Shown here in pieces: positions 1 to 64,000 of a DNA stretch of 64,000 bases (position 1 is its first letter; each line of letters opens with the position of its first letter). This DNA is from Cymodocea nodosa. Lineage: Eukaryota; Streptophyta; Magnoliopsida; Alismatales; Cymodoceaceae. The stretch is taken from NCBI GenBank assembly GCA_036874045.1, contig JAZBRI010000009.1, positions 3,966,001-4,030,000 of the forward strand, in the 5' to 3' direction. Made by a program: the position numbers and the translations under genes. Under the pieces are notes generated by a model. That model worked only from the letters and a program-made list of their open reading frames with translations. It was not told the origin of the DNA and made no database searches.

Positions 1-424
1 GCCCAAAAGTCAACTAATTCACATTATTATATAATGTGCATGATACCGTGATATTTCTCTCATAGTTAGGTCCACAACATAAGTATATTATAATTATACA
101 AACATGTATAAATACTCACCAAAATTCCTCAAAGGTCAAATGGAACATGTACAATCACAGCAGCTTAAGACCCTTCATGCAAAAAACATGAATCACAAAT
201 CACTTCCCTCTACTCAAACATGATAAAGCACTCAATGACCACTACATGGAATTTTTTAAACAATAAATGCATGCATACATACAATAACCTCTCCATTTAA
301 TAGATCATGTCATGCAATGCAAGATCTCATAGAAACATACACACCAACATAAATATCAAACATGCAAAGGTATAAAAAGACGACATTCATGCATTTTGAC
401 TTCACACATGATACTCTCCAATAA
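1..424. other. AT-rich stretch, nothing recognised
   Basis: No convincing coding frame, RNA gene or repeat boundary could be seen here. It directly precedes a truncated LTR, so it may be old repeat DNA, but nothing in the sequence proves that. Confidence 0.4.
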
Positions 425-1834
425 TCATGCATACAACAAAAATTATATTACTAAATTATATGACTGAACGAGTCTATTAAGTTATGTAGTAACTCAATGG
501 AGTTAGTACAATGAGTTTGTTGTAAAGTCAACAGAGTTAGTCTGTTCAATTATGTTAACTTCATGACTAATTATTATTTAATATGCGATTTTGAGTAGTT
601 ATAGGAAATGCATAGGAAAATCATGTTGGATGATTCATACCTATGATCTTTAATGTAGAACAAAGAAGTAATTATAGCTATTGATGTACAAGAAAGAAGA
701 ATCTAGCTAGTTATTTTGGCACCAATAGTTGTTAGTGAAAAAGAAATATAAAAGGATTGAAAGAAATCGAGAGAGATGAAGAAGAAAATAGTCATGCTCA
801 CTATAGAAAGCTTTGGACATTCCTTGAGATATCTTCCTTTCACCACCACCCATCATTCATCAAAGGTTTGTGGAGATAATTTCCAAAGTTGAGTCGATTT
901 CAAGTAAATTGTGGTGACTGACAACCAGTACGAAAGAGTAATCAAGTCATAAGAAGGAAATGTTTCTTCACTAAGTATTGAATCATCTCTTAGAAAACAA
1001 TTAAAGCTTCCAACCATGGTGTCATGTTGATGTCGATTTGCTGAAGAGTACATCATCTTACAAAAGTCTAGGTTCGCAATCTAATAGGGAAAGGAGTGTT
1101 TGATAGTAAATGGTTAAGTTTTCAAAGGTGTAACTACGTCACATGTAGTGTTGGAGGTCTTTAATTTTCAATAGAGAGCTTGTCATTCATTCATTGTCCA
1201 CCTTAAGGAACATTAACATTCATGTTACATCAACGTATTTATTATATTTTATGTTTGTATTGTTTGTTAGTAATTGTTAAGTGTTGTATGTTTATTTTAT
1301 TTCAATCCAATATGAAATAGTATAACTTTATTTTGAAATTAGTTAATTTAAATCTCTGAAATTATGTCTTGACTATTTGCTATTTAAATTTATTTAAAAG
1401 CTAAATCTATTCTTCATTAAATCTAATATAAGTAGTAATCAAATAACGTAAGTTTATTGTTTGCATTCTTTGGAATCGCCTAATGGATGATTGAATTTAG
1501 GTGTAAAATAATTGTCATGAGAGTAAGTCACAAACCTATTCATTGAGTTAAGTAGTAACTCAACAAGGGTAATCCATTGAGTTATCTATTAACTTAACAA
1601 ATTTAGTTCATTGAGTTCAGCAGTAACTCAACGGAGTTAAATGTTTCGTTAGTACAACACTGCACCCATTTCAAAGCACCTTAGAATCTAATTTCAATCA
1701 CTCCCTATGGTTCATCCTGTTCTTACTTACTTTTTACAATTGATGTTGTACACTTGTAATAAATTAAGCAAATGGATTTATTAGATTTAAATCTTGTTTG
1801 GAAGATTGCTTATTTCTTTAGAAAAACTAGTTTA
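425..1834 (+). repeat. Divergent Athila-like LTR, 5'-truncated
   Basis: This stretch runs parallel to the solo LTR at 2048-4921: the same order of GTTGAGTTA-type palindromes, a 'gaaatataaaag' TATA-like box near 745, the block around 880-1010, and the terminal 'cacttgtaat...aacaagata' end. The usual LTR start (TGTTTAGAATG) is missing, so the 5' end is truncated. It is clearly older than the LTRs after 5890. The last bases (aacaagata) correspond to the 'aacaagaca' end of the second copy. It abuts copia gag sequence on its right, so it probably also landed in that copia element. Confidence 0.65.
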
Positions 1835-2042
1835 AACTAACAAGATAGTTGCCATAAAGTACACACTTGCTAGATTCTCAAGTTTGAACTTGAACTAATA
1901 CTTTCTATTGTGCTTGAATCATCTAATGTGCTTTGCAACACCTTTTTCCTAAAGTTCTTTTTCTTCTTCATCTACTTGCCTTTAGATTTCTTCTTTTCTA
2001 CCTATTTCTCCTCTTTTCCATTTAAAGGGTAGTTCTTCTTAA
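1835..2042 (-). pseudogene. Copia gag remnant downstream of the zinc knuckle (element C1)
   Basis: On the minus strand this reads as a lysine-rich segment followed by a serine/acidic stretch (residues like KKKKNFRKK, then DDSSTIESISSSS) and an LASVYFMA-like patch. That order follows the CCHC knuckle in Ty1/copia Gag-Pol proteins. It continues the gag fragment at 4927-5830: the solo LTR at 2048-4921 lies between the two halves of the knuckle. In-frame stops are present. Its 5'-to-3' continuation is cut by the LTR at 425-1834. Confidence 0.6.
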
Positions 2043-2047
2043 AGTGA

Positions 2048-4921
2048 TGTTTAGAATGAAATTATGCATAATATTAGTGGTTGATGAATAGTTAATGACT
2101 TAGTATTTAGCTTATCATATGAGAATTAAGCTATTATGCTACATTTACACAATTATAAGACTTAATTGAAGAATATGAATAATTTGAAGGAATTAACGTT
2201 AATTAAGTATCATTTATGAATGATTGAAAATTCCCTCTTTTGCATATTATTAAATGTTAAATGCTATATATGTATTACTTTATTAAACTACAAAATTGGA
2301 CGAGTCTATTGAGTTACAGTATAACTCAACAAAGTTAGTCCGTTAAGTTAGCAATTAAGTTAATGAAGTAAGTCCATTGAGTTATGATAACTCCATGGAC
2401 TAGTTATTATCTAATGTGTACTTTTTGAGCAGTTGTAGGAAATGCATAAGAAAACCACATTGCATAATTCATGCCCATGATCCTTATCGTGGAATAGAAG
2501 AGCAATTACAGCTATTGATATAGGAAAGAAGAATCCAGCTAGTCATTTTGGTGTAAGAACGATGTAAGATTGTAGTATCACAATAAAGGAGGTGAATTGT
2601 GTCTTTAGCAATTAAAATTACCAATTGATAAAACAAGAGCATAAAAACACTTATAAATAAAATTCTAATCTTTATATACTTTAAAGAAAGAATTTACAAT
2701 CTCTTTTCAGCTCAATTCCCTTCTTGTCGGTTCTGATACAATAAAGTTCAATATACAATTCAAAAAGAAAATAAAATCCTTATTCTAAGATAATTTCAAA
2801 TTGTATAAAACCTAATCTTTATGCATGTAGCTCTTTTTCCTTCTTTCAACTTTTGTATCTCTTCTTCTCTAGTTATTGAATTTTCAGATTTCTTGAGTTG
2901 TAGCTCCTTTTCTGAAATTACTTGGAATTCTAAATTTCTTCTGATGTTGGAAAATTTTTCTAGATTTGAATATGATTAAATATTCAAACTTGATATTTGA
3001 GATTGAGATGATCATAATGCAGCTCGTACTCTCTATTTATAGTAGTTGAACTATAACTTCACATTCAGCATGTTCATCCACTTAATCTATAATCTCATGT
3101 ACTAATTTCAAATTCAAATTATCCACGATTTTTATTGTCTTTTTGAATTTCCACGATGTCCACTCTCTATTTTGAATTTCTACTATCTCCACTATCATTT
3201 TGAATTTCTACGATTTCATATTGTAGATCCACAAAAACTTTTATCTTCCTAAAGATTTGTAGAATATCTTCTAAGTCACCGCTTTAGTCAAATACTTATC
3301 ATTTAAGTCCTATAAAAACTTGAACACTTATCTATAACTCTTCGAGTTCTTGCACCTGCAAAACATGTGACTGAACAAGAAAATTTATCTATTTGTTAGT
3401 CAATTTATAAAACTCGAATAGTTATCTATCTATGCATATAAAAACTCGAACAGTTATCTAACTCTTCGATTTTTCATTACCGAATGTATATGGAAAACAC
3501 ATGAAAACTTAGAACATTAAAAACACAAATGTAAATAACTTAACTATACAAGTTTTTAACATAACTCTTCGACTAAATCGAAATGTTAACTATCCAAAAG
3601 TTTAACTATCCAAAGCTTAACTATCTAAAAACTTTAACTATCCGAAAATCTTAACTATTGAAAGTTTAAATGAAACTTTCTGATAACTTGTCAACATTTA
3701 ATTACATAACTATTATACTTAGAAAAAATTTATTTAGACTTATTTATAAACTTTAATGAAATATTCATCATCAAAACAAAATTCCTAACAAACAGTTATA
3801 GTGAAAAAAAGAAATGTAAAAGAATTGAAAGAAATCAAGAGTAGGGGGAGAGAGCTGCATTTTTCTACAAAAAGCGTCAAATGTTCTTTGAGACATCTCT
3901 CACCATCACTAACCATTCATTAGAGGTCTGTGAGGATAATTTTTAGAGTCGAGTCGATTTCAAGCAAACCATGGTGACTAACAAACACTACGAAGGAGTG
4001 ATCACATCATTGGAAGGAAATGCTTCTTTACCAAGTACCAAATCATTTCTCAAGAGACAGTTAAAGCTTCTAACCTTAGTTTCGAGTTGATGCCGATTTG
4101 TTGAAGAGAAGATCATTTTACAAAAGTCTAGGTTTGCAATCTAATAGGGAGAGGAGTGCTTAATAGTAAGTAGTTAAGTTTTTAGAGGTGTAACCACATC
4201 ACATGTAATGTTAGAAGTCTTTTATTTTCAATAGAAAGTTTACCATTCATGAATCATCTACCTTAAGGAACATATATGTTTACGTTTACATCACCGTGTT
4301 TAATATGTTCTATTTTTGTATCATTTGTATTTGCATTGTAAGTTAGTAATTATTAAATGTTGTGTGTTTATTGTATTTCAGTCAATATGAAATCTTATGA
4401 CTTTATTATGAAACCAGTTAGTTTAAATCTTTGAAATTGTATTTTGTTTGTTATTATTTGAATTCATTTGAATGTTAAAATTACTTAGTGTTAAATCTAA
4501 TATAAGTAGCAATCAAATAGAGTATAATTGTTGTTTTCATTATTTGATATCGCCTAATGAATTGCCAAATCTAGATGCAAAACAACTATCAAGAGAGAGA
4601 GTCACATACCCATTTGTTCAGTTAAGTAGTAACTCAATAAGGATAGTCCATGAAGTTATCTGTTAACTCAATGAACTTTGTTCATGAAGTTAAGTAGTAA
4701 CTCAACAAAGTGAGAGGTTTAGCTAGTAAATACTACACTTATTCTATAGCAACCTAGCATCTAATTTCAACCACTTCTTATAGATTCGACCTGTTCTTGC
4801 ACATTTTTTACAATTAACGTTGTGCACTTGTAGTCAATTAAACGAACAGATTTATTGGATTTAAATATTGTTCGAGAATTGCTTGTTTACTTAAAAAAAA
4901 TTCATTTAAGCCAACAAGACA
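2048..4921 (+). repeat. Solo Athila-like LTR with perfect 5-bp target duplication
   Basis: It starts TGTTTAGAATG and ends AACAAGACA, and is flanked on both sides by AGTGA (2043-2047 and 4922-4926). A second LTR-like sequence (2563-3790) is inserted in it; without that insert the LTR is about 1.6 kb. It lacks any internal element, so it is a solo LTR left by recombination. It is related to the 2-kb LTRs further right but strongly diverged. It interrupts the zinc knuckle of a copia gag on the opposite strand. Confidence 0.8.
2563..3790 (+). mobile_element. Unclassified solo LTR-like insertion (LTR-X)
   Basis: This is an insertion inside the LTR at 2048-4921, beginning TGTAAGATTG and ending TTCCTAACA (TG...CA ends). 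The flanks AACGA/AACAG match only partly, so the exact borders are uncertain. It contains repeated 'aactcgaa(t/c)agttatct' and 'aactatcc' motifs at 3400-3650. A reverse-oriented piece of the same sequence recurs at 45488-45822 inside element P. No coding frame was seen. The start, with 'aaggaggtgaat', is copia-like in style, but the family is not certain. Confidence 0.55.
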
Positions 4922-4926
4922 AGTGA

Positions 4927-5830
4927 CATTGCTTATTGCACTTGTAACAGGTATGAATTTCAATCATATCTTTTAATTTCTTGGAGATATTTGCATTCTA
5001 AAAGTTTTTCCTTTTCCTTTAAGCCTTTTTGAACTTTCTAACTAATAGTAACACATCTTTGTCAGAATTTATGTTGGAATCAAAATCAAAACTTACATTG
5101 AATGCTATTACTTTCTTCCTATGATTCTTATCTCTCACGTCATGCTAGTCAACCTTTAACTAGACTTTGTATGTAGACAAATTTCCTATTAGTTCATCTA
5201 GAGAATAGTTGTTAAGATCCTTAGCTTCCTCGATTATAGTGGCTTTCTACTTGCACTTAGTAATGAGAGATCTAAGGATATTTTTGACTAAATATTCTTT
5301 TGGACATTTACTACCTAATGCTCCCAAGGAATTTACTATTGCTAAAAGCTTGAAAAACATTTCAAACATAGTTTCATTATTTCACATATTAAATAATTCA
5401 TAATAATGCATTAGTATATTTATTCTAATTTTTTTACCTGGTTTGTACCTTCATTAGAAACCTCTAGTGCATTTCATATATCGTGAGTATTATTATAAGC
5501 AAATACTTTATTAAACTGATCATATGAGAGAACATAGAAAAATATATTCATACCTTTAACATTTAACTATTGTCTCTTCTCTTCATCTATCCATTATACA
5601 TAGGATTTTGTAATCAAATCTGTTTTCTCTATAAATATATTCTAAAGCTCAAAATCAATCAATTATGTGAAAGTAGTCATTCTTTATTTTCAGTAAATAT
5701 AATGAGTGTCATCAAATAATGGTGGCCTATAGAAACTATGACATTCTCTACTAAAAGTAGCTACTTCAAAGTATTTTAAACTAAAAACAGAAAACTTGAA
5801 AAATGCAGAATACTTAGAAAACTAGAGAAC
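4927..5830 (-). pseudogene. Copia gag pseudogene (element C1)
   Basis: Read on the minus strand with several frame breaks, this gives the typical order of a Ty1/copia (UBN2-type) gag. An N-terminal patch like 'RPPLFDDTHYIYWK' is followed by a middle segment with LGALGSKCPKEYLVKNILRSL, then EAKDLNNYSLDELIG, LLLVRKFKKA and a basic region leading into a CX2CX4H knuckle. The knuckle is interrupted at 4926 by the solo LTR. Gag would form the virus-like particle core. The many stops and missing bases mark it as long dead. Similar copia relics lie at 24166-26739 and 28729-28972, but they belong to other lineages. Confidence 0.7.
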
Positions 5831-5833
5831 ACA

Positions 5834-5889
5834 ACTCTAATACCACTTGTTGGATTGAGACTACTTAAGAGAAGAGTTAATTAAGACGT
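5834..5889 (-). other. Copia primer-binding site and LTR stub (C1)
   Basis: On the minus strand 5834-5845 reads close to TGGTATTAGAGT, a one- or two-base variant of the tRNA-Met primer site used by copia elements. It is preceded by a stub ending ...CCAACA, the expected end of a 5' LTR. The LTR is cut after about 40 bp by the Athila-like LTR beginning near 5890. This fits the gag remnant at 4927-5830 on the same strand. Confidence 0.6.
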
Positions 5890-7888
5890 TATTTAGAATG
5901 AAAAAGTGCATAATATTAACGGTTAAATGATGGTTAGTTGCATAATTTTTAGCTTATCATATGAGAATTAAGCCATTATGTTATAATTGCACTGTTATAT
6001 TCTTTAATGAAAGAATCTACTTAATTTCAGGGAATTAATGTTAATTTAGTGCATTTTTGAACTGTCGGTAAATTGTAGGTTGTGAAATTCTTAAGTATCC
6101 GAATTTTCTGTTATTTCAGATAGTTATGATTAACGTATCGAACAGTTATGCTTAATGTACCAAAGAGTTATGTTTAAATTGCCGAACAATTATATTTTAA
6201 AAGAATATTTTATTATTTCCTGAAGTACTCGTGTCGAAATCATAATGCATGACTTAAGTGCACTTTGAGTGAGTTATCTCTAAGTATCCGAAATTGCAGC
6301 TGGGCATCGGATAGTTATATGTATAACTCTCCAAAATCTCCTTTTATTATAAAACTACTAATGACACGTGTCGTGATCTAAAAGATTGACTTAAGTTATA
6401 TATCGGTGAGTTATTTGTAACTATCCGAAATGCATCTAGGCATCGGATAGTTAAGTCTGTAACTATCCGAAATGCATTTGAGCATCGAATAGTTAAGTTT
6501 GTAAGTATCTGAAATGCACCTGAGCATCGGATAGTTAAATTTATGCACGTGTTTTATAGTTAAATCAACAAAGCAAGTCTATTGAGTTATCTGTAACTTC
6601 ACGGACCATTTATTTTCTAATATGCCACTGTAGCAGTTGTAGGAACAAGACAGTTGGAAGAAAAAAAAACCATGATCGCACATATCACGTAGGAATTCAC
6701 TCGTCGAAGGGAGAAGAAATCATCGTCGTTGATATGAATGAAGGAAATCCAACCGATCATTCAAGCAGAAGTAGTTACCATTGAAGAAATATAAAAGAAA
6801 AGAAGAAAAAAGTAGTAGTGTGTGATCGATGGGTGTGGCCAGTGTATGCAGAGGAGGATCAACGTCGGTAATTCTCTGAAGTACTACACCAACCACCATC
6901 ACCACCACCATAATCACTAACCATCGGAGGTCTGTAAGGATACTTTCCTGATGTCGGGTCGATTCCGAGCCAAATACAGTGCTTGACAACTACTGTGAGG
7001 AGTGATTGCGTCGCGGGAAGGGAAGCCATTTTCACCAAGCGCCGACTCATATCTCAAGAGATCGTAAAGCTTCTAGCCTTGGCTTCGAGTTGATGCTTGT
7101 ATGTTGAAGAGAAGATCATCTTGCAATTCTGGACTCGCGATTCTATAGGAAGAGAAGACAAAATTGTAAGTGGTTTAATTTTTAGTGGTGTAATCGCGTC
7201 GCATGTAATGACAGAAGTATTTACTGTCGACTAAGATTACTTTACATTTCACCTTTCACCCATTTCCATGCTCATATCAAAACAAAAATACCAAAAATAA
7301 CTTATTTGTGTTTATATTTTGTATTTGAGTGTTGTATTATTTGCTTTGTATCGTGATTAATGTTATCTTTGTTAGTGTTGTGATTGTTTTATGTTTGTTT
7401 TAGTTTTATAGTTTACTGAAATTGGTTCGTTCAAAAGACTTAAAGATTTTAATGGTTATTGTTTGAATTATCTGAATGTTAGTATTGCCTAATGATAAAT
7501 CCAGTGTTTACTAACATTAAAGAGCTTAATTGATGTTATTTATAATCTGTGGAACCGCCCAATGGTTGGTCGAATTCCTCTATAAATAGCAGTATTAAAT
7601 AGGAAAGGCAGGCTCGTGGAGTTAACTTAAGTCCACGAGGTTAGTCCATTGAGTTAGTCATAATTCAACGAACTTTGTCCGTTGAGTTAACTATAACTCA
7701 ACGGAGAGCTTATTGAATATATAAATTTGATTGTTAAAAATAGAACAGTTCATAATTCTTAAGCAAATCCCTATGGGATTGATCTGTACTTGCATACTAA
7801 TACAATAGACACTGTGCACTTGCAATTAAAATACAAATTGGAATTAATATCTAATTTGTGTGAAAGGTTATTTGTTTACTTCTAAAAA
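5890..7888 (+). repeat. Athila-like LTR, left arm
   Basis: This is homologous over its length to the 5' LTR of element M (57814-59882). It has the conserved start (here ttatttagaatg), three tandem AACTATCCGA…TCGGATAGTT hairpins at about 6417-6540, CACGTG sites near 6363 and 6544, the 'gaaatataaaagaaaag' TATA region near 6785, and GTTGAGTTA palindromes near 7640-7710. The last ~110 bp of the family LTR are missing and replaced by pol sequence. The antisense frames inside it are also found in other LTR copies and are not taken as genes. Confidence 0.85.
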
Positions 7889-8240
7889 GAAATATTTATG
7901 GACGATTTTACTGTATATGGCAACTCATATGAAGATTGTTTAAAAAATTTAGACCAAATATTAAAACGCTGTATGGAAAAAGATCTGGTTTTAAATTGGG
8001 AAAAATGTCACTTCATGGTTAAACAAGGAATAGTCTTAGTGCATGTTGTTTTAAAGAAAGGGTTGGAAGTAGATAAAGCTAAAATAGAAGTAATTTCTAA
8101 TCTACCAGAACCTAAATCAGTAAAAGATATTAGATCATTTCTAGGACATGCTGGTTTTTATAGAAGATTTATTAAAGACTTTAGCAAAATAGCTAGACCT
8201 TTAACTAATCTATTAAAAGATGTCCCATTTAACTTTGATA
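7889..8240 (+). pseudogene. Gypsy reverse-transcriptase fragment
   Basis: About 115 codons read in frame from the catalytic FMDD-type box (here [10 protein letters not shown]) through the palm/thumb segment with [38 protein letters not shown] and DVPFNFD. It is very close to the homologous part of pol in elements P and M. It starts exactly at the LTR fusion point and runs into the palindrome loop, after which the frame is meaningless. It cannot encode an active enzyme because fingers, RNase H and integrase are absent. Confidence 0.9.
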
Positions 8241-8260
8241 GTGTTGTTAAAATCTATTTC

Positions 8261-8597
8261 GGATATCTTTTAATAGATTAGTTAAAGGTCTAGCTATTTT
8301 GCTAAAGTCTTTAATAAATCTTCTATAAAAACCAGCATGTCCTAGAAATGATCTAATATCTTTTACTGATTTAGGTTCTGATAGATTAGAAATTACTTCT
8401 ATTTTAGCTTTATCTACTTCCAACCCTTTCTTTAAAACAACATGCCCTAAGACTATTCCTTGTTTAACTATGAAGTGACATTTTTCCCAATTTAAAACCA
8501 GATCTTTTTCCATACAGCGTTTTAATATTTGGTCTAAATTTTTTAAACAATCTTCATATGAGTTGCCATATACAGTAAAATCGTCCATAAATATTTC
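8261..8597 (-). pseudogene. Inverted copy of the RT fragment
   Basis: This is the mirror copy of 7889-8223 on the minus strand, from [10 protein letters not shown] to TNLLKD, differing by only a few residues (for example IVKQGIVLGH versus [10 protein letters not shown]). The open frame runs a little way into the loop. The small divergence between the arms suggests a fairly recent duplication compared with the solo LTRs on the left. Confidence 0.9.
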
Positions 8598-10371
8598 TTT
8601 TTAGAAGTAAACAAATAACCTTTCACACAAATTAGATATTAATTCCAATTTGTATTTTAATTGCAAGTGCACAGTGTCTATTGTATTAGTATGCAAGTAC
8701 AGATCAATCCCATAGGGATTTGCTTAAGAATTACGAACTGTTCTATTTTTAACAATCAAATTTATATATTCAATAAGCTCTCCGTTGAGTTACAGTTAAC
8801 TCAACGAACAAAGTTCGTTGAATTATGGCTAACTCAATGGACTAACCTCGTGGACTTAAGTTAACTCCACGAGTCTGCCTTTCCTATTTAATACTGCTAT
8901 TTACAAAGGAATTCGGCCAACCATTGGGCGATTCTACAAATTGTAAATAACATCAATTAAGCTTTTTAATGCTAGTTAACATTTGATTTATCATTATGCA
9001 ATACTAATATTCAGATGATTCAAACAGTAACTATTAAAATCTTTAAGTTGTTTTGTACGAACCAATTTTAGTAAACTGTAAAATTAAAACTAACATAAAA
9101 CAATTATAAAACTGATATAGATAACATTAATCACGATACAACACAAACAATACAATACTCAAATACAAGATACAAACAAAGATAAATTATTTTTGGTATT
9201 TTTGTTTTGATGTGAACATGGAAATGGGCGAAAGGTGAAATGTAAAGTAATTTCACTTGATAGTAAATACTTCTGACACTACTTGCAACGCGATTACACC
9301 ACTGAAAATTGAACCACTTACAATTCTGTCTCCTCTCCCTATAGAATCGCGAGTCCAGAATTGCAAGATGATCTCCTCTTCAGCATACAGGCATCAACTC
9401 GAAGCTAAGGCTAAAAGCTTTACGATCTCTTGAAATATGAGTCGGCGCTTGGTGAAAATGTCTTCCCTTCCCGCGACGCGATCACTCCTCACAGTAGTTG
9501 TCAAGCACTATGTTTGGCTCAGAATTGACCCGACATCAGGCAAGTATCCTCACAGACCTCCGATGATTGGTGATTATGGTGGTGATAACAATGGTTGGTG
9601 TGATACTTCGGAGAATCGCCGATATTGTCTGCAGAAAGCTCGGTGCTCCTCCTCTGTATACACTGGCCGTCCATCGATCACACCCTTTCTTTTTTTCTTC
9701 TTTTCTTTTATATTTCTTCAGTGGTAACTGCTTCTGCTTGAATGATCAGTTGGATTTCCTTCCTTCAGATCAACGGCGATGATTTCTTTCTCCTTGCGCG
9801 ATTGAATTCCTGCGTGATACGTGCGAATGTGGTTTTTCCTTCCAACTATCTGTTCCTACAACCGCTACAGTGGCATATTAGAAAATATATAGTCCATGGA
9901 GTTACAGATAACTCAACGGACTTCCTTCGTTGATTTAACTATAAAACATGTGCAAAAATAACAACTTAAGTTTATAACACTAACCTAACGCGTTGCCTTT
10001 GTGTTCAATATAGCAACTCAACGCGTATAGTTATGCTAACTTAACGAGTTATAACTTAAGTAAATCTACTAGATCTCGACACGTGTCAGTAGCAGTTTAA
10101 ACATAAAATAACATTTCAGAGAGTTACAGGTATAACTATCCGATGCTCAGATGCATTTTCGAATACTTAAGAATTTCACAGCCTGCAATTTACCGACAGT
10201 TCATAAATGTACTAAATTAACATTAATTCCCCAAAATTAAGCAGATTCTTCAATTAAAGCATATAACAGTGCAATTATAACATAATGGCTTAATTCTCAT
10301 ATGATAAGCTAAATATTATGCAATTAACCATCATTTAACCGTTAATAATATGCACTTTTTCATTCTAAACA
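8598..10371 (-). repeat. Athila-like LTR, right arm
   Basis: This is the inverted LTR of the palindrome, ending (minus-strand start) TGTTTAGAATG at 10371. Compared with the left arm it has lost part of the hairpin array around 9960-10150. The TATA-like 'ataaaagaaaag' lies near 9705 on the minus strand. It abuts a second, partial LTR at 10372. Confidence 0.85.
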
Positions 10372-11529
10372 CGAGCCAAGACTTGTAAGTTGATCCCCTC
10401 TTCATTATATTGGCATCAACCTGAAACCAAGGCTAGAAGCTTCACGATCTCCTGAGATATGAGTCGGTACTTGATAAAAATGGCTTCCCTTCCTACGACG
10501 CGATCACTCCTCACAGTGGTTGTCAATTACTATGTTTGGCTTAGAATTGACCTGACATCTGGAAAGTATCCTCACAGACCTTCGATGGTTGGTTGGTGAT
10601 TTTTGGTGGTGTTGTGGAGCTTTAGGGAACTTTTGACACTTCCTGTAGTTAGCGCGGTCCTCTACCTTCATACACACACTTCGTCTTTCTCCTCTTCTTT
10701 TATATTCTTTCAATAATAACTGTTTCTGCCTATATGATCGGTTAGATTTCCTTCATTCGAATCAATGATGGTGATTTCTTCTTCATGCTACGAGTTAATT
10801 CCTACATGATACATGCAATTGTTGTTTTCATTCGTATTTCCTATTTATGCAACTACTATAGTGGCATGCTAGAAAATAAGTAGTCCGTGGAGTTAGTGTA
10901 ACTCAACGGACTTACTTGGTTGACTTAACTATAAAACACGTGCAATAAAGGAATAACTTATAAGCTTATACTACCAACACATTGCGTTACCTTAGTGTAT
11001 ATTCAAGTAACTCAACGCGTCTTGTTATGCCAACTTAACAAGTTAAACATATGTAGTTCACGTGACATAATAAAACATTTAAATTTACACGTGTGTAATT
11101 CTACTTAACGAATAAAAAGGATATTTCAGATACTTACAACTATAAGTATCTGAAACTTACATGCCTTTTAGATAGTTAGCACCTAACTTACTGAAAATTC
11201 ACTTAAGTCATATATTAAGGTTACAACACGTGTCCTACATGAAATAATAAAGTTTTTTAAGCATTCAAAACATAACTGTCTAGTATATGAATTGTAACTC
11301 TGAAATAACAGACATTTTAGATACTTAAGAATTACAAAGCCTGTAACTCATCAACAGTGCAAAAATATACTTAATTAACACTAATTCCTTGAAATTATGT
11401 AAATTTTTTCATTAAAGCATATAATAGTGCAATTATAACATAATGACTTAATTCTCATATAATAAGCTAAATATAATGCAATTAACCATTATTTAACTGT
11501 TAATATTATGCACTTTTTCATTCTAAACA
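10372..11529 (-). repeat. Partial Athila-like LTR
   Basis: This carries the 5' half of the LTR family (minus-strand start TGTTTAGAAG-like at 11529), running to the position equivalent to 'gcgagtccagaattgcaag', where it is cut by the palindrome. It contains GTTGAGTTA palindromes near 10890-11040 and hairpin remnants at 11110-11340. It separates the palindrome from the LINE fragment. Confidence 0.8.
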
Positions 11530-12725
11530 CTTCTCGATTATTACACTAAGATAGATGGTTTCCAAGATGAATTGGTTCCACTAGTTGAGTGTGGTTGATG
11601 AAATCATTAAAATCGTGAATAACAAAGGAATGTATATTCTAGATGTTCTTGATTTCTTTCAATTTCCATATAACATTGAAATCCCCTCTCATAATCCAAG
11701 GATTATTTCCAATGATATAATTTAAGTCCTGTAAGTGCTTCTATAAAATGTGGCGTTGATTAGGGTTGCATGAAGCATACACAAAAGAGATGTAAAGATT
11801 GTTATAACTGGAGTTTGAAACTTGGTAGGTAATGGCCTGAGTATGATAATTCTATATATCTATACTAAGATTGTATGACCAAAAAGTATAAATTTTTGAA
11901 TTACCATAATGAAAATTCTAGTTTAAACTATCAGCAAACTTTTGAGAGTCTTCAATTGACATAAAATGTTCAAGGATAAATATTGCATCAAGTTTTTCTT
12001 TTCAAATTGTATGTTTGAGAAAATTTTGAGTTGGGTGATTGACTAACGACAATTTTAAAAAATATAATCCATTAAAAAATAACCGATGTAGAAAATCTCT
12101 ACCATTATTGAGGGGAAATACTCACACTTTGTGGAGACAAAGTGTTTTTGTTAAATCTAACCTTGTTGCATTTCTATTTAAGCCTAACGCTTTGTCTTTT
12201 GAAAATTCAATCTTGATTTATTTGCTGTAAGATTGCTAAATTTTCTGTTTTCAAAATCTGAACTTTGTTTATCCGATGAGTTGGAGTTGTCATCTAAGCT
12301 CGGTACATCTGAATTGCAGTTAAGTGTGCATTTAATAATGTTTAGTGATTCATTTGCTATAGATAACTTACCTTGATCATTTCTGAAATATGAGTCAAAT
12401 CAAGGTCTTGGTAAGGCTTTTCCACTACGTTTTCATTTGCCACCAATATCAGAACATTATCTTGAATGGCAAGTGGGGATCATGATCCTGACGGGATGTT
12501 AGCATTGGAAGTTAGGGCCTATAGTGTTGATGTCAAACTGGCTGAGAATTTGCCTATTTTTTTGGCGTTACTAGTGAACAAAACGGCTTGACCGGTGAAT
12601 TTGGCTTGTGCATTTTGAATTGGACGAAAAGGTGTAGTGGCTTGACTAATATTTTCAGTTTGATTTTGCTCTATGTCTTATTTAGGGTTGTTAAGTTAAT
12701 TCTTAAACTTGCTTATATAAATAAT
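11530..12725 (-). pseudogene. LINE ORF2 endonuclease fragment
   Basis: On the minus strand a broken frame gives FVYASCNPNQR, then WIMRGDFNVIWKLKE (the GDFN motif of the exonuclease-endonuclease-phosphatase fold, near 11690), DFNDFINHTQLVEP and a GN…NNR end. This is the usual endonuclease pattern of plant L1-type LINEs that nick target DNA. Upstream sequence up to 12725 is more decayed and may be the ORF1/ORF2 linker. No reverse-transcriptase part is present because the LTR at 10372-11529 cuts it off. The ORF1 part lies at 14649-15789 on the same strand. Confidence 0.7.
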
Positions 12726-12727
12726 TA

Positions 12728-14648
12728 CTTTTAGAAGTAAACAAACAACCCTTCACACAAATTTGATAGTAAATCCAATTTGTGCTTTTAACTGCAAGTG
12801 CACAGTGTATATTGTATTTGTGTGCAATTACAGGTCGATCCCACAGAGATTGAGTAAGAATTGTGTACTGTTCCGATTTTTATATTGGAGTTTATGTGTG
12901 TTCAGTTAAGTACTCCGTTGAGTTATAGTTAACACAATGGACTAAGTTCATGGAGTTATGGTTAACTCAACGGACTAATCTCATGGACTTACAGTTAACT
13001 CCACGAGTCTATCTTTCTAGTTAAATACTACTATTTATAGAGAAATTTGGCTAACCATTGGGCGATTCCACAGATTGTAAATAACATCAATTAAGCTATT
13101 TAATGTTAGCTAATATTAGATTTATCATTAAGCAATACTAACATTCAAATGTTTCAAATAGTAACCATTAAAATCTTTAAGTATTTGGAACGAATCAATT
13201 TCAGTAAACTGTAAAACTATTTTCTATTTTTTGAAACAAACAAACATAAAACATTCATAATACTAACAATGATAACATTAATCACGATATAAAACAAACA
13301 ATACAACACTTTAATACTAAATGTAAACACAGATGATTTGTTGTTTTTGGTATTTTTGTTTTGATATGTTCTTGAAGATGAGCGAAATGTGAAATGTAAA
13401 AATCTCTATTGACAGTAAAAACTTACGTCACTACATGCATCACGATTACACCACTGAAAACTTAATCACTTACAATCCTACCTCCTCTCCCTATAGAATT
13501 GTGAATCCAGAATTGTAAGATGATCTCCTCTTCAGCATACTAGCATCAACCTGAAACCAAGGATAGAAGCTTTACAATCTCTTGAGATATGAGTCGGTGC
13601 TTGGTGAAGATGGCTTCCCTTCTCTCGACGTGATCACTCCTCACAGTGGTTGTCAAGCACCGTGTTTGGCTTGGAATCAACCTGACATCAGAAAAGTATC
13701 CTCATAGACCTCCGATGGTTGGTGATTTTGGTGGTGGTGTGGAACTTTAGGGAACTTCCGATGCTTCCTATAGTTAGCGCAGTCCTCCACCTCTGCACAC
13801 ACACACTTTCTTCATTTTTCTCCTCTTCTTTTATATTTCTTTCAGTAGTAACTGCTTCTACTTAGATGATTGGTTGGATTTCCTTCATTCATATCAACGA
13901 TGATGATTTTTTCTTCCTTCCACAAGTGAATTCCTACATAATACGTGTAATCGTGGTTTTCCTTTGAATGTCCTGTTTCTGTAACTGCTATAGTGGTATA
14001 TTAGAAAATAAATGGTCCGTGGAGTTACAAATAACTCAACGGACTTCATTGATTTAACTATAAAACACGTGCAATAAAGAAATAAGCTACTAACATAACG
14101 CGTTATTTTAGTATATATTCATGTAACTTAATGCGTATAGTTATGCTAACTTAACGAGTTAAACATGTGCATCTTACGTGACATAGTAAAGCATTTAAAT
14201 TCAACACGTGCATAAATCTAACTTAATGAGTTCAAATATTTCAGATACTTACAAACCTTAACTATCTAATGCCTAGATGCATTTCAGATAATTAGCAGAT
14301 ACTTACCGAAAATTCACTTAAGTCATGCATTGAAGTTTCAACAAGTGTAATCTAGGAAATAATAAAATATTCTTCTATTGTTAAGAACATAACCATCCGG
14401 TACATTAAACATAGCTCTCCGAAATAACAGAAAATTCGGATACTTAAGAATTTCAAAGCCTGTAATTCACCGACAGTTCAGAAATGTACTAAATTAATGT
14501 TAATTCCTTGAAATTATGCAGATTCCTTCATTAAAGTATATAACAGTGCAATTATAACATAATGGCTTAATTCTCATATGATAAGTTAAATATTATGCAA
14601 TTAACCATCATTTAACCGTTAATATTATACATTTTGTCATTCTAAACA
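12728..14648 (-). repeat. Athila-like solo LTR inside a LINE
   Basis: This is a full-length-style LTR, minus orientation, start TGTTTAGAATG at 14648 and end near 12728-12735 (…acttctaaaag). LINE sequence of the same orientation flanks both sides (ORF1 on the right, endonuclease on the left), which fits insertion into the LINE. The terminal ~110 bp seen in M's LTRs are absent. A target duplication was not clear, so the left border is uncertain by tens of bases. Confidence 0.75.
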
Positions 14649-15789
14649 TGTTTAGACATTGTTCACTAGTGGTACCGTCAGGATCTACCTAACCTGTAGT
14701 ATAGTCAGGATTGGTATGATTGGAACTTTCACCGGTGCGACCACTATTTTTGACCGAGTTGTACATGACTGTGACAGGATGCTGCGATTGGATTGATTTT
14801 TTCTTTTGATTGCGTGTGATGGTCTACCACTGTGGTGCACAGACTATACCCTCCAATCTCTCTGTAGGAGTAGCTTTGTTAGTGTTGTCTTTTTTAGAGT
14901 TGGTAGCTTTTCTTTTGTAGAGCAACATTGAATGACCGATTTTGCAACAAAAATCATAAAATTTCGGTTCAAAAGGGTACACCACTTTTTGGTTGATGAT
15001 CTCTCCACCATTATCGATGGAGATTGAATGGGGGAGAGGCTTTGAAATGTTCATTTCCATGCATATGGCAGCTACTCCTAGTCATATAAAGCTGCTCACA
15101 TCTCGATGTGAACATAAGCATTTCTCGAGGAGTTTGGGTATTGACTTGATAGCACCTAGAGAGTGAAAATGCGCTCGCAGTTGTAGTAGATGAATCTAGA
15201 CTAGTGCCCATGTGACTTCCATACCAAGTGAGAATGATGGGGACCAATGAAAAACTAACATCCTCTTCTCTTTAATGCTCTAGTTATCCTTAACTAGAGC
15301 TTGTAAAAAATGTTGTTGACTTTGGAAACGTATGAGAACATACCTGTTGTCCAATGCAATAGGAAAGATACCATCTGTGACATTGAGGGTTGCTTTCATA
15401 CCCACTAGAATGACCTGAAGTTCTAGACGTTGTCTGGAAAAATGGCCTACCAATGTGTGATGAAAGGGAGAAGTCATGGAAAAAACTTCTTTTAGGTTGA
15501 AAGTGACTTGTAGTGGACCTTCCACCATGATAGGCTCACGAATTGGTAGATCAAGAAAGACCGGAGGAACATAAGTCTCACGAATTGTGGCTACAAAGGA
15601 TAGGCATGGGGCTTCTTTTTGCCAAGCTTTGGGGTTGACGAAGGCTAGTAGATCACCTAGGTGATCCTCCAAGTCTGGCAGAGGATGCTTTGCCATTCTA
15701 GGAGAGAGGTAGAGCAAATCACCTAGAGTGAGAAACTCTAGGTAGAGAGAGAAAGTGGAGGGGGATTTGAAATTGCTATTTTTCTTTGT
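14649..15789 (-). pseudogene. LINE ORF1 (DUF4283-like) pseudogene
   Basis: Broken minus-strand frames give, in order, GHFSRQRLELQ, LDNRYVLIRFQSQQ, RMLVFHWSPSFS, then EMNISKPLPHSIS…VVYPFEPKFYDFCCKIGHS. This is the order of the DUF4283 domain and following zinc knuckle of ORF1 in plant LINEs, an RNA-binding chaperone. At least two frameshifts separate the pieces (near 15280 and 15030). The first and last knuckle cysteines appear as tyrosine. The leader upstream of the DUF4283 domain is about 90 codons long. Its right end abuts a FAR1-type gene fragment. Confidence 0.7.
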
Positions 15790-16334
15790 CAAATACTTAT
15801 ACCTTTATAAGTAAGGTTTGAAATGACTTGTATTATAATAGAAGGCTCAATACCACATTCTGATAAAATATTAACTAATTCTTTTGCTATAGGAGATATT
15901 TTCTTATGAAATTGTAATTTTGATGACTTACTACGTGATGCAAAAATATAATTATGCTTTATTACAATTTTTTCAATTATCTGTGCTCCTATTTTTTTAT
16001 AAGCAACATATAACCTTGTTGGGTAACCCTCTCGAATACATCCCTGTCTATTAACTTTTTTTCCCAAATAATGTTTATCTGTCGTATCTTTTTCTCCTTC
16101 CTTATAACAAATAAAATTACATAATAACAAATTACCATTACTTTTAAATCTTCTAAACAAACTCCTAATTGAGAAGCCTTTAATCTTTGTATATGCATTA
16201 TAGTATAAATATACATCATTTTTTGAAGCAAATTTAATACCAAGATGTGGACATGCCACTTCCATTTCAACGTTATCTTCTGTCATTATTTTCTTCATCT
16301 TAAATATTACACTCATCATATGTGTGATAAACAT
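15790..16334 (-). pseudogene. FAR1/FHY3-type DNA-binding domain, truncated gene
   Basis: An open frame of about 180 codons carries a FAR1 domain: PHLGIKFASKNDVYLYYNAY, FSIRSLFRRFKSNG, CNFICYKEG, GCIREGYPTRLYV, IVIKHNYIF, followed by LVNILSECGIEPS. FAR1/FHY3 proteins are transcription factors descended from Mutator-like transposases. The full family also has a MULE transposase domain and a SWIM zinc finger, both missing here. The frame ends where LINE sequence begins, so the gene is truncated. The final HNH of the domain reads HNY. It may be a host FRS gene or a MULE remnant; the fragment cannot tell. Confidence 0.7.
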
Positions 16335-17493
16335 AATCTTGCATCAATTGATACAATTGACATTCAATTTTTAAGCAAAATATATTCTATACAATACACA
16401 TATATTGAATCATAATTCATACTTTAGATTGATTTGAGCCAATGCTAATACGATGTAAAAGGAATTTGTGTGGCATACTCTCGTTTATTTTCTCATTTGT
16501 TTCCATCATACAAAATATGATAGAATAAGTGGATAAGAGAAAGTGTAAGTTCTCTAAGTATAAGAAGATGGAACATAGATATTCGACAAACAAGTAATAA
16601 CTTATCAACACAAATGAAAACTGAAATAGAAGCAAATGAAGGTTTTAGAGACAAAATAAGGAAAGAAATAAAATAGAAAGAAGCCACTCAAGTGTTCACT
16701 TCTTAATTTATTTTTAAATTTTATTGTCCTTCTTGCTTTCCTTGTAGGAGCGTTGCCACCTTGAGAACTGAAATCTGAAACAAAAATAGTTGGTCTTGAA
16801 CAGTTTTTTATATTGCAAGTCACTTTTTAATATTTCAATGAAAATGTAAATCAATTACACATCAATAAAAAACAAAAATATAGATTGTAAAATAGAGAAA
16901 CAGAAATTAAAAAATTTTAGCTGCATCTTACCCCAAGAAAATATTTTGTCATGCAATGCATAACACTATTATTTTGCAAAAGAAAACTTAATAGAGGGAT
17001 ACAAGCTCTCCAAAATAAATGATGACACATATAATTAAGGACCATCACAATTTGATTTGAAAAGCATGAGAAATCCATCATCGTATAACTTTGTCAACTT
17101 TATTTTCATGACTTTAGTAACTTCTAGATAAAACGGGGAAAAACGTCTTGTCCTCAACAACAACGTTCATTTATGAAGAAACATTTTGAAGCATTACTTT
17201 TCAATAAAAATTTCTGCAATGAATTAAACATGAACAAAAAGCACATGCAATGCTGCATTAGGTTGAAAATAATTTAGACATTATTTTGAAAACTAAAATA
17301 GAAACAGTTGGTTTCATATTAGACCAAGGCATGGATATAGATTCAGTTATCATGATATAGTTGCAACATCAAACCCTATTCAAAATAATATCTTTAAGGA
17401 TAGCATAAGATCTAAGAAATCAAGCTTGTAAAAAATGTATGGAAGAAGGTGTTGTTCATGTTCAAGCGATGGTGTGGATGCAGATGCTCACAA
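16335..17493. other. Unassigned AT-rich DNA
   Basis: No coding frame with family resemblance, no LTR start or end and no RNA gene were recognised. Short open frames near 16420-16820 show no motif. Confidence 0.4.
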
Positions 17494-18010
17494 ACGAGTG
17501 GCAACTTGCTGCTAGTTGATTCTACATGTGATGGTGCGGTGATTTGTCCGATGGCATGGTGAGTCCTTTGACGAGTGGCAACTAATTCTACACATGCACA
17601 GAATTAGGGACGTGCAGATGGTACAAGTGATTTCGTCCAACAAGTGGGAATTGATTCCATGCGTGCACAAAATTAGGGATGTGTAGATGGCACGAGCGAT
17701 TTTGTTTGATAAGTGGTAGTTGATTCTACATGCACACAAAATCGGGGATGTGCAAATTGTGCGAGTGATTTCATTTGACGAGTGGCAACTGATTTCGTAT
17801 GTGCATAGAACCAGGAATGTACAGATGGTGCAAGTGATTTCATTTGACAAGTGATAGTTAATTCTATAAGCACCTAGAATCGAGGATGTGTAGATGCTGC
17901 AAGCGATTTCGTCTAGTGAGTGGTAGTTGATTCCATGTGTGCATAAAATCAAGGATGTGCAAATGGCATGAGCAATTTCGTCTAACAAGTGGTATCTGTT
18001 CTACACATAC
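17494..18010. repeat. 69-bp minisatellite, about seven units
   Basis: The phrase 'a(c/t)(g/a)agtgg' recurs at 17571, 17640, 17709, 17778, 17847, 17916 and 17985, exactly 69 bp apart, with a first unit at 17494 that is 77 bp from the next. Units share 'attctacacatgcacagaat…gatgtgcagatgg…aagtgatttcgt'. Because 69 is a multiple of three, one minus-strand frame stays open (17512-17988) as a 23-residue repeat. No start context or homology supports a real protein. Confidence 0.85.
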
Positions 18011-18099
18011 ATAGAATCAAATGTAAGGATTAGGGTAGAATCAGAATAATCAGAACCGTCCATCAATGTATCATATGATTCAATCCTAGCTATCTGTCA

Positions 18100-18212
18100 G
18101 GCATCCACACCCACAACAAAATTGTTGTGGATGCCTACATATTCCTTTAACCTGTATATATATGGGAAAAATGTAAATGTTGGTGCCTATAGCAAAATGG
18201 TTGTAGGCGTCA
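18100..18212. repeat. Short inverted repeats (GGCATCCAC…GTGGATGCC)
   Basis: 18111-18130 is a perfect 20-bp palindrome (CCACAACA AAAT TGTTGTGG... in two arms) flanked by GGCATCC and GGATGCC. A related motif, TGCCTATAGCAAAATGGTTGTAGGCG, follows at about 18184-18209. Such motifs occur near ends of DNA transposons, but no terminal repeat with target duplication was found. Confidence 0.5.
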
Positions 18213-18624
18213 TCTCCATTATTCTCCCAACGCATCCTTCCATCGTCTCTTGGTGCATTCTTCCATCATCTTTCAATGCACGTGTCGAGTTCGTATGGTA
18301 GTCTCACTCCCCCCTCCCCTTCCCCCTCCTTGGTGAATTGAGTGTTTGTATGCTCAAGTGAATCATCGTCTCCTCATCCATCCCCCCCACACATGCACCT
18401 GATAGCATGCATCGACGCTGGATGCCTCCTTTGGAGGTGTCATCCACACCCTCTCAGTCATAAACCAAGCTTTCCCCCCATTTTTGTGAATCTCACGCAC
18501 TTTCTCCTGATCCAATCTAAGCCTTTGATGGAGGTTAAGATCAAATTTTAGTCGTCCATCATAGACACACAACAAATTCTTGTAAGTGCTCATAACAATA
18601 TTAACTTATATATATATAAGGATT
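18213..18624. other. Unassigned, pyrimidine-rich
   Basis: C/T-rich runs around 18306-18400 and overlapping short open frames on both strands (18342-18593) were seen. Neither frame resembles a known protein, and they mirror each other, so no gene is called. Confidence 0.35.
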
Positions 18625-20055
18625 GTTAGCTTCACTAGAAGGGATAAATAGTAAATTTTATAATTTTAATATCTTTTAATTTTATTTTAAACTATCACCA
18701 CTTAAATAAATAAAATAAATATTAGCTATAAATTAGAAACAAACGAACGCAAGTGTACAAGAGAATTTTTATAATGATTAACCACTAACAATTACTCTAC
18801 TTTTCAAGACCCTAATCTTAAGAATTTTCATTAACTTGATATTTTCTAAGAAATAATTGATCCTTATAAAGCTATAACTCTATCACAATGGTATTTTCAA
18901 ACTACACACCAAACTTTTACACAAAGTTTTAACTTTTTACACTCACAAGGTCCCAACTTTGTGATTTAGTTAGACAGCAACCTTACCACCAAGGTCCTAA
19001 CTTTGGATGTAAAACACCAACCTTATAGTTCTTACCATAACCTGGTAAGATAAGTTTTAAATCAAGATGTGACTTAATTTCAATTTAAGTATAGATGCAT
19101 GCAATAAAAAACAAAACAGAAATTTTAACAATTGGTCACAAATTTTGAAAGGCTTGAATGTTGATGGAGATCTCAACAAACGTGAAAGAAGGCCTTCAAT
19201 AGCAATCTTTAAAAAAATGCACGAGTACAACCTTCAACCTTTCTCCCTTGAATGCACTATTTTGTGATGATTGAATGATGAACAAATAAGAATATTCTGT
19301 ATGGTGATGTATTTATCTACAATTCTCGGTTATTATCTCATTTTAGTCTTTGACATGTTTCCAAACACTACAAATATTGTTTTTGGATATTACAAATCAT
19401 GTTTCCATCTAAAGTTAATCGTAGATAATTTATTTCTATTTCCAGAAGTTATCGTCAATCGATATGCTTCAACTAAATCATTCAAAAATAGAAATAATAA
19501 TTGTAAATGATTTCTACATAAATTAGCTTAATTCTACGAGTTTTAGACTTAAAAAAATTCAACAGAACTATCATATTAATAGGTAAATAATATATATATG
19601 TTGCATTAATAAAACCCAATCATTTAATAAAAATCTACAATGTATTCTAGATAAGATTCTACTAAAAATATTAAAATTTCTATAATTATATCAAGTTAGA
19701 AGCTTTACTTTATTTTATCTAATTGAGACTTGTTCAAAGTTATCATCAGTTTTAAGAGAGTTTGTATAAATTATTTGACTAACAATAAATACTTCACCTA
19801 ACTGTCTAGTCAACCACAGATTCTTTACTTATCTATTTGGTTAACGATAGATATTTTACTTAACTATTTGAAAAATTACGGATATTTTACCAAATTGTTT
19901 GAAAAACTGTGAATACTTTACCAAATTGTCTAACTATTTTCAATTGTTTTATATGATAGTTCAGTTATACTTAAGTAATTTAATTTTAACTAATCAACTA
20001 AGCATATTAACCTTATTACTTTCATCATTAAAATTATATTTTAATAGTCCTAATA
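18625..20055 (+). repeat. Possible degenerate solo LTR of the LTR-X type
   Basis: It starts like TGTTAGCTTCACTAG and ends like 'ttcatcattaaa…agtcctaata', which parallels the start and the 'ttcatcatcaaaa…attcctaaca' end of the insert at 2563-3790. A body with repeated 'ttacttaactatttgaaaa'-type phrases near 19800-19930 resembles the equivalent repeats there. The length is also similar (about 1.4 kb against 1.2 kb). The resemblance is loose and borders are guesses. Confidence 0.35.
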
Positions 20056-22020
20056 ATATAAAAATATATATATAATATATGACGTTGTCACTACTCATAT
20101 ATGTCAAGTAGATACCTTTAAATAGGAATAGTACAATGAAAATTAATTTTCTTGTTTTTTTGTATGTTTTTGTTTTTCTCTTGAAACTATTTTCCTTGTT
20201 ATTATCTTATCCTGGTACTCCTTTAATTTTTGTGGACTTTGTCTCGCAGACGTGATTGTATAATTACAATGTTATATTTTATCTCGTAAAAAATAAAGAA
20301 CGTACTTGTGGCTACGTCAGACATATGGTCGATAAAGATCGTTTGGTTATGACAGATTTTCTTTTCTACACTGATGGTATTTTTAAAAGAGACTATAAAT
20401 ATCATCGAGCGTTGACAATTGAACCATTCGACGTGATTTTAAATGATTGTGATATGTCGACATGCATGCATTAATTTGTTAAAAACAAAAGAAATTGTCC
20501 ACCCGTAACTTTCGTATTATAAAATAATTTATTTTTTTACTCTAATTCTTGTGTATTTATTTTTTTGATAATACAATAGAAAATGACATTAAGATAGAAC
20601 AAAAAAAAAACCCAACTATGTAACCACAATCTAGTTGACAAAATAGTTCCCGGAAACAAGTCAAGATACAAAAGAAAAGAAACAAAAAAAAGGTACAAGA
20701 AAAAGGGGACATCCACATTTGCATATCTAATGTTCCAATGTGTTGCGTACAGCCTACATGTTTTACATGGTGGAATAAACTTATTTAACCACATTTACAC
20801 CCAAGCCTGTTACTAAATTATCTAGCAAAAGGACAAGACAAGTTAGTTATGTTATTAAATATTTAACTAATATTTTTAACAGGGGTAGCCAAAAATGTAA
20901 TCATTCTTTTCAATCTTACAATTCCACATGAAAGATAATAAAAAGAAAATCCAAATAGAATTGTGCATGGAGAAAATGCAATTGAAGTTTGGATAGAAAG
21001 TAAAAATAAGGAAATTTTCATTCTAAGAAGTTCTTCCACAAGAAAATACCACATTTCATTTACAAACACGTAATCAACAAATAAATGGTTTGTACTTTTT
21101 TATATAAAGGTTGCATAATGAAGTATTGCCTTGTCATTTGTCAAGATTTTCTTTTATTAGTAGTTCATCTTGAATGCAAAAACATGATAGGATTTTAACT
21201 TCTAATTAGAGGAGTTTTCACTTTCTAGATTTGATTATAAAGTTCATAATGCAAACCTCCATCTATGCAGTTATATATTGCAATACAACGAACCCAAAAA
21301 AAGGTCTCATTTGAAGTCGAGTTCCAAGTGATTACATGCAAATTATCACAAAAACTTATGGACTTTATAATAACTTTATGTTCATGAAAAAACGTAGAAG
21401 TCTAAAATTGCCAAATGCACGATTCTGTGACATAAAATGTATTTATTTGCCTACTTCAGGTGCTCCGCATCAAGTTAAAGTAACTCCCGTTAGATTATCT
21501 AAATGAACAGCCTTGCGCTAAAGAATAGACTCGCTCTTCAATCGATATTTTCACAATCTTTCGTTAGAGCAGTTGTAGATCAACCGAAGAGTCGCTTTCT
21601 ACTGGAATAGCTGTTCTTGAGTGAAAATCATTTTCTGTTCAAACAAATATTTTTTACATCTATCGCAAGAAATGAACATTCTTGCAAAACATGAAAATGT
21701 TACAACATTCACAAGAAAATGTTATAAAATCTGCTTTAAGGAATTTTACTCTCTCTTTTGTATGATATATTTCGTATAATAATGAAGCAGAAAAACAAAA
21801 AATTAAAGCAAATGACACTTTAAGAAAAAATCCTCTTAATAATATAATTAATTAATTTTATCTTCGTTTTCATCTGATCTTTTGTAAAATAAGTCATACT
21901 CTTTAACTTTACAATTCCGTTCTCTAACGTCACACCTGTTTCCAATTCAACGAATAACAGCTGATGAGGCACGTCTTACCAAAAGAAACAATTATTTTAA
22001 CATAGGAAAGAAAGTTTTCC
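20056..22020. other. AT-rich intergenic DNA upstream of the ZIP gene
   Basis: No family-level similarity was recognised. Poly-A/T runs and short open frames (for example 20256-20474 plus, 20863-21069 minus) lack motifs. The stretch becomes suddenly GC-rich at about 22020, where the promoter region of the ZIP gene begins. Confidence 0.4.
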
Positions 22021-22056
22021 AGACGTGTACCCTCCACGCCGTGAACGTCAATGTTC

Positions 22057-22363
22057 CACGTGCATGAGTGATGAGGCGCGTGGGTCGCAGGGGACCAGCC
22101 CGTGCCATGCACGTTCCCGCACCCGCCAGCGACGGCCACGCGCATTGCCCTTGCCACCGGCACCAATTGACTCCTCCGTCCTACGGAAGTCTCATGCAAA
22201 TACTTGCCGAGACCGAGGCCTGTTTCGTCCTCTCACGCGAATAGTACGGCTACGTACACGTTGACGAACGAGAGGCGTTGGCCTATGCAAACATCGAAAA
22301 CGTTGCCAACTTATAATAAACATTATTAATGCGTCACACATGCACGATGGGAACCCATAAATA
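22057..22363 (+). promoter_or_regulatory. Promoter region of the ZIP transporter gene
   Basis: A CATAAATA box lies at 22356-22363, about 90 bp before the ATG. Upstream are a G-box CACGTG (22057-22062) and four CATGC cores or their complement (22062-22066, 22106-22110, 22193-22197, 22339-22343). CATGC is the core bound by IDEF1 in iron-deficiency element 1 of grasses, and G-boxes are bound by bHLH factors of the iron response. These are short motifs, so their role is inference. No palindromic zinc-deficiency element (TGTCGACA) was seen. Confidence 0.5.
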
Positions 22364-22453
22364 CGAGGCGTGCGAAGCTCGACCCAACCATTTGCAAGGA
22401 AAAGACAAACAAAAATACCACATCGGAAAAGGTGCTAAAAGTGAAGCGTCGTC

Positions 22454-23943
22454 ATGGCCACGGCTGCAACTGTTACTTTTTCTACGTTGTCCTTGGTGGT
22501 GGTCTTCCTGGCTTTGTGCCCAACCTCCTCCCTCGCGTCCGATGAGTGCACAAGCGCGAAAGGAGAGTGCTACGACCCGCCGGAGGCCCTCCGGTTGAAG
22601 ATCCTGGCCATCTTCGTCATCTTGGCAACCAGCTTGATCGGCGTCTGCCTCCCTTTCTTCTCCAGGATAGTTCCCGCCCTCCGCCCCGACCGTAACCTCT
22701 TCGTCATCGTCAAGGCCTTCGCGTCCGGCGTCATCCTTGCCACCGCCTACATGCACGTCCTCCCCGACTCCTTCGACGACCTCACCTCGTCCTGTTTGCC
22801 GGAAAATCCCTGGGCCAATTTCCCCTTCGCCACATTCATCGCCATGCTCTCCTCCATCTTCACCCTCATGCTGGATTCCTTCATGCTGTACATCTACAAC
22901 AAGCACAAGGCACGGCGCTGCTCAAGCACGCCGTCTGCCGAGGTTGCCAACAATCCCAGCTCAACAGAACACGTCGTGCTGCCCGTCGTCTCCCATGGGA
23001 ATCAAGACTCTGAACGGCCTCCGAAGGATTTCGATGTCCAGGCCACGCTGCTCCGGAACAGGATTGTTGCTCAGGTATATGACTGCACCCTTTTTGGTAA
23101 TATATATATATATATATAATAAATTCTTGTACTTATTATCAATTGATTTACGTACATCTACTATAGAAAAACACTTATACATAGACATGAGATAAATCTG
23201 TAATTGAGGAGAAGTATTGAATAGTCTGGTATGAAACAAATTCAACTTATATATATAATGATAGATCATTTTGTTTATTGCATGTCAATTAATCAAAAGT
23301 TAAAAAGAAGAAGGAGGAGAGCTAATTTTAAGTCCCGACCTAATTTGAACATGGCAGGTGCTGGAAATGGGAATCATAGTTCACTCGGTGGTGATTGGAT
23401 TGTCGATGGGAGCGTCGGAAAGTCCTTGCACCATCAGACCTCTGATCGCCGCTCTTTGCTTCCACCAACTGTTCGAAGGAATGGGTCTGGGTGGCTGCAT
23501 TCTCCAGGTGCGAAACTAATTTTAATTAATTAATATCAGTGCCAACGCAAACATATTTATACATATATCATGAAGTAGCGTTAATTTCATGATTGCATGT
23601 TGACGGATCGATGATGGGAACTTAATTAATGTTTCAGGCGGAATACAATCTAAAGGTGAAGGCGATCATGGCCTTCTTCTTTGCCACCACCACGCCGTTT
23701 GGCATAGCCCTGGGGATCGCTTTGACGAAGGTGTACGACGAGAACGGCCCCACGGCGCTCATCGTCGTCGGGGTGTTGAACGCGGTGTCCGCCGGCCTCC
23801 TGACCTACATGGCTCTCGTGGAGCTCCTGGCCGCCGACTTTTTGGGGACCAAGTTGCAGGAAAGCGCAAGGCTTCAGTTCTGGGCATATGTCGCAGTTCT
23901 CTTGGGCGCCGGTGGAATGTCGCTAATGGCCAAATGGGCTTAG
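22454..23943 (+). CDS. ZIP/IRT-family Zn/Fe transporter, three exons
   Basis: Exons 22454-23074, 23358-23507 and 23638-23943, with GT...AG introns in phase 0, give 358 residues, the usual ZIP length. Residues 1-29 look like a signal peptide. TM2 carries the conserved [10 protein letters not shown] with H101. The loop has CLPENPW. The variable loop (about 150-205) is poor in histidine, lacking the common (HX)n metal run. Exon 2 holds the family signature: [20 protein letters not shown] (H216, TM4) and [12 protein letters not shown] (H243, TM5). Exon 3 carries TM6-TM8 and ends MAKWA. The protein should import Zn2+, Fe2+ or similar ions across the plasma membrane; which metal cannot be read. Exons are GC-rich, intron 1 has a (TA)n run near 23100. 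No premature stop is seen, so it is probably functional. Confidence 0.93.
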
Positions 23944-24165
23944 TAATTCGCTCGAGTATATACGAAAACTTGCTTGCTGCTTAATTAAACAAATATTAAA
24001 GCAGAAAACCACACACAACTACCTGTATACATAAAACTACGTACTTTTAATAGTCACACAAGTGCGGTGCATGTTCATATATTGAACCATGTGGATCACA
24101 GTCAAATGGGCTTATCTCTTTGTAACACAATGTTAATCAACCTCGTTGTCATCAAACTTACACAC
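23944..24165 (+). other. 3' flank of the ZIP gene
   Basis: This is AT-rich sequence with possible 'aattaaa/aatatta' polyadenylation signals at 23980-24000. It ends at a (CA)n run (24162-24174) that marks the truncated end of the copia relic on the minus strand. Confidence 0.4.
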
Positions 24166-26390
24166 ACACACACAACTTGAAGTAGATTTTTTAACAACCG
24201 ATTCATGAGTTGTGAGTGTTAAAGCATCTGAGGACTGTTCCTGTGTATTAGAATCTGTACATGGATAGATGACTGGCACAACTCCTGTAATTTCTCCACC
24301 TTCCTACATATCATCTACAATATCTTGATGAAGATTAGCATTAAGAGAGAAATCACTTTTAGAAAATAATACATCTCTGGAAATATAGATTCTCTGACAC
24401 TGTAGGGAATAACGAAGATAACCCTTGTGACTTTGAGCATATCCTAAAAATATGCATGAAGTAGATCGATAATTGAATTTTTGATTGTGATAAGGCCTTA
24501 GATATAGGTAGCATTTGCACTCAAAGACTTTCAGTAAGTTGTAATCAGGGACGATATGAAACAGAAGTTCAATTGGACTCTTGTCTTGTAGAGTATACAA
24601 AGACGTTCTATTTATTTAATATACTGTAGTCTGAAAGGCATATGACCAATAATCTTTAGAAGTCCTAAGTGAGCTAGTAGAGTGAGACTGGTGTCAACTA
24701 TATGGCAGTGCTTACGTTCAGCACATCTATTTTGTTCATGCGCATGAGGACAAGCAAATCTATGCTGAATGTCATTAGCTTCCAGGAATTTTCGAAAGGC
24801 CACATATTGTCCTCTATTATCAGTTTGTAGAGTTTTGATATTTTTCCCAGTTTGTTTCTCTATTTGAGTTTTGAATCGAGTAAAGGTAGCAAGAGCTTCT
24901 GATTTGCAAGTTAAAGGAAATAACCAAGTGTATCGTGTATGAGCATCTATAAAATGTATGTAATACTGATAACCATCCTTTGATTGGATAGGACTAGGCT
25001 CCCATATATCTGACTATAGAAGTTCTAGAGGTTCATTGATGATGCTAATACTATTTTCATAAGGTAGCTCATGTGTTTTGCCATAGTAGCATGCATTATA
25101 GAAGTTAAATTTGTTTACAGACACTGGTAAATCGTGTATAGTCACAATTGACTTAGTTCTTTGGAAATGTGGGTGGCCCAATCTATAATGTCAGACATCT
25201 AGAGTGGTCTTCACAGCTGAAAATGTTTGAAACCATTTATTAGCAATAGAGAAGTGTTGATTCAATCGGTAGAGAGACTCCTAATCTCTAGCTTCCCCTC
25301 GACGAACTGGCACCCCCATTTGTCGATCCTTAATAAAGAATCCACAGTCATCAAATTCAACATTAAGCTGATTGTCATTGCATAAATGATAAATTGATAA
25401 TAGATTTTTTTGAATATTAGGAACAACAAGGACGTTGTTGAGTTTAGCATTACCCTTCTCTATAGATATGGTGGTCTTTCAAGTATGAGTGATTGGAAGA
25501 GTGTTTCCATTGCCAACCATCTGGACATCATTCTCTGCATAAGGTAAAGCTAAAGATAAATTGCCAGCATCATTTGTAAAATGATGAGAGGATCCAATGT
25601 CTGGATACCACACTGAATTTTCTGAAACCATTTTACCTGTATAATTAGCAGTAGTACTAGCATAATTGGCATTAGGAAAAGTTTTTGTGAGGACATAATT
25701 TTCCATATCAAGACGTTTGAAGTAGTTGATAGCCAGATGCCCTATTTTATTGCATATTTGACACTGTGGTTGGCTGTTAGAGTTGGGTCTACCACCATGA
25801 CCTCCATTAGTTGCATTTCTACCTCCTCTACCACCGTGAGAGCTGTTGGAACGATTGCTAGAAGTTGTTGCAAAATTTGCTAACACAGAAGAATTGTGAA
25901 ACTTACTGATTCTGGCTTCATAATTCATCAACATACTTTGTAAATCAAATAACCCAATCACAGTCAGTTGAGTTGTAATACTAGTCAAACAAAGCCTCGT
26001 GCTCAGGCTCGAGGCCACCAAGAAGATACAAGACACTCCCTTCATTAGTCAAAGGCAATCCTAAAATAGCTAAAGTATCTGCGAGAGCCATAAGTCGAGC
26101 TATGTAATCACTCATTGTTAGGTTACCCTTCTTCAGCATCTGTAACTCAAATTTGATTTGTAGGATACGAGCCTACGACTTAGAGGCATACAAACATTCT
26201 AAAGAACTCCAAACACTAGCTGAAGTGGTCTAGTTAGTCACCTGTGATAGAACAGCTGGTGATAACGATGCAAATAGCCAACTAAGGAGGAGTTGATCTT
26301 GTCTCCTCCAAGCAGTGACTTCTTCAGAAGATTCACCCATTTCAATTGGACATTTGAATAATCCATTGACATAACCTAAGAGATTATGTC
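24166..26390 (-). pseudogene. Truncated copia gag-protease-integrase (element C2)
   Basis: In minus-strand order: gag pieces (EEVTAWRRQDQLLLSWLFAS, SDYIARLMALADTL, LGGLEPEHEAL) with frameshifts, then a Gly/Asn-rich basic region and a knuckle QCQICNKIGHLAINYF whose last Cys is Tyr. A protease site WYPDIGSSHH follows, then a pre-integrase HLGHP, then the integrase core (SDIW, TDNRGQY, EQNRCAERKH) and CIFLGYAQSHKGY. It stops at 24166 next to a CA run, so reverse transcriptase and RNase H are missing. Stops and frameshifts make it non-functional. It lies tail-to-tail with the ZIP gene, about 220 bp away. Confidence 0.88.
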
Positions 26391-26739
26391 CACAAAGAAC
26401 AGCAAGAAATAATGCTCTCCAGATGATATAATTTTTGTGAGATTATTGCCGACGAGCGTACGACATAGATCTTGGCAAAGACACGCAACGGAGGATTGGC
26501 GAAATGTGAGGGATAAAGGACAATGGTGGGTTGTTGTTATTGGACACTCCAATGTTGGATAATTCCAGGTGATCAATGGTTTTTCGATGTGTATTAATCC
26601 CATATGATCATCCTTATTTATAAGTATGGTCGATTATCTCCACCATCTTTGCCTCTAACTTTCTCCCTAGTAACTATTAGAATTCAATTTTCAAATTCAA
26701 CTTTAAATTTGAATATGATCTTTTTGACCAATTCTAACA
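26391..26739 (-). repeat. 5' LTR of copia C2 (3' border uncertain)
   Basis: The minus strand starts TGTTAGAATTGGTC at 26739. It has the 'ATACACATCGAAAAACC' style near 26600 typical of transcribed copia LTRs, and leads into the gag frame. No clear tRNA-Met primer site was found, so the LTR end near 26391 is approximate. Confidence 0.55.
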
Positions 26740-26835
26740 TCTCTTACTTGGTCACAAAGATCAATTATATTCTTCCATATGTCAAACACAATAAAGCATA
26801 TTACATTTGCATTTCCACTCTCACTATTCATGAGA

Positions 26836-28728
26836 AATCTAATTTGTATTTTTAACTACAAGTGCATAATGTTTATTGTATTTGTATGTAAATACAGGTC
26901 GATCCTACAGAGATTGAGTAAGACTTGTGTACTTTTTAATTTTTATACCAAAGTTTGTATACATTCAATTAAGCACTTTGTTGAGTTACTGTTAATTTAA
27001 CTGACTTAGTTCATAGAGTTACAGCTAACTCAACGGACTAACCTCGTGGACTTAAGTTAACTCCATGAGTTTACCTTTCCAATTAAATACTACTATTCAC
27101 AGAGGAATTCAGCCATCTATTGGGCGATTCCACAAAATGTAAATAACATTAATTAACTTTTTTAATGTTAATTAATCTAAGATTTGTCATTAAGCACACT
27201 AACAATCAGGTATTTTGAATAGTAACCATTAAGATTTTTTGGAGTATTTTGTATGAATCAATTTCAGTAAATAATAAAACTATTTTCTATTTTCTGAATC
27301 AAACAAACATAAAATATTCACACTACTAACAATGATAACATTAATTACGATACAAAACAAACAATACAACACTTTAATACTAAATGTAAACACAGATAAT
27401 TAGTTATTTTTTGGTATTTTTGTTTTGACATGTTTTTAAAGATGAGCAAAAGGTGAAATGTAAAAATCTATATCAACAGTAAAAACTTTTGTCACTATAT
27501 GCGACGTGATTACACCACTAAAAACTTAATCACTTACAATCTTGCCTCATCTTCCTATAGAATCGTAAACAAAGATTTGTAAGTTGATCTCCTCTTAAGT
27601 ATACTGGCATCAACTCGAAACCAAAGCTAGAAGCTTTACGATCTCCTAAGATATGAGTCAGTATTTGGTGAAAATGACTTCCCTTCTTGCGACATGATCA
27701 CTCCTCATAGTGGTTGTCAATCACCGTGTTTGGCTTAGAATTGACCCAACATCTAGAAAGTATTCTCATAGACCTCCGATGGTTGGAGATTTTGGTAGTG
27801 TTGTGGAGCTTTAGGGAACTTCTGATGCTTCCTATAGTTAGCGCGGTCCTCCACTTTACACCCCCCACACACGATTTTTCTCTTCTTCTTTTATATATTT
27901 TTCAATAGGAACTACTTCTGCTTAAATGATTGGTTGGATTTCCTTCATTCATATCAATGATGGTGATTTCTTCTTCATTCCACGAGTTAATTCCTATGTG
28001 ATACGTGCAATCGTGGCTTTCCTTCGAATTTCCTATTTCTACAACTGTTACAATGGCATGTTAGAAAATAAATGGTCCATGAAGTTAGTGTAACTCAACG
28101 GACTTACTTCATTGATTTAACTAAAACACAAGTGCAGTAAAAAAATAACTTATAAACTTATACACTAACACAACGTGTTAACTTAGTGCATATTCACGTA
28201 ACTCTATTCGTATAGTTATACTAACTATTTGAGTTCAACATGTGCGGCTCACGTGACATAATAAAATATTTAAATTCAACACATGCATAATTCTTAACTT
28301 AATGAGTAAAAAGATATTTCTGATACTTACAAACTTTAATTATCCGATGCTTAGACACATTTTAGATAGTTATCAGATAACTTACCAAAAATTCACTTAA
28401 CTTATGAATTAAGGTTACAACATGTGTCTAACACGAAATAATAAAGTATTTTTTTAAACATTCATAACATAATTGTCTGATACATGAGATATAACTCTCT
28501 GAAATAATAGACATTTCGGAGACTTAGAAATTACAAAGCCTACAACTCACCGATAGTTCAAAAATATACTTAATTAACATTAATTCTCTGAAATTATGCA
28601 GATTCTTTCATTAAAGCATATAACAGTGTAATTATAACATAATGTCTTAATTCTCATATGATAAGCTAAATATTATGCAATTAACCATCATTTAACCATT
28701 AATATTATGTACTCTTTCATTCTAAACA
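26836..28728 (-). repeat. Athila-like solo LTR
   Basis: Minus orientation, start TGTTTAGAATG at 28728; it ends near 26836 at the '…ttgtatttttaactacaagtgc' block, lacking the terminal segment. It contains GTTGAGTTA palindromes at 26975-27065 and 28080-28110 and hairpin remnants at 28330-28520. It is more diverged than M and P LTRs and similar to the LTR at 12728-14648. It cuts copia C3 on the right. Confidence 0.75.
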
Positions 28729-28972
28729 CTTCCCAATATTTTACTCTAGGATTACTTTGATACCCACTTACAATACTTATAGGATATGTCAAGTCCAGTC
28801 TCGTACAGAACATAGTGTACATTAAACTTTCAACTACTTGGGTATAAGGTACTCTTAAAGATTCCTTCCCCTTTTTAGTACATTGGTACTTAATCTTTTT
28901 CCTAAAACATAAGGTGTAGGGGTTGAGAAATAGTTGTCTATTCCAAACCTTTTTAGCACCATGCATAGGTAT
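28729..28972 (-). pseudogene. Copia reverse-transcriptase C-terminal part (element C3, left half)
   Basis: Minus-strand frames give MVLKRFGIDN, PYVLGKRLS and YTQVVESLMYTMFCTR, the classic region linking copia RT to RNase H. The other half of the same gene (…SISQERY) lies at 59883-60140, beyond element M. Removing M and one copy of the 5-bp duplication joins the two halves in the right order. The left side is cut by the LTR at 26836-28728. Confidence 0.85.
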
Positions 28973-31167
28973 TGTTTGCTTTTTCCCAACACGACACCAG
29001 AATATCTGATTAGATTTCCAATAACATACTAGAAAAACTTGGATTTGTTACTTCTATTTTTACTTAGTTAATTTATCTTTATGCCTATTCTTTTTCTTTT
29101 AGAAGTAAACAAACAACTTTTAATACAATTTAGATATTAATTCCAATTTGTACTTTAACTGCAAGTGCACAGTGTCTATTGTATCAGTGTGCAAGTACAG
29201 GTCGATCTCATAGGGAATTACTTAAAAGTTTAGAACTATACGTTTGCTAACAATCAAATTTATATATTCCACAAACTCTCCGTTGAATTACAGTTAACTC
29301 AACAGATAAAGTTCGTTATGTTATAGCTAACTCAACAGACTAACCTCGTTGACTTAAGTTAACTCCACGAGTCTGTCTTTTCTTTTTAATACTGCTATTT
29401 ACAGAGGAATTCGGCCAACCATTGGGCGATTCCATAGATTGTAAATAACATCAATTAAGCTCTTTAATGCTAGTAAACACTGGATTTATTATTAAGCAAT
29501 ACTAACATTCAGATAATTCAAACAATAACCATTAAAATTTTTAAGTCTTTTGAACGAACCAATTTTAGTAAACTATAAAATTAAAACAAACATAAAACAA
29601 TCACAACACTGACAAAGATAACACTAATCACGATACAACACTCAAATGCAACATACAATAGTAGATAAGTTGTTTTTGGTATTTTTGGTTTAATATGAAC
29701 ATGGAAATGGGCGAAAGGTAAAATGTAAAGTAATCTCAATCAACAATAAATACTTCTGTTACTACATACGACGTGATTACACCACTGAAAATTAAACCAC
29801 TTAAAATCCTGTCTCCTCTCCCTATAGAATCGTGAGTCCAGAATTGCAAGATAATCTACACTTCAGCATACAGGCATCAACCCAAAGTCAAGGCTAGAAG
29901 CTTTACGATCTCCTGAAATATGAGTCGGCGCTTGGTGAAAATGGTTTCCCTTCCCCGCGACGCGATCACTCCTCACAGTGATTGTCAGGCACCGTGTTTG
30001 GCTCGGAATCGACTCGACATCTAGAAAGTATTCTCATAGACCTCCGATGGTTGGTGATTGTGGTGGTGATGGTGGTGATAATGATGGTTGGTATGGTACT
30101 TTGGAGAATTGTCGATACTGCCTGCAGAAAGCTCGGTGCTCCTCCTCTGTACACACTGGCCGTCCATCAATCACCCACGCACCCTTTACTTCTTTTTCTT
30201 CTTTTCTTTTATATTTCTTCAGTAGTAACTGCTTCTACTTGAATGGTCGGTTAGATTTCCTTCATTCATATCAACGGCGATGATTTCTTCTCCCTGCGTA
30301 ATACATGCAATCGTGGTTTTTCTTCCAACTATCCTATTTCTGCAACCGCTACAGTGGCATATTAGAAAATAAATAGTCCGTGGAGTTACAGATAACTCAA
30401 CAGACTTTCTTCATTGATTTAACTATAAAACACGTACATAAATTTAACTATCCGATGCTTAGATGCATTTCGGATAGTTACAGATAACTCACCGATATAT
30501 AACTAGAGTAAATCTACCAAATCTCGATACGTGTCAGCAGTATTTTAATAATAAAATACACATTTCGGAGAGTTACAGGTCTAACTATCCGATGCTTAGA
30601 TGCATTTCGGATAGTTACAGCTAACTCACTAAAAGTCCACTTAAGTCACTTTACCAGATCATGACACGTGTCCTCAGCTATTTTATAAATAAAAAGAGAT
30701 TTCGGAGGGTTACATATATAACTGTTCGATGCTCAGCTGCAATTTCAGATAGTTAGAGATAACTCACTGAAAGTTCACTTAAGTCATGCATTATGGTTTT
30801 CACATGTGTACTTCAGGAAATAATAAAATATTCTTTCAAAACATAACTATTCAGCAATTTAAACATAACTATCTGACATGTTCGGTCTATTAAACATAAC
30901 TGTCCAAAATATGTTCGGTATCTTAAATATAACTGTCTAAAATATCAGAAAATTTGGATACTTAAGAATTTCACAGCCTACAACTTACCGACAGTTCAGA
31001 AATGTACTAAATTGACATTAATTCCCCAAAATTAAGTAGTAATTCTAATTAAGGCATATAATAGTGCAATTATAACATAATAGCTTAATTCTTATATGAT
31101 AAGCTAAATATTATGCAATTAACCATCATTTAACCATTAATAATATGCACTTTTTCATTCTAAAACA
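28973..31167 (-). repeat. 3' LTR of element M
   Basis: 2195 bp, minus-strand start TGTTTTAGAATG (31167) and end GCAAACA (28973). It matches the 5' LTR at 57814-59882 but has one extra hairpin-containing unit of roughly 125 bp (near 30440-30590). It contains G-box-type sites (30540, 30663), a TATA-like 'tataaaagaaaag' near 30215 and GTTGAGTTA palindromes near 29280-29370. Confidence 0.92.
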
Positions 31168-31180
31168 CTTCCCCCATACC
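31168..31180 (-). other. Polypurine tract of M
   Basis: On the minus strand GGTATGGGGGAAG directly precedes the LTR start, as expected for the plus-strand DNA primer of an LTR retrotransposon. P has the same tract at 50607-50618. Confidence 0.85.
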
Positions 31181-32919
31181 TAAATTTTGCTAGTCTCTTA
31201 GCAAACTAAGATCTAATTAATTGGTCTTTTAAAAAGTACTAGAATTAATTCTTCTTCATTTTTTTTTTCTTCTTTTTTTTCTTCTGTTCAACATAAAAAT
31301 ATAGATTTTGTATGTTTCAGTAATCAACCTGCAAATATACTTAGAATATATGCACATTACATACGAAGTATATCATCATCACATAAGTATTAATTATATT
31401 ATCGTTTGTTCTTTTCATCATCTGTCATCTTGAATGTTCCAATAAGATTTCTAGAAGAAATTTCAACAACATACAAATCAAAGTACAATCCAATTCAATA
31501 TGATTAAGACAAGTAGAATAAAGAATTTTATCTCCATTAAAACAACTTCAAAAGTCAATTCCAGATTCATATTTCAGCAATTCTAGATAATAGAAAATAT
31601 ACTTGATTCATAAGATATCTGCATTTCACAAAACACTTGTACCTTTTCAAAACAGTATATATATATATATATTTTCACTTTAAAAGTTAATTTGACAAGC
31701 TTGAATCATACAAGAGCTTTCTAATGTACCCATGTAACAAGCTTTCAGTCAACAATCCCAGATTTGATCAGGATCTTAGGTTGCCAAATTTCAAGAGTCC
31801 TTTTTTTTTTTCAAGGTAACAATCCTTACATACCTATCTGCTCAAGTACAAAAGGCTCGTGATCAAACAAGTCAATAAACTCTCAAATTTTTCTCTTTTT
31901 TCCTTTTTTTTTTTTTTAAATACACACAAAACAAAGCATTAATCACATACTATATATGTACGTATTTCATTAGTACAGATGAAGTAAAACACCAATCTCA
32001 TATAGTCCTACTTCTATCATTTACTGAAAATATGAATCCATAAAAGTGAGCTCATGCTTTTTCTGTAGTTTAATAAGATCTACACATAAATCATTCTACA
32101 AGTTAAATCAGTCAAATTAAATGTATCTTTAATCATATGTGTTTCATTTAATCTAAAATTCACATCTCAGCTCCTTCAGGACTTTAGATAATTTACTGAT
32201 TTTTCATTAAGCATTCTGATTTCATTTTAAAATCGTGAAACTGTTAAACTCATGAAATTCAGAAAAAAACATAAGATATTATATCTAGATTTGCATAAAT
32301 AGTAAATTCTATAGCATCATATATAGCCTTCTAAATATAACATTCAAGCAGTTACAGATTATAAATTTTACAGTCTCAATTATCAGATAGTTACAGCAAG
32401 TTCATAAAAATTTTCAATTTCCACAAAACTTTGTGGTACCATTTTAATTTTTTTAATTAACAAACTTACATATTACTTTAATTACCTCCCCCCCATACCT
32501 ACATTTTGCATTGTCCTCAATGTAAAAGATTTGACAAAAAATATAGTAATTGTAGCAGGTATGAATACAATTTTGTTGATTAAAATTCAAGATAAGTAAT
32601 TAGTTACATACCTTGTTTTGTTTGTATCTCCTTCTGCATATTTCGATTTTTGATTCTGAAAACTTTTCATTCACAGATAAAAGTAAAAAAATATATAACA
32701 AAATAACATTTAACAGATATTGATAATTTAGTGTCTTGTGTGGAACCCAGACTCCTATGCCTTTGGTGGCTCACAAGCAAGCCAGTTGGTTTCCTAGAAC
32801 AGATACAAACAAACTAGATTGATATTTTGTTTTTTTTTTTTTATAAAATAAAATGAAAACTATATTTTTTTCTAAAAATAAATGTAGAATACACACAACA
32901 TTAAACACAAAATTACAAC
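31181..32919 (-). other. Non-coding 3' region of M with internal purine tract
   Basis: About 1.7 kb between the F-box ORF and the 3' LTR, well matched to P 48907-50606. At 32484-32500 the minus strand reads ATGTAGGTATGGGGGGGAGGT, preceded by CATTGAGGACAATG. This resembles the polypurine style of Athila elements and looks like a second, internal priming site. T-rich runs at 31795-31920 and 32830 add length. No open frame is conserved between the two copies. Confidence 0.7.
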
Positions 32920-34058
32920 TTAAGAACATGATTGAAAAGTAGGAACAAATGCAATAAATGTATCAGTCCAAGCAAACTTTTTAGGCATAGTTCTTCTTGC
33001 TATTAATTCTGTTTTCATGAAGTTCTTGTTCCTTCTTAATTTGTAAACGTGTAATATATTATAAATTCCAAATACAAATGTATTACCATTAATGATATGA
33101 AATGCAGAAAGGGATCCTTTTTGGTTCCAAGGTAATGTAGCAGTTTCTATTTCTACATCTATTTCAATATATTCCTCTTCCCACTTCCATTCATTTATGT
33201 CTTCTATAATCCATATTTGAAATTTCATTAGTTCATCCCACCATCTTATCAGACATAAAGTAGGATCATCTTCTTCATTATACCACATACCTATTTGAAT
33301 TTTATTAAATTCTGCAGATGGCGGTTTAGCTATATCACTCAGTATAGGTAAAATTTCTATATATTCATCATAACTGTCTATGCTCACTATGTATAAATCA
33401 AATTCAAATGTTATTGATATATCTGTAACAAGATATATATATCCATCCAGTATGACATGTGTTTGTTAATTAATGATTTCTGTCCAAGATATATTATAAT
33501 ATTTTCATTCTAAGATCTATTTAGAAAATTATACACACTTAAGCGTAAATCTTCACCCCAATTTCCTATAGGTCTCCAATAATATAATTTTTCAGGAATT
33601 GTAGAATTTTTATCATAAAATATTAAAGCCGATCCACAATTTACAGTTGGTACTTCAAATCTATTAGGTCTTCCTATATTCCATTCTTCTCCTGTTATAG
33701 GATTTCTTATCAAAATATCGGGTAATAATAAACTTCCATACCTTGGTCTCATCCTATATATGATTAATCATTCATCTATCCCCATAATCTGATTTATTCC
33801 TTCTAATGTATTGGGTGGAATTCTAGTAGTTTCTTCCATAGCAAGATATTCATGATTAATTGAACTACGATTAAATGACCTCCATATGAATCCATCTCTA
33901 ATCTTAGTCATTTTTGCAACTTGTAGTCCTTGAAAATATTTTTCTTCAATACAGTCTTTAATTTCCTTTGATACACAACAAAGCCTGCACAGATCTTTAG
34001 CTGACAAGTTACTCAGTACTTCCCTTAGTGCATCCAACGGTAATTGCATCAATTCCAT
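32920..34058 (-). pseudogene. F-box gene carried by element M
   Basis: An intronless gene of about 379 codons. Residues 1-45 form an F-box (MELMQLPLDALREVLSNLSA… with CRLCCVSKEI), the segment that binds Skp1 in SCF ubiquitin ligases. The rest resembles an F-box-associated beta-propeller, with ILIRNPITGEEWNIG, LYYWRP, SVYNFLNRS and a tryptophan-rich IWIIEDINEWKW near the end. It is broken by a TGA at 33768-33770, a TAG at 33510-33512 (Trp codon in P) and a 1-bp deletion near 33462. Elsewhere the frame is intact. It starts about 190 bp after the gag stop and is followed by the element's 3' region. The copy in P is about 90% alike, so the gene moved with the element. Substrate unknown. Confidence 0.88.
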
Positions 34059-34248
34059 TTGTTGATTCTGTATAACACAAACAAAAATTTAGCAGAGACA
34101 AAAGATTAACATAACTACTGCACACCCTCGTAGAGTTAAGGCATAACTCAACGGAATAAGTTCGTTGAGTTAAGGATTGACTCTACGATACTATTAACTA
34201 TAAATAAAAACATATATATACACAGATAGTTGCTTTAGATATGCTGCT

Positions 34249-35592
34249 TCATTCAGCTACCCTCCCAAAAGATGTATCAATTTCATTAACCGTTCTATTG
34301 ACAGGATTAGGTATTGCTTGTATTGGCAATCCTCTAGTAGGTCTACCTTCCATTGGTTCCTTCTGTCTAAGTGGTATATTTCTATTCTGATTTTGAATTG
34401 CAGCACTTCCAAATACAAAATCTAGACACTTGTTTAATTGTTGGATTATCTTTTCTAATTTCTCTATTCTAGATCCTTGTTCCAGTATTGCTTCATAACT
34501 TATATTCTTCTCATTTATATTTTCTCCTCCCTAGAAATTGTTGTTTCTCCAAGATAAATTCGGGCGATTTCTCCAATTAGGATTATAAGAATTTCCCAAG
34601 TTATCTCTTTGGTTTCTAGCATAAATAATATCTAAATCATTTTTGTTTGCATTCTTTTCTACTAGCTTTTGATTTAATGATAACTCTTCTATTTTCTTTG
34701 TTAATTCATTTAATTTTACCTCAAGCATAGTACTTGAATCTATTTCATGCATTCCTCTTGGCAATATTTTTTTATCTACAATAGCTTCAATCGAATTTTC
34801 CCTCTGTGTAGTTCTTTTTGCAAAGTTTTCTAAATATGTCCATGCTTCTTCACTACATAACTTTAAAAATCCATTTTGACAAGTAGATTCTAATAAAGAT
34901 TTCGTTGAAACATCTATGCCTTCATAAATTATACCTATTAATTGTGCTTTACTCATTGCATGATGTGGACTTTGAGTTAGTAAATCTTTAAATCTTTCAA
35001 AATATTTCTAAAATGATTCACCCTATTTTTGGCTACACATTAATATTTCCTTCTTCTTTTTAATCGTTTGATGTGTTAGATAATATTTTTTCAGAAAAAC
35101 AGAACAAAATTTAGTCCATGTAAAAATTGAATCAGGCGATAGAGTATATAACCATCTCTTAGCTGTGTCTTTTAAAGAAAAAGGGATATATCTAAGTTTA
35201 ATAGCATCTATACTCATGTTCGGCATTTTCATCATTTGATAAACTTCATTAAATTCTCTAAGGAAATAATAGGCATCCTCTCTTTCTAATCTACGAAAAT
35301 GTGGCAATTGACTAATATAATTAGATTTCAGTTCAAACCTATCTCCTTCAAAGTTTGGCAATCGAATACATGAAGGTTCATCAACTAATTCAGGATACAA
35401 AATTTCTCCTAATGGTTTTTCTACTGGAACAGCCATCTCTATGTTCTCTTTTAAAGAAAGGTTAGCTACACCCCAAAGAATTTCGTTAAAGTTCAGTTCA
35501 GAAAATTTTTCAGTACTCCTTTGCGATGAAAATTCTTGGGTAGGTGTTCTTACTAATCGTTTAGTGCTTAGAGAATGAGTCCATGTGCTCAT
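34249..35592 (-). pseudogene. Athila-type gag ORF of element M
   Basis: 448 codons with a retrotransposon gag capsid domain: FEGDRFELKSNYISQLPHFR, AYYFLREFNEVYQMMKM, IKLRYIPFSLKDTAKRWLY, TWTKFCSVFLKKYY, then SKAQLIGIIYEGVD and EAWTYLENFAKRT. Next comes NPNWRNRPNLSWRNNNF, a hallmark of Athila gag, and a coiled-coil tail (RIEKLEKIIQQLN). No zinc knuckle; that lies at the start of pol instead. In-frame stops are TAG at 35023-35025, TAG near 35011 (Trp codon in P) and TAG near 34529 (Gln codon in P). The first is shared with P. Gag lies downstream of pol, the reverse of the normal order. Confidence 0.9.
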
Positions 35593-35661
35593 AAATAAAT
35601 AGCAGAAGATTAATTACATACCAGTCTGAAGCTTTCCATTTAGTAAATATTTGTTGTCGGA

Positions 35662-35865
35662 TTAAGTTGAATCAGCTGCTTCTCCTTCCAGTTCCTCCAA
35701 CGCATTCTCCTTTCTTTTAAAAGTGCTGGTAACTCGTAAATAACATTCTGATTTATATATATAATGTACATCCATAAAGTGAATAAATCTCGTTGCAAGA
35801 ACGTGTCTTACAACGTGCATTGTGGTTCTTGTTTTTATGGGTACGTGTACCACTATTAATTTCAA
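35662..35865 (-). CDS. Small conserved ORF upstream of gag (M)
   Basis: About 67 codons, stop-free, with RHVLATRFIHFMDVHYIYKSE and TFKRKENALEELEG. P has the same frame at 45979-46218 with about 12 more codons. It precedes gag by some 70 bp, in a different ORF. No family is recognised. It could be a leader peptide, a former gag N-terminus or chance conservation between related copies. A TATA-like TATATATA lies within it (about 35753-35764). Confidence 0.4.
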   Translation of the reverse strand: MKLIVVHVPIKTRTTMHVVRHVLATRFIHFMDVHYIYKSECYLRVTSTFKRKENALEELEGEAADST

Positions 35866-36529
35866 ACTTTAGTAACCGCTAAGCCGACGAAGTTTCGTTC
35901 GTGGTTAAAAGAATAACTGTTCTGCTTAATCCACGAACTAACCTCGTTGAGTTACAGATAACTCAACGGAACACAGTCGGTTACTGTTCCTAACTCCACG
36001 GACTAACTTCGTTGAGTTACAGATAACTCAACGGAGTGACCTTATATTATATTACTAACCTCGTGGAGTTACGGTTAACTCAACGAACTTACTTCGTTGA
36101 GTTAACACTTAGCAACTTCTATGTTTTACTCCATGTAAGTACCTCTCTATTTTTTTTCTTTGTTTATTCTGCTAACTGAAATAAAGTTAAATCTATGTCA
36201 TTAATGCATCATTCTAATCAAAATTCGTTTAAATCTGAACATTATATAAAGATTTAACTTGCAGGTCATTTTATGTTATGCAGAATTTACATTTTACCTT
36301 GCAACATGTAGAAATTTTTAAGCATTTATCCTGTCATTCAACAAATTGTAAATCTATTACATATTCATTCATAAAGTTCCACAAATTACATAATATTCAA
36401 TAAATTCCATTCATTTCACATCCAAAACATGTATGAAGATTGCATCTGAAAAATTATATTCGTTAATATGAATCAATTATATTACAAGTACATCATACAA
36501 TTTCATATAATTTTACACAAGTAGACGAA
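35866..36529 (-). other. Spacer upstream of M gag with palindromes
   Basis: Matches P 44995-45978. At 35930-36115 the sequence has four to five GTTGAGTTA…TAACTCAAC inverted repeats of the kind also found in the LTRs. The rest is AT-rich. It ends at ACGAA, directly against the 5' LTR of P, which is where P inserted. Confidence 0.7.
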
Positions 36530-37377
36530 TGTTTAGAATGAAAAAGTGCATATTATTAACGGTTAAATGATGGTTAATTGCATAATATTTAGCTTATCAT
36601 ATGAGAATTAAGTCATTATATTATAATTGCACTATTATATGCTTTAATTGAAGAATCTACTTAATTTTGTGAAATTAATGTCAATTTAGTACATTTCTAA
36701 ACTGTCGGTAAGTTGCAGGCTGTGAAATTCTTAAGTATCCAAATTTTCTGATATTTCGGACAGTTATGTTTAACATACTGAACATATTTCGGACAATTAT
36801 GTTTAATAGACCTAACATGTCGGATAGTTATGTTTAAATTGCCGAACAGTTATGTTTTGAAAGAATATTTTATTATTTCCTAAAGTACATGTGTCAAAAC
36901 CATAATGCATGACTTAAGTGAACTTTCGGTGAGTTATCTCTAACTATCCGAAATTGCAGCTAGGCATCGGACAGTTATATGTGTAACCCTCCGAAATCTC
37001 TTTTTATTTATAAAATAGTTGTGGACACGTGTCATGTTTTGGTAAAGTGACTTAAGTGGACTTTCGGCGAGTTAGCTGTAACTATCCAAAATGCATCTAA
37101 GCATTGGATAGTTAGACCTGTAACTCTCCGAAATGGGTATTTTATTATTAAACTACTATTGACATGTGTCGAGATTTGGTAGATTTACTTAAGTTATATA
37201 TCGGTGAGTTAGCTGTAACTATCCGAAATACATCTGAGCATCGGATAGTTAGGTTTATAAGTATCCAAAATGCACCTAAGCATCGGATAGTTAAATTTAT
37301 GCACGTGTTTTATAGTTAAATCAACGAAGAAAGTCTGTTGAGTTATCTGTAACTCCACGAACTATTTATTTTCTAAT
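36530..37377 (+). repeat. 5' LTR of P, 3' part deleted
   Basis: Starts TGTTTAGAATG at 36530 and keeps about the first 850 bp, the upstream (U3-like) part. It has four AACTATCCGA…TCGGATAGTT hairpins between 36940 and 37300 and G-box sites near 37024 and 37303. At 37377 it jumps from 'ttctaatt' to internal sequence just past the primer site ('cagggaattgaattg'), so TATA, R, U5 and most of the primer site are lost. Confidence 0.88.
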
Positions 37378-37501
37378 TCACTGTCAGGGAATTGAATTGA
37401 ATTAAATTAACTCGAATTGAATTGAATTAATATAAGCAACTGTTAGAGCTATTTTGTTTTAATAGCTAGAGAGTTGTGTCTTTTCTTTTGTAATTGAGAA
37501 T

Positions 37502-40500
37502 ATGGCATATGCTTATACTCAAAGATTTCTGAAACCTGTAATTAGCATATGTGAATTCTGCAATTCTGAAGGACATGACATTTCTAACTGTTTGTAACTG
37601 AGACGTTTACAGATGGTTAGATCCCATGAACAACAAATGAATTATCCTCAATATAATAGAGCCGAGTATGAGAATCCTATAGTTTACCTAACTGATGGTC
37701 AATATAGAATGTGTAATATGTTGAGAGACACAGAAGTTTGGGATAGGTATGACAGACTGGAGTGTAGTATAGAGCAAAACCTTGACAAACTGGAATACTT
37801 TATGTGTCAGCAACAAGAAGTCAACCAATTAAATTATAAGGAAGCATATTCAGAACCTAAAAATGATATAATTTACGAAATTGAAAAAATCATAATGAAA
37901 ATTGATCAAAAATTGAGTACAATGAAATTAGATGATCTAGAAAGAAAACTAAAAGCATTAGACGAATATACAATGAAAATACAAGTTATGCAACAGGACA
38001 ATGAAAATTATAATATTATAAACCTGCATAATTTGCAAAATACACAGCCAAAAGAAAATATTAATGCAAGAAAATTTAAATGAATGCACTTTAAAACTAA
38101 AAACAATTGAAGATCATAAACATGAAAATGATATACAAAAACATCATCAGAGTAATGAAAATCTGGAAGATGTATGTGTAACTTTAAGATCTGGAACTAA
38201 TATACCACCAAGAACTCAAAATGAAAATGATATAAAGGTGGATAAGAGTAAAAATGAAAATGATATAAAGGTGGATAAGAGTAAAAATCAAAATGATAAT
38301 GAAAATGTAATAGCTAAAAATCTAGAAATCACTAAAGAACAATCTGAATCTGCTAATGAAGCTAAAAATGAACAAACAAATCAAATGAAAGAAAAAGAAT
38401 CTTTAAAATCAAAATCTTTAGCACCCTATCCTGAAAGATTACAATAAACAATACCTGAAAAACAAGAAAAAATCAGAGAAATTTTTGAAAAAGTACAAGT
38501 TAACATTCCTTTATTTGCTCTATTGTAGAAAATGCCACCTTGTGCTAAATTTTTAAAGGATTGGTGTACTAAGAAAAGAGAGCAAAAAGTTCTTAGAAAT
38601 GTCTTTTTAGCTGAGCAAAGTAGTTCCCTATTTCTGCCACGAATTCCTAAAAAGTTATCTGATCCTAGAATTCCTGTTATATCATGCACCATAGGAAACA
38701 CCATTTTAGAAAGAACCTTAATAGACTTAGGTGCAAGTATAAATGTTATGCCAAGTGATATATTTGCTTCCTTAGGATTAGAAGGCTTAACTCCTACTAG
38801 TACGGTTATTCAATTAGTTGATAGAAGTATAAGATACCCTAGAGGAAAAATAGAGGATGTCTTAATTAAAATCAAAAACTTTATATATCCTATTGATATT
38901 GTAATTTTGGATTCCCAACAAATTAAGCTTAAAAATAGTGATACATCTTTAATTTTGGGAAGGCCATTTTTAGCAACATCAAGAGCTGTTATAAATTGTA
39001 AAACTGGAGTAATGAAGCTAGCATATGGTAATGAGGATACTCTATTAAATATTTTCAAACCAGAAAGGTTTGAGGAGTTAGAAATGTCCTTACATACCAT
39101 AGACTTTTTAGAGGATGAAGGAGATATGTTAGATGATGTGATTCAAGAAGAATTAAATAGGCAAATCAATTCTAAAACTTTAAAGGAAAGTGAAAGCATA
39201 AATATAGAAGGAGATCTGGAAGAAATTAATTTAGAAAATGATGATGTTCATTTAGGAGTTCTAGCTTCTGATGGGCAACATTTAGAATTAAAACATTTAC
39301 CTCCTGAATTAACTTATATATTTCAGATGTCCAATCATTATTGCTTCAGATTTAAAAGAGGATCAAATAGCTAAATTAAAAGATGTAGTAAAGAGTTATA
39401 AAGAAGCAATAGGATGGACTATGACTGATATAAAAGGGTTAAGTTCAATTTTATGCTGTCACCACATATATTTAGAAGAGAATGCTAAACCTGTTAGAAT
39501 TCCTAAGAGGAGATTAAATCCAAACCTTAAAGAAGTAGTCAAGAAGGAAATAGTGAAATGGTTAGATAATGACATAATTTATCTGATTTCTGATAGCTCG
39601 TGGGTTAGCCCAATCCATGTAGTTCCCAAGAAATCAGGATTAACAATTATTAAGAATGAAAGTCAAGACTTGATACCTACTAGAATTCAATCAAGTTGGA
39701 GAGTATGTATAGACTATAGAAAGCTGAATGCTGTGACTAGGAAAGATCATTTTCCCTTACCTTTTATAGATCAAATGCTAGAAAGATTAGCAAGGCAAGA
39801 ATATTTTTGTTTCCTAGACAGGTATTCAGGTTATAATCAAATTTTAGTAGCGTTAGAGGATCAAGAGAAAACAACGTTCACCTGTCTTAATGGAACTTAT
39901 GCTTTTAAGAGAATGCCATTCGGATTATGCAATGTACCAGCTACCTTTCAAAGGTGTATGCAGGGCATATTTACTAGAATGATTGAGGATTTCCTAGAAA
40001 TATTTATGGATGATTTTACTATATATGGCAACACATATGAAGTTTGTTTAAGCAATTTAGACCAAATATTAAAACACTGTGTGGAAAAGAATCTGGTTTT
40101 AAATTGGGAAAAATGTCACTTCATGGTTAAATAAGGAATAGTCTTAGGGCATATTGTTTCTAAGAAAGGGTTGGAAGTAGATAAAGCTCAAATAGAAGTA
40201 ATTTCTAATCTACTAGAACCTAAATCAGTAAAAGATATTAGATCATTTCTAGGACATGCTGGTTTTTATCGAAGATTTATTAAAGACTTTAGCAAAATAG
40301 CTAGACCTTTAACTAATCTATTAAAAGATGTCCCATTTAACTTTGATAAAAATTGCACGGAAGCATTTTTCAGACTTAAGACTAGCTTAATTTCAACTCC
40401 TATAATTCAAGCACCTGATTGGAACCATCCATTTGAATTAATGTGCGATGCTTCTGATTTTGCTGTAGGAGCAGTGTTAGGACAGAACATAGAAAAATCT

Positions 40501-42155
40501 CCTAGAGTGATCTAATATGCAAGCAAAACCTTAAATGATGCTCAAGTTAATTACACAACTACTGAAAAAGAATTATTAGCTGTTGTGTTTACCTTAGAAA
40601 AGTTTAGATCATATCTGATTGGAGCTAAAGTGATAGTATACATGAATCATTCAGCTCTAAAACATCTAATAAAGAAAAAAGAGACTAAACCTAAATTGAT
40701 TCGATGGATATTATTATTAAAAGAATTTGATCTAGAAATTAAAGATAAAAAAGGTTGTGAGAATGTAGTAGCAGATCATTTATCAAGATTACAAATAGAA
40801 AAATCAAATATTGAAATTGAGGATAATTTTCATGATGAACAATTAATGAACATCAACACAATGCCTTGGTATGCAGACATAGTTAATTACTTAATAACTG
40901 GTTTAACACCTAAGGATTGGAATAGACAAGATAAGAAATTATTTTTCTCAAGAGTAAAATATTACTATTGGGAAGACCCATACTTATTTAAGAAATGTCC
41001 TGATTTGGTTTTAAGGAGGTGTGTTCCAGAAACTGAATATCTGAGCATATTGTCTTTCTATCATGACCAAGCTTGTGGAGGGCATTTTGGTTCAAGGAAA
41101 ACTGCTGTAAAAATTCTGCAATGTAGGTTTTATTGGCCAACACTATTCAAAGATGCTCATAAATATTGCTTAAGTTGTTTAAGATCTCAACAAATAGGAA
41201 GAATATCAAAGAGGAATATGATGCCTCTTAATCCTATTGTTGATGTTGAAATCTTTGATATGTGGGGAATAGATTTTATGGGTCCATTTCCTATGTCTAA
41301 TCAATTTAATTACATATTGTTGGGGGTGGATTATGTATCTAAATGGATAGAAGCTATTCCTACAAAAACTAATGATAACAAAGTGGTAATACAATTTATA
41401 AGAACAAATATATTTGCCAGATTTGGAATACCTAAAACTATTATCAGTGATAGAGGAACTCATTTCTGTAATAGAAGTTTTGAAGCCTTAATGAAGAAAT
41501 ATGGAGTAAACCACAAAATTGCAACATCATATCATCCGCAAACAAGTGGACAAGTAGAAAGTGCTAACAAACAAATTAAGTTAATCTTAGAAAAAGTAGT
41601 AAATCCTATTAGAACAGATTGATAGATGCACTTTGGGCTTATAGAACTGCTTATAAAACAAGCTTAGGTATGTCACCTTTTAGGCTAGTATATGGAAAAA
41701 GCTATCATTTACCTTCTGAAATAGAAAATAAAGCTTATTGGGCATTAAAATCTCTGAATACTAATTTAAATCAAGCTGCTGAAAATAGAAAAATGCAACT
41801 AATTGAATTAGAAGAATTTAGAAATGAAGCTTATTCGAAGACTGTAAGAGAAAAAGAGAAAATTAAATTCTGGCATGATAAAAAAATTATTCCAAAATGC
41901 TTTGAAATAGGACAAGAAGTATATCTTTATATGGCTAGACTCCATAACCATCCAGGAAAATTAAGATCTAGATGGGGAGGACCTTACATAGTTCGAAATA
42001 TTTATCCTTATGGAGCTATTGAAATTGAAAATCCTAAAAATCAGAATATATTTAAAGTAAATAGACAAAGACTTAGACCTATTCTGAAAACACCAAAAAG
42101 CTCCTTTGGAATTATAGAAGAAGTCAGAGTAGAGGATTACTCAAGCTTTACTTAG
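37502..42155 (+). pseudogene. Athila-type pol of element P
   Basis: About 1550 codons with breaks. Near residue 16 is an intact knuckle CEFCNSEGHDISNC, then a coiled-coil, Lys/Glu-rich region (37700-38440). The protease has DLGASINVMPSDIF (near 38725) with the Athila-style DLG. The RT has VPKK, WRVCIDYRKLNAVTRKDHFP, SGYNQI and catalytic FMDD (40003-40014). RNase H has [14 protein letters not shown], but the DH motif reads NH. Integrase follows, with one zinc-finger Cys changed (SCLRS), then SDRGTHF and [15 protein letters not shown]. Breaks: TAA near 37590, TAA near 38445, TAG near 38527, a deletion near 39325, TAA near 40132, TAA near 40513 and a frameshift near 41620. The core makes cDNA and integrates it; this copy cannot. 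It lacks a gag domain upstream. Confidence 0.92.
38219..38284 (+). repeat. In-frame 33-bp tandem duplication in P pol
   Basis: Two copies of a 33-bp unit encoding NENDIKVDKSK sit in the Lys/Glu-rich linker. M has only one unit here, so the duplication is private to P and keeps the frame. Confidence 0.8.
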
Positions 42156-42763
42156 TAAGAAATCAGTTTTTATGTTTATATATAAAAAAATAAAAAAACA
42201 CAATATATATATATATCTATATAATATAAAAATTGTTACGGTTCAACCGATCGGATCCATCGATATGACCGGAACATAAAAAAATATGTATATTAATTTT
42301 AAGAAAAAAATGTTGGTTTTACCGAAACATAGTATCAATTCAACTAGAAAAAAATATTTAGGTCTGACCGAAACATAGTATCGGTTCAACCGGAAAAAAT
42401 ATTTAGGTCTGACCGAAACATAGTATCAGTTAAACCGAGATCTAAAAAAGAAAAAAAAAAAAAAATTATCTGTAGTATTATTATTATTATATCTATTTGT
42501 ATGGGGAGTCCGTTGAGTATGCTTAACTCAATGAGCTTACTCCGTTGAGTCTTGAGTTAGTCAACAAGCTTATTCCGTTGAGTTATAGTTAACTCAACGG
42601 AGTACTGTAGCTAAGACCGTAGATAAAATAGGAATAGTTGGTTCGGGAAATGACTCGATTACCCGCCTAAACTTAGGACTTATTTAATCTTAAACCTAGG
42701 GTTTTGGGGGCATTATCCAGCAAATCATTTAGAATCTAGAACAGTAGAAATCAGAGTGATTCC
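42156..42763 (+). other. Spacer between pol and ORF-X in P, with 46-bp repeats
   Basis: At 42305-42445 a 46-bp unit (gaccgaaacatagtatcggtt…) occurs about three times; M has one clear unit (52840-52870). At 42500-42605 are three GTTGAGT/ACTCAAC inverted repeats. No open frame is seen. The poly-A/T runs could be slippage sites. Confidence 0.7.
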
Positions 42764-44989
42764 ATGCTGTTGTGTAACTCCATGATGAGGGAAATGACGC
42801 TTGAATTCTGGGAAGATGTAGTGGACACAACACAGTTTCTGAAGGAATCTGAAGAATGGCACACGCGGAAAAAGATCCGAAATACAACAAGAGAGAACAA
42901 GCTACAAAAGGTAGAATCAGAACTCTTTAACTTAAGGAAAGTTTTAGTTGAGTTAGAAATACAAATACCACAGATAATGGAGACACGGATTAGAGTGGCA
43001 ACTAAAATTGTAGTTAGCCAAGAAAGAAAAATCCAGCCAAACAATGAAGTAGCCCTAGAGCTAATTCAACGTAAAGCCAAATTGTGGTTTAAGAAACGCA
43101 TTGCTGGTCGAGGAAGCTAGGCAATATGGGAGCAGCAACGAGCAAGAGAACAAGAAGAATCGACTACTGAAAGACCTATTCCTGAGGAACAGTAGTCAAG
43201 ACCTCCAGTTCAGCCAACAGAGCCATTGCCACGATTAGCATTTGTTTGGCCGAGAACTGAAGAAGAAGAGAAAGAATTTACTAGCTTGGTCAAAACAGCA
43301 AGAGACCAAGGTGATACTCAAGAAATAGCTACGGCTAAGGCACATATTTTATATGATGCCATTAAGAGAAAAAGGGTCGAAGAAAGGATAAGGGCCCAAT
43401 ACAAAATAAAAGTTGAATAGTATTAGGTAGCAACTACTACCAAACCTGTTGCAAAAGGAGATGAAGCTGGTCCTTCAAGACCAACAATTATAGAAAAAGT
43501 TAAACAGGAAGAGCCAGTACCTATGGCTCGAAGGCTTGTAGAGCCTACTTTTGTAGATTTAATTTCCGAAGATGAAGAGGAAGAACAGGCACAACTAATC
43601 AGAAAAAAGAAAGGAAAAGAAAAAGTGCCTGCATATGGAGAAATTAAATCTGAGATACCAATAGTAGCAGGGCCTGTCAAGCAAATTTTTATTAACCTAC
43701 TATCCGATTCTAAGGAGCAGGAGGAGTTGCAACAACAGGAGCAAAGAAAAGAAAAAAATTAGGCTGAAATTAGTCTACAGCCTGTACAAGAAGAAACAGA
43801 AATTAGGGCAGAAACTGAATTACCCGTGACTCCATCCTAATCTGTTACAAAATCAGAAAGAACAGTAACAAAACAGATTGGTAGTCAGGAGGAAGAAGAA
43901 AGAGTAGAAAATGAAGAGAATGAAAGAAGCCATTTGGACAAAAATAATCTCACAGATTCCATTGAAGAGCAAGAAACTCTTCAACAATATATGGAAAGAA
44001 TTCAAGACAGAGTGGAGAGTTCTGCCAGCTCACCACCACAAACAGAAATAGAAATTCAGGAATCTGTAGAAAATGTTCAAATGCAGCCTATGCTAGAGGA
44101 AGAGCAAGTACAAACCCCTCTAGAACAACAAAGTCAACTTCCTGACCTGACTGAAATAACAATTTTGAATGAAGTACATTTTTGTAGTTAGGAAGCTTTT
44201 ACCAAATACAAAGAAATAAGGGGTTACGATATTATTTATAGTAGATCAATAAATTAGGATGGAATGCAAGAAATCAAAGATCTATTTGAATTTCAAGGTC
44301 TACTGTAATTCATTTCTCAAGAGAGAGGGCATGCAGTATATGAGAATTTAGTGCCCTGTTTCTATGCAAATTTAAGAGAAAGAGGAGGAATAATTTCAAA
44401 CGTGGAGGAAGCTGATATATAGATAACACCAGAGCTTCTCCACAACATTTTTGGATTGAAGAATGAAGGAATAAAAATTTTGGAAGATACAACTGCCGTC
44501 GAGTGGACTAAACAGGAAATCAAAGATTGTTTAGCTATCAATCCTAGTGTGCCTTTATTAAACAGATTGAAGCATTTAAGTGGTAAAGCACACATGGTAG
44601 CTAACATTTTGATTAAAAATGTCAATCAATGATAGGGCCATGACATAGAATTAAGTCAATTTGTCAAATGAGCCACATATGCAGTTGTGAACAAAGTTCA
44701 AATAAATTGGTCTGCAGTTTTTATCTCCAAGCTGAAAGCAGTAAAGAAAAAATTGTTTTATGGAGATTTGATTCCACTACTGATGGTGGACTGTATCGAT
44801 TTCACTAAATGGACATCAAAAAGGATCAGATCAAGAACCATTTCAGTGAAAGAATACAGAAATTTTGTAGCTGTAGAGATAGCTCTACCTTCTGGAGGCA
44901 TTACAGGAGTTGTAGAAAGAATTAGTCAATTAGAACTTCAATTAGAAAAACTCCAGAGGGAAGTAGATGAACTAAGGAATAGAGATTAA
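42764..44989 (+). pseudogene. ORF-X of P: Glu/Gln-rich protein with plant-transposon-protein domain
   Basis: About 740 codons. The N-terminus has FWEDVVDTTQFLKESEEWH and a Lys/Arg-rich coiled coil. The middle is very Glu/Gln-rich (FVDLISEDEEEEQ, INLLSDSKEQEE). The C-terminal third has FYANLRERGG, ITPELLHNIFGL, ATYAVVNKVQINWSAVF and LFYGDLIPLLMVDC, which follow the pattern of the 'putative plant transposon protein' domain of Athila-type elements. It ends with a leucine-zipper-like coil (RISQLELQLEKLQREVDEL). At least ten in-frame stops are present. This ORF follows pol in Athila elements; its role is unknown and no membrane or envelope signal is seen. Confidence 0.75.
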
Positions 44990-45978
44990 ATTGTATTGTT
45001 TGTCTACTTGTATAATTGTATGAAAATGCATGATGTATTTGTAATGTAAATTGATTCATATTAATGAATATAATTTTTCAGATGTACTTTTATATGTGTT
45101 TTGGATGTGAAATGAATGGAATTTATTGAATATTATATAATTTGTGGAACTTTATGAATGAATATGTAACAAGTTTACAATTTGCTGAATGACAAGATAA
45201 ATGCTTAAAAATTTATGCATGTTCCAAGGTAAAATGTAAATTCTACATAATATAAAATGACCTGCAAGTTAAATTTTATATAATGTTCAGATTTAAATGA
45301 ATTTTGATTAGAATGATGCATTAATGATATAGATTTAACTTTATTTCAATTAGTAGAATGAAAAATAAAAACAGAGAGAAATTTACGAGAGTAAACTAAG
45401 AAGTTGCTAAGTGTTAACTCAACGAAGTAAGTCTGTTGAGTTAACCGTAACTCCACGAGGTCAGTAATATAATATAAGGTCACTCCGTTGATAGTTAAAC
45501 TTTCGGATAGTTAACGTCTCGTTTTTGTCGAATACTTTATGTTAAAAACTCATATAGTTAAGTTATCTGCACGTGTGTTTTTAATGTTTTAAGTTGTCAC
45601 GTGTTTTCCAGGTGCGTTCGGTAATGAAAAATCGAATAGTTAGATAACTGTTCGAGTTTTGATATGCATGGATAGATAACTATTCGAGTTTTATAAAAGG
45701 ACTAACAAATAGATAAATTCCTTTGTTCAGTTACATGTTTTGCAGGTGCAAAAACTCGAAGTGTTAAAGGATAAGTGTTCAAGTTTTTACAGGACTTAAA
45801 GGATAAATGTTCGACTAAAACGAAGTTAGTCCATGGAGTTAGCAACAGTAACCGACTGTGTTCCGTTGAGTTATCTATAACTCAACGAGGTTAGTTCGTG
45901 GATTAAGTAGAACGGTTATTCTTTTAACCACGAACGAAACTTCGTCGGTTTAGCGGTTACCAAAATTTAAAATTAATA
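44990..45978 (+). other. Spacer upstream of P gag: palindromes and an LTR-X fragment
   Basis: 44995-45480 matches M 36529-36050. From about 45488 to 45822 P carries an extra block that M lacks. Reversed, it matches the middle of LTR-X at 2563-3790 (for example 'gttcagttacatgttttgcaggtgca'). After it the match to M resumes at 'cgaagttagtcc'. GTTGAGTTA/TAACTCAAC repeats occur at 45415-45490 and 45830-45900. Confidence 0.75.
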
Positions 45979-46218
45979 GTGGTACACATACCCATAAAAA
46001 CAGGAACCATGATGCATGTTGCAAGACACGTTCTTGCAACGAGATTTATTCACTTTATGGATGTACATTATATATATAAATCAGAATATTATTTACGAGT
46101 TACCAGCACTTTTAAAAGAAAGGAGAATGCTTTAGAGGAACTGAAAGGAGAAGCAGCTAATTCAACTTCATCCGACAACAAATATTTACTGAATGAAAAG
46201 CTTCAGACTAGTATGTAA
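45979..46218 (+). CDS. Small conserved ORF upstream of gag (P)
   Basis: About 79 codons; shares RHVLATRFIHFMDVHYIYKSE and TFKRKENALEEL with M 35662-35865, where the frame ends 12 codons earlier by a stop. A TATA-like TATATATAAA is at 46069-46080, about 160 bp before the gag ATG, so this stretch may be part of an internal promoter and not a protein. No family recognised. Confidence 0.4.
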   Translation: MVHIPIKTGTMMHVARHVLATRFIHFMDVHYIYKSEYYLRVTSTFKRKENALEELKGEAANSTSSDNKYLLNEKLQTSM

Positions 46219-46239
46219 TTAATCTTCTGCTATTTATTT

Positions 46240-47577
46240 ATGAGAACATGGACTCGTTCTCTAAGCACTAAGCGATTAGTAAGAACACTTACCTAGGAAT
46301 TTTCATTTCAGAGGAGTATTGAAAAATTTTCTGAATTGAACTTTAACGAAATTCCTTGGGGTGTAGCTAACCTTTCTCTAAAAGAGAACGTAGAGATGGC
46401 TGCTCCAGTAGAAAAACCAATAGGTGAGATTCTGTATCTGGAATTAGTTGATGAACATTTATGTATTTGATTGCCAAACTTTGAGGGAGATAGGTTTGAA
46501 CTGAAATCTAATTATATTAGTCAATTGCCACATTTTCATGGATTATAAAGAGAGGAAGCTTATTATTTCCTTAAAGAATTTAATGAAGTTTGTCAAATGA
46601 TGAAAATGTCGAACATGAGTATAGATGCTATTAAACTTAGATATATCTCTTTTTCCTTAAAAGACACAGCTAAGAGATGGTTATTTACTTTAACGCCTGA
46701 TTGAATTTCTACATGGACTGAATTTTGCTCTATTTTTCTGGAAAAATATTATCCAACACATCAAACGATTAAAAAGAAGAAAGAAATCTTAATGTGTAGC
46801 CAAAAATAGGGTGAATCATTCTGGAAATATTTTGAAAGATTTAAAGATTTATTGACTCAATGTCCACATCATGAAATGAGTAAAGCACAATTAATAGGTA
46901 TAATTTATGAAGGAGTAGATGTTTCAACGAAATATTTATTAGAATCTACTTGTCAAAATGGATTTTTAAAGTTATGTAGTGAAGAAGCATGGGCATATTT
47001 AGAAAACTTTGCAAAAAGAACTACACAGTGGGAAAATTCGGCTAAAGCTATTGCAGATAAAAAAATATTGCCAAGAGGAATGCATGAAACAAGTACTATG
47101 CTTGAGGTGAAATTAAATGAATTAACAAACAAAATAGAAGAGTTATCATTAAATCAAAAGCTAGCAGAAAATAATGCAAACATAAATGATTTAGATATTA
47201 TTTATGCTAGAAACCAGAGAGATAACTTGGGAAATTCTTATAATCCTATTTGGAGAAATCACCTGAATTTATCTTGGAGAAACAACAACTTCCAGGGAGG
47301 AGAAAATATGAATGAGAAGAATATAAGTTATGAAGCATTACTGGAACAAGGATCTAGAATAGAGAAATTAGAAAAGATAATCCAACAATTAAACAATCAT
47401 CTAGATTTTGTATTTGAAAGTGTTGCAATTCAAAATCAGAATAGAAATATACCACTTAGACAGAAGGAACCAATGGAAGGTAGACCTACTAAAGGATTGC
47501 CAATACAAGCTATACCTAATCCTATCAATAGAACGGTCAATGAAATTGATACCTCTTCTGGGAGGATAGCTGAATGA
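46240..47577 (+). pseudogene. Athila-type gag ORF of element P
   Basis: 446 codons aligned to M's gag. The capsid domain spans about residues 85-260, with EAYYFLKEFNEVCQMMKM, IKLRYISFSLKDTAKRWLF, PTHQTIKKKKEILMCSQK, GESFWKYFERFKDLL and PHHEMSKAQLIGIIYEGVD. Then YNPIWRNHLNLSWRNNNF and a coiled-coil tail. Stops: TAG near 46293, TGA near 46468, TAA near 46546, TGA near 46702 and TAG at 46807-46809. Only the last is shared with M. From 46810 to 47577 the frame is open. Canonical Athila places this domain 5' of protease; here it lies 4.1 kb after the integrase stop. Confidence 0.92.
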
Positions 47578-47775
47578 AGCAGCATATCTAAAGCAACTAT
47601 CTATATGTATATATGTTTTTATTTTTAGTTAATAGTATCGTAGAGTTAGTTATTAACTCAACGAACTTAGTCCGTTGAGTTATTCCTTAACTCTACGAGG
47701 GTGTGCAGTAGTTATGTTAATTTTTGTCTCTACTAAATTTTTGTTTGTGTTATATAGAATCAACAAATAGAATTG

Positions 47776-48906
47776 ATGCAATTACCGTTGGATGCACTAA
47801 GTGAAGTACTGAGTAACTTGTCAGCCAAAGAATTGTGCAGGCTTTGTTGTATATCAAAGGAAATTAAAAACTGTATTGAAGAAAAATATTTTCAGGGACT
47901 ACAAGTTGCAAAAATGACTAAGATTAGAGATGGATTCATATGGAGGTCATTTAATTGTAGTTCAATTAACCATGAATATCTGGCTATGGAAGAAACTACT
48001 GGAATTCCACCCAATACATTAAAAGGAATAAATCATATTATGGGGATAGATGAAGGATTAATCATATACAAGACGAGACTAAGGTATGCAGGTTTATTAT
48101 TACCTAATATTTTGATAAGAAATCCTATAACAAGAGAAGAATGGAATATAGGAAGACCTAATAGATTTGAAGTACCAATTGTAAATTGTGGGTCAGCTTT
48201 AATATTTTCTGATAAAAATTCTGCAATTCCTGAAAAATTATATTATTGGAGACCTACAGGAAATTGGGGTGAAGATTTACACTTAAGTGTGTATAATTTT
48301 CTGAATAGATCTTGGAATGAAAATATTATGATATATATAGGACAGAAATCATTAATTAACCAAACACATGTCATACTTGATGGATATATATATATTGTCA
48401 CAGATATTTCAATTGCATTTGGATTTGATTTATACATAGTGAGCATAGATAGTTATGATGAATATATAGAAATTTTACTTGTACCAAGTGATATAGCTAA
48501 ACCACTATCTGCAGAATTTAATAAAATTCAAATAGGAATGTGGTATAATAAAGAAGATGATCCTACTTTATGTATGATAAGATGGTGGGATGAACTGATG
48601 AAATTTCAAATATAGATTATGGAAGACATAAATGAATGAAAGTGGGAAGAGAAGTATATTGAAATAGATGTAGAAATAGAAATTGCTACATTACATTAGA
48701 ACCAAAAAGGATCCCTTTCTGCATTTCATATCATTAATGGTAATACACTTGTATTTGGAATTTATAATATATTACACATTTACAAATTAAGAAGGAACAA
48801 GAACTACATGAAAACAGAATTAATAACAAGAAGAACTATGCCTAAAAAGTTTGCTTGGACTGATACATTTATTCCATTTATTCCTACTTTTCAATCATGT
48901 TCTTAA
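47776..48906 (+). pseudogene. F-box gene carried by element P
   Basis: 376 codons in one frame with no intron. The F-box lies at the N-terminus (LPLDALSEVLSNLSAKELCRL). The rest resembles an F-box-associated propeller, with NPITREEWNIG, LYYWRP, SVYNFLNRSW and THVILDGYIYIV. The M start codon is ATA here, so the next ATG (47776) is used. Residues 1-279 are open; then come TAG (48613-48615), TGA (48637-48639) and TAG (near 48688). All three replace Trp codons that M keeps. The TAA stop is at 48904-48906. Host F-box proteins recruit substrates to SCF E3 ligase; a role for the element (such as targeting a silencing factor) is speculation. It follows gag by about 198 bp. Confidence 0.88.
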
Positions 48907-50606
48907 GGTGTAATTTTGTGTGTTTAATGTTGTGTGTATTCTACGTTTATATATAAAAATAAAAATAAAAAAACAAAATATCAATCCAGTTTGTTGGTAT
49001 CTATTCTGGGAAACCAACTGGCTTGCTTGTGAGCCATCAGAGGCATAGGAGCCTAGGTTCCACACAAGACACTGATTTATTAATATCTGTTAAGTGTTAT
49101 TTTGATTTATATTTTACTTTTATCTGTGAATGAAAAGTTTTTCAGAATCAAAAATTGGAATATGCAGAATGAGATACAAATGGAACAAGGTATGTAACCA
49201 ATTACTTACCCTGAATTTTAAATCAAATAAAACTGTATTCATGCCTGCTACAATTACTGTACTTATTTTCAAATCTTTTACATTGAGGACAATGCAAAAT
49301 GTAGGTATGGGGGGGAGGTAATTAAAGTAACAGCTATGTAAGTTTGTTAATTAAAGAAATTAAAATGGTACCGCAAAGTTGTGGAAATTGAAATTTTTTA
49401 TGAACTTGCTGTAACTATCCGATAATTGAGACTGTAAAATTTATAATCTGTAACTGCTTGAATGTTATATTTAGAATGCTATATATGATGCTATAGAATT
49501 TACTATCTATGCAAATCTAGATATAGTATCTTATGATTTTTCTGAATTTCATGAGTTTAACAGTTTCACGATTTTAAAATGAAATCAGAATGCTTAATGA
49601 AAAATCAGTAAATTATCTAAAGTCTTGAAAGAGCTGAGATGTGAATTCTAGATTAAATGAAACACATATGATTAAAGATACATTTAATTTGACTGATTGA
49701 ACTTGTAGAATGATTTATGTGTAGATCTTATTAAACTATAGAAAAAGTATGAGCTTATTATTATGGATTCATATTTTCAGTAAATGATAGAAACAGGACT
49801 ATATGAGATTGGTGTTTTACTTCATCTGTATTAATGAAATACGTACATATACAGTATGTGATTAATGCTTTGTTTTGTGTGTATTTTGATTGAAAAAAAA
49901 TAAAAATAAATTTGAGAGTTTATTGACTTGTTTGATCACGAGCCTTTTGTACTTGAGCAGATAGGTATGCAAAGATTGCTGACCTGAAAAAGGACTCTTG
50001 AAATCTAGCAACCTAAGATCCTGATCATATCTGGGATTGTTGACTGAAAGCTCGTTACATGAGTACATTAGAAAGCTCCTATATGATTTAAGCTTGTCAA
50101 ATTAACTTTTAAAGTACGAAATATATATATATATATAGATATACTGTTCTGAAAAGATACAAATGTTTTATGAAATACAGATATCTTATGAATCGAGTAT
50201 ATTTTCTGTTATCTAGAATTGCTGTAATATGAATCTAGAATTGACTTTTGAAGTTATTTTAATGGAGATACAATTCTTTATTCTACTTGTCTTAATCATA
50301 TTGAATTGGATTGTACTTTGATTCGTATGTTGTTGAAATTTCTTCTAGAAATCTTATTGGAAAATTCGGGATAGTAGATGATGAAAAGAAGAACAAATGA
50401 TAATATAATTAACACCTATGTGATGATGATATACTTTGTATGTAATTAACATATATTCTAAGTATATTAGCAGGTTGATTACTGAAACTTACAAAATATA
50501 TATTCTTATGCTGAATAGAAAAGAAAAAAGAAGAATAATTAATTCTAGCACTTTTTGAAAGACCAATTAATTAGATCTTAGTTTGCTAAGGGACTAGCAA
50601 AATTTA
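48907..50606 (+). other. Non-coding 3' region of P with internal purine tract
   Basis: Collinear with M 31181-32919. At 49303-49319 AGGTATGGGGGGGAGGT follows CATTGAGGACAATGCAAAATG. No conserved open frame. 'aatttaggtatgggg' recurs at the true polypurine tract, so the internal tract looks like a duplicated 3' end. Confidence 0.7.
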
Positions 50607-50618
50607 GGTATGGGGAAG
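50607..50618 (+). other. Polypurine tract of P
   Basis: GGTATGGGGAAG directly precedes the LTR start TGTTTAGAATG at 50619. Confidence 0.85.
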
Positions 50619-51222
50619 TGTTTAGAATGAAAAAGTGCATATTATTAACGGTTCAATGATGGTTAATTGCATAATATTTAGCTTATCATATGAGAATTAA
50701 GTCATTATGTTATAATTGCACTGTTATATGCTTTAATTGAAGAATCTGCTTAATTTTGGAGAATTAATGTCAATTTAGTACATTTCTGAACTGTCGGTAA
50801 GTTGCAGGCTATGAAATTCTTAAGTATCCGAATTTTCTGATATTTCAAACAGTTATGTTTAACACACCGAACATATTTCGGACAGTTATGTTTAACAGAC
50901 CGAACATGTCGGATAGTTATGTTTAAATTGTCGAACAGTTATGTTTTGAAAGAATATTTTATTATTTCCTAAAGTACATGTGTCAAAACCATAATGCATG
51001 ACTTAAGTGAACTTTCGGTGAGTTATCTCTAACTATTCGAAATTGTAGATAAAGTGCAAATTAGAATTAATATCTAAATTGTATTAAAGGTTGTTTGTTT
51101 ACTTCTAAAAGAAAGAATATGCATAAAGATAAATTAACTAAAAAAAGAAGTAACAAATCAAAGTTTTTCTGGTACGTTATTGGAGATCTAATCAGATATT
51201 CTAGAGTAGTGCTGGGAAAATA
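50619..51222 (+). repeat. 3' LTR of P with large internal deletion
   Basis: Keeps about the first 430 bp and, after a junction near 51049, the last 170 bp of the LTR (…ggagatctaatcagatattct). About 1.4-1.5 kb is gone. The expected end GCAAACA is missing: the sequence breaks at 'gggaaaata' and turns into M's ORF-X on the minus strand. Confidence 0.88.
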
Positions 51223-52472
51223 GGTGGTGAGCCGGTAGAACTCTCCACTCTGTCTTGAATTCTTTCTATAAATTGCTGAAGAGTTTCTTACTCTTCAATG
51301 GAATCTGTGAAGTTATTTTTGTCCAAATGGCTTCTTTCAGCCTCTTCATTTTCTACTCTTTCTTCTTCCTCCTGACTACCAATCTATTTTGTTACTGTTC
51401 TTTCTGATTCTGTAACAGATTAGGATGGAGTCACAGGTAATTCAGTTTCTGCCCTAATTTCTGTTTCTTCTTGTACAGGCTGCAAACTAATTTCAGCTTG
51501 ATTTTCTTCTTGTCTTTGCTTATGCTACTCCTACTCCTCCTCAGAATCGGATAGCAGATTTATAAAAATTGGCTCCACAGGCCCTATTCCTATTGGTGCT
51601 TCAGATTTAATCTCTTCTTGATAGTCAAGCATTATCTCATTTCCTTTCCTTTTTCTGATTAATTGTGCATGTTCTTCCTCTTCTTCTTTTGAGATTAAAT
51701 CTACAAAAGTAGGTTCTGCAAGCCTTCAAGAACTAGGTACTGGCTTTTCCTGTTTAACTTTTTCTATAATTATTGGTCTCGAAGGACTAGCTTCATCTCT
51801 TTTTGTAGTAGGTTTGGCAATAGCTTCTTGATGTTGTTCCATTTTGATTTTATATTGGGCTTTCAACTTTTCTGCAGCCCTCTTTTTGTAAAGTGCAACA
51901 AACACTAAGTGTGCTTTAGCCATTACCAAATCTTCTGATTCTCCTTGGTTTTTCCCAACTTGAACCAGTGCTTGAAATTCCTTTAACTCTTTTTCAATCG
52001 AAGGCCCCATCATTTTTGCTCATGCCAACGGCTTAAATGGTGGAACTGAAGGTCCTAGGTGCTGTTCCTCAGGAACAAGTCTTTCAGCAGTCGGCTCCTC
52101 TTGTTCTTCCTCTTGTTGCTCCTACCGCCATATTTCCCAACTTCCACGACCAGCAATGCGCCTTTTGAACCATAATCTGGCCTTGCGTTGGATTAGCTCT
52201 AGGGCTGCTTCATTGTTCGGCCTAATTTTTCTTTCTTTACTAACTGTAATTTCTGTTGCTACTCTGATTCGTGTCTCCATTATCTAGGGTATTTGTATAC
52301 CACAATCTACTAATATTCTTCCTAATCTAAAAAGTTTAGATTCTACCTTCTGTAACTCTTTTTCTCTCGTCATATTTCTGATCTTCTACCGCGTGTGCCA
52401 TTCTTTTGATTCCTTCAGAAACTCTGATGTATCAACAACCTCTTCCCAGAATTCAGGTGTCATCTTCCTCAT
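51223..52472 (-). pseudogene. ORF-X of M, C-terminus missing
   Basis: About 416 codons remain of the ORF matched to P 42790-44036. Shared segments include PEFWEEVVDTSEFLKES, AALELIQRKARLWFKRRIAGRG, PSRPIIIEKVKQE, EPTFVDLISKEEEEE and TETELPVTPS-like text. Several stops occur, mostly at Gln or Trp codons. The frame is cut at 51223, where P's 3' LTR begins, so the plant-transposon-protein domain is absent. The start ATG used in P is changed; the next one (52470-52472) is given. Confidence 0.75.
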
Positions 52473-53040
52473 CGTGGAGTTACTCAACAGCACGGAATCG
52501 CTCTGATTTCTACTATTCTAGATTCTAAATGATTTACCGGATAATGCCCCCAAAACCCTAGATTTAAGATAAATAAGTCCTAAGTTTAGGCGGTTAATTA
52601 GGTCATTTTCCGAACCAACAATTACTATCTCATCCGCGGTCTTAACTACAGTACTCCGTTGAGTTACAGTTAACTCAACAGAATATGCACGTTGACTAAC
52701 TCAAGACTTAACGGAGTAAGCTCGTTGAGTTAAGTGTAACTCAACGGACTTCCTGTACAAACAGATATAATAATAAAAATACTACAAATAATAGTTTTTT
52801 TGTTTTTTTTTGTTTTTTTTTGTTTTTTATCGATTTAATCGATACTATGTTCCGGTAAAACCAACATTTTTTTCTTAAAATTAATATACATATTTTTTAT
52901 GTTCTGGTCATACCGATGGATCTGGTCGGTTGAACCATAATGATTTTTATATTATATATATATATTTATTTTTATTTTTTTTTTAATGTGTTTTTTTTTT
53001 ATAAATTTTTTTTTATATAAACATAAAAACTGATTTCTTA
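52473..53040 (-). other. Spacer between pol and ORF-X in M
   Basis: Mirrors P 42156-42763, with the GTTGAGTTA palindromes at 52655-52745, long T runs at 52795-53010 and a single accgaaacatagtatcg-type unit. No open frame. Confidence 0.7.
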
Positions 53041-56000
53041 CTAAGTAAAACTCGAGTAGTCCTCTACTTTGACATCTTCTATAATTCCAAAGGAGCTTTT
53101 TGGTGTTTTCAGAATAGGTCTAAGTCTTTGTCCATTTACTTTAAATATATTCTGATTTTTAGGATTTTCAATTTCAATAGCTCCATAAAGATAAATATTT
53201 CGAACTATGTAAGGTCCTACCCATCTAGATCTTAATTTTCCTAGATGGTTATGGAGTCTAGCCATATAAAGATATACTTCTTGTCCTATTTCAAAGCTTT
53301 TTGGAATAATTTTTCTATCATGCTAGAATTTTATTTTCTCTTTTTCTTTTACAGTCTTCAAATAAGCTTCATTTCTAAATTCTTCTAATTCAATTAGTTG
53401 CATTTTTCTATTTTCAAAAGCTTGATTTAAATTAGTATTCAGAGTTTTTAATGCCCAATAAGCTTTATGTTCTATTTCAGCAGGTAAATGACAACTTTTT
53501 CCATATACTAGCCTAAAAGGTGACATACCTAAGCTTGTTTTATAAGCAGTTCTATAAGCCCAAAGTGCATCTATCAACCTATTAGCCCAATCTGTTCTAT
53601 TAGGATTTACTACTTTTTTTAAGATTAACTTAATTTGTTTGTTAGCACTTTCTACTTGTCCACTTGTTTGCGGATGATATGATGTTGCAATTTTGTAGTT
53701 TACTCCATATTTCTTCATTAAGGCTTCAAAACTTCTATTACAAAAATGAGTTCCTCTATCATTGATAATAGCTTTAGGTATTCCAAATCTAGCAAATATA
53801 TTTGTTCTTATAAATTGTATTATCACTTTGTTTTCATTAGTTTTTGTAGGAATAGCTTCTATCCATTTAGATACATAATCCACCCCCAACAATATGTAAT
53901 TAAATTGATTAGACATAGGAAATAGACCCATAAAATCTATTTCCCACACATCAAAGATTTCAACATCAACAATAGGATTAAGAGGCATCATATTCCTATT
54001 TGATATTCTTCCTATTTTTTGACATCTTAAACAACTTAAGCAATATTTATGAGCATCTTTGAATAGTGTTGGCCAATAAAACCTACATTGCAGAATTTTT
54101 GGAGTAGTTTTCCCTGAACCAAAATGCCCTCCACAAGCTTGGTCATGACAGAAAGACAATATGCTTGGATATTCAGTTTCTGGAACACACCTCCTTAAAA
54201 CCAGATCACAACATTTCTTAAATAAGTATGGGTCTTCCCAATAGTAATATTTTACTCTCGAGAAAAATAATTTCTTATCCTATCTATTCCAATCCTTAGG
54301 TGTTAAACTAGTTACTAAGTAATTAACTATGTCTGCATACCAAGGCATTATATTGATGGTCATTAATTCTTCATCAGGAAAATTATCCTTAATTTCAATA
54401 TTTGATTTTTCTATTTGTAATCTTGATAAATGATCTGCTACTACATTCTCACAACCTTTTTTATCTTTAATTTCTAGATCAAATTCTTGTAATAATAATA
54501 TCCATCGGATCAATCTAGGTTTAGTCTCTTTTTTCTTTATTAGATGTTTTAAAGCTGAATGATCCATGTATATTATCACTTTAGCTCCAATCAGATATGA
54601 TCTAAACTTTTCTAAGGTAAACACAACAGCTAATAGTTCTTTTTCAGTAGTTGTGTAATTAACTTGAGCATCATTTAAGGTTTTGCTTGCATAATGAATC
54701 ACTCTAGGAGATTTTTCTATCTTCTGTCCCAACACTGCTCCTACAGCAAAATCAGATGTATCGCACATTAATTCAAATGGATGGTTCCAATCAGGTGCTT
54801 GAATTATAGGAGTTGAAATTAAGCTAGTCTTAAGTCTGAAAAATGCTTCCTTGCAATTTTTATCAAAGTTAAATGGGACATCTTTTAATAGATTAGTTAA
54901 AGGTCTAGCTATTTTGCTAAAGTCTTTAATAAATCTTCTATAAAAATCAGCATGTCCTAAAAATGATCTAATATCTTTTACTAATTTAGGTTCTGGTAGA
55001 TTAGAAATTACTTCTATTTTAGCTTTATCTACTTCCAACCCTTTCTTAGAAACAACATGCCTTAAGACTATTCCTTGTTTAACCATGAAGTGACATTTTT
55101 CCCAATTTAAAACCAGATTTTTTTCCACACAGCGTTTTAATATTTGGTCTAAATTGCTTAAATAAACTTCATATGAGTTACCATATACAGTAAAATCATC
55201 CATAAATATTTCTAAGAAATCTTCAGTCATTCTAGTAAATATACCCTACATACACCTTTGAAAGGTAGTTGGCGCATTGCATAATTCGAATGGCATTCTC
55301 TTAAAAGCATAAGTTCCATTAGGACAGGTGAAAGTTGTTTTCTCTTGATCCTCTAATGCTACTGGAATTTAATTATAACCTGAATACCCGTCTAGGAAAC
55401 AAAAATATTCTTGCACTGCTAATCTTTCCAACATTTGATCTATAAAAGGTAAGGGAAAATGATCTTTCCTAGTCACAGCATTCAGCTTTCTATAGTCTAT
55501 ACATACTCTCCAGCCTGATTGAATTCTAGTAGGTATCAAGTCTTGACTTTCATTCCTAATAACTGTTAATCCTAATTTCTTGGGAACTACATGGATTGGG
55601 CTAACCCACGAGCTATCAGAAATCGGATAAATTATGTCATTATCTAACCATTTCACTATTTCCTTCTTGACTACTTCTTTAAGGTTTGGATTTAATCTCC
55701 TCTCAAGAATTCTAACAGGTTTAGCATTCTCTTCTAAATATATGTGGTGACAGCATAAAGTTGAACTTAACCCTTTTATATCAGTTATAATCCATCCTAT
55801 TGCTTCTTTATAACTTTTTACTACATCTTTTAATTTAGCTATTTGATCCTCTTTTAAATCTAAAGCAATAATGATTGGACAGGTTCGTTTCTCTTCCAGA
55901 AATATATAGGTTAATTCAGGAGGTAAATGTTTTAATTCTAAATGTTGCCCATCAGAAGCTAGAGCTCCTAATTGAACATCATCATTTTCTAAATTAATTT

Positions 56001-57687
56001 CTTCCTGATCTCCTTCTATATTTATGCTTTCACTCTCCTCTAAAGTTTCAGAATTGATTTGCCTATTTAATTCTTCTTGAATCATATCTTCTAACATATC
56101 TCCTTCATCCTCTAAAAAGTCTATGGTATGTAAGGACATTTCTAACTCCTCAAACCTTTCTGGTTTGAAAATATTTAATTGAGTATCCTCATTATCATAC
56201 GCTAACTTTATTACTCCAGTTTTACAATTTATAACAGCCCCTGATGTTGATAAAAATGGCCTTCCCAAAATTAAAGATGTATCACTATTTTTATGCTTAA
56301 TTTGTTGAGAATCCAAAATTACAATATCAATAGGATATATAAAATTTTTGATTTTAATTAAGACATCCTCTATTTTTCCTCTTGGGTATCTTATACTTCT
56401 ATCAGCTAATTGAATAACCGTACTAGTAGGAGTTAAGCCTTCTAATCCTAAGGATGCAAATATATCACTTGGCATAACATTTATACCTGCACCTAAGTCT
56501 ATTAAGGTTCTTTCTAGAATGGTATTTCCTATGGTGCATGATATAACAACGATTCTAGGATCATATAACTTTTTAGGAATTTGTGGTAGAAATAGGGAAC
56601 TACTTTGCTCAGCTAAAAGGATATTTCTAAGAACTTTTCGCTCTCTTTTCCTAGTACACCAATCCTTCAGAAATTTAGCACAAGGTGGCATTTTCTGCAA
56701 TAGATCTAACAAAGGAATGTTAACTTGTACTTGTTCAAAAATTTCTCTGATTTTTTCTTGTTTTTCAGGTATTGTTTGTTGTAATCTTTCAGGATAGGGT
56801 GCTAAAGATTGTGATTTAAAAGATTCTTTTTCTTTCGTTTGATTTGTTTGATCATTTTTAGCTTCATTAGTAAATTCAGATTGTTCTTCAGTGATTTCTA
56901 GATTTTCAGCTATTACATTTTCATTATCATTTTGATTTTTACTCTTATCCACCTTCATATCATTTTCATTTTGAGTTCTTGGTGGTATATCAATTCTAGA
57001 TCTTAATGTTACACATACTTCTTCCAGATTTTCATTACTCTTATGATGTTTTTGTATATCATTTTCGTAATTATGATCTTCAATTGTTTTTAGTTTTAAA
57101 GTGCATTCTTTAAATTCTCTTGCATTAATATTTTCTGTTTGCTGTATATTTTACAAATTATGTAGGTTTATAACATTATAATTTTCATTGTCCTGTTGCA
57201 TAACTTGTATTTTCATTGTATATTCGTCCAATGCTTTTAGTTTTCTTTCCAGATCATCTAATCTCATTGCATTCAATTTTTGATCAATTTTCATTATGGT
57301 TTTTTTAGTTTCATAAATTATATCCATTTTAGGTTCTGAATATCCTTCCTTATAGTTTAATTGGTTGACTTCTTATTGCTGATACATAAAGTATTCTAGT
57401 TTGTCTAGGTTTTGCTCTATACTACGCTCCAATCTGTCATACCTATCCCAAACTTCCGTGTCTCACAACATATTACACATTCTATACTGACCATCAGTTG
57501 GGTAAACTATAGGATTCTCATACTCGGCTCTATTATATTGAGGATAATTCATTTGTTGTTCATGGGATCTAACCATCTGTAAACGTCTCAGTTTCAAACA
57601 GTTAGAAATGTCATATCCTTCAGAATTGCAGAATTCACATATGCTAATTATAGGTTTCAGAAATCTTTGAACATAAGCATATGCCAT
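53041..57687 (-). pseudogene. Athila-type pol of element M
   Basis: About 1549 codons in one nearly continuous frame. It has a knuckle CEFCNSEGYDISNC (His changed to Tyr), protease DLGAGINVMPSDIF, an RT with WRVCIDYRKLNAVT, FLDGYSGYN and FMDD (55195-55206), RNase [15 protein letters not shown] with the DH motif intact (YMDHSALKH), and integrase with [19 protein letters not shown] and [15 protein letters not shown]. It ends EDYSSFT. The frame is broken mainly by point nonsense changes: TGA near 57465, TAA near 57374, TAA near 57150, TAA near 55368, TAG near 55245, TAG near 54278 and TAG near 53322. Most replace Gln or Trp codons present in P. This is the best-preserved pol in the window. No gag capsid domain precedes it. 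Confidence 0.93.
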
Positions 57688-57790
57688 ATTCTCAATTACA
57701 GAAGAAAACACACAACACTTTGGCTATTAAAACAAAACATCTCTAACAATTGCTTATATTAATTCAATTCTAGTCAATTCAATTTAATTT

Positions 57791-57806
57791 CCCGGCAATG
57801 GCGCCA
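57791..57806 (-). other. Primer-binding site of M (tRNA-Asp)
   Basis: The minus strand reads TGGCGCCATTGCCGGG, one mismatch from the complement of the plant tRNA-Asp 3' end (TGGCGCCGTTGCCGGGGA), the usual Athila primer. It lies 7 bp after the 5' LTR. Confidence 0.88.
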
Positions 57807-57813
57807 TAAAACT

Positions 57814-59882
57814 TGTTTGCTTTTTCCTAGCACGACACCAGAATATCTGATTAGATCTCCAATAACGTACCAGAAAAACTTGGATTTGTTACTTCTGTTT
57901 TTACTTAGTTAATTTATCTTTATGCCTATTCTTTTTCTTTTAGAAGTAAACAAACAACCTTTAATATAATTTAGATATTAATTCCAATTTGTACTTTAAC
58001 TGCAAGTGCACAGTGTCTATTGTATTAGTGTGCAAGTACAGGTCAATCCCACAAGGAATTGCTTAAAAGTTTAGAACTGTCCGTTTGTTAACAATCAAAT
58101 TTATATATTCCACAAGCTCTCTATTGAATTACAGTTAACTCAACGGATAAAGTTCGTTGAGTTATAGCTAACTCAACGGACTAACCTCATGGACTTAAGT
58201 TAACTCTACGAGCCTGTCTTTTCTTTTTAATATTGCTATTTACAGAGGAATTCGACCAACTATTGGGCAATTCCACAGATTGTAAATAATATCAATTAAG
58301 CTCTTTAATGATAGTAAACACTGGATTTATCATTAAGCAATACTACATTCAGATAATTCAAACAGTAACCATTAAAATCTTTAAGTCTTTTGAACGAACC
58401 AATTTAAGTAAACTGTAAAACTAAAACAAACATAAAGCAATCACAACATTGACAAAGATAACATTAATCATGATACAACACAAACAATACAACACTCAAA
58501 TACAACATACAATAGCAAATAAGTTGTTTTTGGTATTTTTAGTTTAATATGAACATGGAAATGGGCGAAAAGTGAAATGTAAAGTAATCTCAATCAATAG
58601 TAAATACTTCCGTCACTACATACGACGTGATTACACCATTGAAAATTAAACCACTTACAATCTTGTCTCCTCTCCCTATAGAATCGCGAGTCCAGAATTG
58701 CAAGATAATCTCATCTTCAGCATGCAGACATCAACCCGAAGTCAAGGCTAAAAGCTTTACGATCTCCTGAAATATGAGTCGACGATTTGTGAAAATGGCT
58801 TCCCTTCTCGTGATGCGATCACTCCTCACAGTGGTTGTCAAGCACTATGTTTTGCTCGGAATTGACTCGACATCAAGAAAGTATTCTCACAAACCTCCGA
58901 TGGTTGGCGATTATGGTGGATATGGTGGTGGTAACGATGGTTGGTGTGGTACTTTGGAGAATTGCTGATACTGCCTACAGAAAGCTCGGTGTTCATCCTC
59001 TGTACACACTGACCGTCCATTGATCACCCACGCACCCTTTACTTTTTTTTCTTCTTTTCTTTTATAGTTCTTTAGTAGTAACTGCTTCTACTTGAATGGT
59101 CGGTTGGATTTCCTTCATTCATATCAACGGCGATGATTTCTTCTCCCTACGCAATACATGCAATCGTGGTTTTTCTTTTGACTGTCCTGTTTCTGTAACC
59201 GCTATAGTGGCATATTAGAAAATAAATAGTCCATGGAGTTACAGATAACTCAACGAACTTTCTTCGTTGATTTGACTATAAAACACGTGCATAAATTTAA
59301 CTATCCGATGCTTAGATGCATTTCGGATAGTTACAGCTAACTCACTGAAAGTCCACTTAAGTCACTTTACTAGAACATGACACATGTCCTCAGCTATTTT
59401 ATAAATAAAAAGAGATTTCGGAGGGTTACACATATAACTGTCTGATGCCCAGCTGCAATTTCAGATAGTTAGAGAGAACTCACCGAAAGTTCACTTAAGT
59501 CATGCATTATGGTTTTCACACGTGTACTTCAGGAAATAATAAAATATTCTTTCAAAACATAACTGTTCGGCAATTTAAACATAACTATCCGACATGTTCG
59601 GTCTGTTAAACATAATTATCTGAAATATGTTCAATATGTTAAACATAACTGCCCAAAATATTAAAAAATTTGGATACTTAAGAATTTCACAGCCTGCAAC
59701 TTACCGATAGTTCAGAAATATACTAAATTGACATTAATTCCCCAAAATTAAGCAATAATTCTAATTAAAGCATATAATAGTGCAATTATAACATATTGGC
59801 TTAATTCTTATATGATAGGCTAAATATTATGCAATTAACCATCATTTAACCGTTAATAATATGCACTTTTTCATTCTAAACA
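57814..59882 (-). repeat. 5' LTR of element M
   Basis: 2069 bp, minus-strand start TGTTTAGAATG (59882) and end GCAAACA (57814). Contains hairpins (59300, 59430), CACGTG-like sites, a TATA-like 'ctataaaagaaaag' near 59065 and GTTGAGTTA palindromes near 58125-58210. One hairpin unit fewer than the 3' LTR at 28973-31167. Confidence 0.93.
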
Positions 59883-60140
59883 AGTATCTTTCTTGACTTA
59901 TACTTAATATTCTAGATTTCTAATCTCTTAAGATCTGAATTCTAAGAACATAGGATGCTTCCCCCATGTTCTTTATCTTAAATCTTTTGCTAAGTTCTTC
60001 CTTTGTTTCATTTGACATGTCAATATCATTTCTAGCAAGTAAAATATTATCCACGTACAAGGACAATATAATGAATTTTCTCCCACTATTCTTAACATAT
60101 GCACAATAATCTAACTTATTTGAAAAAATCCCAATGTAAC
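59883..60140 (-). pseudogene. Copia reverse-transcriptase core (element C3, right half)
   Basis: The minus strand reads DYCAYVKNSG, FIILSLYVDNILLARND, MSNETKEELSKRFKIKNMGEASYVL and ISQER. The catalytic YVDD is YVDN, and a stop follows ILRD. The sequence continues directly at 28972 across element M. The right side is cut by the LTR of element Q. Confidence 0.88.
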
Positions 60141-60225
60141 AATTATATCATGAAACTTGTGATACCATTATTTTGATGTTTATTTCAAACCATATATTAA
60201 CATTTTTAATTTACATACCTTAAAA

Positions 60226-61908
60226 ACTTGTGAAACTCGTTAAGTTAGCATAACTATACGTGTTGAGTTACTTGAATATACACTAAGGCAATGCATTGTG
60301 TTAGCGTTATAAGTTTATAAGTATTTCTTTACTACACATGTGTTTTAGTTAAATCAATGGAGTAAGTCCGTTGAGTTATACTAACTCCACGGACCAGTTA
60401 TTTTCTAATATGCCACTGTAGTAGTTGTAGAAACAGAAAATTCGAATATCACGTGAGTTGCACATATTATTATTTTATATCAAGTCAATTAAGTTAAGCT
60501 TTACTCAACGAGGGAAGTTTGTTGAGTTAACAATTAAGTCAACGGAGTAAGTCCATTGAGTTACAATAACTACACGAACTAGTTATTTTCTAATATATAA
60601 ATATGAAGTAGTTACAGATACAAGAAATTCGAAGGAAAACCACGATTGCATGTATCACACAGGATTTAACTCATTGAATAAAGAAGAAATCACCATCGTT
60701 GATATGAATGAAGGAGATCCAACCAGTCATTACGTCGAAGACAGTTACTACTAAAAGAAATATAAAAAGAAGAGAAGAATGAAGAAGTGTGTGTGGGTGG
60801 AGAACCATGCTAACTACAAGAAGCATCAGAAGTTCCCTGAAGCTCTACAACAACACCACCAATCACCAACCATCAAAGGTCTATGAGGATACTTTCCAAA
60901 TTTTGGGTCAATTTCAAGCCAAACACGGTGATTGACAACCATTGTGAGGAGTGATCGCGTCATAGGAAAGGAAGTTATTTTCACCAAACACCAAATCATT
61001 TCTCAAGAGATTGTAAAGCTTCTAGCCTTGGTTTTGGGTTGATGCTAATATATTGAAGAGGAGATCAACTTACAATTCTCGGTTTGCAATTCTATAGGAA
61101 GAGAAGGCATGATAGTAATTGATTAAATTTTCAATGGTGTAATCACGTCACATGTAGTGACAGAAGTTTTTACTATCAATAGAGAATTTCTACATTTCAC
61201 CTTTCATTCATTTTAAAGAACATATCAAAACAAAAACAACAAAAATCAAAACTAATTATCTATTTTTATAGTTAGCATTTATGTATTATATTGTTTGTTT
61301 CGTATTGTGATTAATGTTATTATTATCAGTATTGTGAATGTTTCATGTTTATTTGATTCAAAAATAGAAAATAGTTTTATTGATTACTGAAAGTAATTCA
61401 TACAAAATACCCAAAAATCATTATGGTTACTATTTAAAATATCTGAATGTTAGTGCTAATTAATGATAAATACTAGATAAACTAACATTAAAAGCTTAAT
61501 TGATGTTATTTACATTCTATGGAACTACCCAATGGATGGTCAAATTCCTTTGTGAATAGTAAAAGTTGATTGGAAATTACCAGTGAGGCTTGTGGAGTTA
61601 ACTTAAGTTTACGAGGATAGTTCGTTGAGTTAATTATAACTCTATGAACTAAGTCCGTTGAGTTAACAGTAAGTCAACAGAGTGTGTAATTTAACACATA
61701 TAAAACTCTAGTTGTAAAAATCAAAATAGTACGCAATTCTTACTCAATCCCTATGAGATCGACCTATACTTGCACACAAATATAATAGACACTATGCACT
61801 TGTAATTAAAAATAAATTAGATTTAATATCTAATTTGTGAAAATTGTTTGTTTACTCTAAAAAGACATTATAAACATATATTTAAGCAAATGAAATTCAA
61901 ACCAAACA
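60226..61908 (+). repeat. 5' LTR of Q, truncated
   Basis: Starts in a GTTGAGTTA-rich part. Contains TATA-like 'gaaatataaaaagaag' near 60755 and ends CCAAACA at 61908, 7 bp before the primer site. The first few hundred bases (TGTTTAG start, hairpins) are missing. Confidence 0.8.
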
Positions 61909-61915
61909 AATTTTC

Positions 61916-61933
61916 TAGCACCGTTGTTGGGGA
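61916..61933 (+). other. Primer-binding site of Q (decayed tRNA-Asp)
   Basis: TAGCACCGTTGTTGGGGA, which differs from the tRNA-Asp complement by C/T and G/A transitions only. Confidence 0.75.
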
Positions 61934-62009
61934 CTAAAAAGTTAAGCAACTTTAGTATTGTTTTATTTTCATATCATAAGGAGTGTTGTATGTTTTTATC
62001 ATTGAGAAT

Positions 62010-64000
62010 ATGACATATGCTTATGTTCAAAGATTTCTAAAATCTGTAGTTAATATATGTGAATTCTGCAATTCGAAAGGTCATGACATTGTTGATTATT
62101 TGAAATTGAGATGATTGCAGATGGTTAGGTCAAATGAATAACAAATGAATTATATCCAATGCAATAGAACTGAGTACAAGAATCCTATAGTTTACCCAAC
62201 GAATAGTTAATTTAGAACAAGTAATATGTCAAGAGACAAGGAAGTTTGGGATAAGTATGACAGACTTGAGTGTAGTTTAGAACAAAACCTAGACAAACTG
62301 GAACAATACATGAATTATCAACAAGAAGTCAACCAAATAAACTATAAGGAAAATCATTCAAAACCTAAAATCGATATCATCTATGAAATTGAGAAAATAA
62401 TAATGAAAATTGATCAAAAATTGCATGCAATGAGATTAGATAATTTAGAAAGAAAGCTAAAGGCATTGGATGAATTTACAATGAAATTCCAAGTTATGTA
62501 ACATGAGAATACAAATGGAAATTTTAATGTTGAAGATCTGCATAAATTACAAAACACAAAGATAAAAGAAAATACCAATGAAATAGGAATTGAAAAATGT
62601 AAATTAATGAAAGAAAAATTGGAAACAATTGAAAATCAAAATTATAAAAATGAAATGGTAATACAAGAACATCATGAAAGTAATGAAAATCTAGAAGATA
62701 TATGTATAACATTAAGATCTAGAACTTATGTACCACCAAGAATTCAAAAAGAAAATAAAATGAAGGTAAGTAAGAACGAAATTCAGAATGAAAAAAAACA
62801 TGAAATGTCTGAAAAATTGGAAATCAATGAAGAAAAATTTGAATCTGAAAATGAGACTAAAAATGATCAAAAGAATGAAACAAAAGAAAAAGAATCTTTT
62901 AAATCACCATCATTAGCACCCTATCCTGAAAGATTAAAACAAACATTTCTTGAAAACAAGAAAAAATTAGAGAAATTTTTGAAAAAGTACAAGTTAACAT
63001 TCCTTTGTTAGATTTATTGCAAAAAATGTCATCTTGTGCTAAATTTCTTAAGGATTGGTATACTAAGAAAAGAGAGCGAAAAGTATTAAGAAAAATCTTT
63101 TTAGCTGAGCAAAGTAGTTCTCTATTTCTACCATAAATTCCTAAAAAGTTATCTAATCTAGGAATCCCTATTATATCATGCACCATAGAAAATACCATTT
63201 TGGAAAGAATCTTAATAGACCTAGGTGCAGGTATAAATGTTATGTCTAGTGATATATTTGCATCCTTAGGATTAGAAGGCTTAATCCCTATTAGGACTAT
63301 CATTCAATAAGTAGATAGAAGTATAAGATACCCTAGAAGAAAAATAGAAGATGTCCTAATTAAAGTAAAGAACTTCATATATCCTATTGATATTATTGTT
63401 TTGGATTCTCAACAAATTAAACAACAGAATCATGATACATCTTTAATTTTGGAAAGACAATTTCTAGCAACATCAATGGCTATTATAAACTGTAAAAATG
63501 GAATTATGAAATTAGCATATGGTAACGAGGATACTCAATTAAGTATTTTCAAACCATAAGGGGATGAGGAGTTAGAAATGTCCTTACATATTGTAGACTT
63601 TCTAAAGGATGAAAGAGATATGCTAGAAGATGTGATTCAAGAAGAATTAAATAGGAAATTAGAAACTTAAAATTTAAAAGTAAGTGAAAATATAGAAGGA
63701 GACTTAAACATAAATGTAGGAGACCAAAGAGAGTTTAATATCGAAGACAAAACTGTTAAATTAGGGGCCCTAGCTTCTGATGGTCAATATTTAGATTTAA
63801 AACATTTACCTCCTGAATTAACCTATATATTTCTAGAAGAAGAATAGACTTGTCCAATCGTTATTGCATCAGATTTAAAAGAAGATCAAATATCTAAATT
63901 AAAAGATTTAATAAAGACATATAAAGAAGTAATAAGATGGACTATGATTGACATGTCAAGGTTAAGTTCTACTTTATGTCATCATCATATTTTTTTTTAT
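62010..64000 (+). pseudogene. Athila-type pol of Q, N-terminal part
   Basis: Starts like P and M pol, with VQRFLKSVVNICEFCNSKGHD (last knuckle Cys changed to Tyr), then the Lys/Glu coiled-coil linker and protease DLGAGINVMSSDIF (near 63220), and ends at 64000 before the RT core. Stops occur near 62113, 62140, 62208, 62500, 63135, 63308, 63558, 63668 and 63845, with a frameshift near 62995. It is older than M and P but collinear with them. Confidence 0.88.

What the first reader, a model, noticed from the sequence alone, without database searches (positions are those of the whole stretch)
36530..51222. Athila-like retrotransposon family that carries an intronless F-box gene
Sequence shows an F-box ORF of about 376-379 codons inside element P (47776-48906) and at the same place in element M (32920-34058), between gag and the purine tract. 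The two copies are close relatives, each with its own different stops. So the gene was present in their common ancestor and spread with the element. F-box proteins give SCF ubiquitin ligases their target choice. A retrotransposon with its own F-box could affect silencing factors or Gag stability, but that is inference. I do not recall a described Athila lineage with this cargo.
Basis: partly seen in the sequence, partly recalled or inferred. Interest (0 to 1): 0.92.

Follow-up and report, generated by a model that had tools for sequence, protein, structure and literature searches.

The report
Retrotransposon family with conserved F-box gene
A very abundant plant jumping element carries its own protein-destruction adaptor (F-box) gene, kept working by selection and apparently switched with its capsid gene by RNA splicing, which suggests that the element uses its host's protein-disposal system.

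Summary
Both elements in the window carry the F-box ORF at the same place. Genome-wide, patterns over its start match 1,441 unspliced and 204 spliced places. All 60 copies I read sit in this element: 56 keep gag sequence upstream, 4 are spliced forms.

The F-box frame is under purifying selection: ML omega below 1 in 539 of 539 close-deep pairs, median 0.26. In seven such pairs wrong frames gave 0.82-2.16 and flanking DNA 0.55-1.93.

Two features were not in the finding. Gag lies downstream of pol, inside a GT-AG intron just 5' of the F-box exon. That intron is exactly absent in 4 read copies and 204 pattern matches: reverse-transcribed spliced RNA. So one intron appears to decide between Gag (kept) and F-box (removed), and gag-less copies have multiplied.

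Most likely mechanism: an SCF adaptor, made from spliced RNA, that degrades a host defence or silencing factor. SCF function and target are inference. No parental gene was found; no RNA data were available; Athila membership by RT phylogeny was not tested.

The parts
36530..51222 (+). Element P, nested in M
   Evidence: LTR repeats and collinearity with M, L066, L067
36530..37377 (+). P 5' LTR, lacking about 1.4 kb at its 3' end together with most of the PBS
   Evidence: alignment to L066
38529..39374 (+). protease region of pol (no gag found upstream of it)
   Evidence: Asp_protease_2 E 8e-5, just under its cut-off; gag pieces give no hit below E 0.3 between LTR and protease
39313..42155 (+). 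RT, RNase H, integrase (gypsy order)
   Evidence: RVT_1 1.3e-28, RT_RNaseH 6e-22, rve 7.7e-16
42740..44989 (+). ORF-X region after pol, broken in P; in L066 a sub-threshold resemblance to Transposase_32 (E 0.042)
46069..46080 (+). TATA-like box TATATATATAAA; core TATATATAAA in 21 of 24 aligned copies; promoter role inferred
46100..46210 (+). upstream exon (3' end shown, 5' end presumed); supplies an in-frame start (MESFRL- in spliced copies)
46211..47757 (+). GT-AG intron containing gag; exactly absent in 4 read copies and 204 pattern matches
46240..47577 (+). gag (Retrotrans_gag), broken in P
47758..48906 (+). F-box ORF of P (three stops)
50619..51222 (+). P 3' LTR with internal deletion; ends a few bases short; preceded by the purine tract TATGGGGAAG
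57814..59882 (-). M 5' LTR; PBS-like TGGCGCCATTGCCGGG follows it
51223..57790 (-). M internal region: protease, RT, RNase H, integrase and the start of ORF-X
34248..35591 (-). M gag, inside the intron (donor near 35622, acceptor at 34068)
32920..34067 (-). F-box ORF of M (broken)
28973..31167 (-). M 3' LTR

Best explanation
This is a large LTR-retrotransposon family (gypsy domain order, Athila-like) in which an F-box gene is a standing, selected gene of the element.

SHOWN: the order is LTR, pol, ORF-X, short exon, gag inside an intron, F-box exon, purine tract, LTR. The F-box frame evolves under purifying selection. The gag intron is exactly missing from 4 inserted copies that I read and from 204 pattern matches, so spliced element RNA has been made and reverse-transcribed.

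INFERRED: keeping the intron gives Gag; removing it fuses a short exon-1 start (MESFRL) to the F-box protein. The transcript may come from the LTR or from a promoter at the conserved TATA-like box about 130-140 bp before the donor. The protein then works as an SCF adaptor, its F-box binding host SKP1 and its C-terminal part choosing a substrate, most likely a host silencing or restriction factor.
For: Copies: 136 scored of 6,289 candidates, all 86-92% identical apart from P itself. 1,441 unspliced-acceptor and 204 spliced-junction places at up to 3 mismatches, 0 for reversed-pattern controls. 60 of 60 read copies in element context.

Selection: omega 0.14-0.29 in 7 deep pairs, against 0.82-2.16 in 14 wrong-frame values and 0.55-1.93 in 21 non-coding values. 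539 of 539 close-deep pairs below 1, 530 significant. Of 6 pairs split by domain, the F-box part had the lowest omega in 4, tied in 1, and 0.21 against 0.20 in 1. Gag in 13 pairs 0.11-0.50, F-box in the same pairs 0.26-0.55.

Splicing: GT at the donor in 20 of 21 unspliced copies, exact exon joining in 4. Two of the 4 were followed upstream and retain LTR, PBS-like site and pol. The 4 are scattered in the tree, L062 clearly apart.

Domains: F-box in 9 of 9 stop-free proteins scanned. No gag upstream of pol in 4 of 4 elements checked, with a positive control.
Against: No transcript or protein data. SKP1 binding and target are untested. The C-terminal F-box-associated match is below curated cut-offs. 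The frequency-spectrum test of selection was confounded, as phantom frames showed a similar trend. In one search, 2 of 22 pairs were not significant (L004 with L065 and L061, omega 0.61 and 0.67), 9 of 539 were not, and L063 pairs had median 0.63. Three recent pol pairs gave omega 0.65-1.32, not different from 1. 48 of the 60 copies lack a 360-codon open frame. The structure model was unusable. The internal promoter rests on a TATA-like string only.
Confidence: 0.55

Rival explanations
1. The F-box protein acts on the element itself, for example by tuning Gag or integrase level, rather than on host defence.
For: Gag and F-box appear to be alternative products of one intron, which would suit a feedback on Gag.
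Against: No direct evidence either way; the plant-virus precedent seen here concerns a host protein (P0 and AGO1, start of abstract in the listing, which also says that the role of SKP1 binding is unsettled).
Confidence: 0.22
2. The protein keeps the F-box fold but works without SCF, for example as a particle or RNA-binding factor in the env-like position.
For: The position matches env-like additional ORFs of plant elements (PMC7264820, part 1 of 3).
Against: The F-box part has the lowest omega in 4 of 6 split pairs, and LPLDA, LSNLS and KDLCRLCC are invariant in 9 of 9 aligned stop-free copies.
Confidence: 0.13
3. A passive passenger: a captured host gene that hitchhikes without function.
For: Both window copies are broken, and 48 of 60 copies lack a 360-codon open frame.
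Against: Median omega 0.26 over 539 close-deep pairs against about 1 in controls; 12 stop-free copies at 77-91% protein identity to P.
Confidence: 0.03
4. Gag-less copies arose by ordinary deletion or template switching, or gag was inserted later, rather than by splicing.
For: L016, L029 and L034 show that other, imprecise gag deletions exist.
Against: The same exact junction at canonical GT and AG in 4 copies and 204 matches; divergent subfamilies carry gag upstream too.
Confidence: 0.04
5. The F-box gene serves the host (domesticated) and the element merely spreads it.
For: Open copies are numerous.
Against: No stand-alone copy among the 60 read, though these were chosen by similarity; constraint is seen between element subfamilies.
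Confidence: 0.05

Closest known systems
Athila-group gypsy retrotransposons with env-like ORF, and barley Bagy2 (PMC7264820, part 1 of 3 read)
   Same: Extra sense ORF between pol and 3' LTR; splicing reported for Bagy2; PBS that looks like the tRNA-Asp one (recalled)
   Different: The extra ORF is an F-box protein; gag lies after pol and inside the spliced intron
BARE1/BARE2 (PMC3735527, abstract and outline)
   Same: Splicing makes a separate subgenomic RNA; a subfamily that cannot make Gag persists
   Different: In BARE splicing favours Gag; here it removes gag and joins the F-box exon; BARE is a Copia element (recalled)
Polerovirus P0 silencing suppressor with F-box-like motif (PMC6593998, start of abstract in the listing)
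   Same: Parasite-encoded F-box-like protein that meets SKP1 and targets AGO1
   Different: RNA virus; the abstract links AGO1 loss to autophagy and leaves the role of SKP1 open; no sequence comparison with P0 was made here
Captured host genes in LTR retrotransposons, e.g. maize Bs1, rice and sorghum (PMC7264820 part 1 of 3; PMC13317346, passages)
   Same: Host-type gene inside an LTR element
   Different: Those are described as present in one or a few copies; this one is in every copy read and under constraint

Membership tests
Ty3/gypsy LTR retrotransposon | LTRs beginning TG and ending CA | tested here: met
   M 5' LTR and L066
Ty3/gypsy LTR retrotransposon | PR-RT-RH-IN order | tested here: met
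   (protease just under its cut-off)
Ty3/gypsy LTR retrotransposon | target-site duplication | tested here: inconclusive
   M: ATACT / ATACC, 4 of 5
Ty3/gypsy LTR retrotransposon | gag upstream of pol (usual layout, not diagnostic) | tested here: not met
   P, M, L066, L067: best hit of two gag pieces between LTR and protease E 0.30, control 1e-166; gag lies after pol
Athila lineage | PBS complementary to tRNA-Asp | tested here: inconclusive
   TGGCGCCATTGCCGGG in M, TGGCGTCGTTGCC in L066; identity of the tRNA is recalled
Athila lineage | position in RT phylogeny | not tested
   no reference elements at hand
Plant F-box protein | F-box domain over curated cut-off | tested here: met
   (matched in 9 of 9; 40.3 bits in the member shown)
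Plant F-box protein | F-box-associated domain | tested here: inconclusive
   FBA_1 in 5 of 9 at E up to 1, best 0.0017; TIGR01640 2.7e-6 in L054 but under its cut-off
Plant F-box protein | binds SKP1 | not testable with these tools
   experiment needed
Sporadic gene transduction | present in one or few copies | tested here: not met
   1,441 + 204 pattern places
Gag-deficient parasite subfamily (BARE2-like) | gag lost, LTR and pol kept | tested here: met
   2 of 2 spliced copies followed upstream: L002/L066 and L008/L067; pol is present but its intactness was not asked
Gag-deficient parasite subfamily (BARE2-like) | packaged by Gag from a partner | not testable with these tools
   needs particle RNA

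The most novel reading that the evidence does not exclude
A plant retrotransposon lineage that moved its capsid gene into an intron and uses one alternative splice to switch between making particles (Gag) and making an SCF ubiquitin-ligase adaptor that destroys a host silencing factor. The spliced RNA is itself packaged and has founded a gag-less parasite subfamily that still carries the F-box gene.
Probability: 0.33. Interest if true: 0.93.

Novelty: new variant of a known kind. Interest (0 to 1): 0.82.

Why it matters
The review read in part describes many additional ORFs of plant LTR elements whose roles are undetermined (PMC7264820). Here one has a recognisable biochemical role (SCF adaptor), strong constraint, and a splice record written into the genome. 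That makes 'what do retrotransposon accessory genes do' directly testable: which SKP1, which substrate. The gag-after-pol layout with gag inside an intron departs from the LTR-gag-pol-LTR order given there.

Tried and rejected
Frequency-spectrum test of selection: dropped, because phantom frames gave similar trends. IQ-TREE codon model: no omega was reported and the fixed-omega runs failed; replaced by my own pairwise GY94 fit. Protein database search: 437 candidates, none at E 0.001. PDB profile search: one hit at E 0.093. AlphaFold of the window piece with 4 rows: pLDDT 38, not used. Parental gene: one host F-box gene (L049) aligns at about 20-32% identity over pieces, best E 0.03. FBA_1 search of the genome gave no match at E 0.001, and its control also rang nowhere, so it says nothing about absence. 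Transduction of a few copies, neutral passenger and deletion in place of splicing were considered and rejected (see rivals).

Full report
Observation. The window holds two nested copies of one LTR element: M on the minus strand, split by P on the plus strand. Both contain an F-box ORF at the same place, 47758-48906 in P and 32920-34067 in M, each with different stops. M's LTRs (2,069 and 2,194 bp) differ by K2P 0.081 and P's by 0.046 over 427 sites, so the nested copy looks younger. With a recalled rate of 1.3e-8 per site per year these give roughly 3 and 2 My.

Copy number. The F-box protein found 136 scored places among 6,289 candidates in the 374.6-Mb genome, at 86-92% identity except P itself. 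Of 150 scored F-box HMM hits in the same genome (4,219 candidates) I read 20: 19 belong to this family at 55-86% protein identity and one (L049) does not. These 20 were chosen partly for open-frame length, so they are not a random sample. A 27-base pattern across intron end and F-box exon (up to 3 mismatches) matches 1,441 places and the 28-base spliced junction 204; reversed controls match 0. A pattern match shows the junction, not a whole copy.

Context. After leaving out five loci that repeat others (L001, L041-L044) and the two without a match (L045, L049), 60 copies remain, P and M included. 56 have gag sequence directly upstream, some of it partial, and 4 have none but are joined to the upstream exon. 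Of the 20 copies fetched with long flanks (L021-L040), an LTR start lies downstream in 17. Looking by eye, without a full tally, I found four integrase and F-box hits 6.87-6.94 kb apart on one strand, as in the unspliced layout, and one pair at 5.27 kb that carries the spliced junction. A pair at 5.31 kb is not among the 100 listed junctions and stays unexplained.

Gene order. Protease, RT, RNase H and integrase run in gypsy order. Between 5' LTR and protease no gag is found in P, M, L066 or L067: the best hit of two gag pieces has E 0.30 against 1e-166 in a positive control. L067 shows a weak stretch (25% over about 90 residues, E 0.33) that may be a remnant of a gag-pol linker. L066 and L067 reach the 5' LTR and are collinear with P from leader into ORF-X. 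Gag lies after ORF-X. The ORF-X pieces scanned match no family above its cut-off.

The intron. Upstream of the F-box is a pyrimidine-rich stretch ending in AG, ACAG in most copies. About 1.55 kb earlier stands CTG|GTATGTAATT. Of 25 copies in which the donor region was read, 21 are unspliced, and 20 of those keep GT (L040 does not); the other 4 (L002, L008, L019, L062) join the two exons exactly, one with a changed base at the joint. Two of the 4 were followed upstream and retain LTR, a PBS-like site and pol. On the tree they are scattered; L062 (with L060, support 0.97; with L058 and L060, 1.00) is well apart and the others are weakly placed, so there were at least two and perhaps four origins. 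Of 204 spliced junctions 100 are listed, best matches first, and 57 of these (counted by eye) share the variant AATCGACAAATGG, which suggests that one gag-less form multiplied. Divergent copies such as L054 and L048 keep the acceptor; L046 and L053 have it altered.

Reading frames. Exon 1 carries a short upstream ORF whose stop, in most copies, directly precedes ATGGAAAGC. After splicing this ATG is in frame with the F-box. Without splicing it runs into an early stop and is followed by the gag start. A TATA-like box stands about 130-140 bp before the donor, with core TATATATAAA in 21 of 24 aligned copies. That it is a promoter is inference.

Selection. Pairwise ML (GY94, F3x4) gave omega 0.14-0.29 for seven deep pairs. 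The same pairs gave 0.82-2.16 in wrong frames (14 values) and 0.55-1.93 in flanking non-coding DNA (21 values, none significant). In a first set of 22 pairs, 20 differ significantly from 1. Over all 49 x 11 close-deep pairs, 539 of 539 are below 1 (0.12-0.72) and 530 are significant at 3.84; the pairs share sequences and are not independent. Of six pairs split by domain, the F-box part is lowest in 4, tied in 1 and 0.21 against 0.20 in 1. Gag behaves alike (0.11-0.50 in 13 pairs), while three recent pol pairs cannot be told from 1. A site-frequency test was confounded and is not used.

The protein. PF00646 matches 9 of 9 stop-free copies scanned. The C-terminal part resembles plant F-box-associated domains below curated cut-offs. 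No solved relative, no relative in the protein database searched and no usable model were found. The parental gene is unknown.

Interpretation. Shown: a selected F-box gene standing in an abundant retrotransposon family, and splicing of a gag-bearing intron recorded in inserted copies. Inferred: expression of the F-box protein from the spliced RNA, SCF function, target. Host defence is my first guess because a plant-virus protein with an F-box-like motif, P0, targets AGO1; the same abstract, of which I saw the start in a listing, credits autophagy for AGO1 loss and leaves the part of SKP1 open (PMC6593998). An endogenous F-box protein, FBW2, regulates AGO1 in Arabidopsis (PMC2914764, listing). 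Regulation of Gag is the main rival.

Literature. I saw no report of an F-box in an Athila or other LTR lineage, nor of gag after pol, in the listings (open-licence library; titles and starts of abstracts; some lists capped at 15 of 18, 192 and 29 papers). Word counts give no 'F-box' in PMC7264820, PMC11963269 or PMC13317346. PMC1142308 (passages) had proposed that packaging of a spliced subgenomic RNA could create an env-less element; the gag-less copies here look like an event of that kind.

Noticed in passing
P 36928, 37203, 37337, 42512, 42577, 45435, 45860, 47640, 47674, 51017; also in L066 and L067 in LTR and after pol: A palindrome of about 24 bp (GTTGAGTTA...TAACTCAACGA, up to 3 substitutions) recurs in the LTR and in pairs at three borders between coding blocks; 0 matches in each of 10 mononucleotide shuffles. 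Role unknown; might mark promoters or past recombination points.
   Followed up: partly
window 45492-45818: Insert of about 310 bp present in P, L002 and L019 but absent in M, L008, L021, L022, L024, L026, L027; related to window 3299-3610 on the other strand.
   Followed up: partly
window 22454-23116 (+): ZIP zinc transporter match (PF02535, 6.5e-30) in a GC-rich stretch (50% against about 31%), probably a host gene.
   Followed up: no
window 15792-16334 (-), 17595-18005: FAR1 DNA-binding domain ORF and a 69/138-bp tandem repeat nearby.
   Followed up: no
window 7433-9053: Inverted repeat with 804-nt arms, 96% complementary, 13 nt apart, made at least partly of this family's LTR and pol sequence.
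   Followed up: no
window 61987-63694 (+): Start of another, more diverged member of the family with the same pre-protease leader, 76-88% identical to P in the pieces aligned.
   Followed up: no
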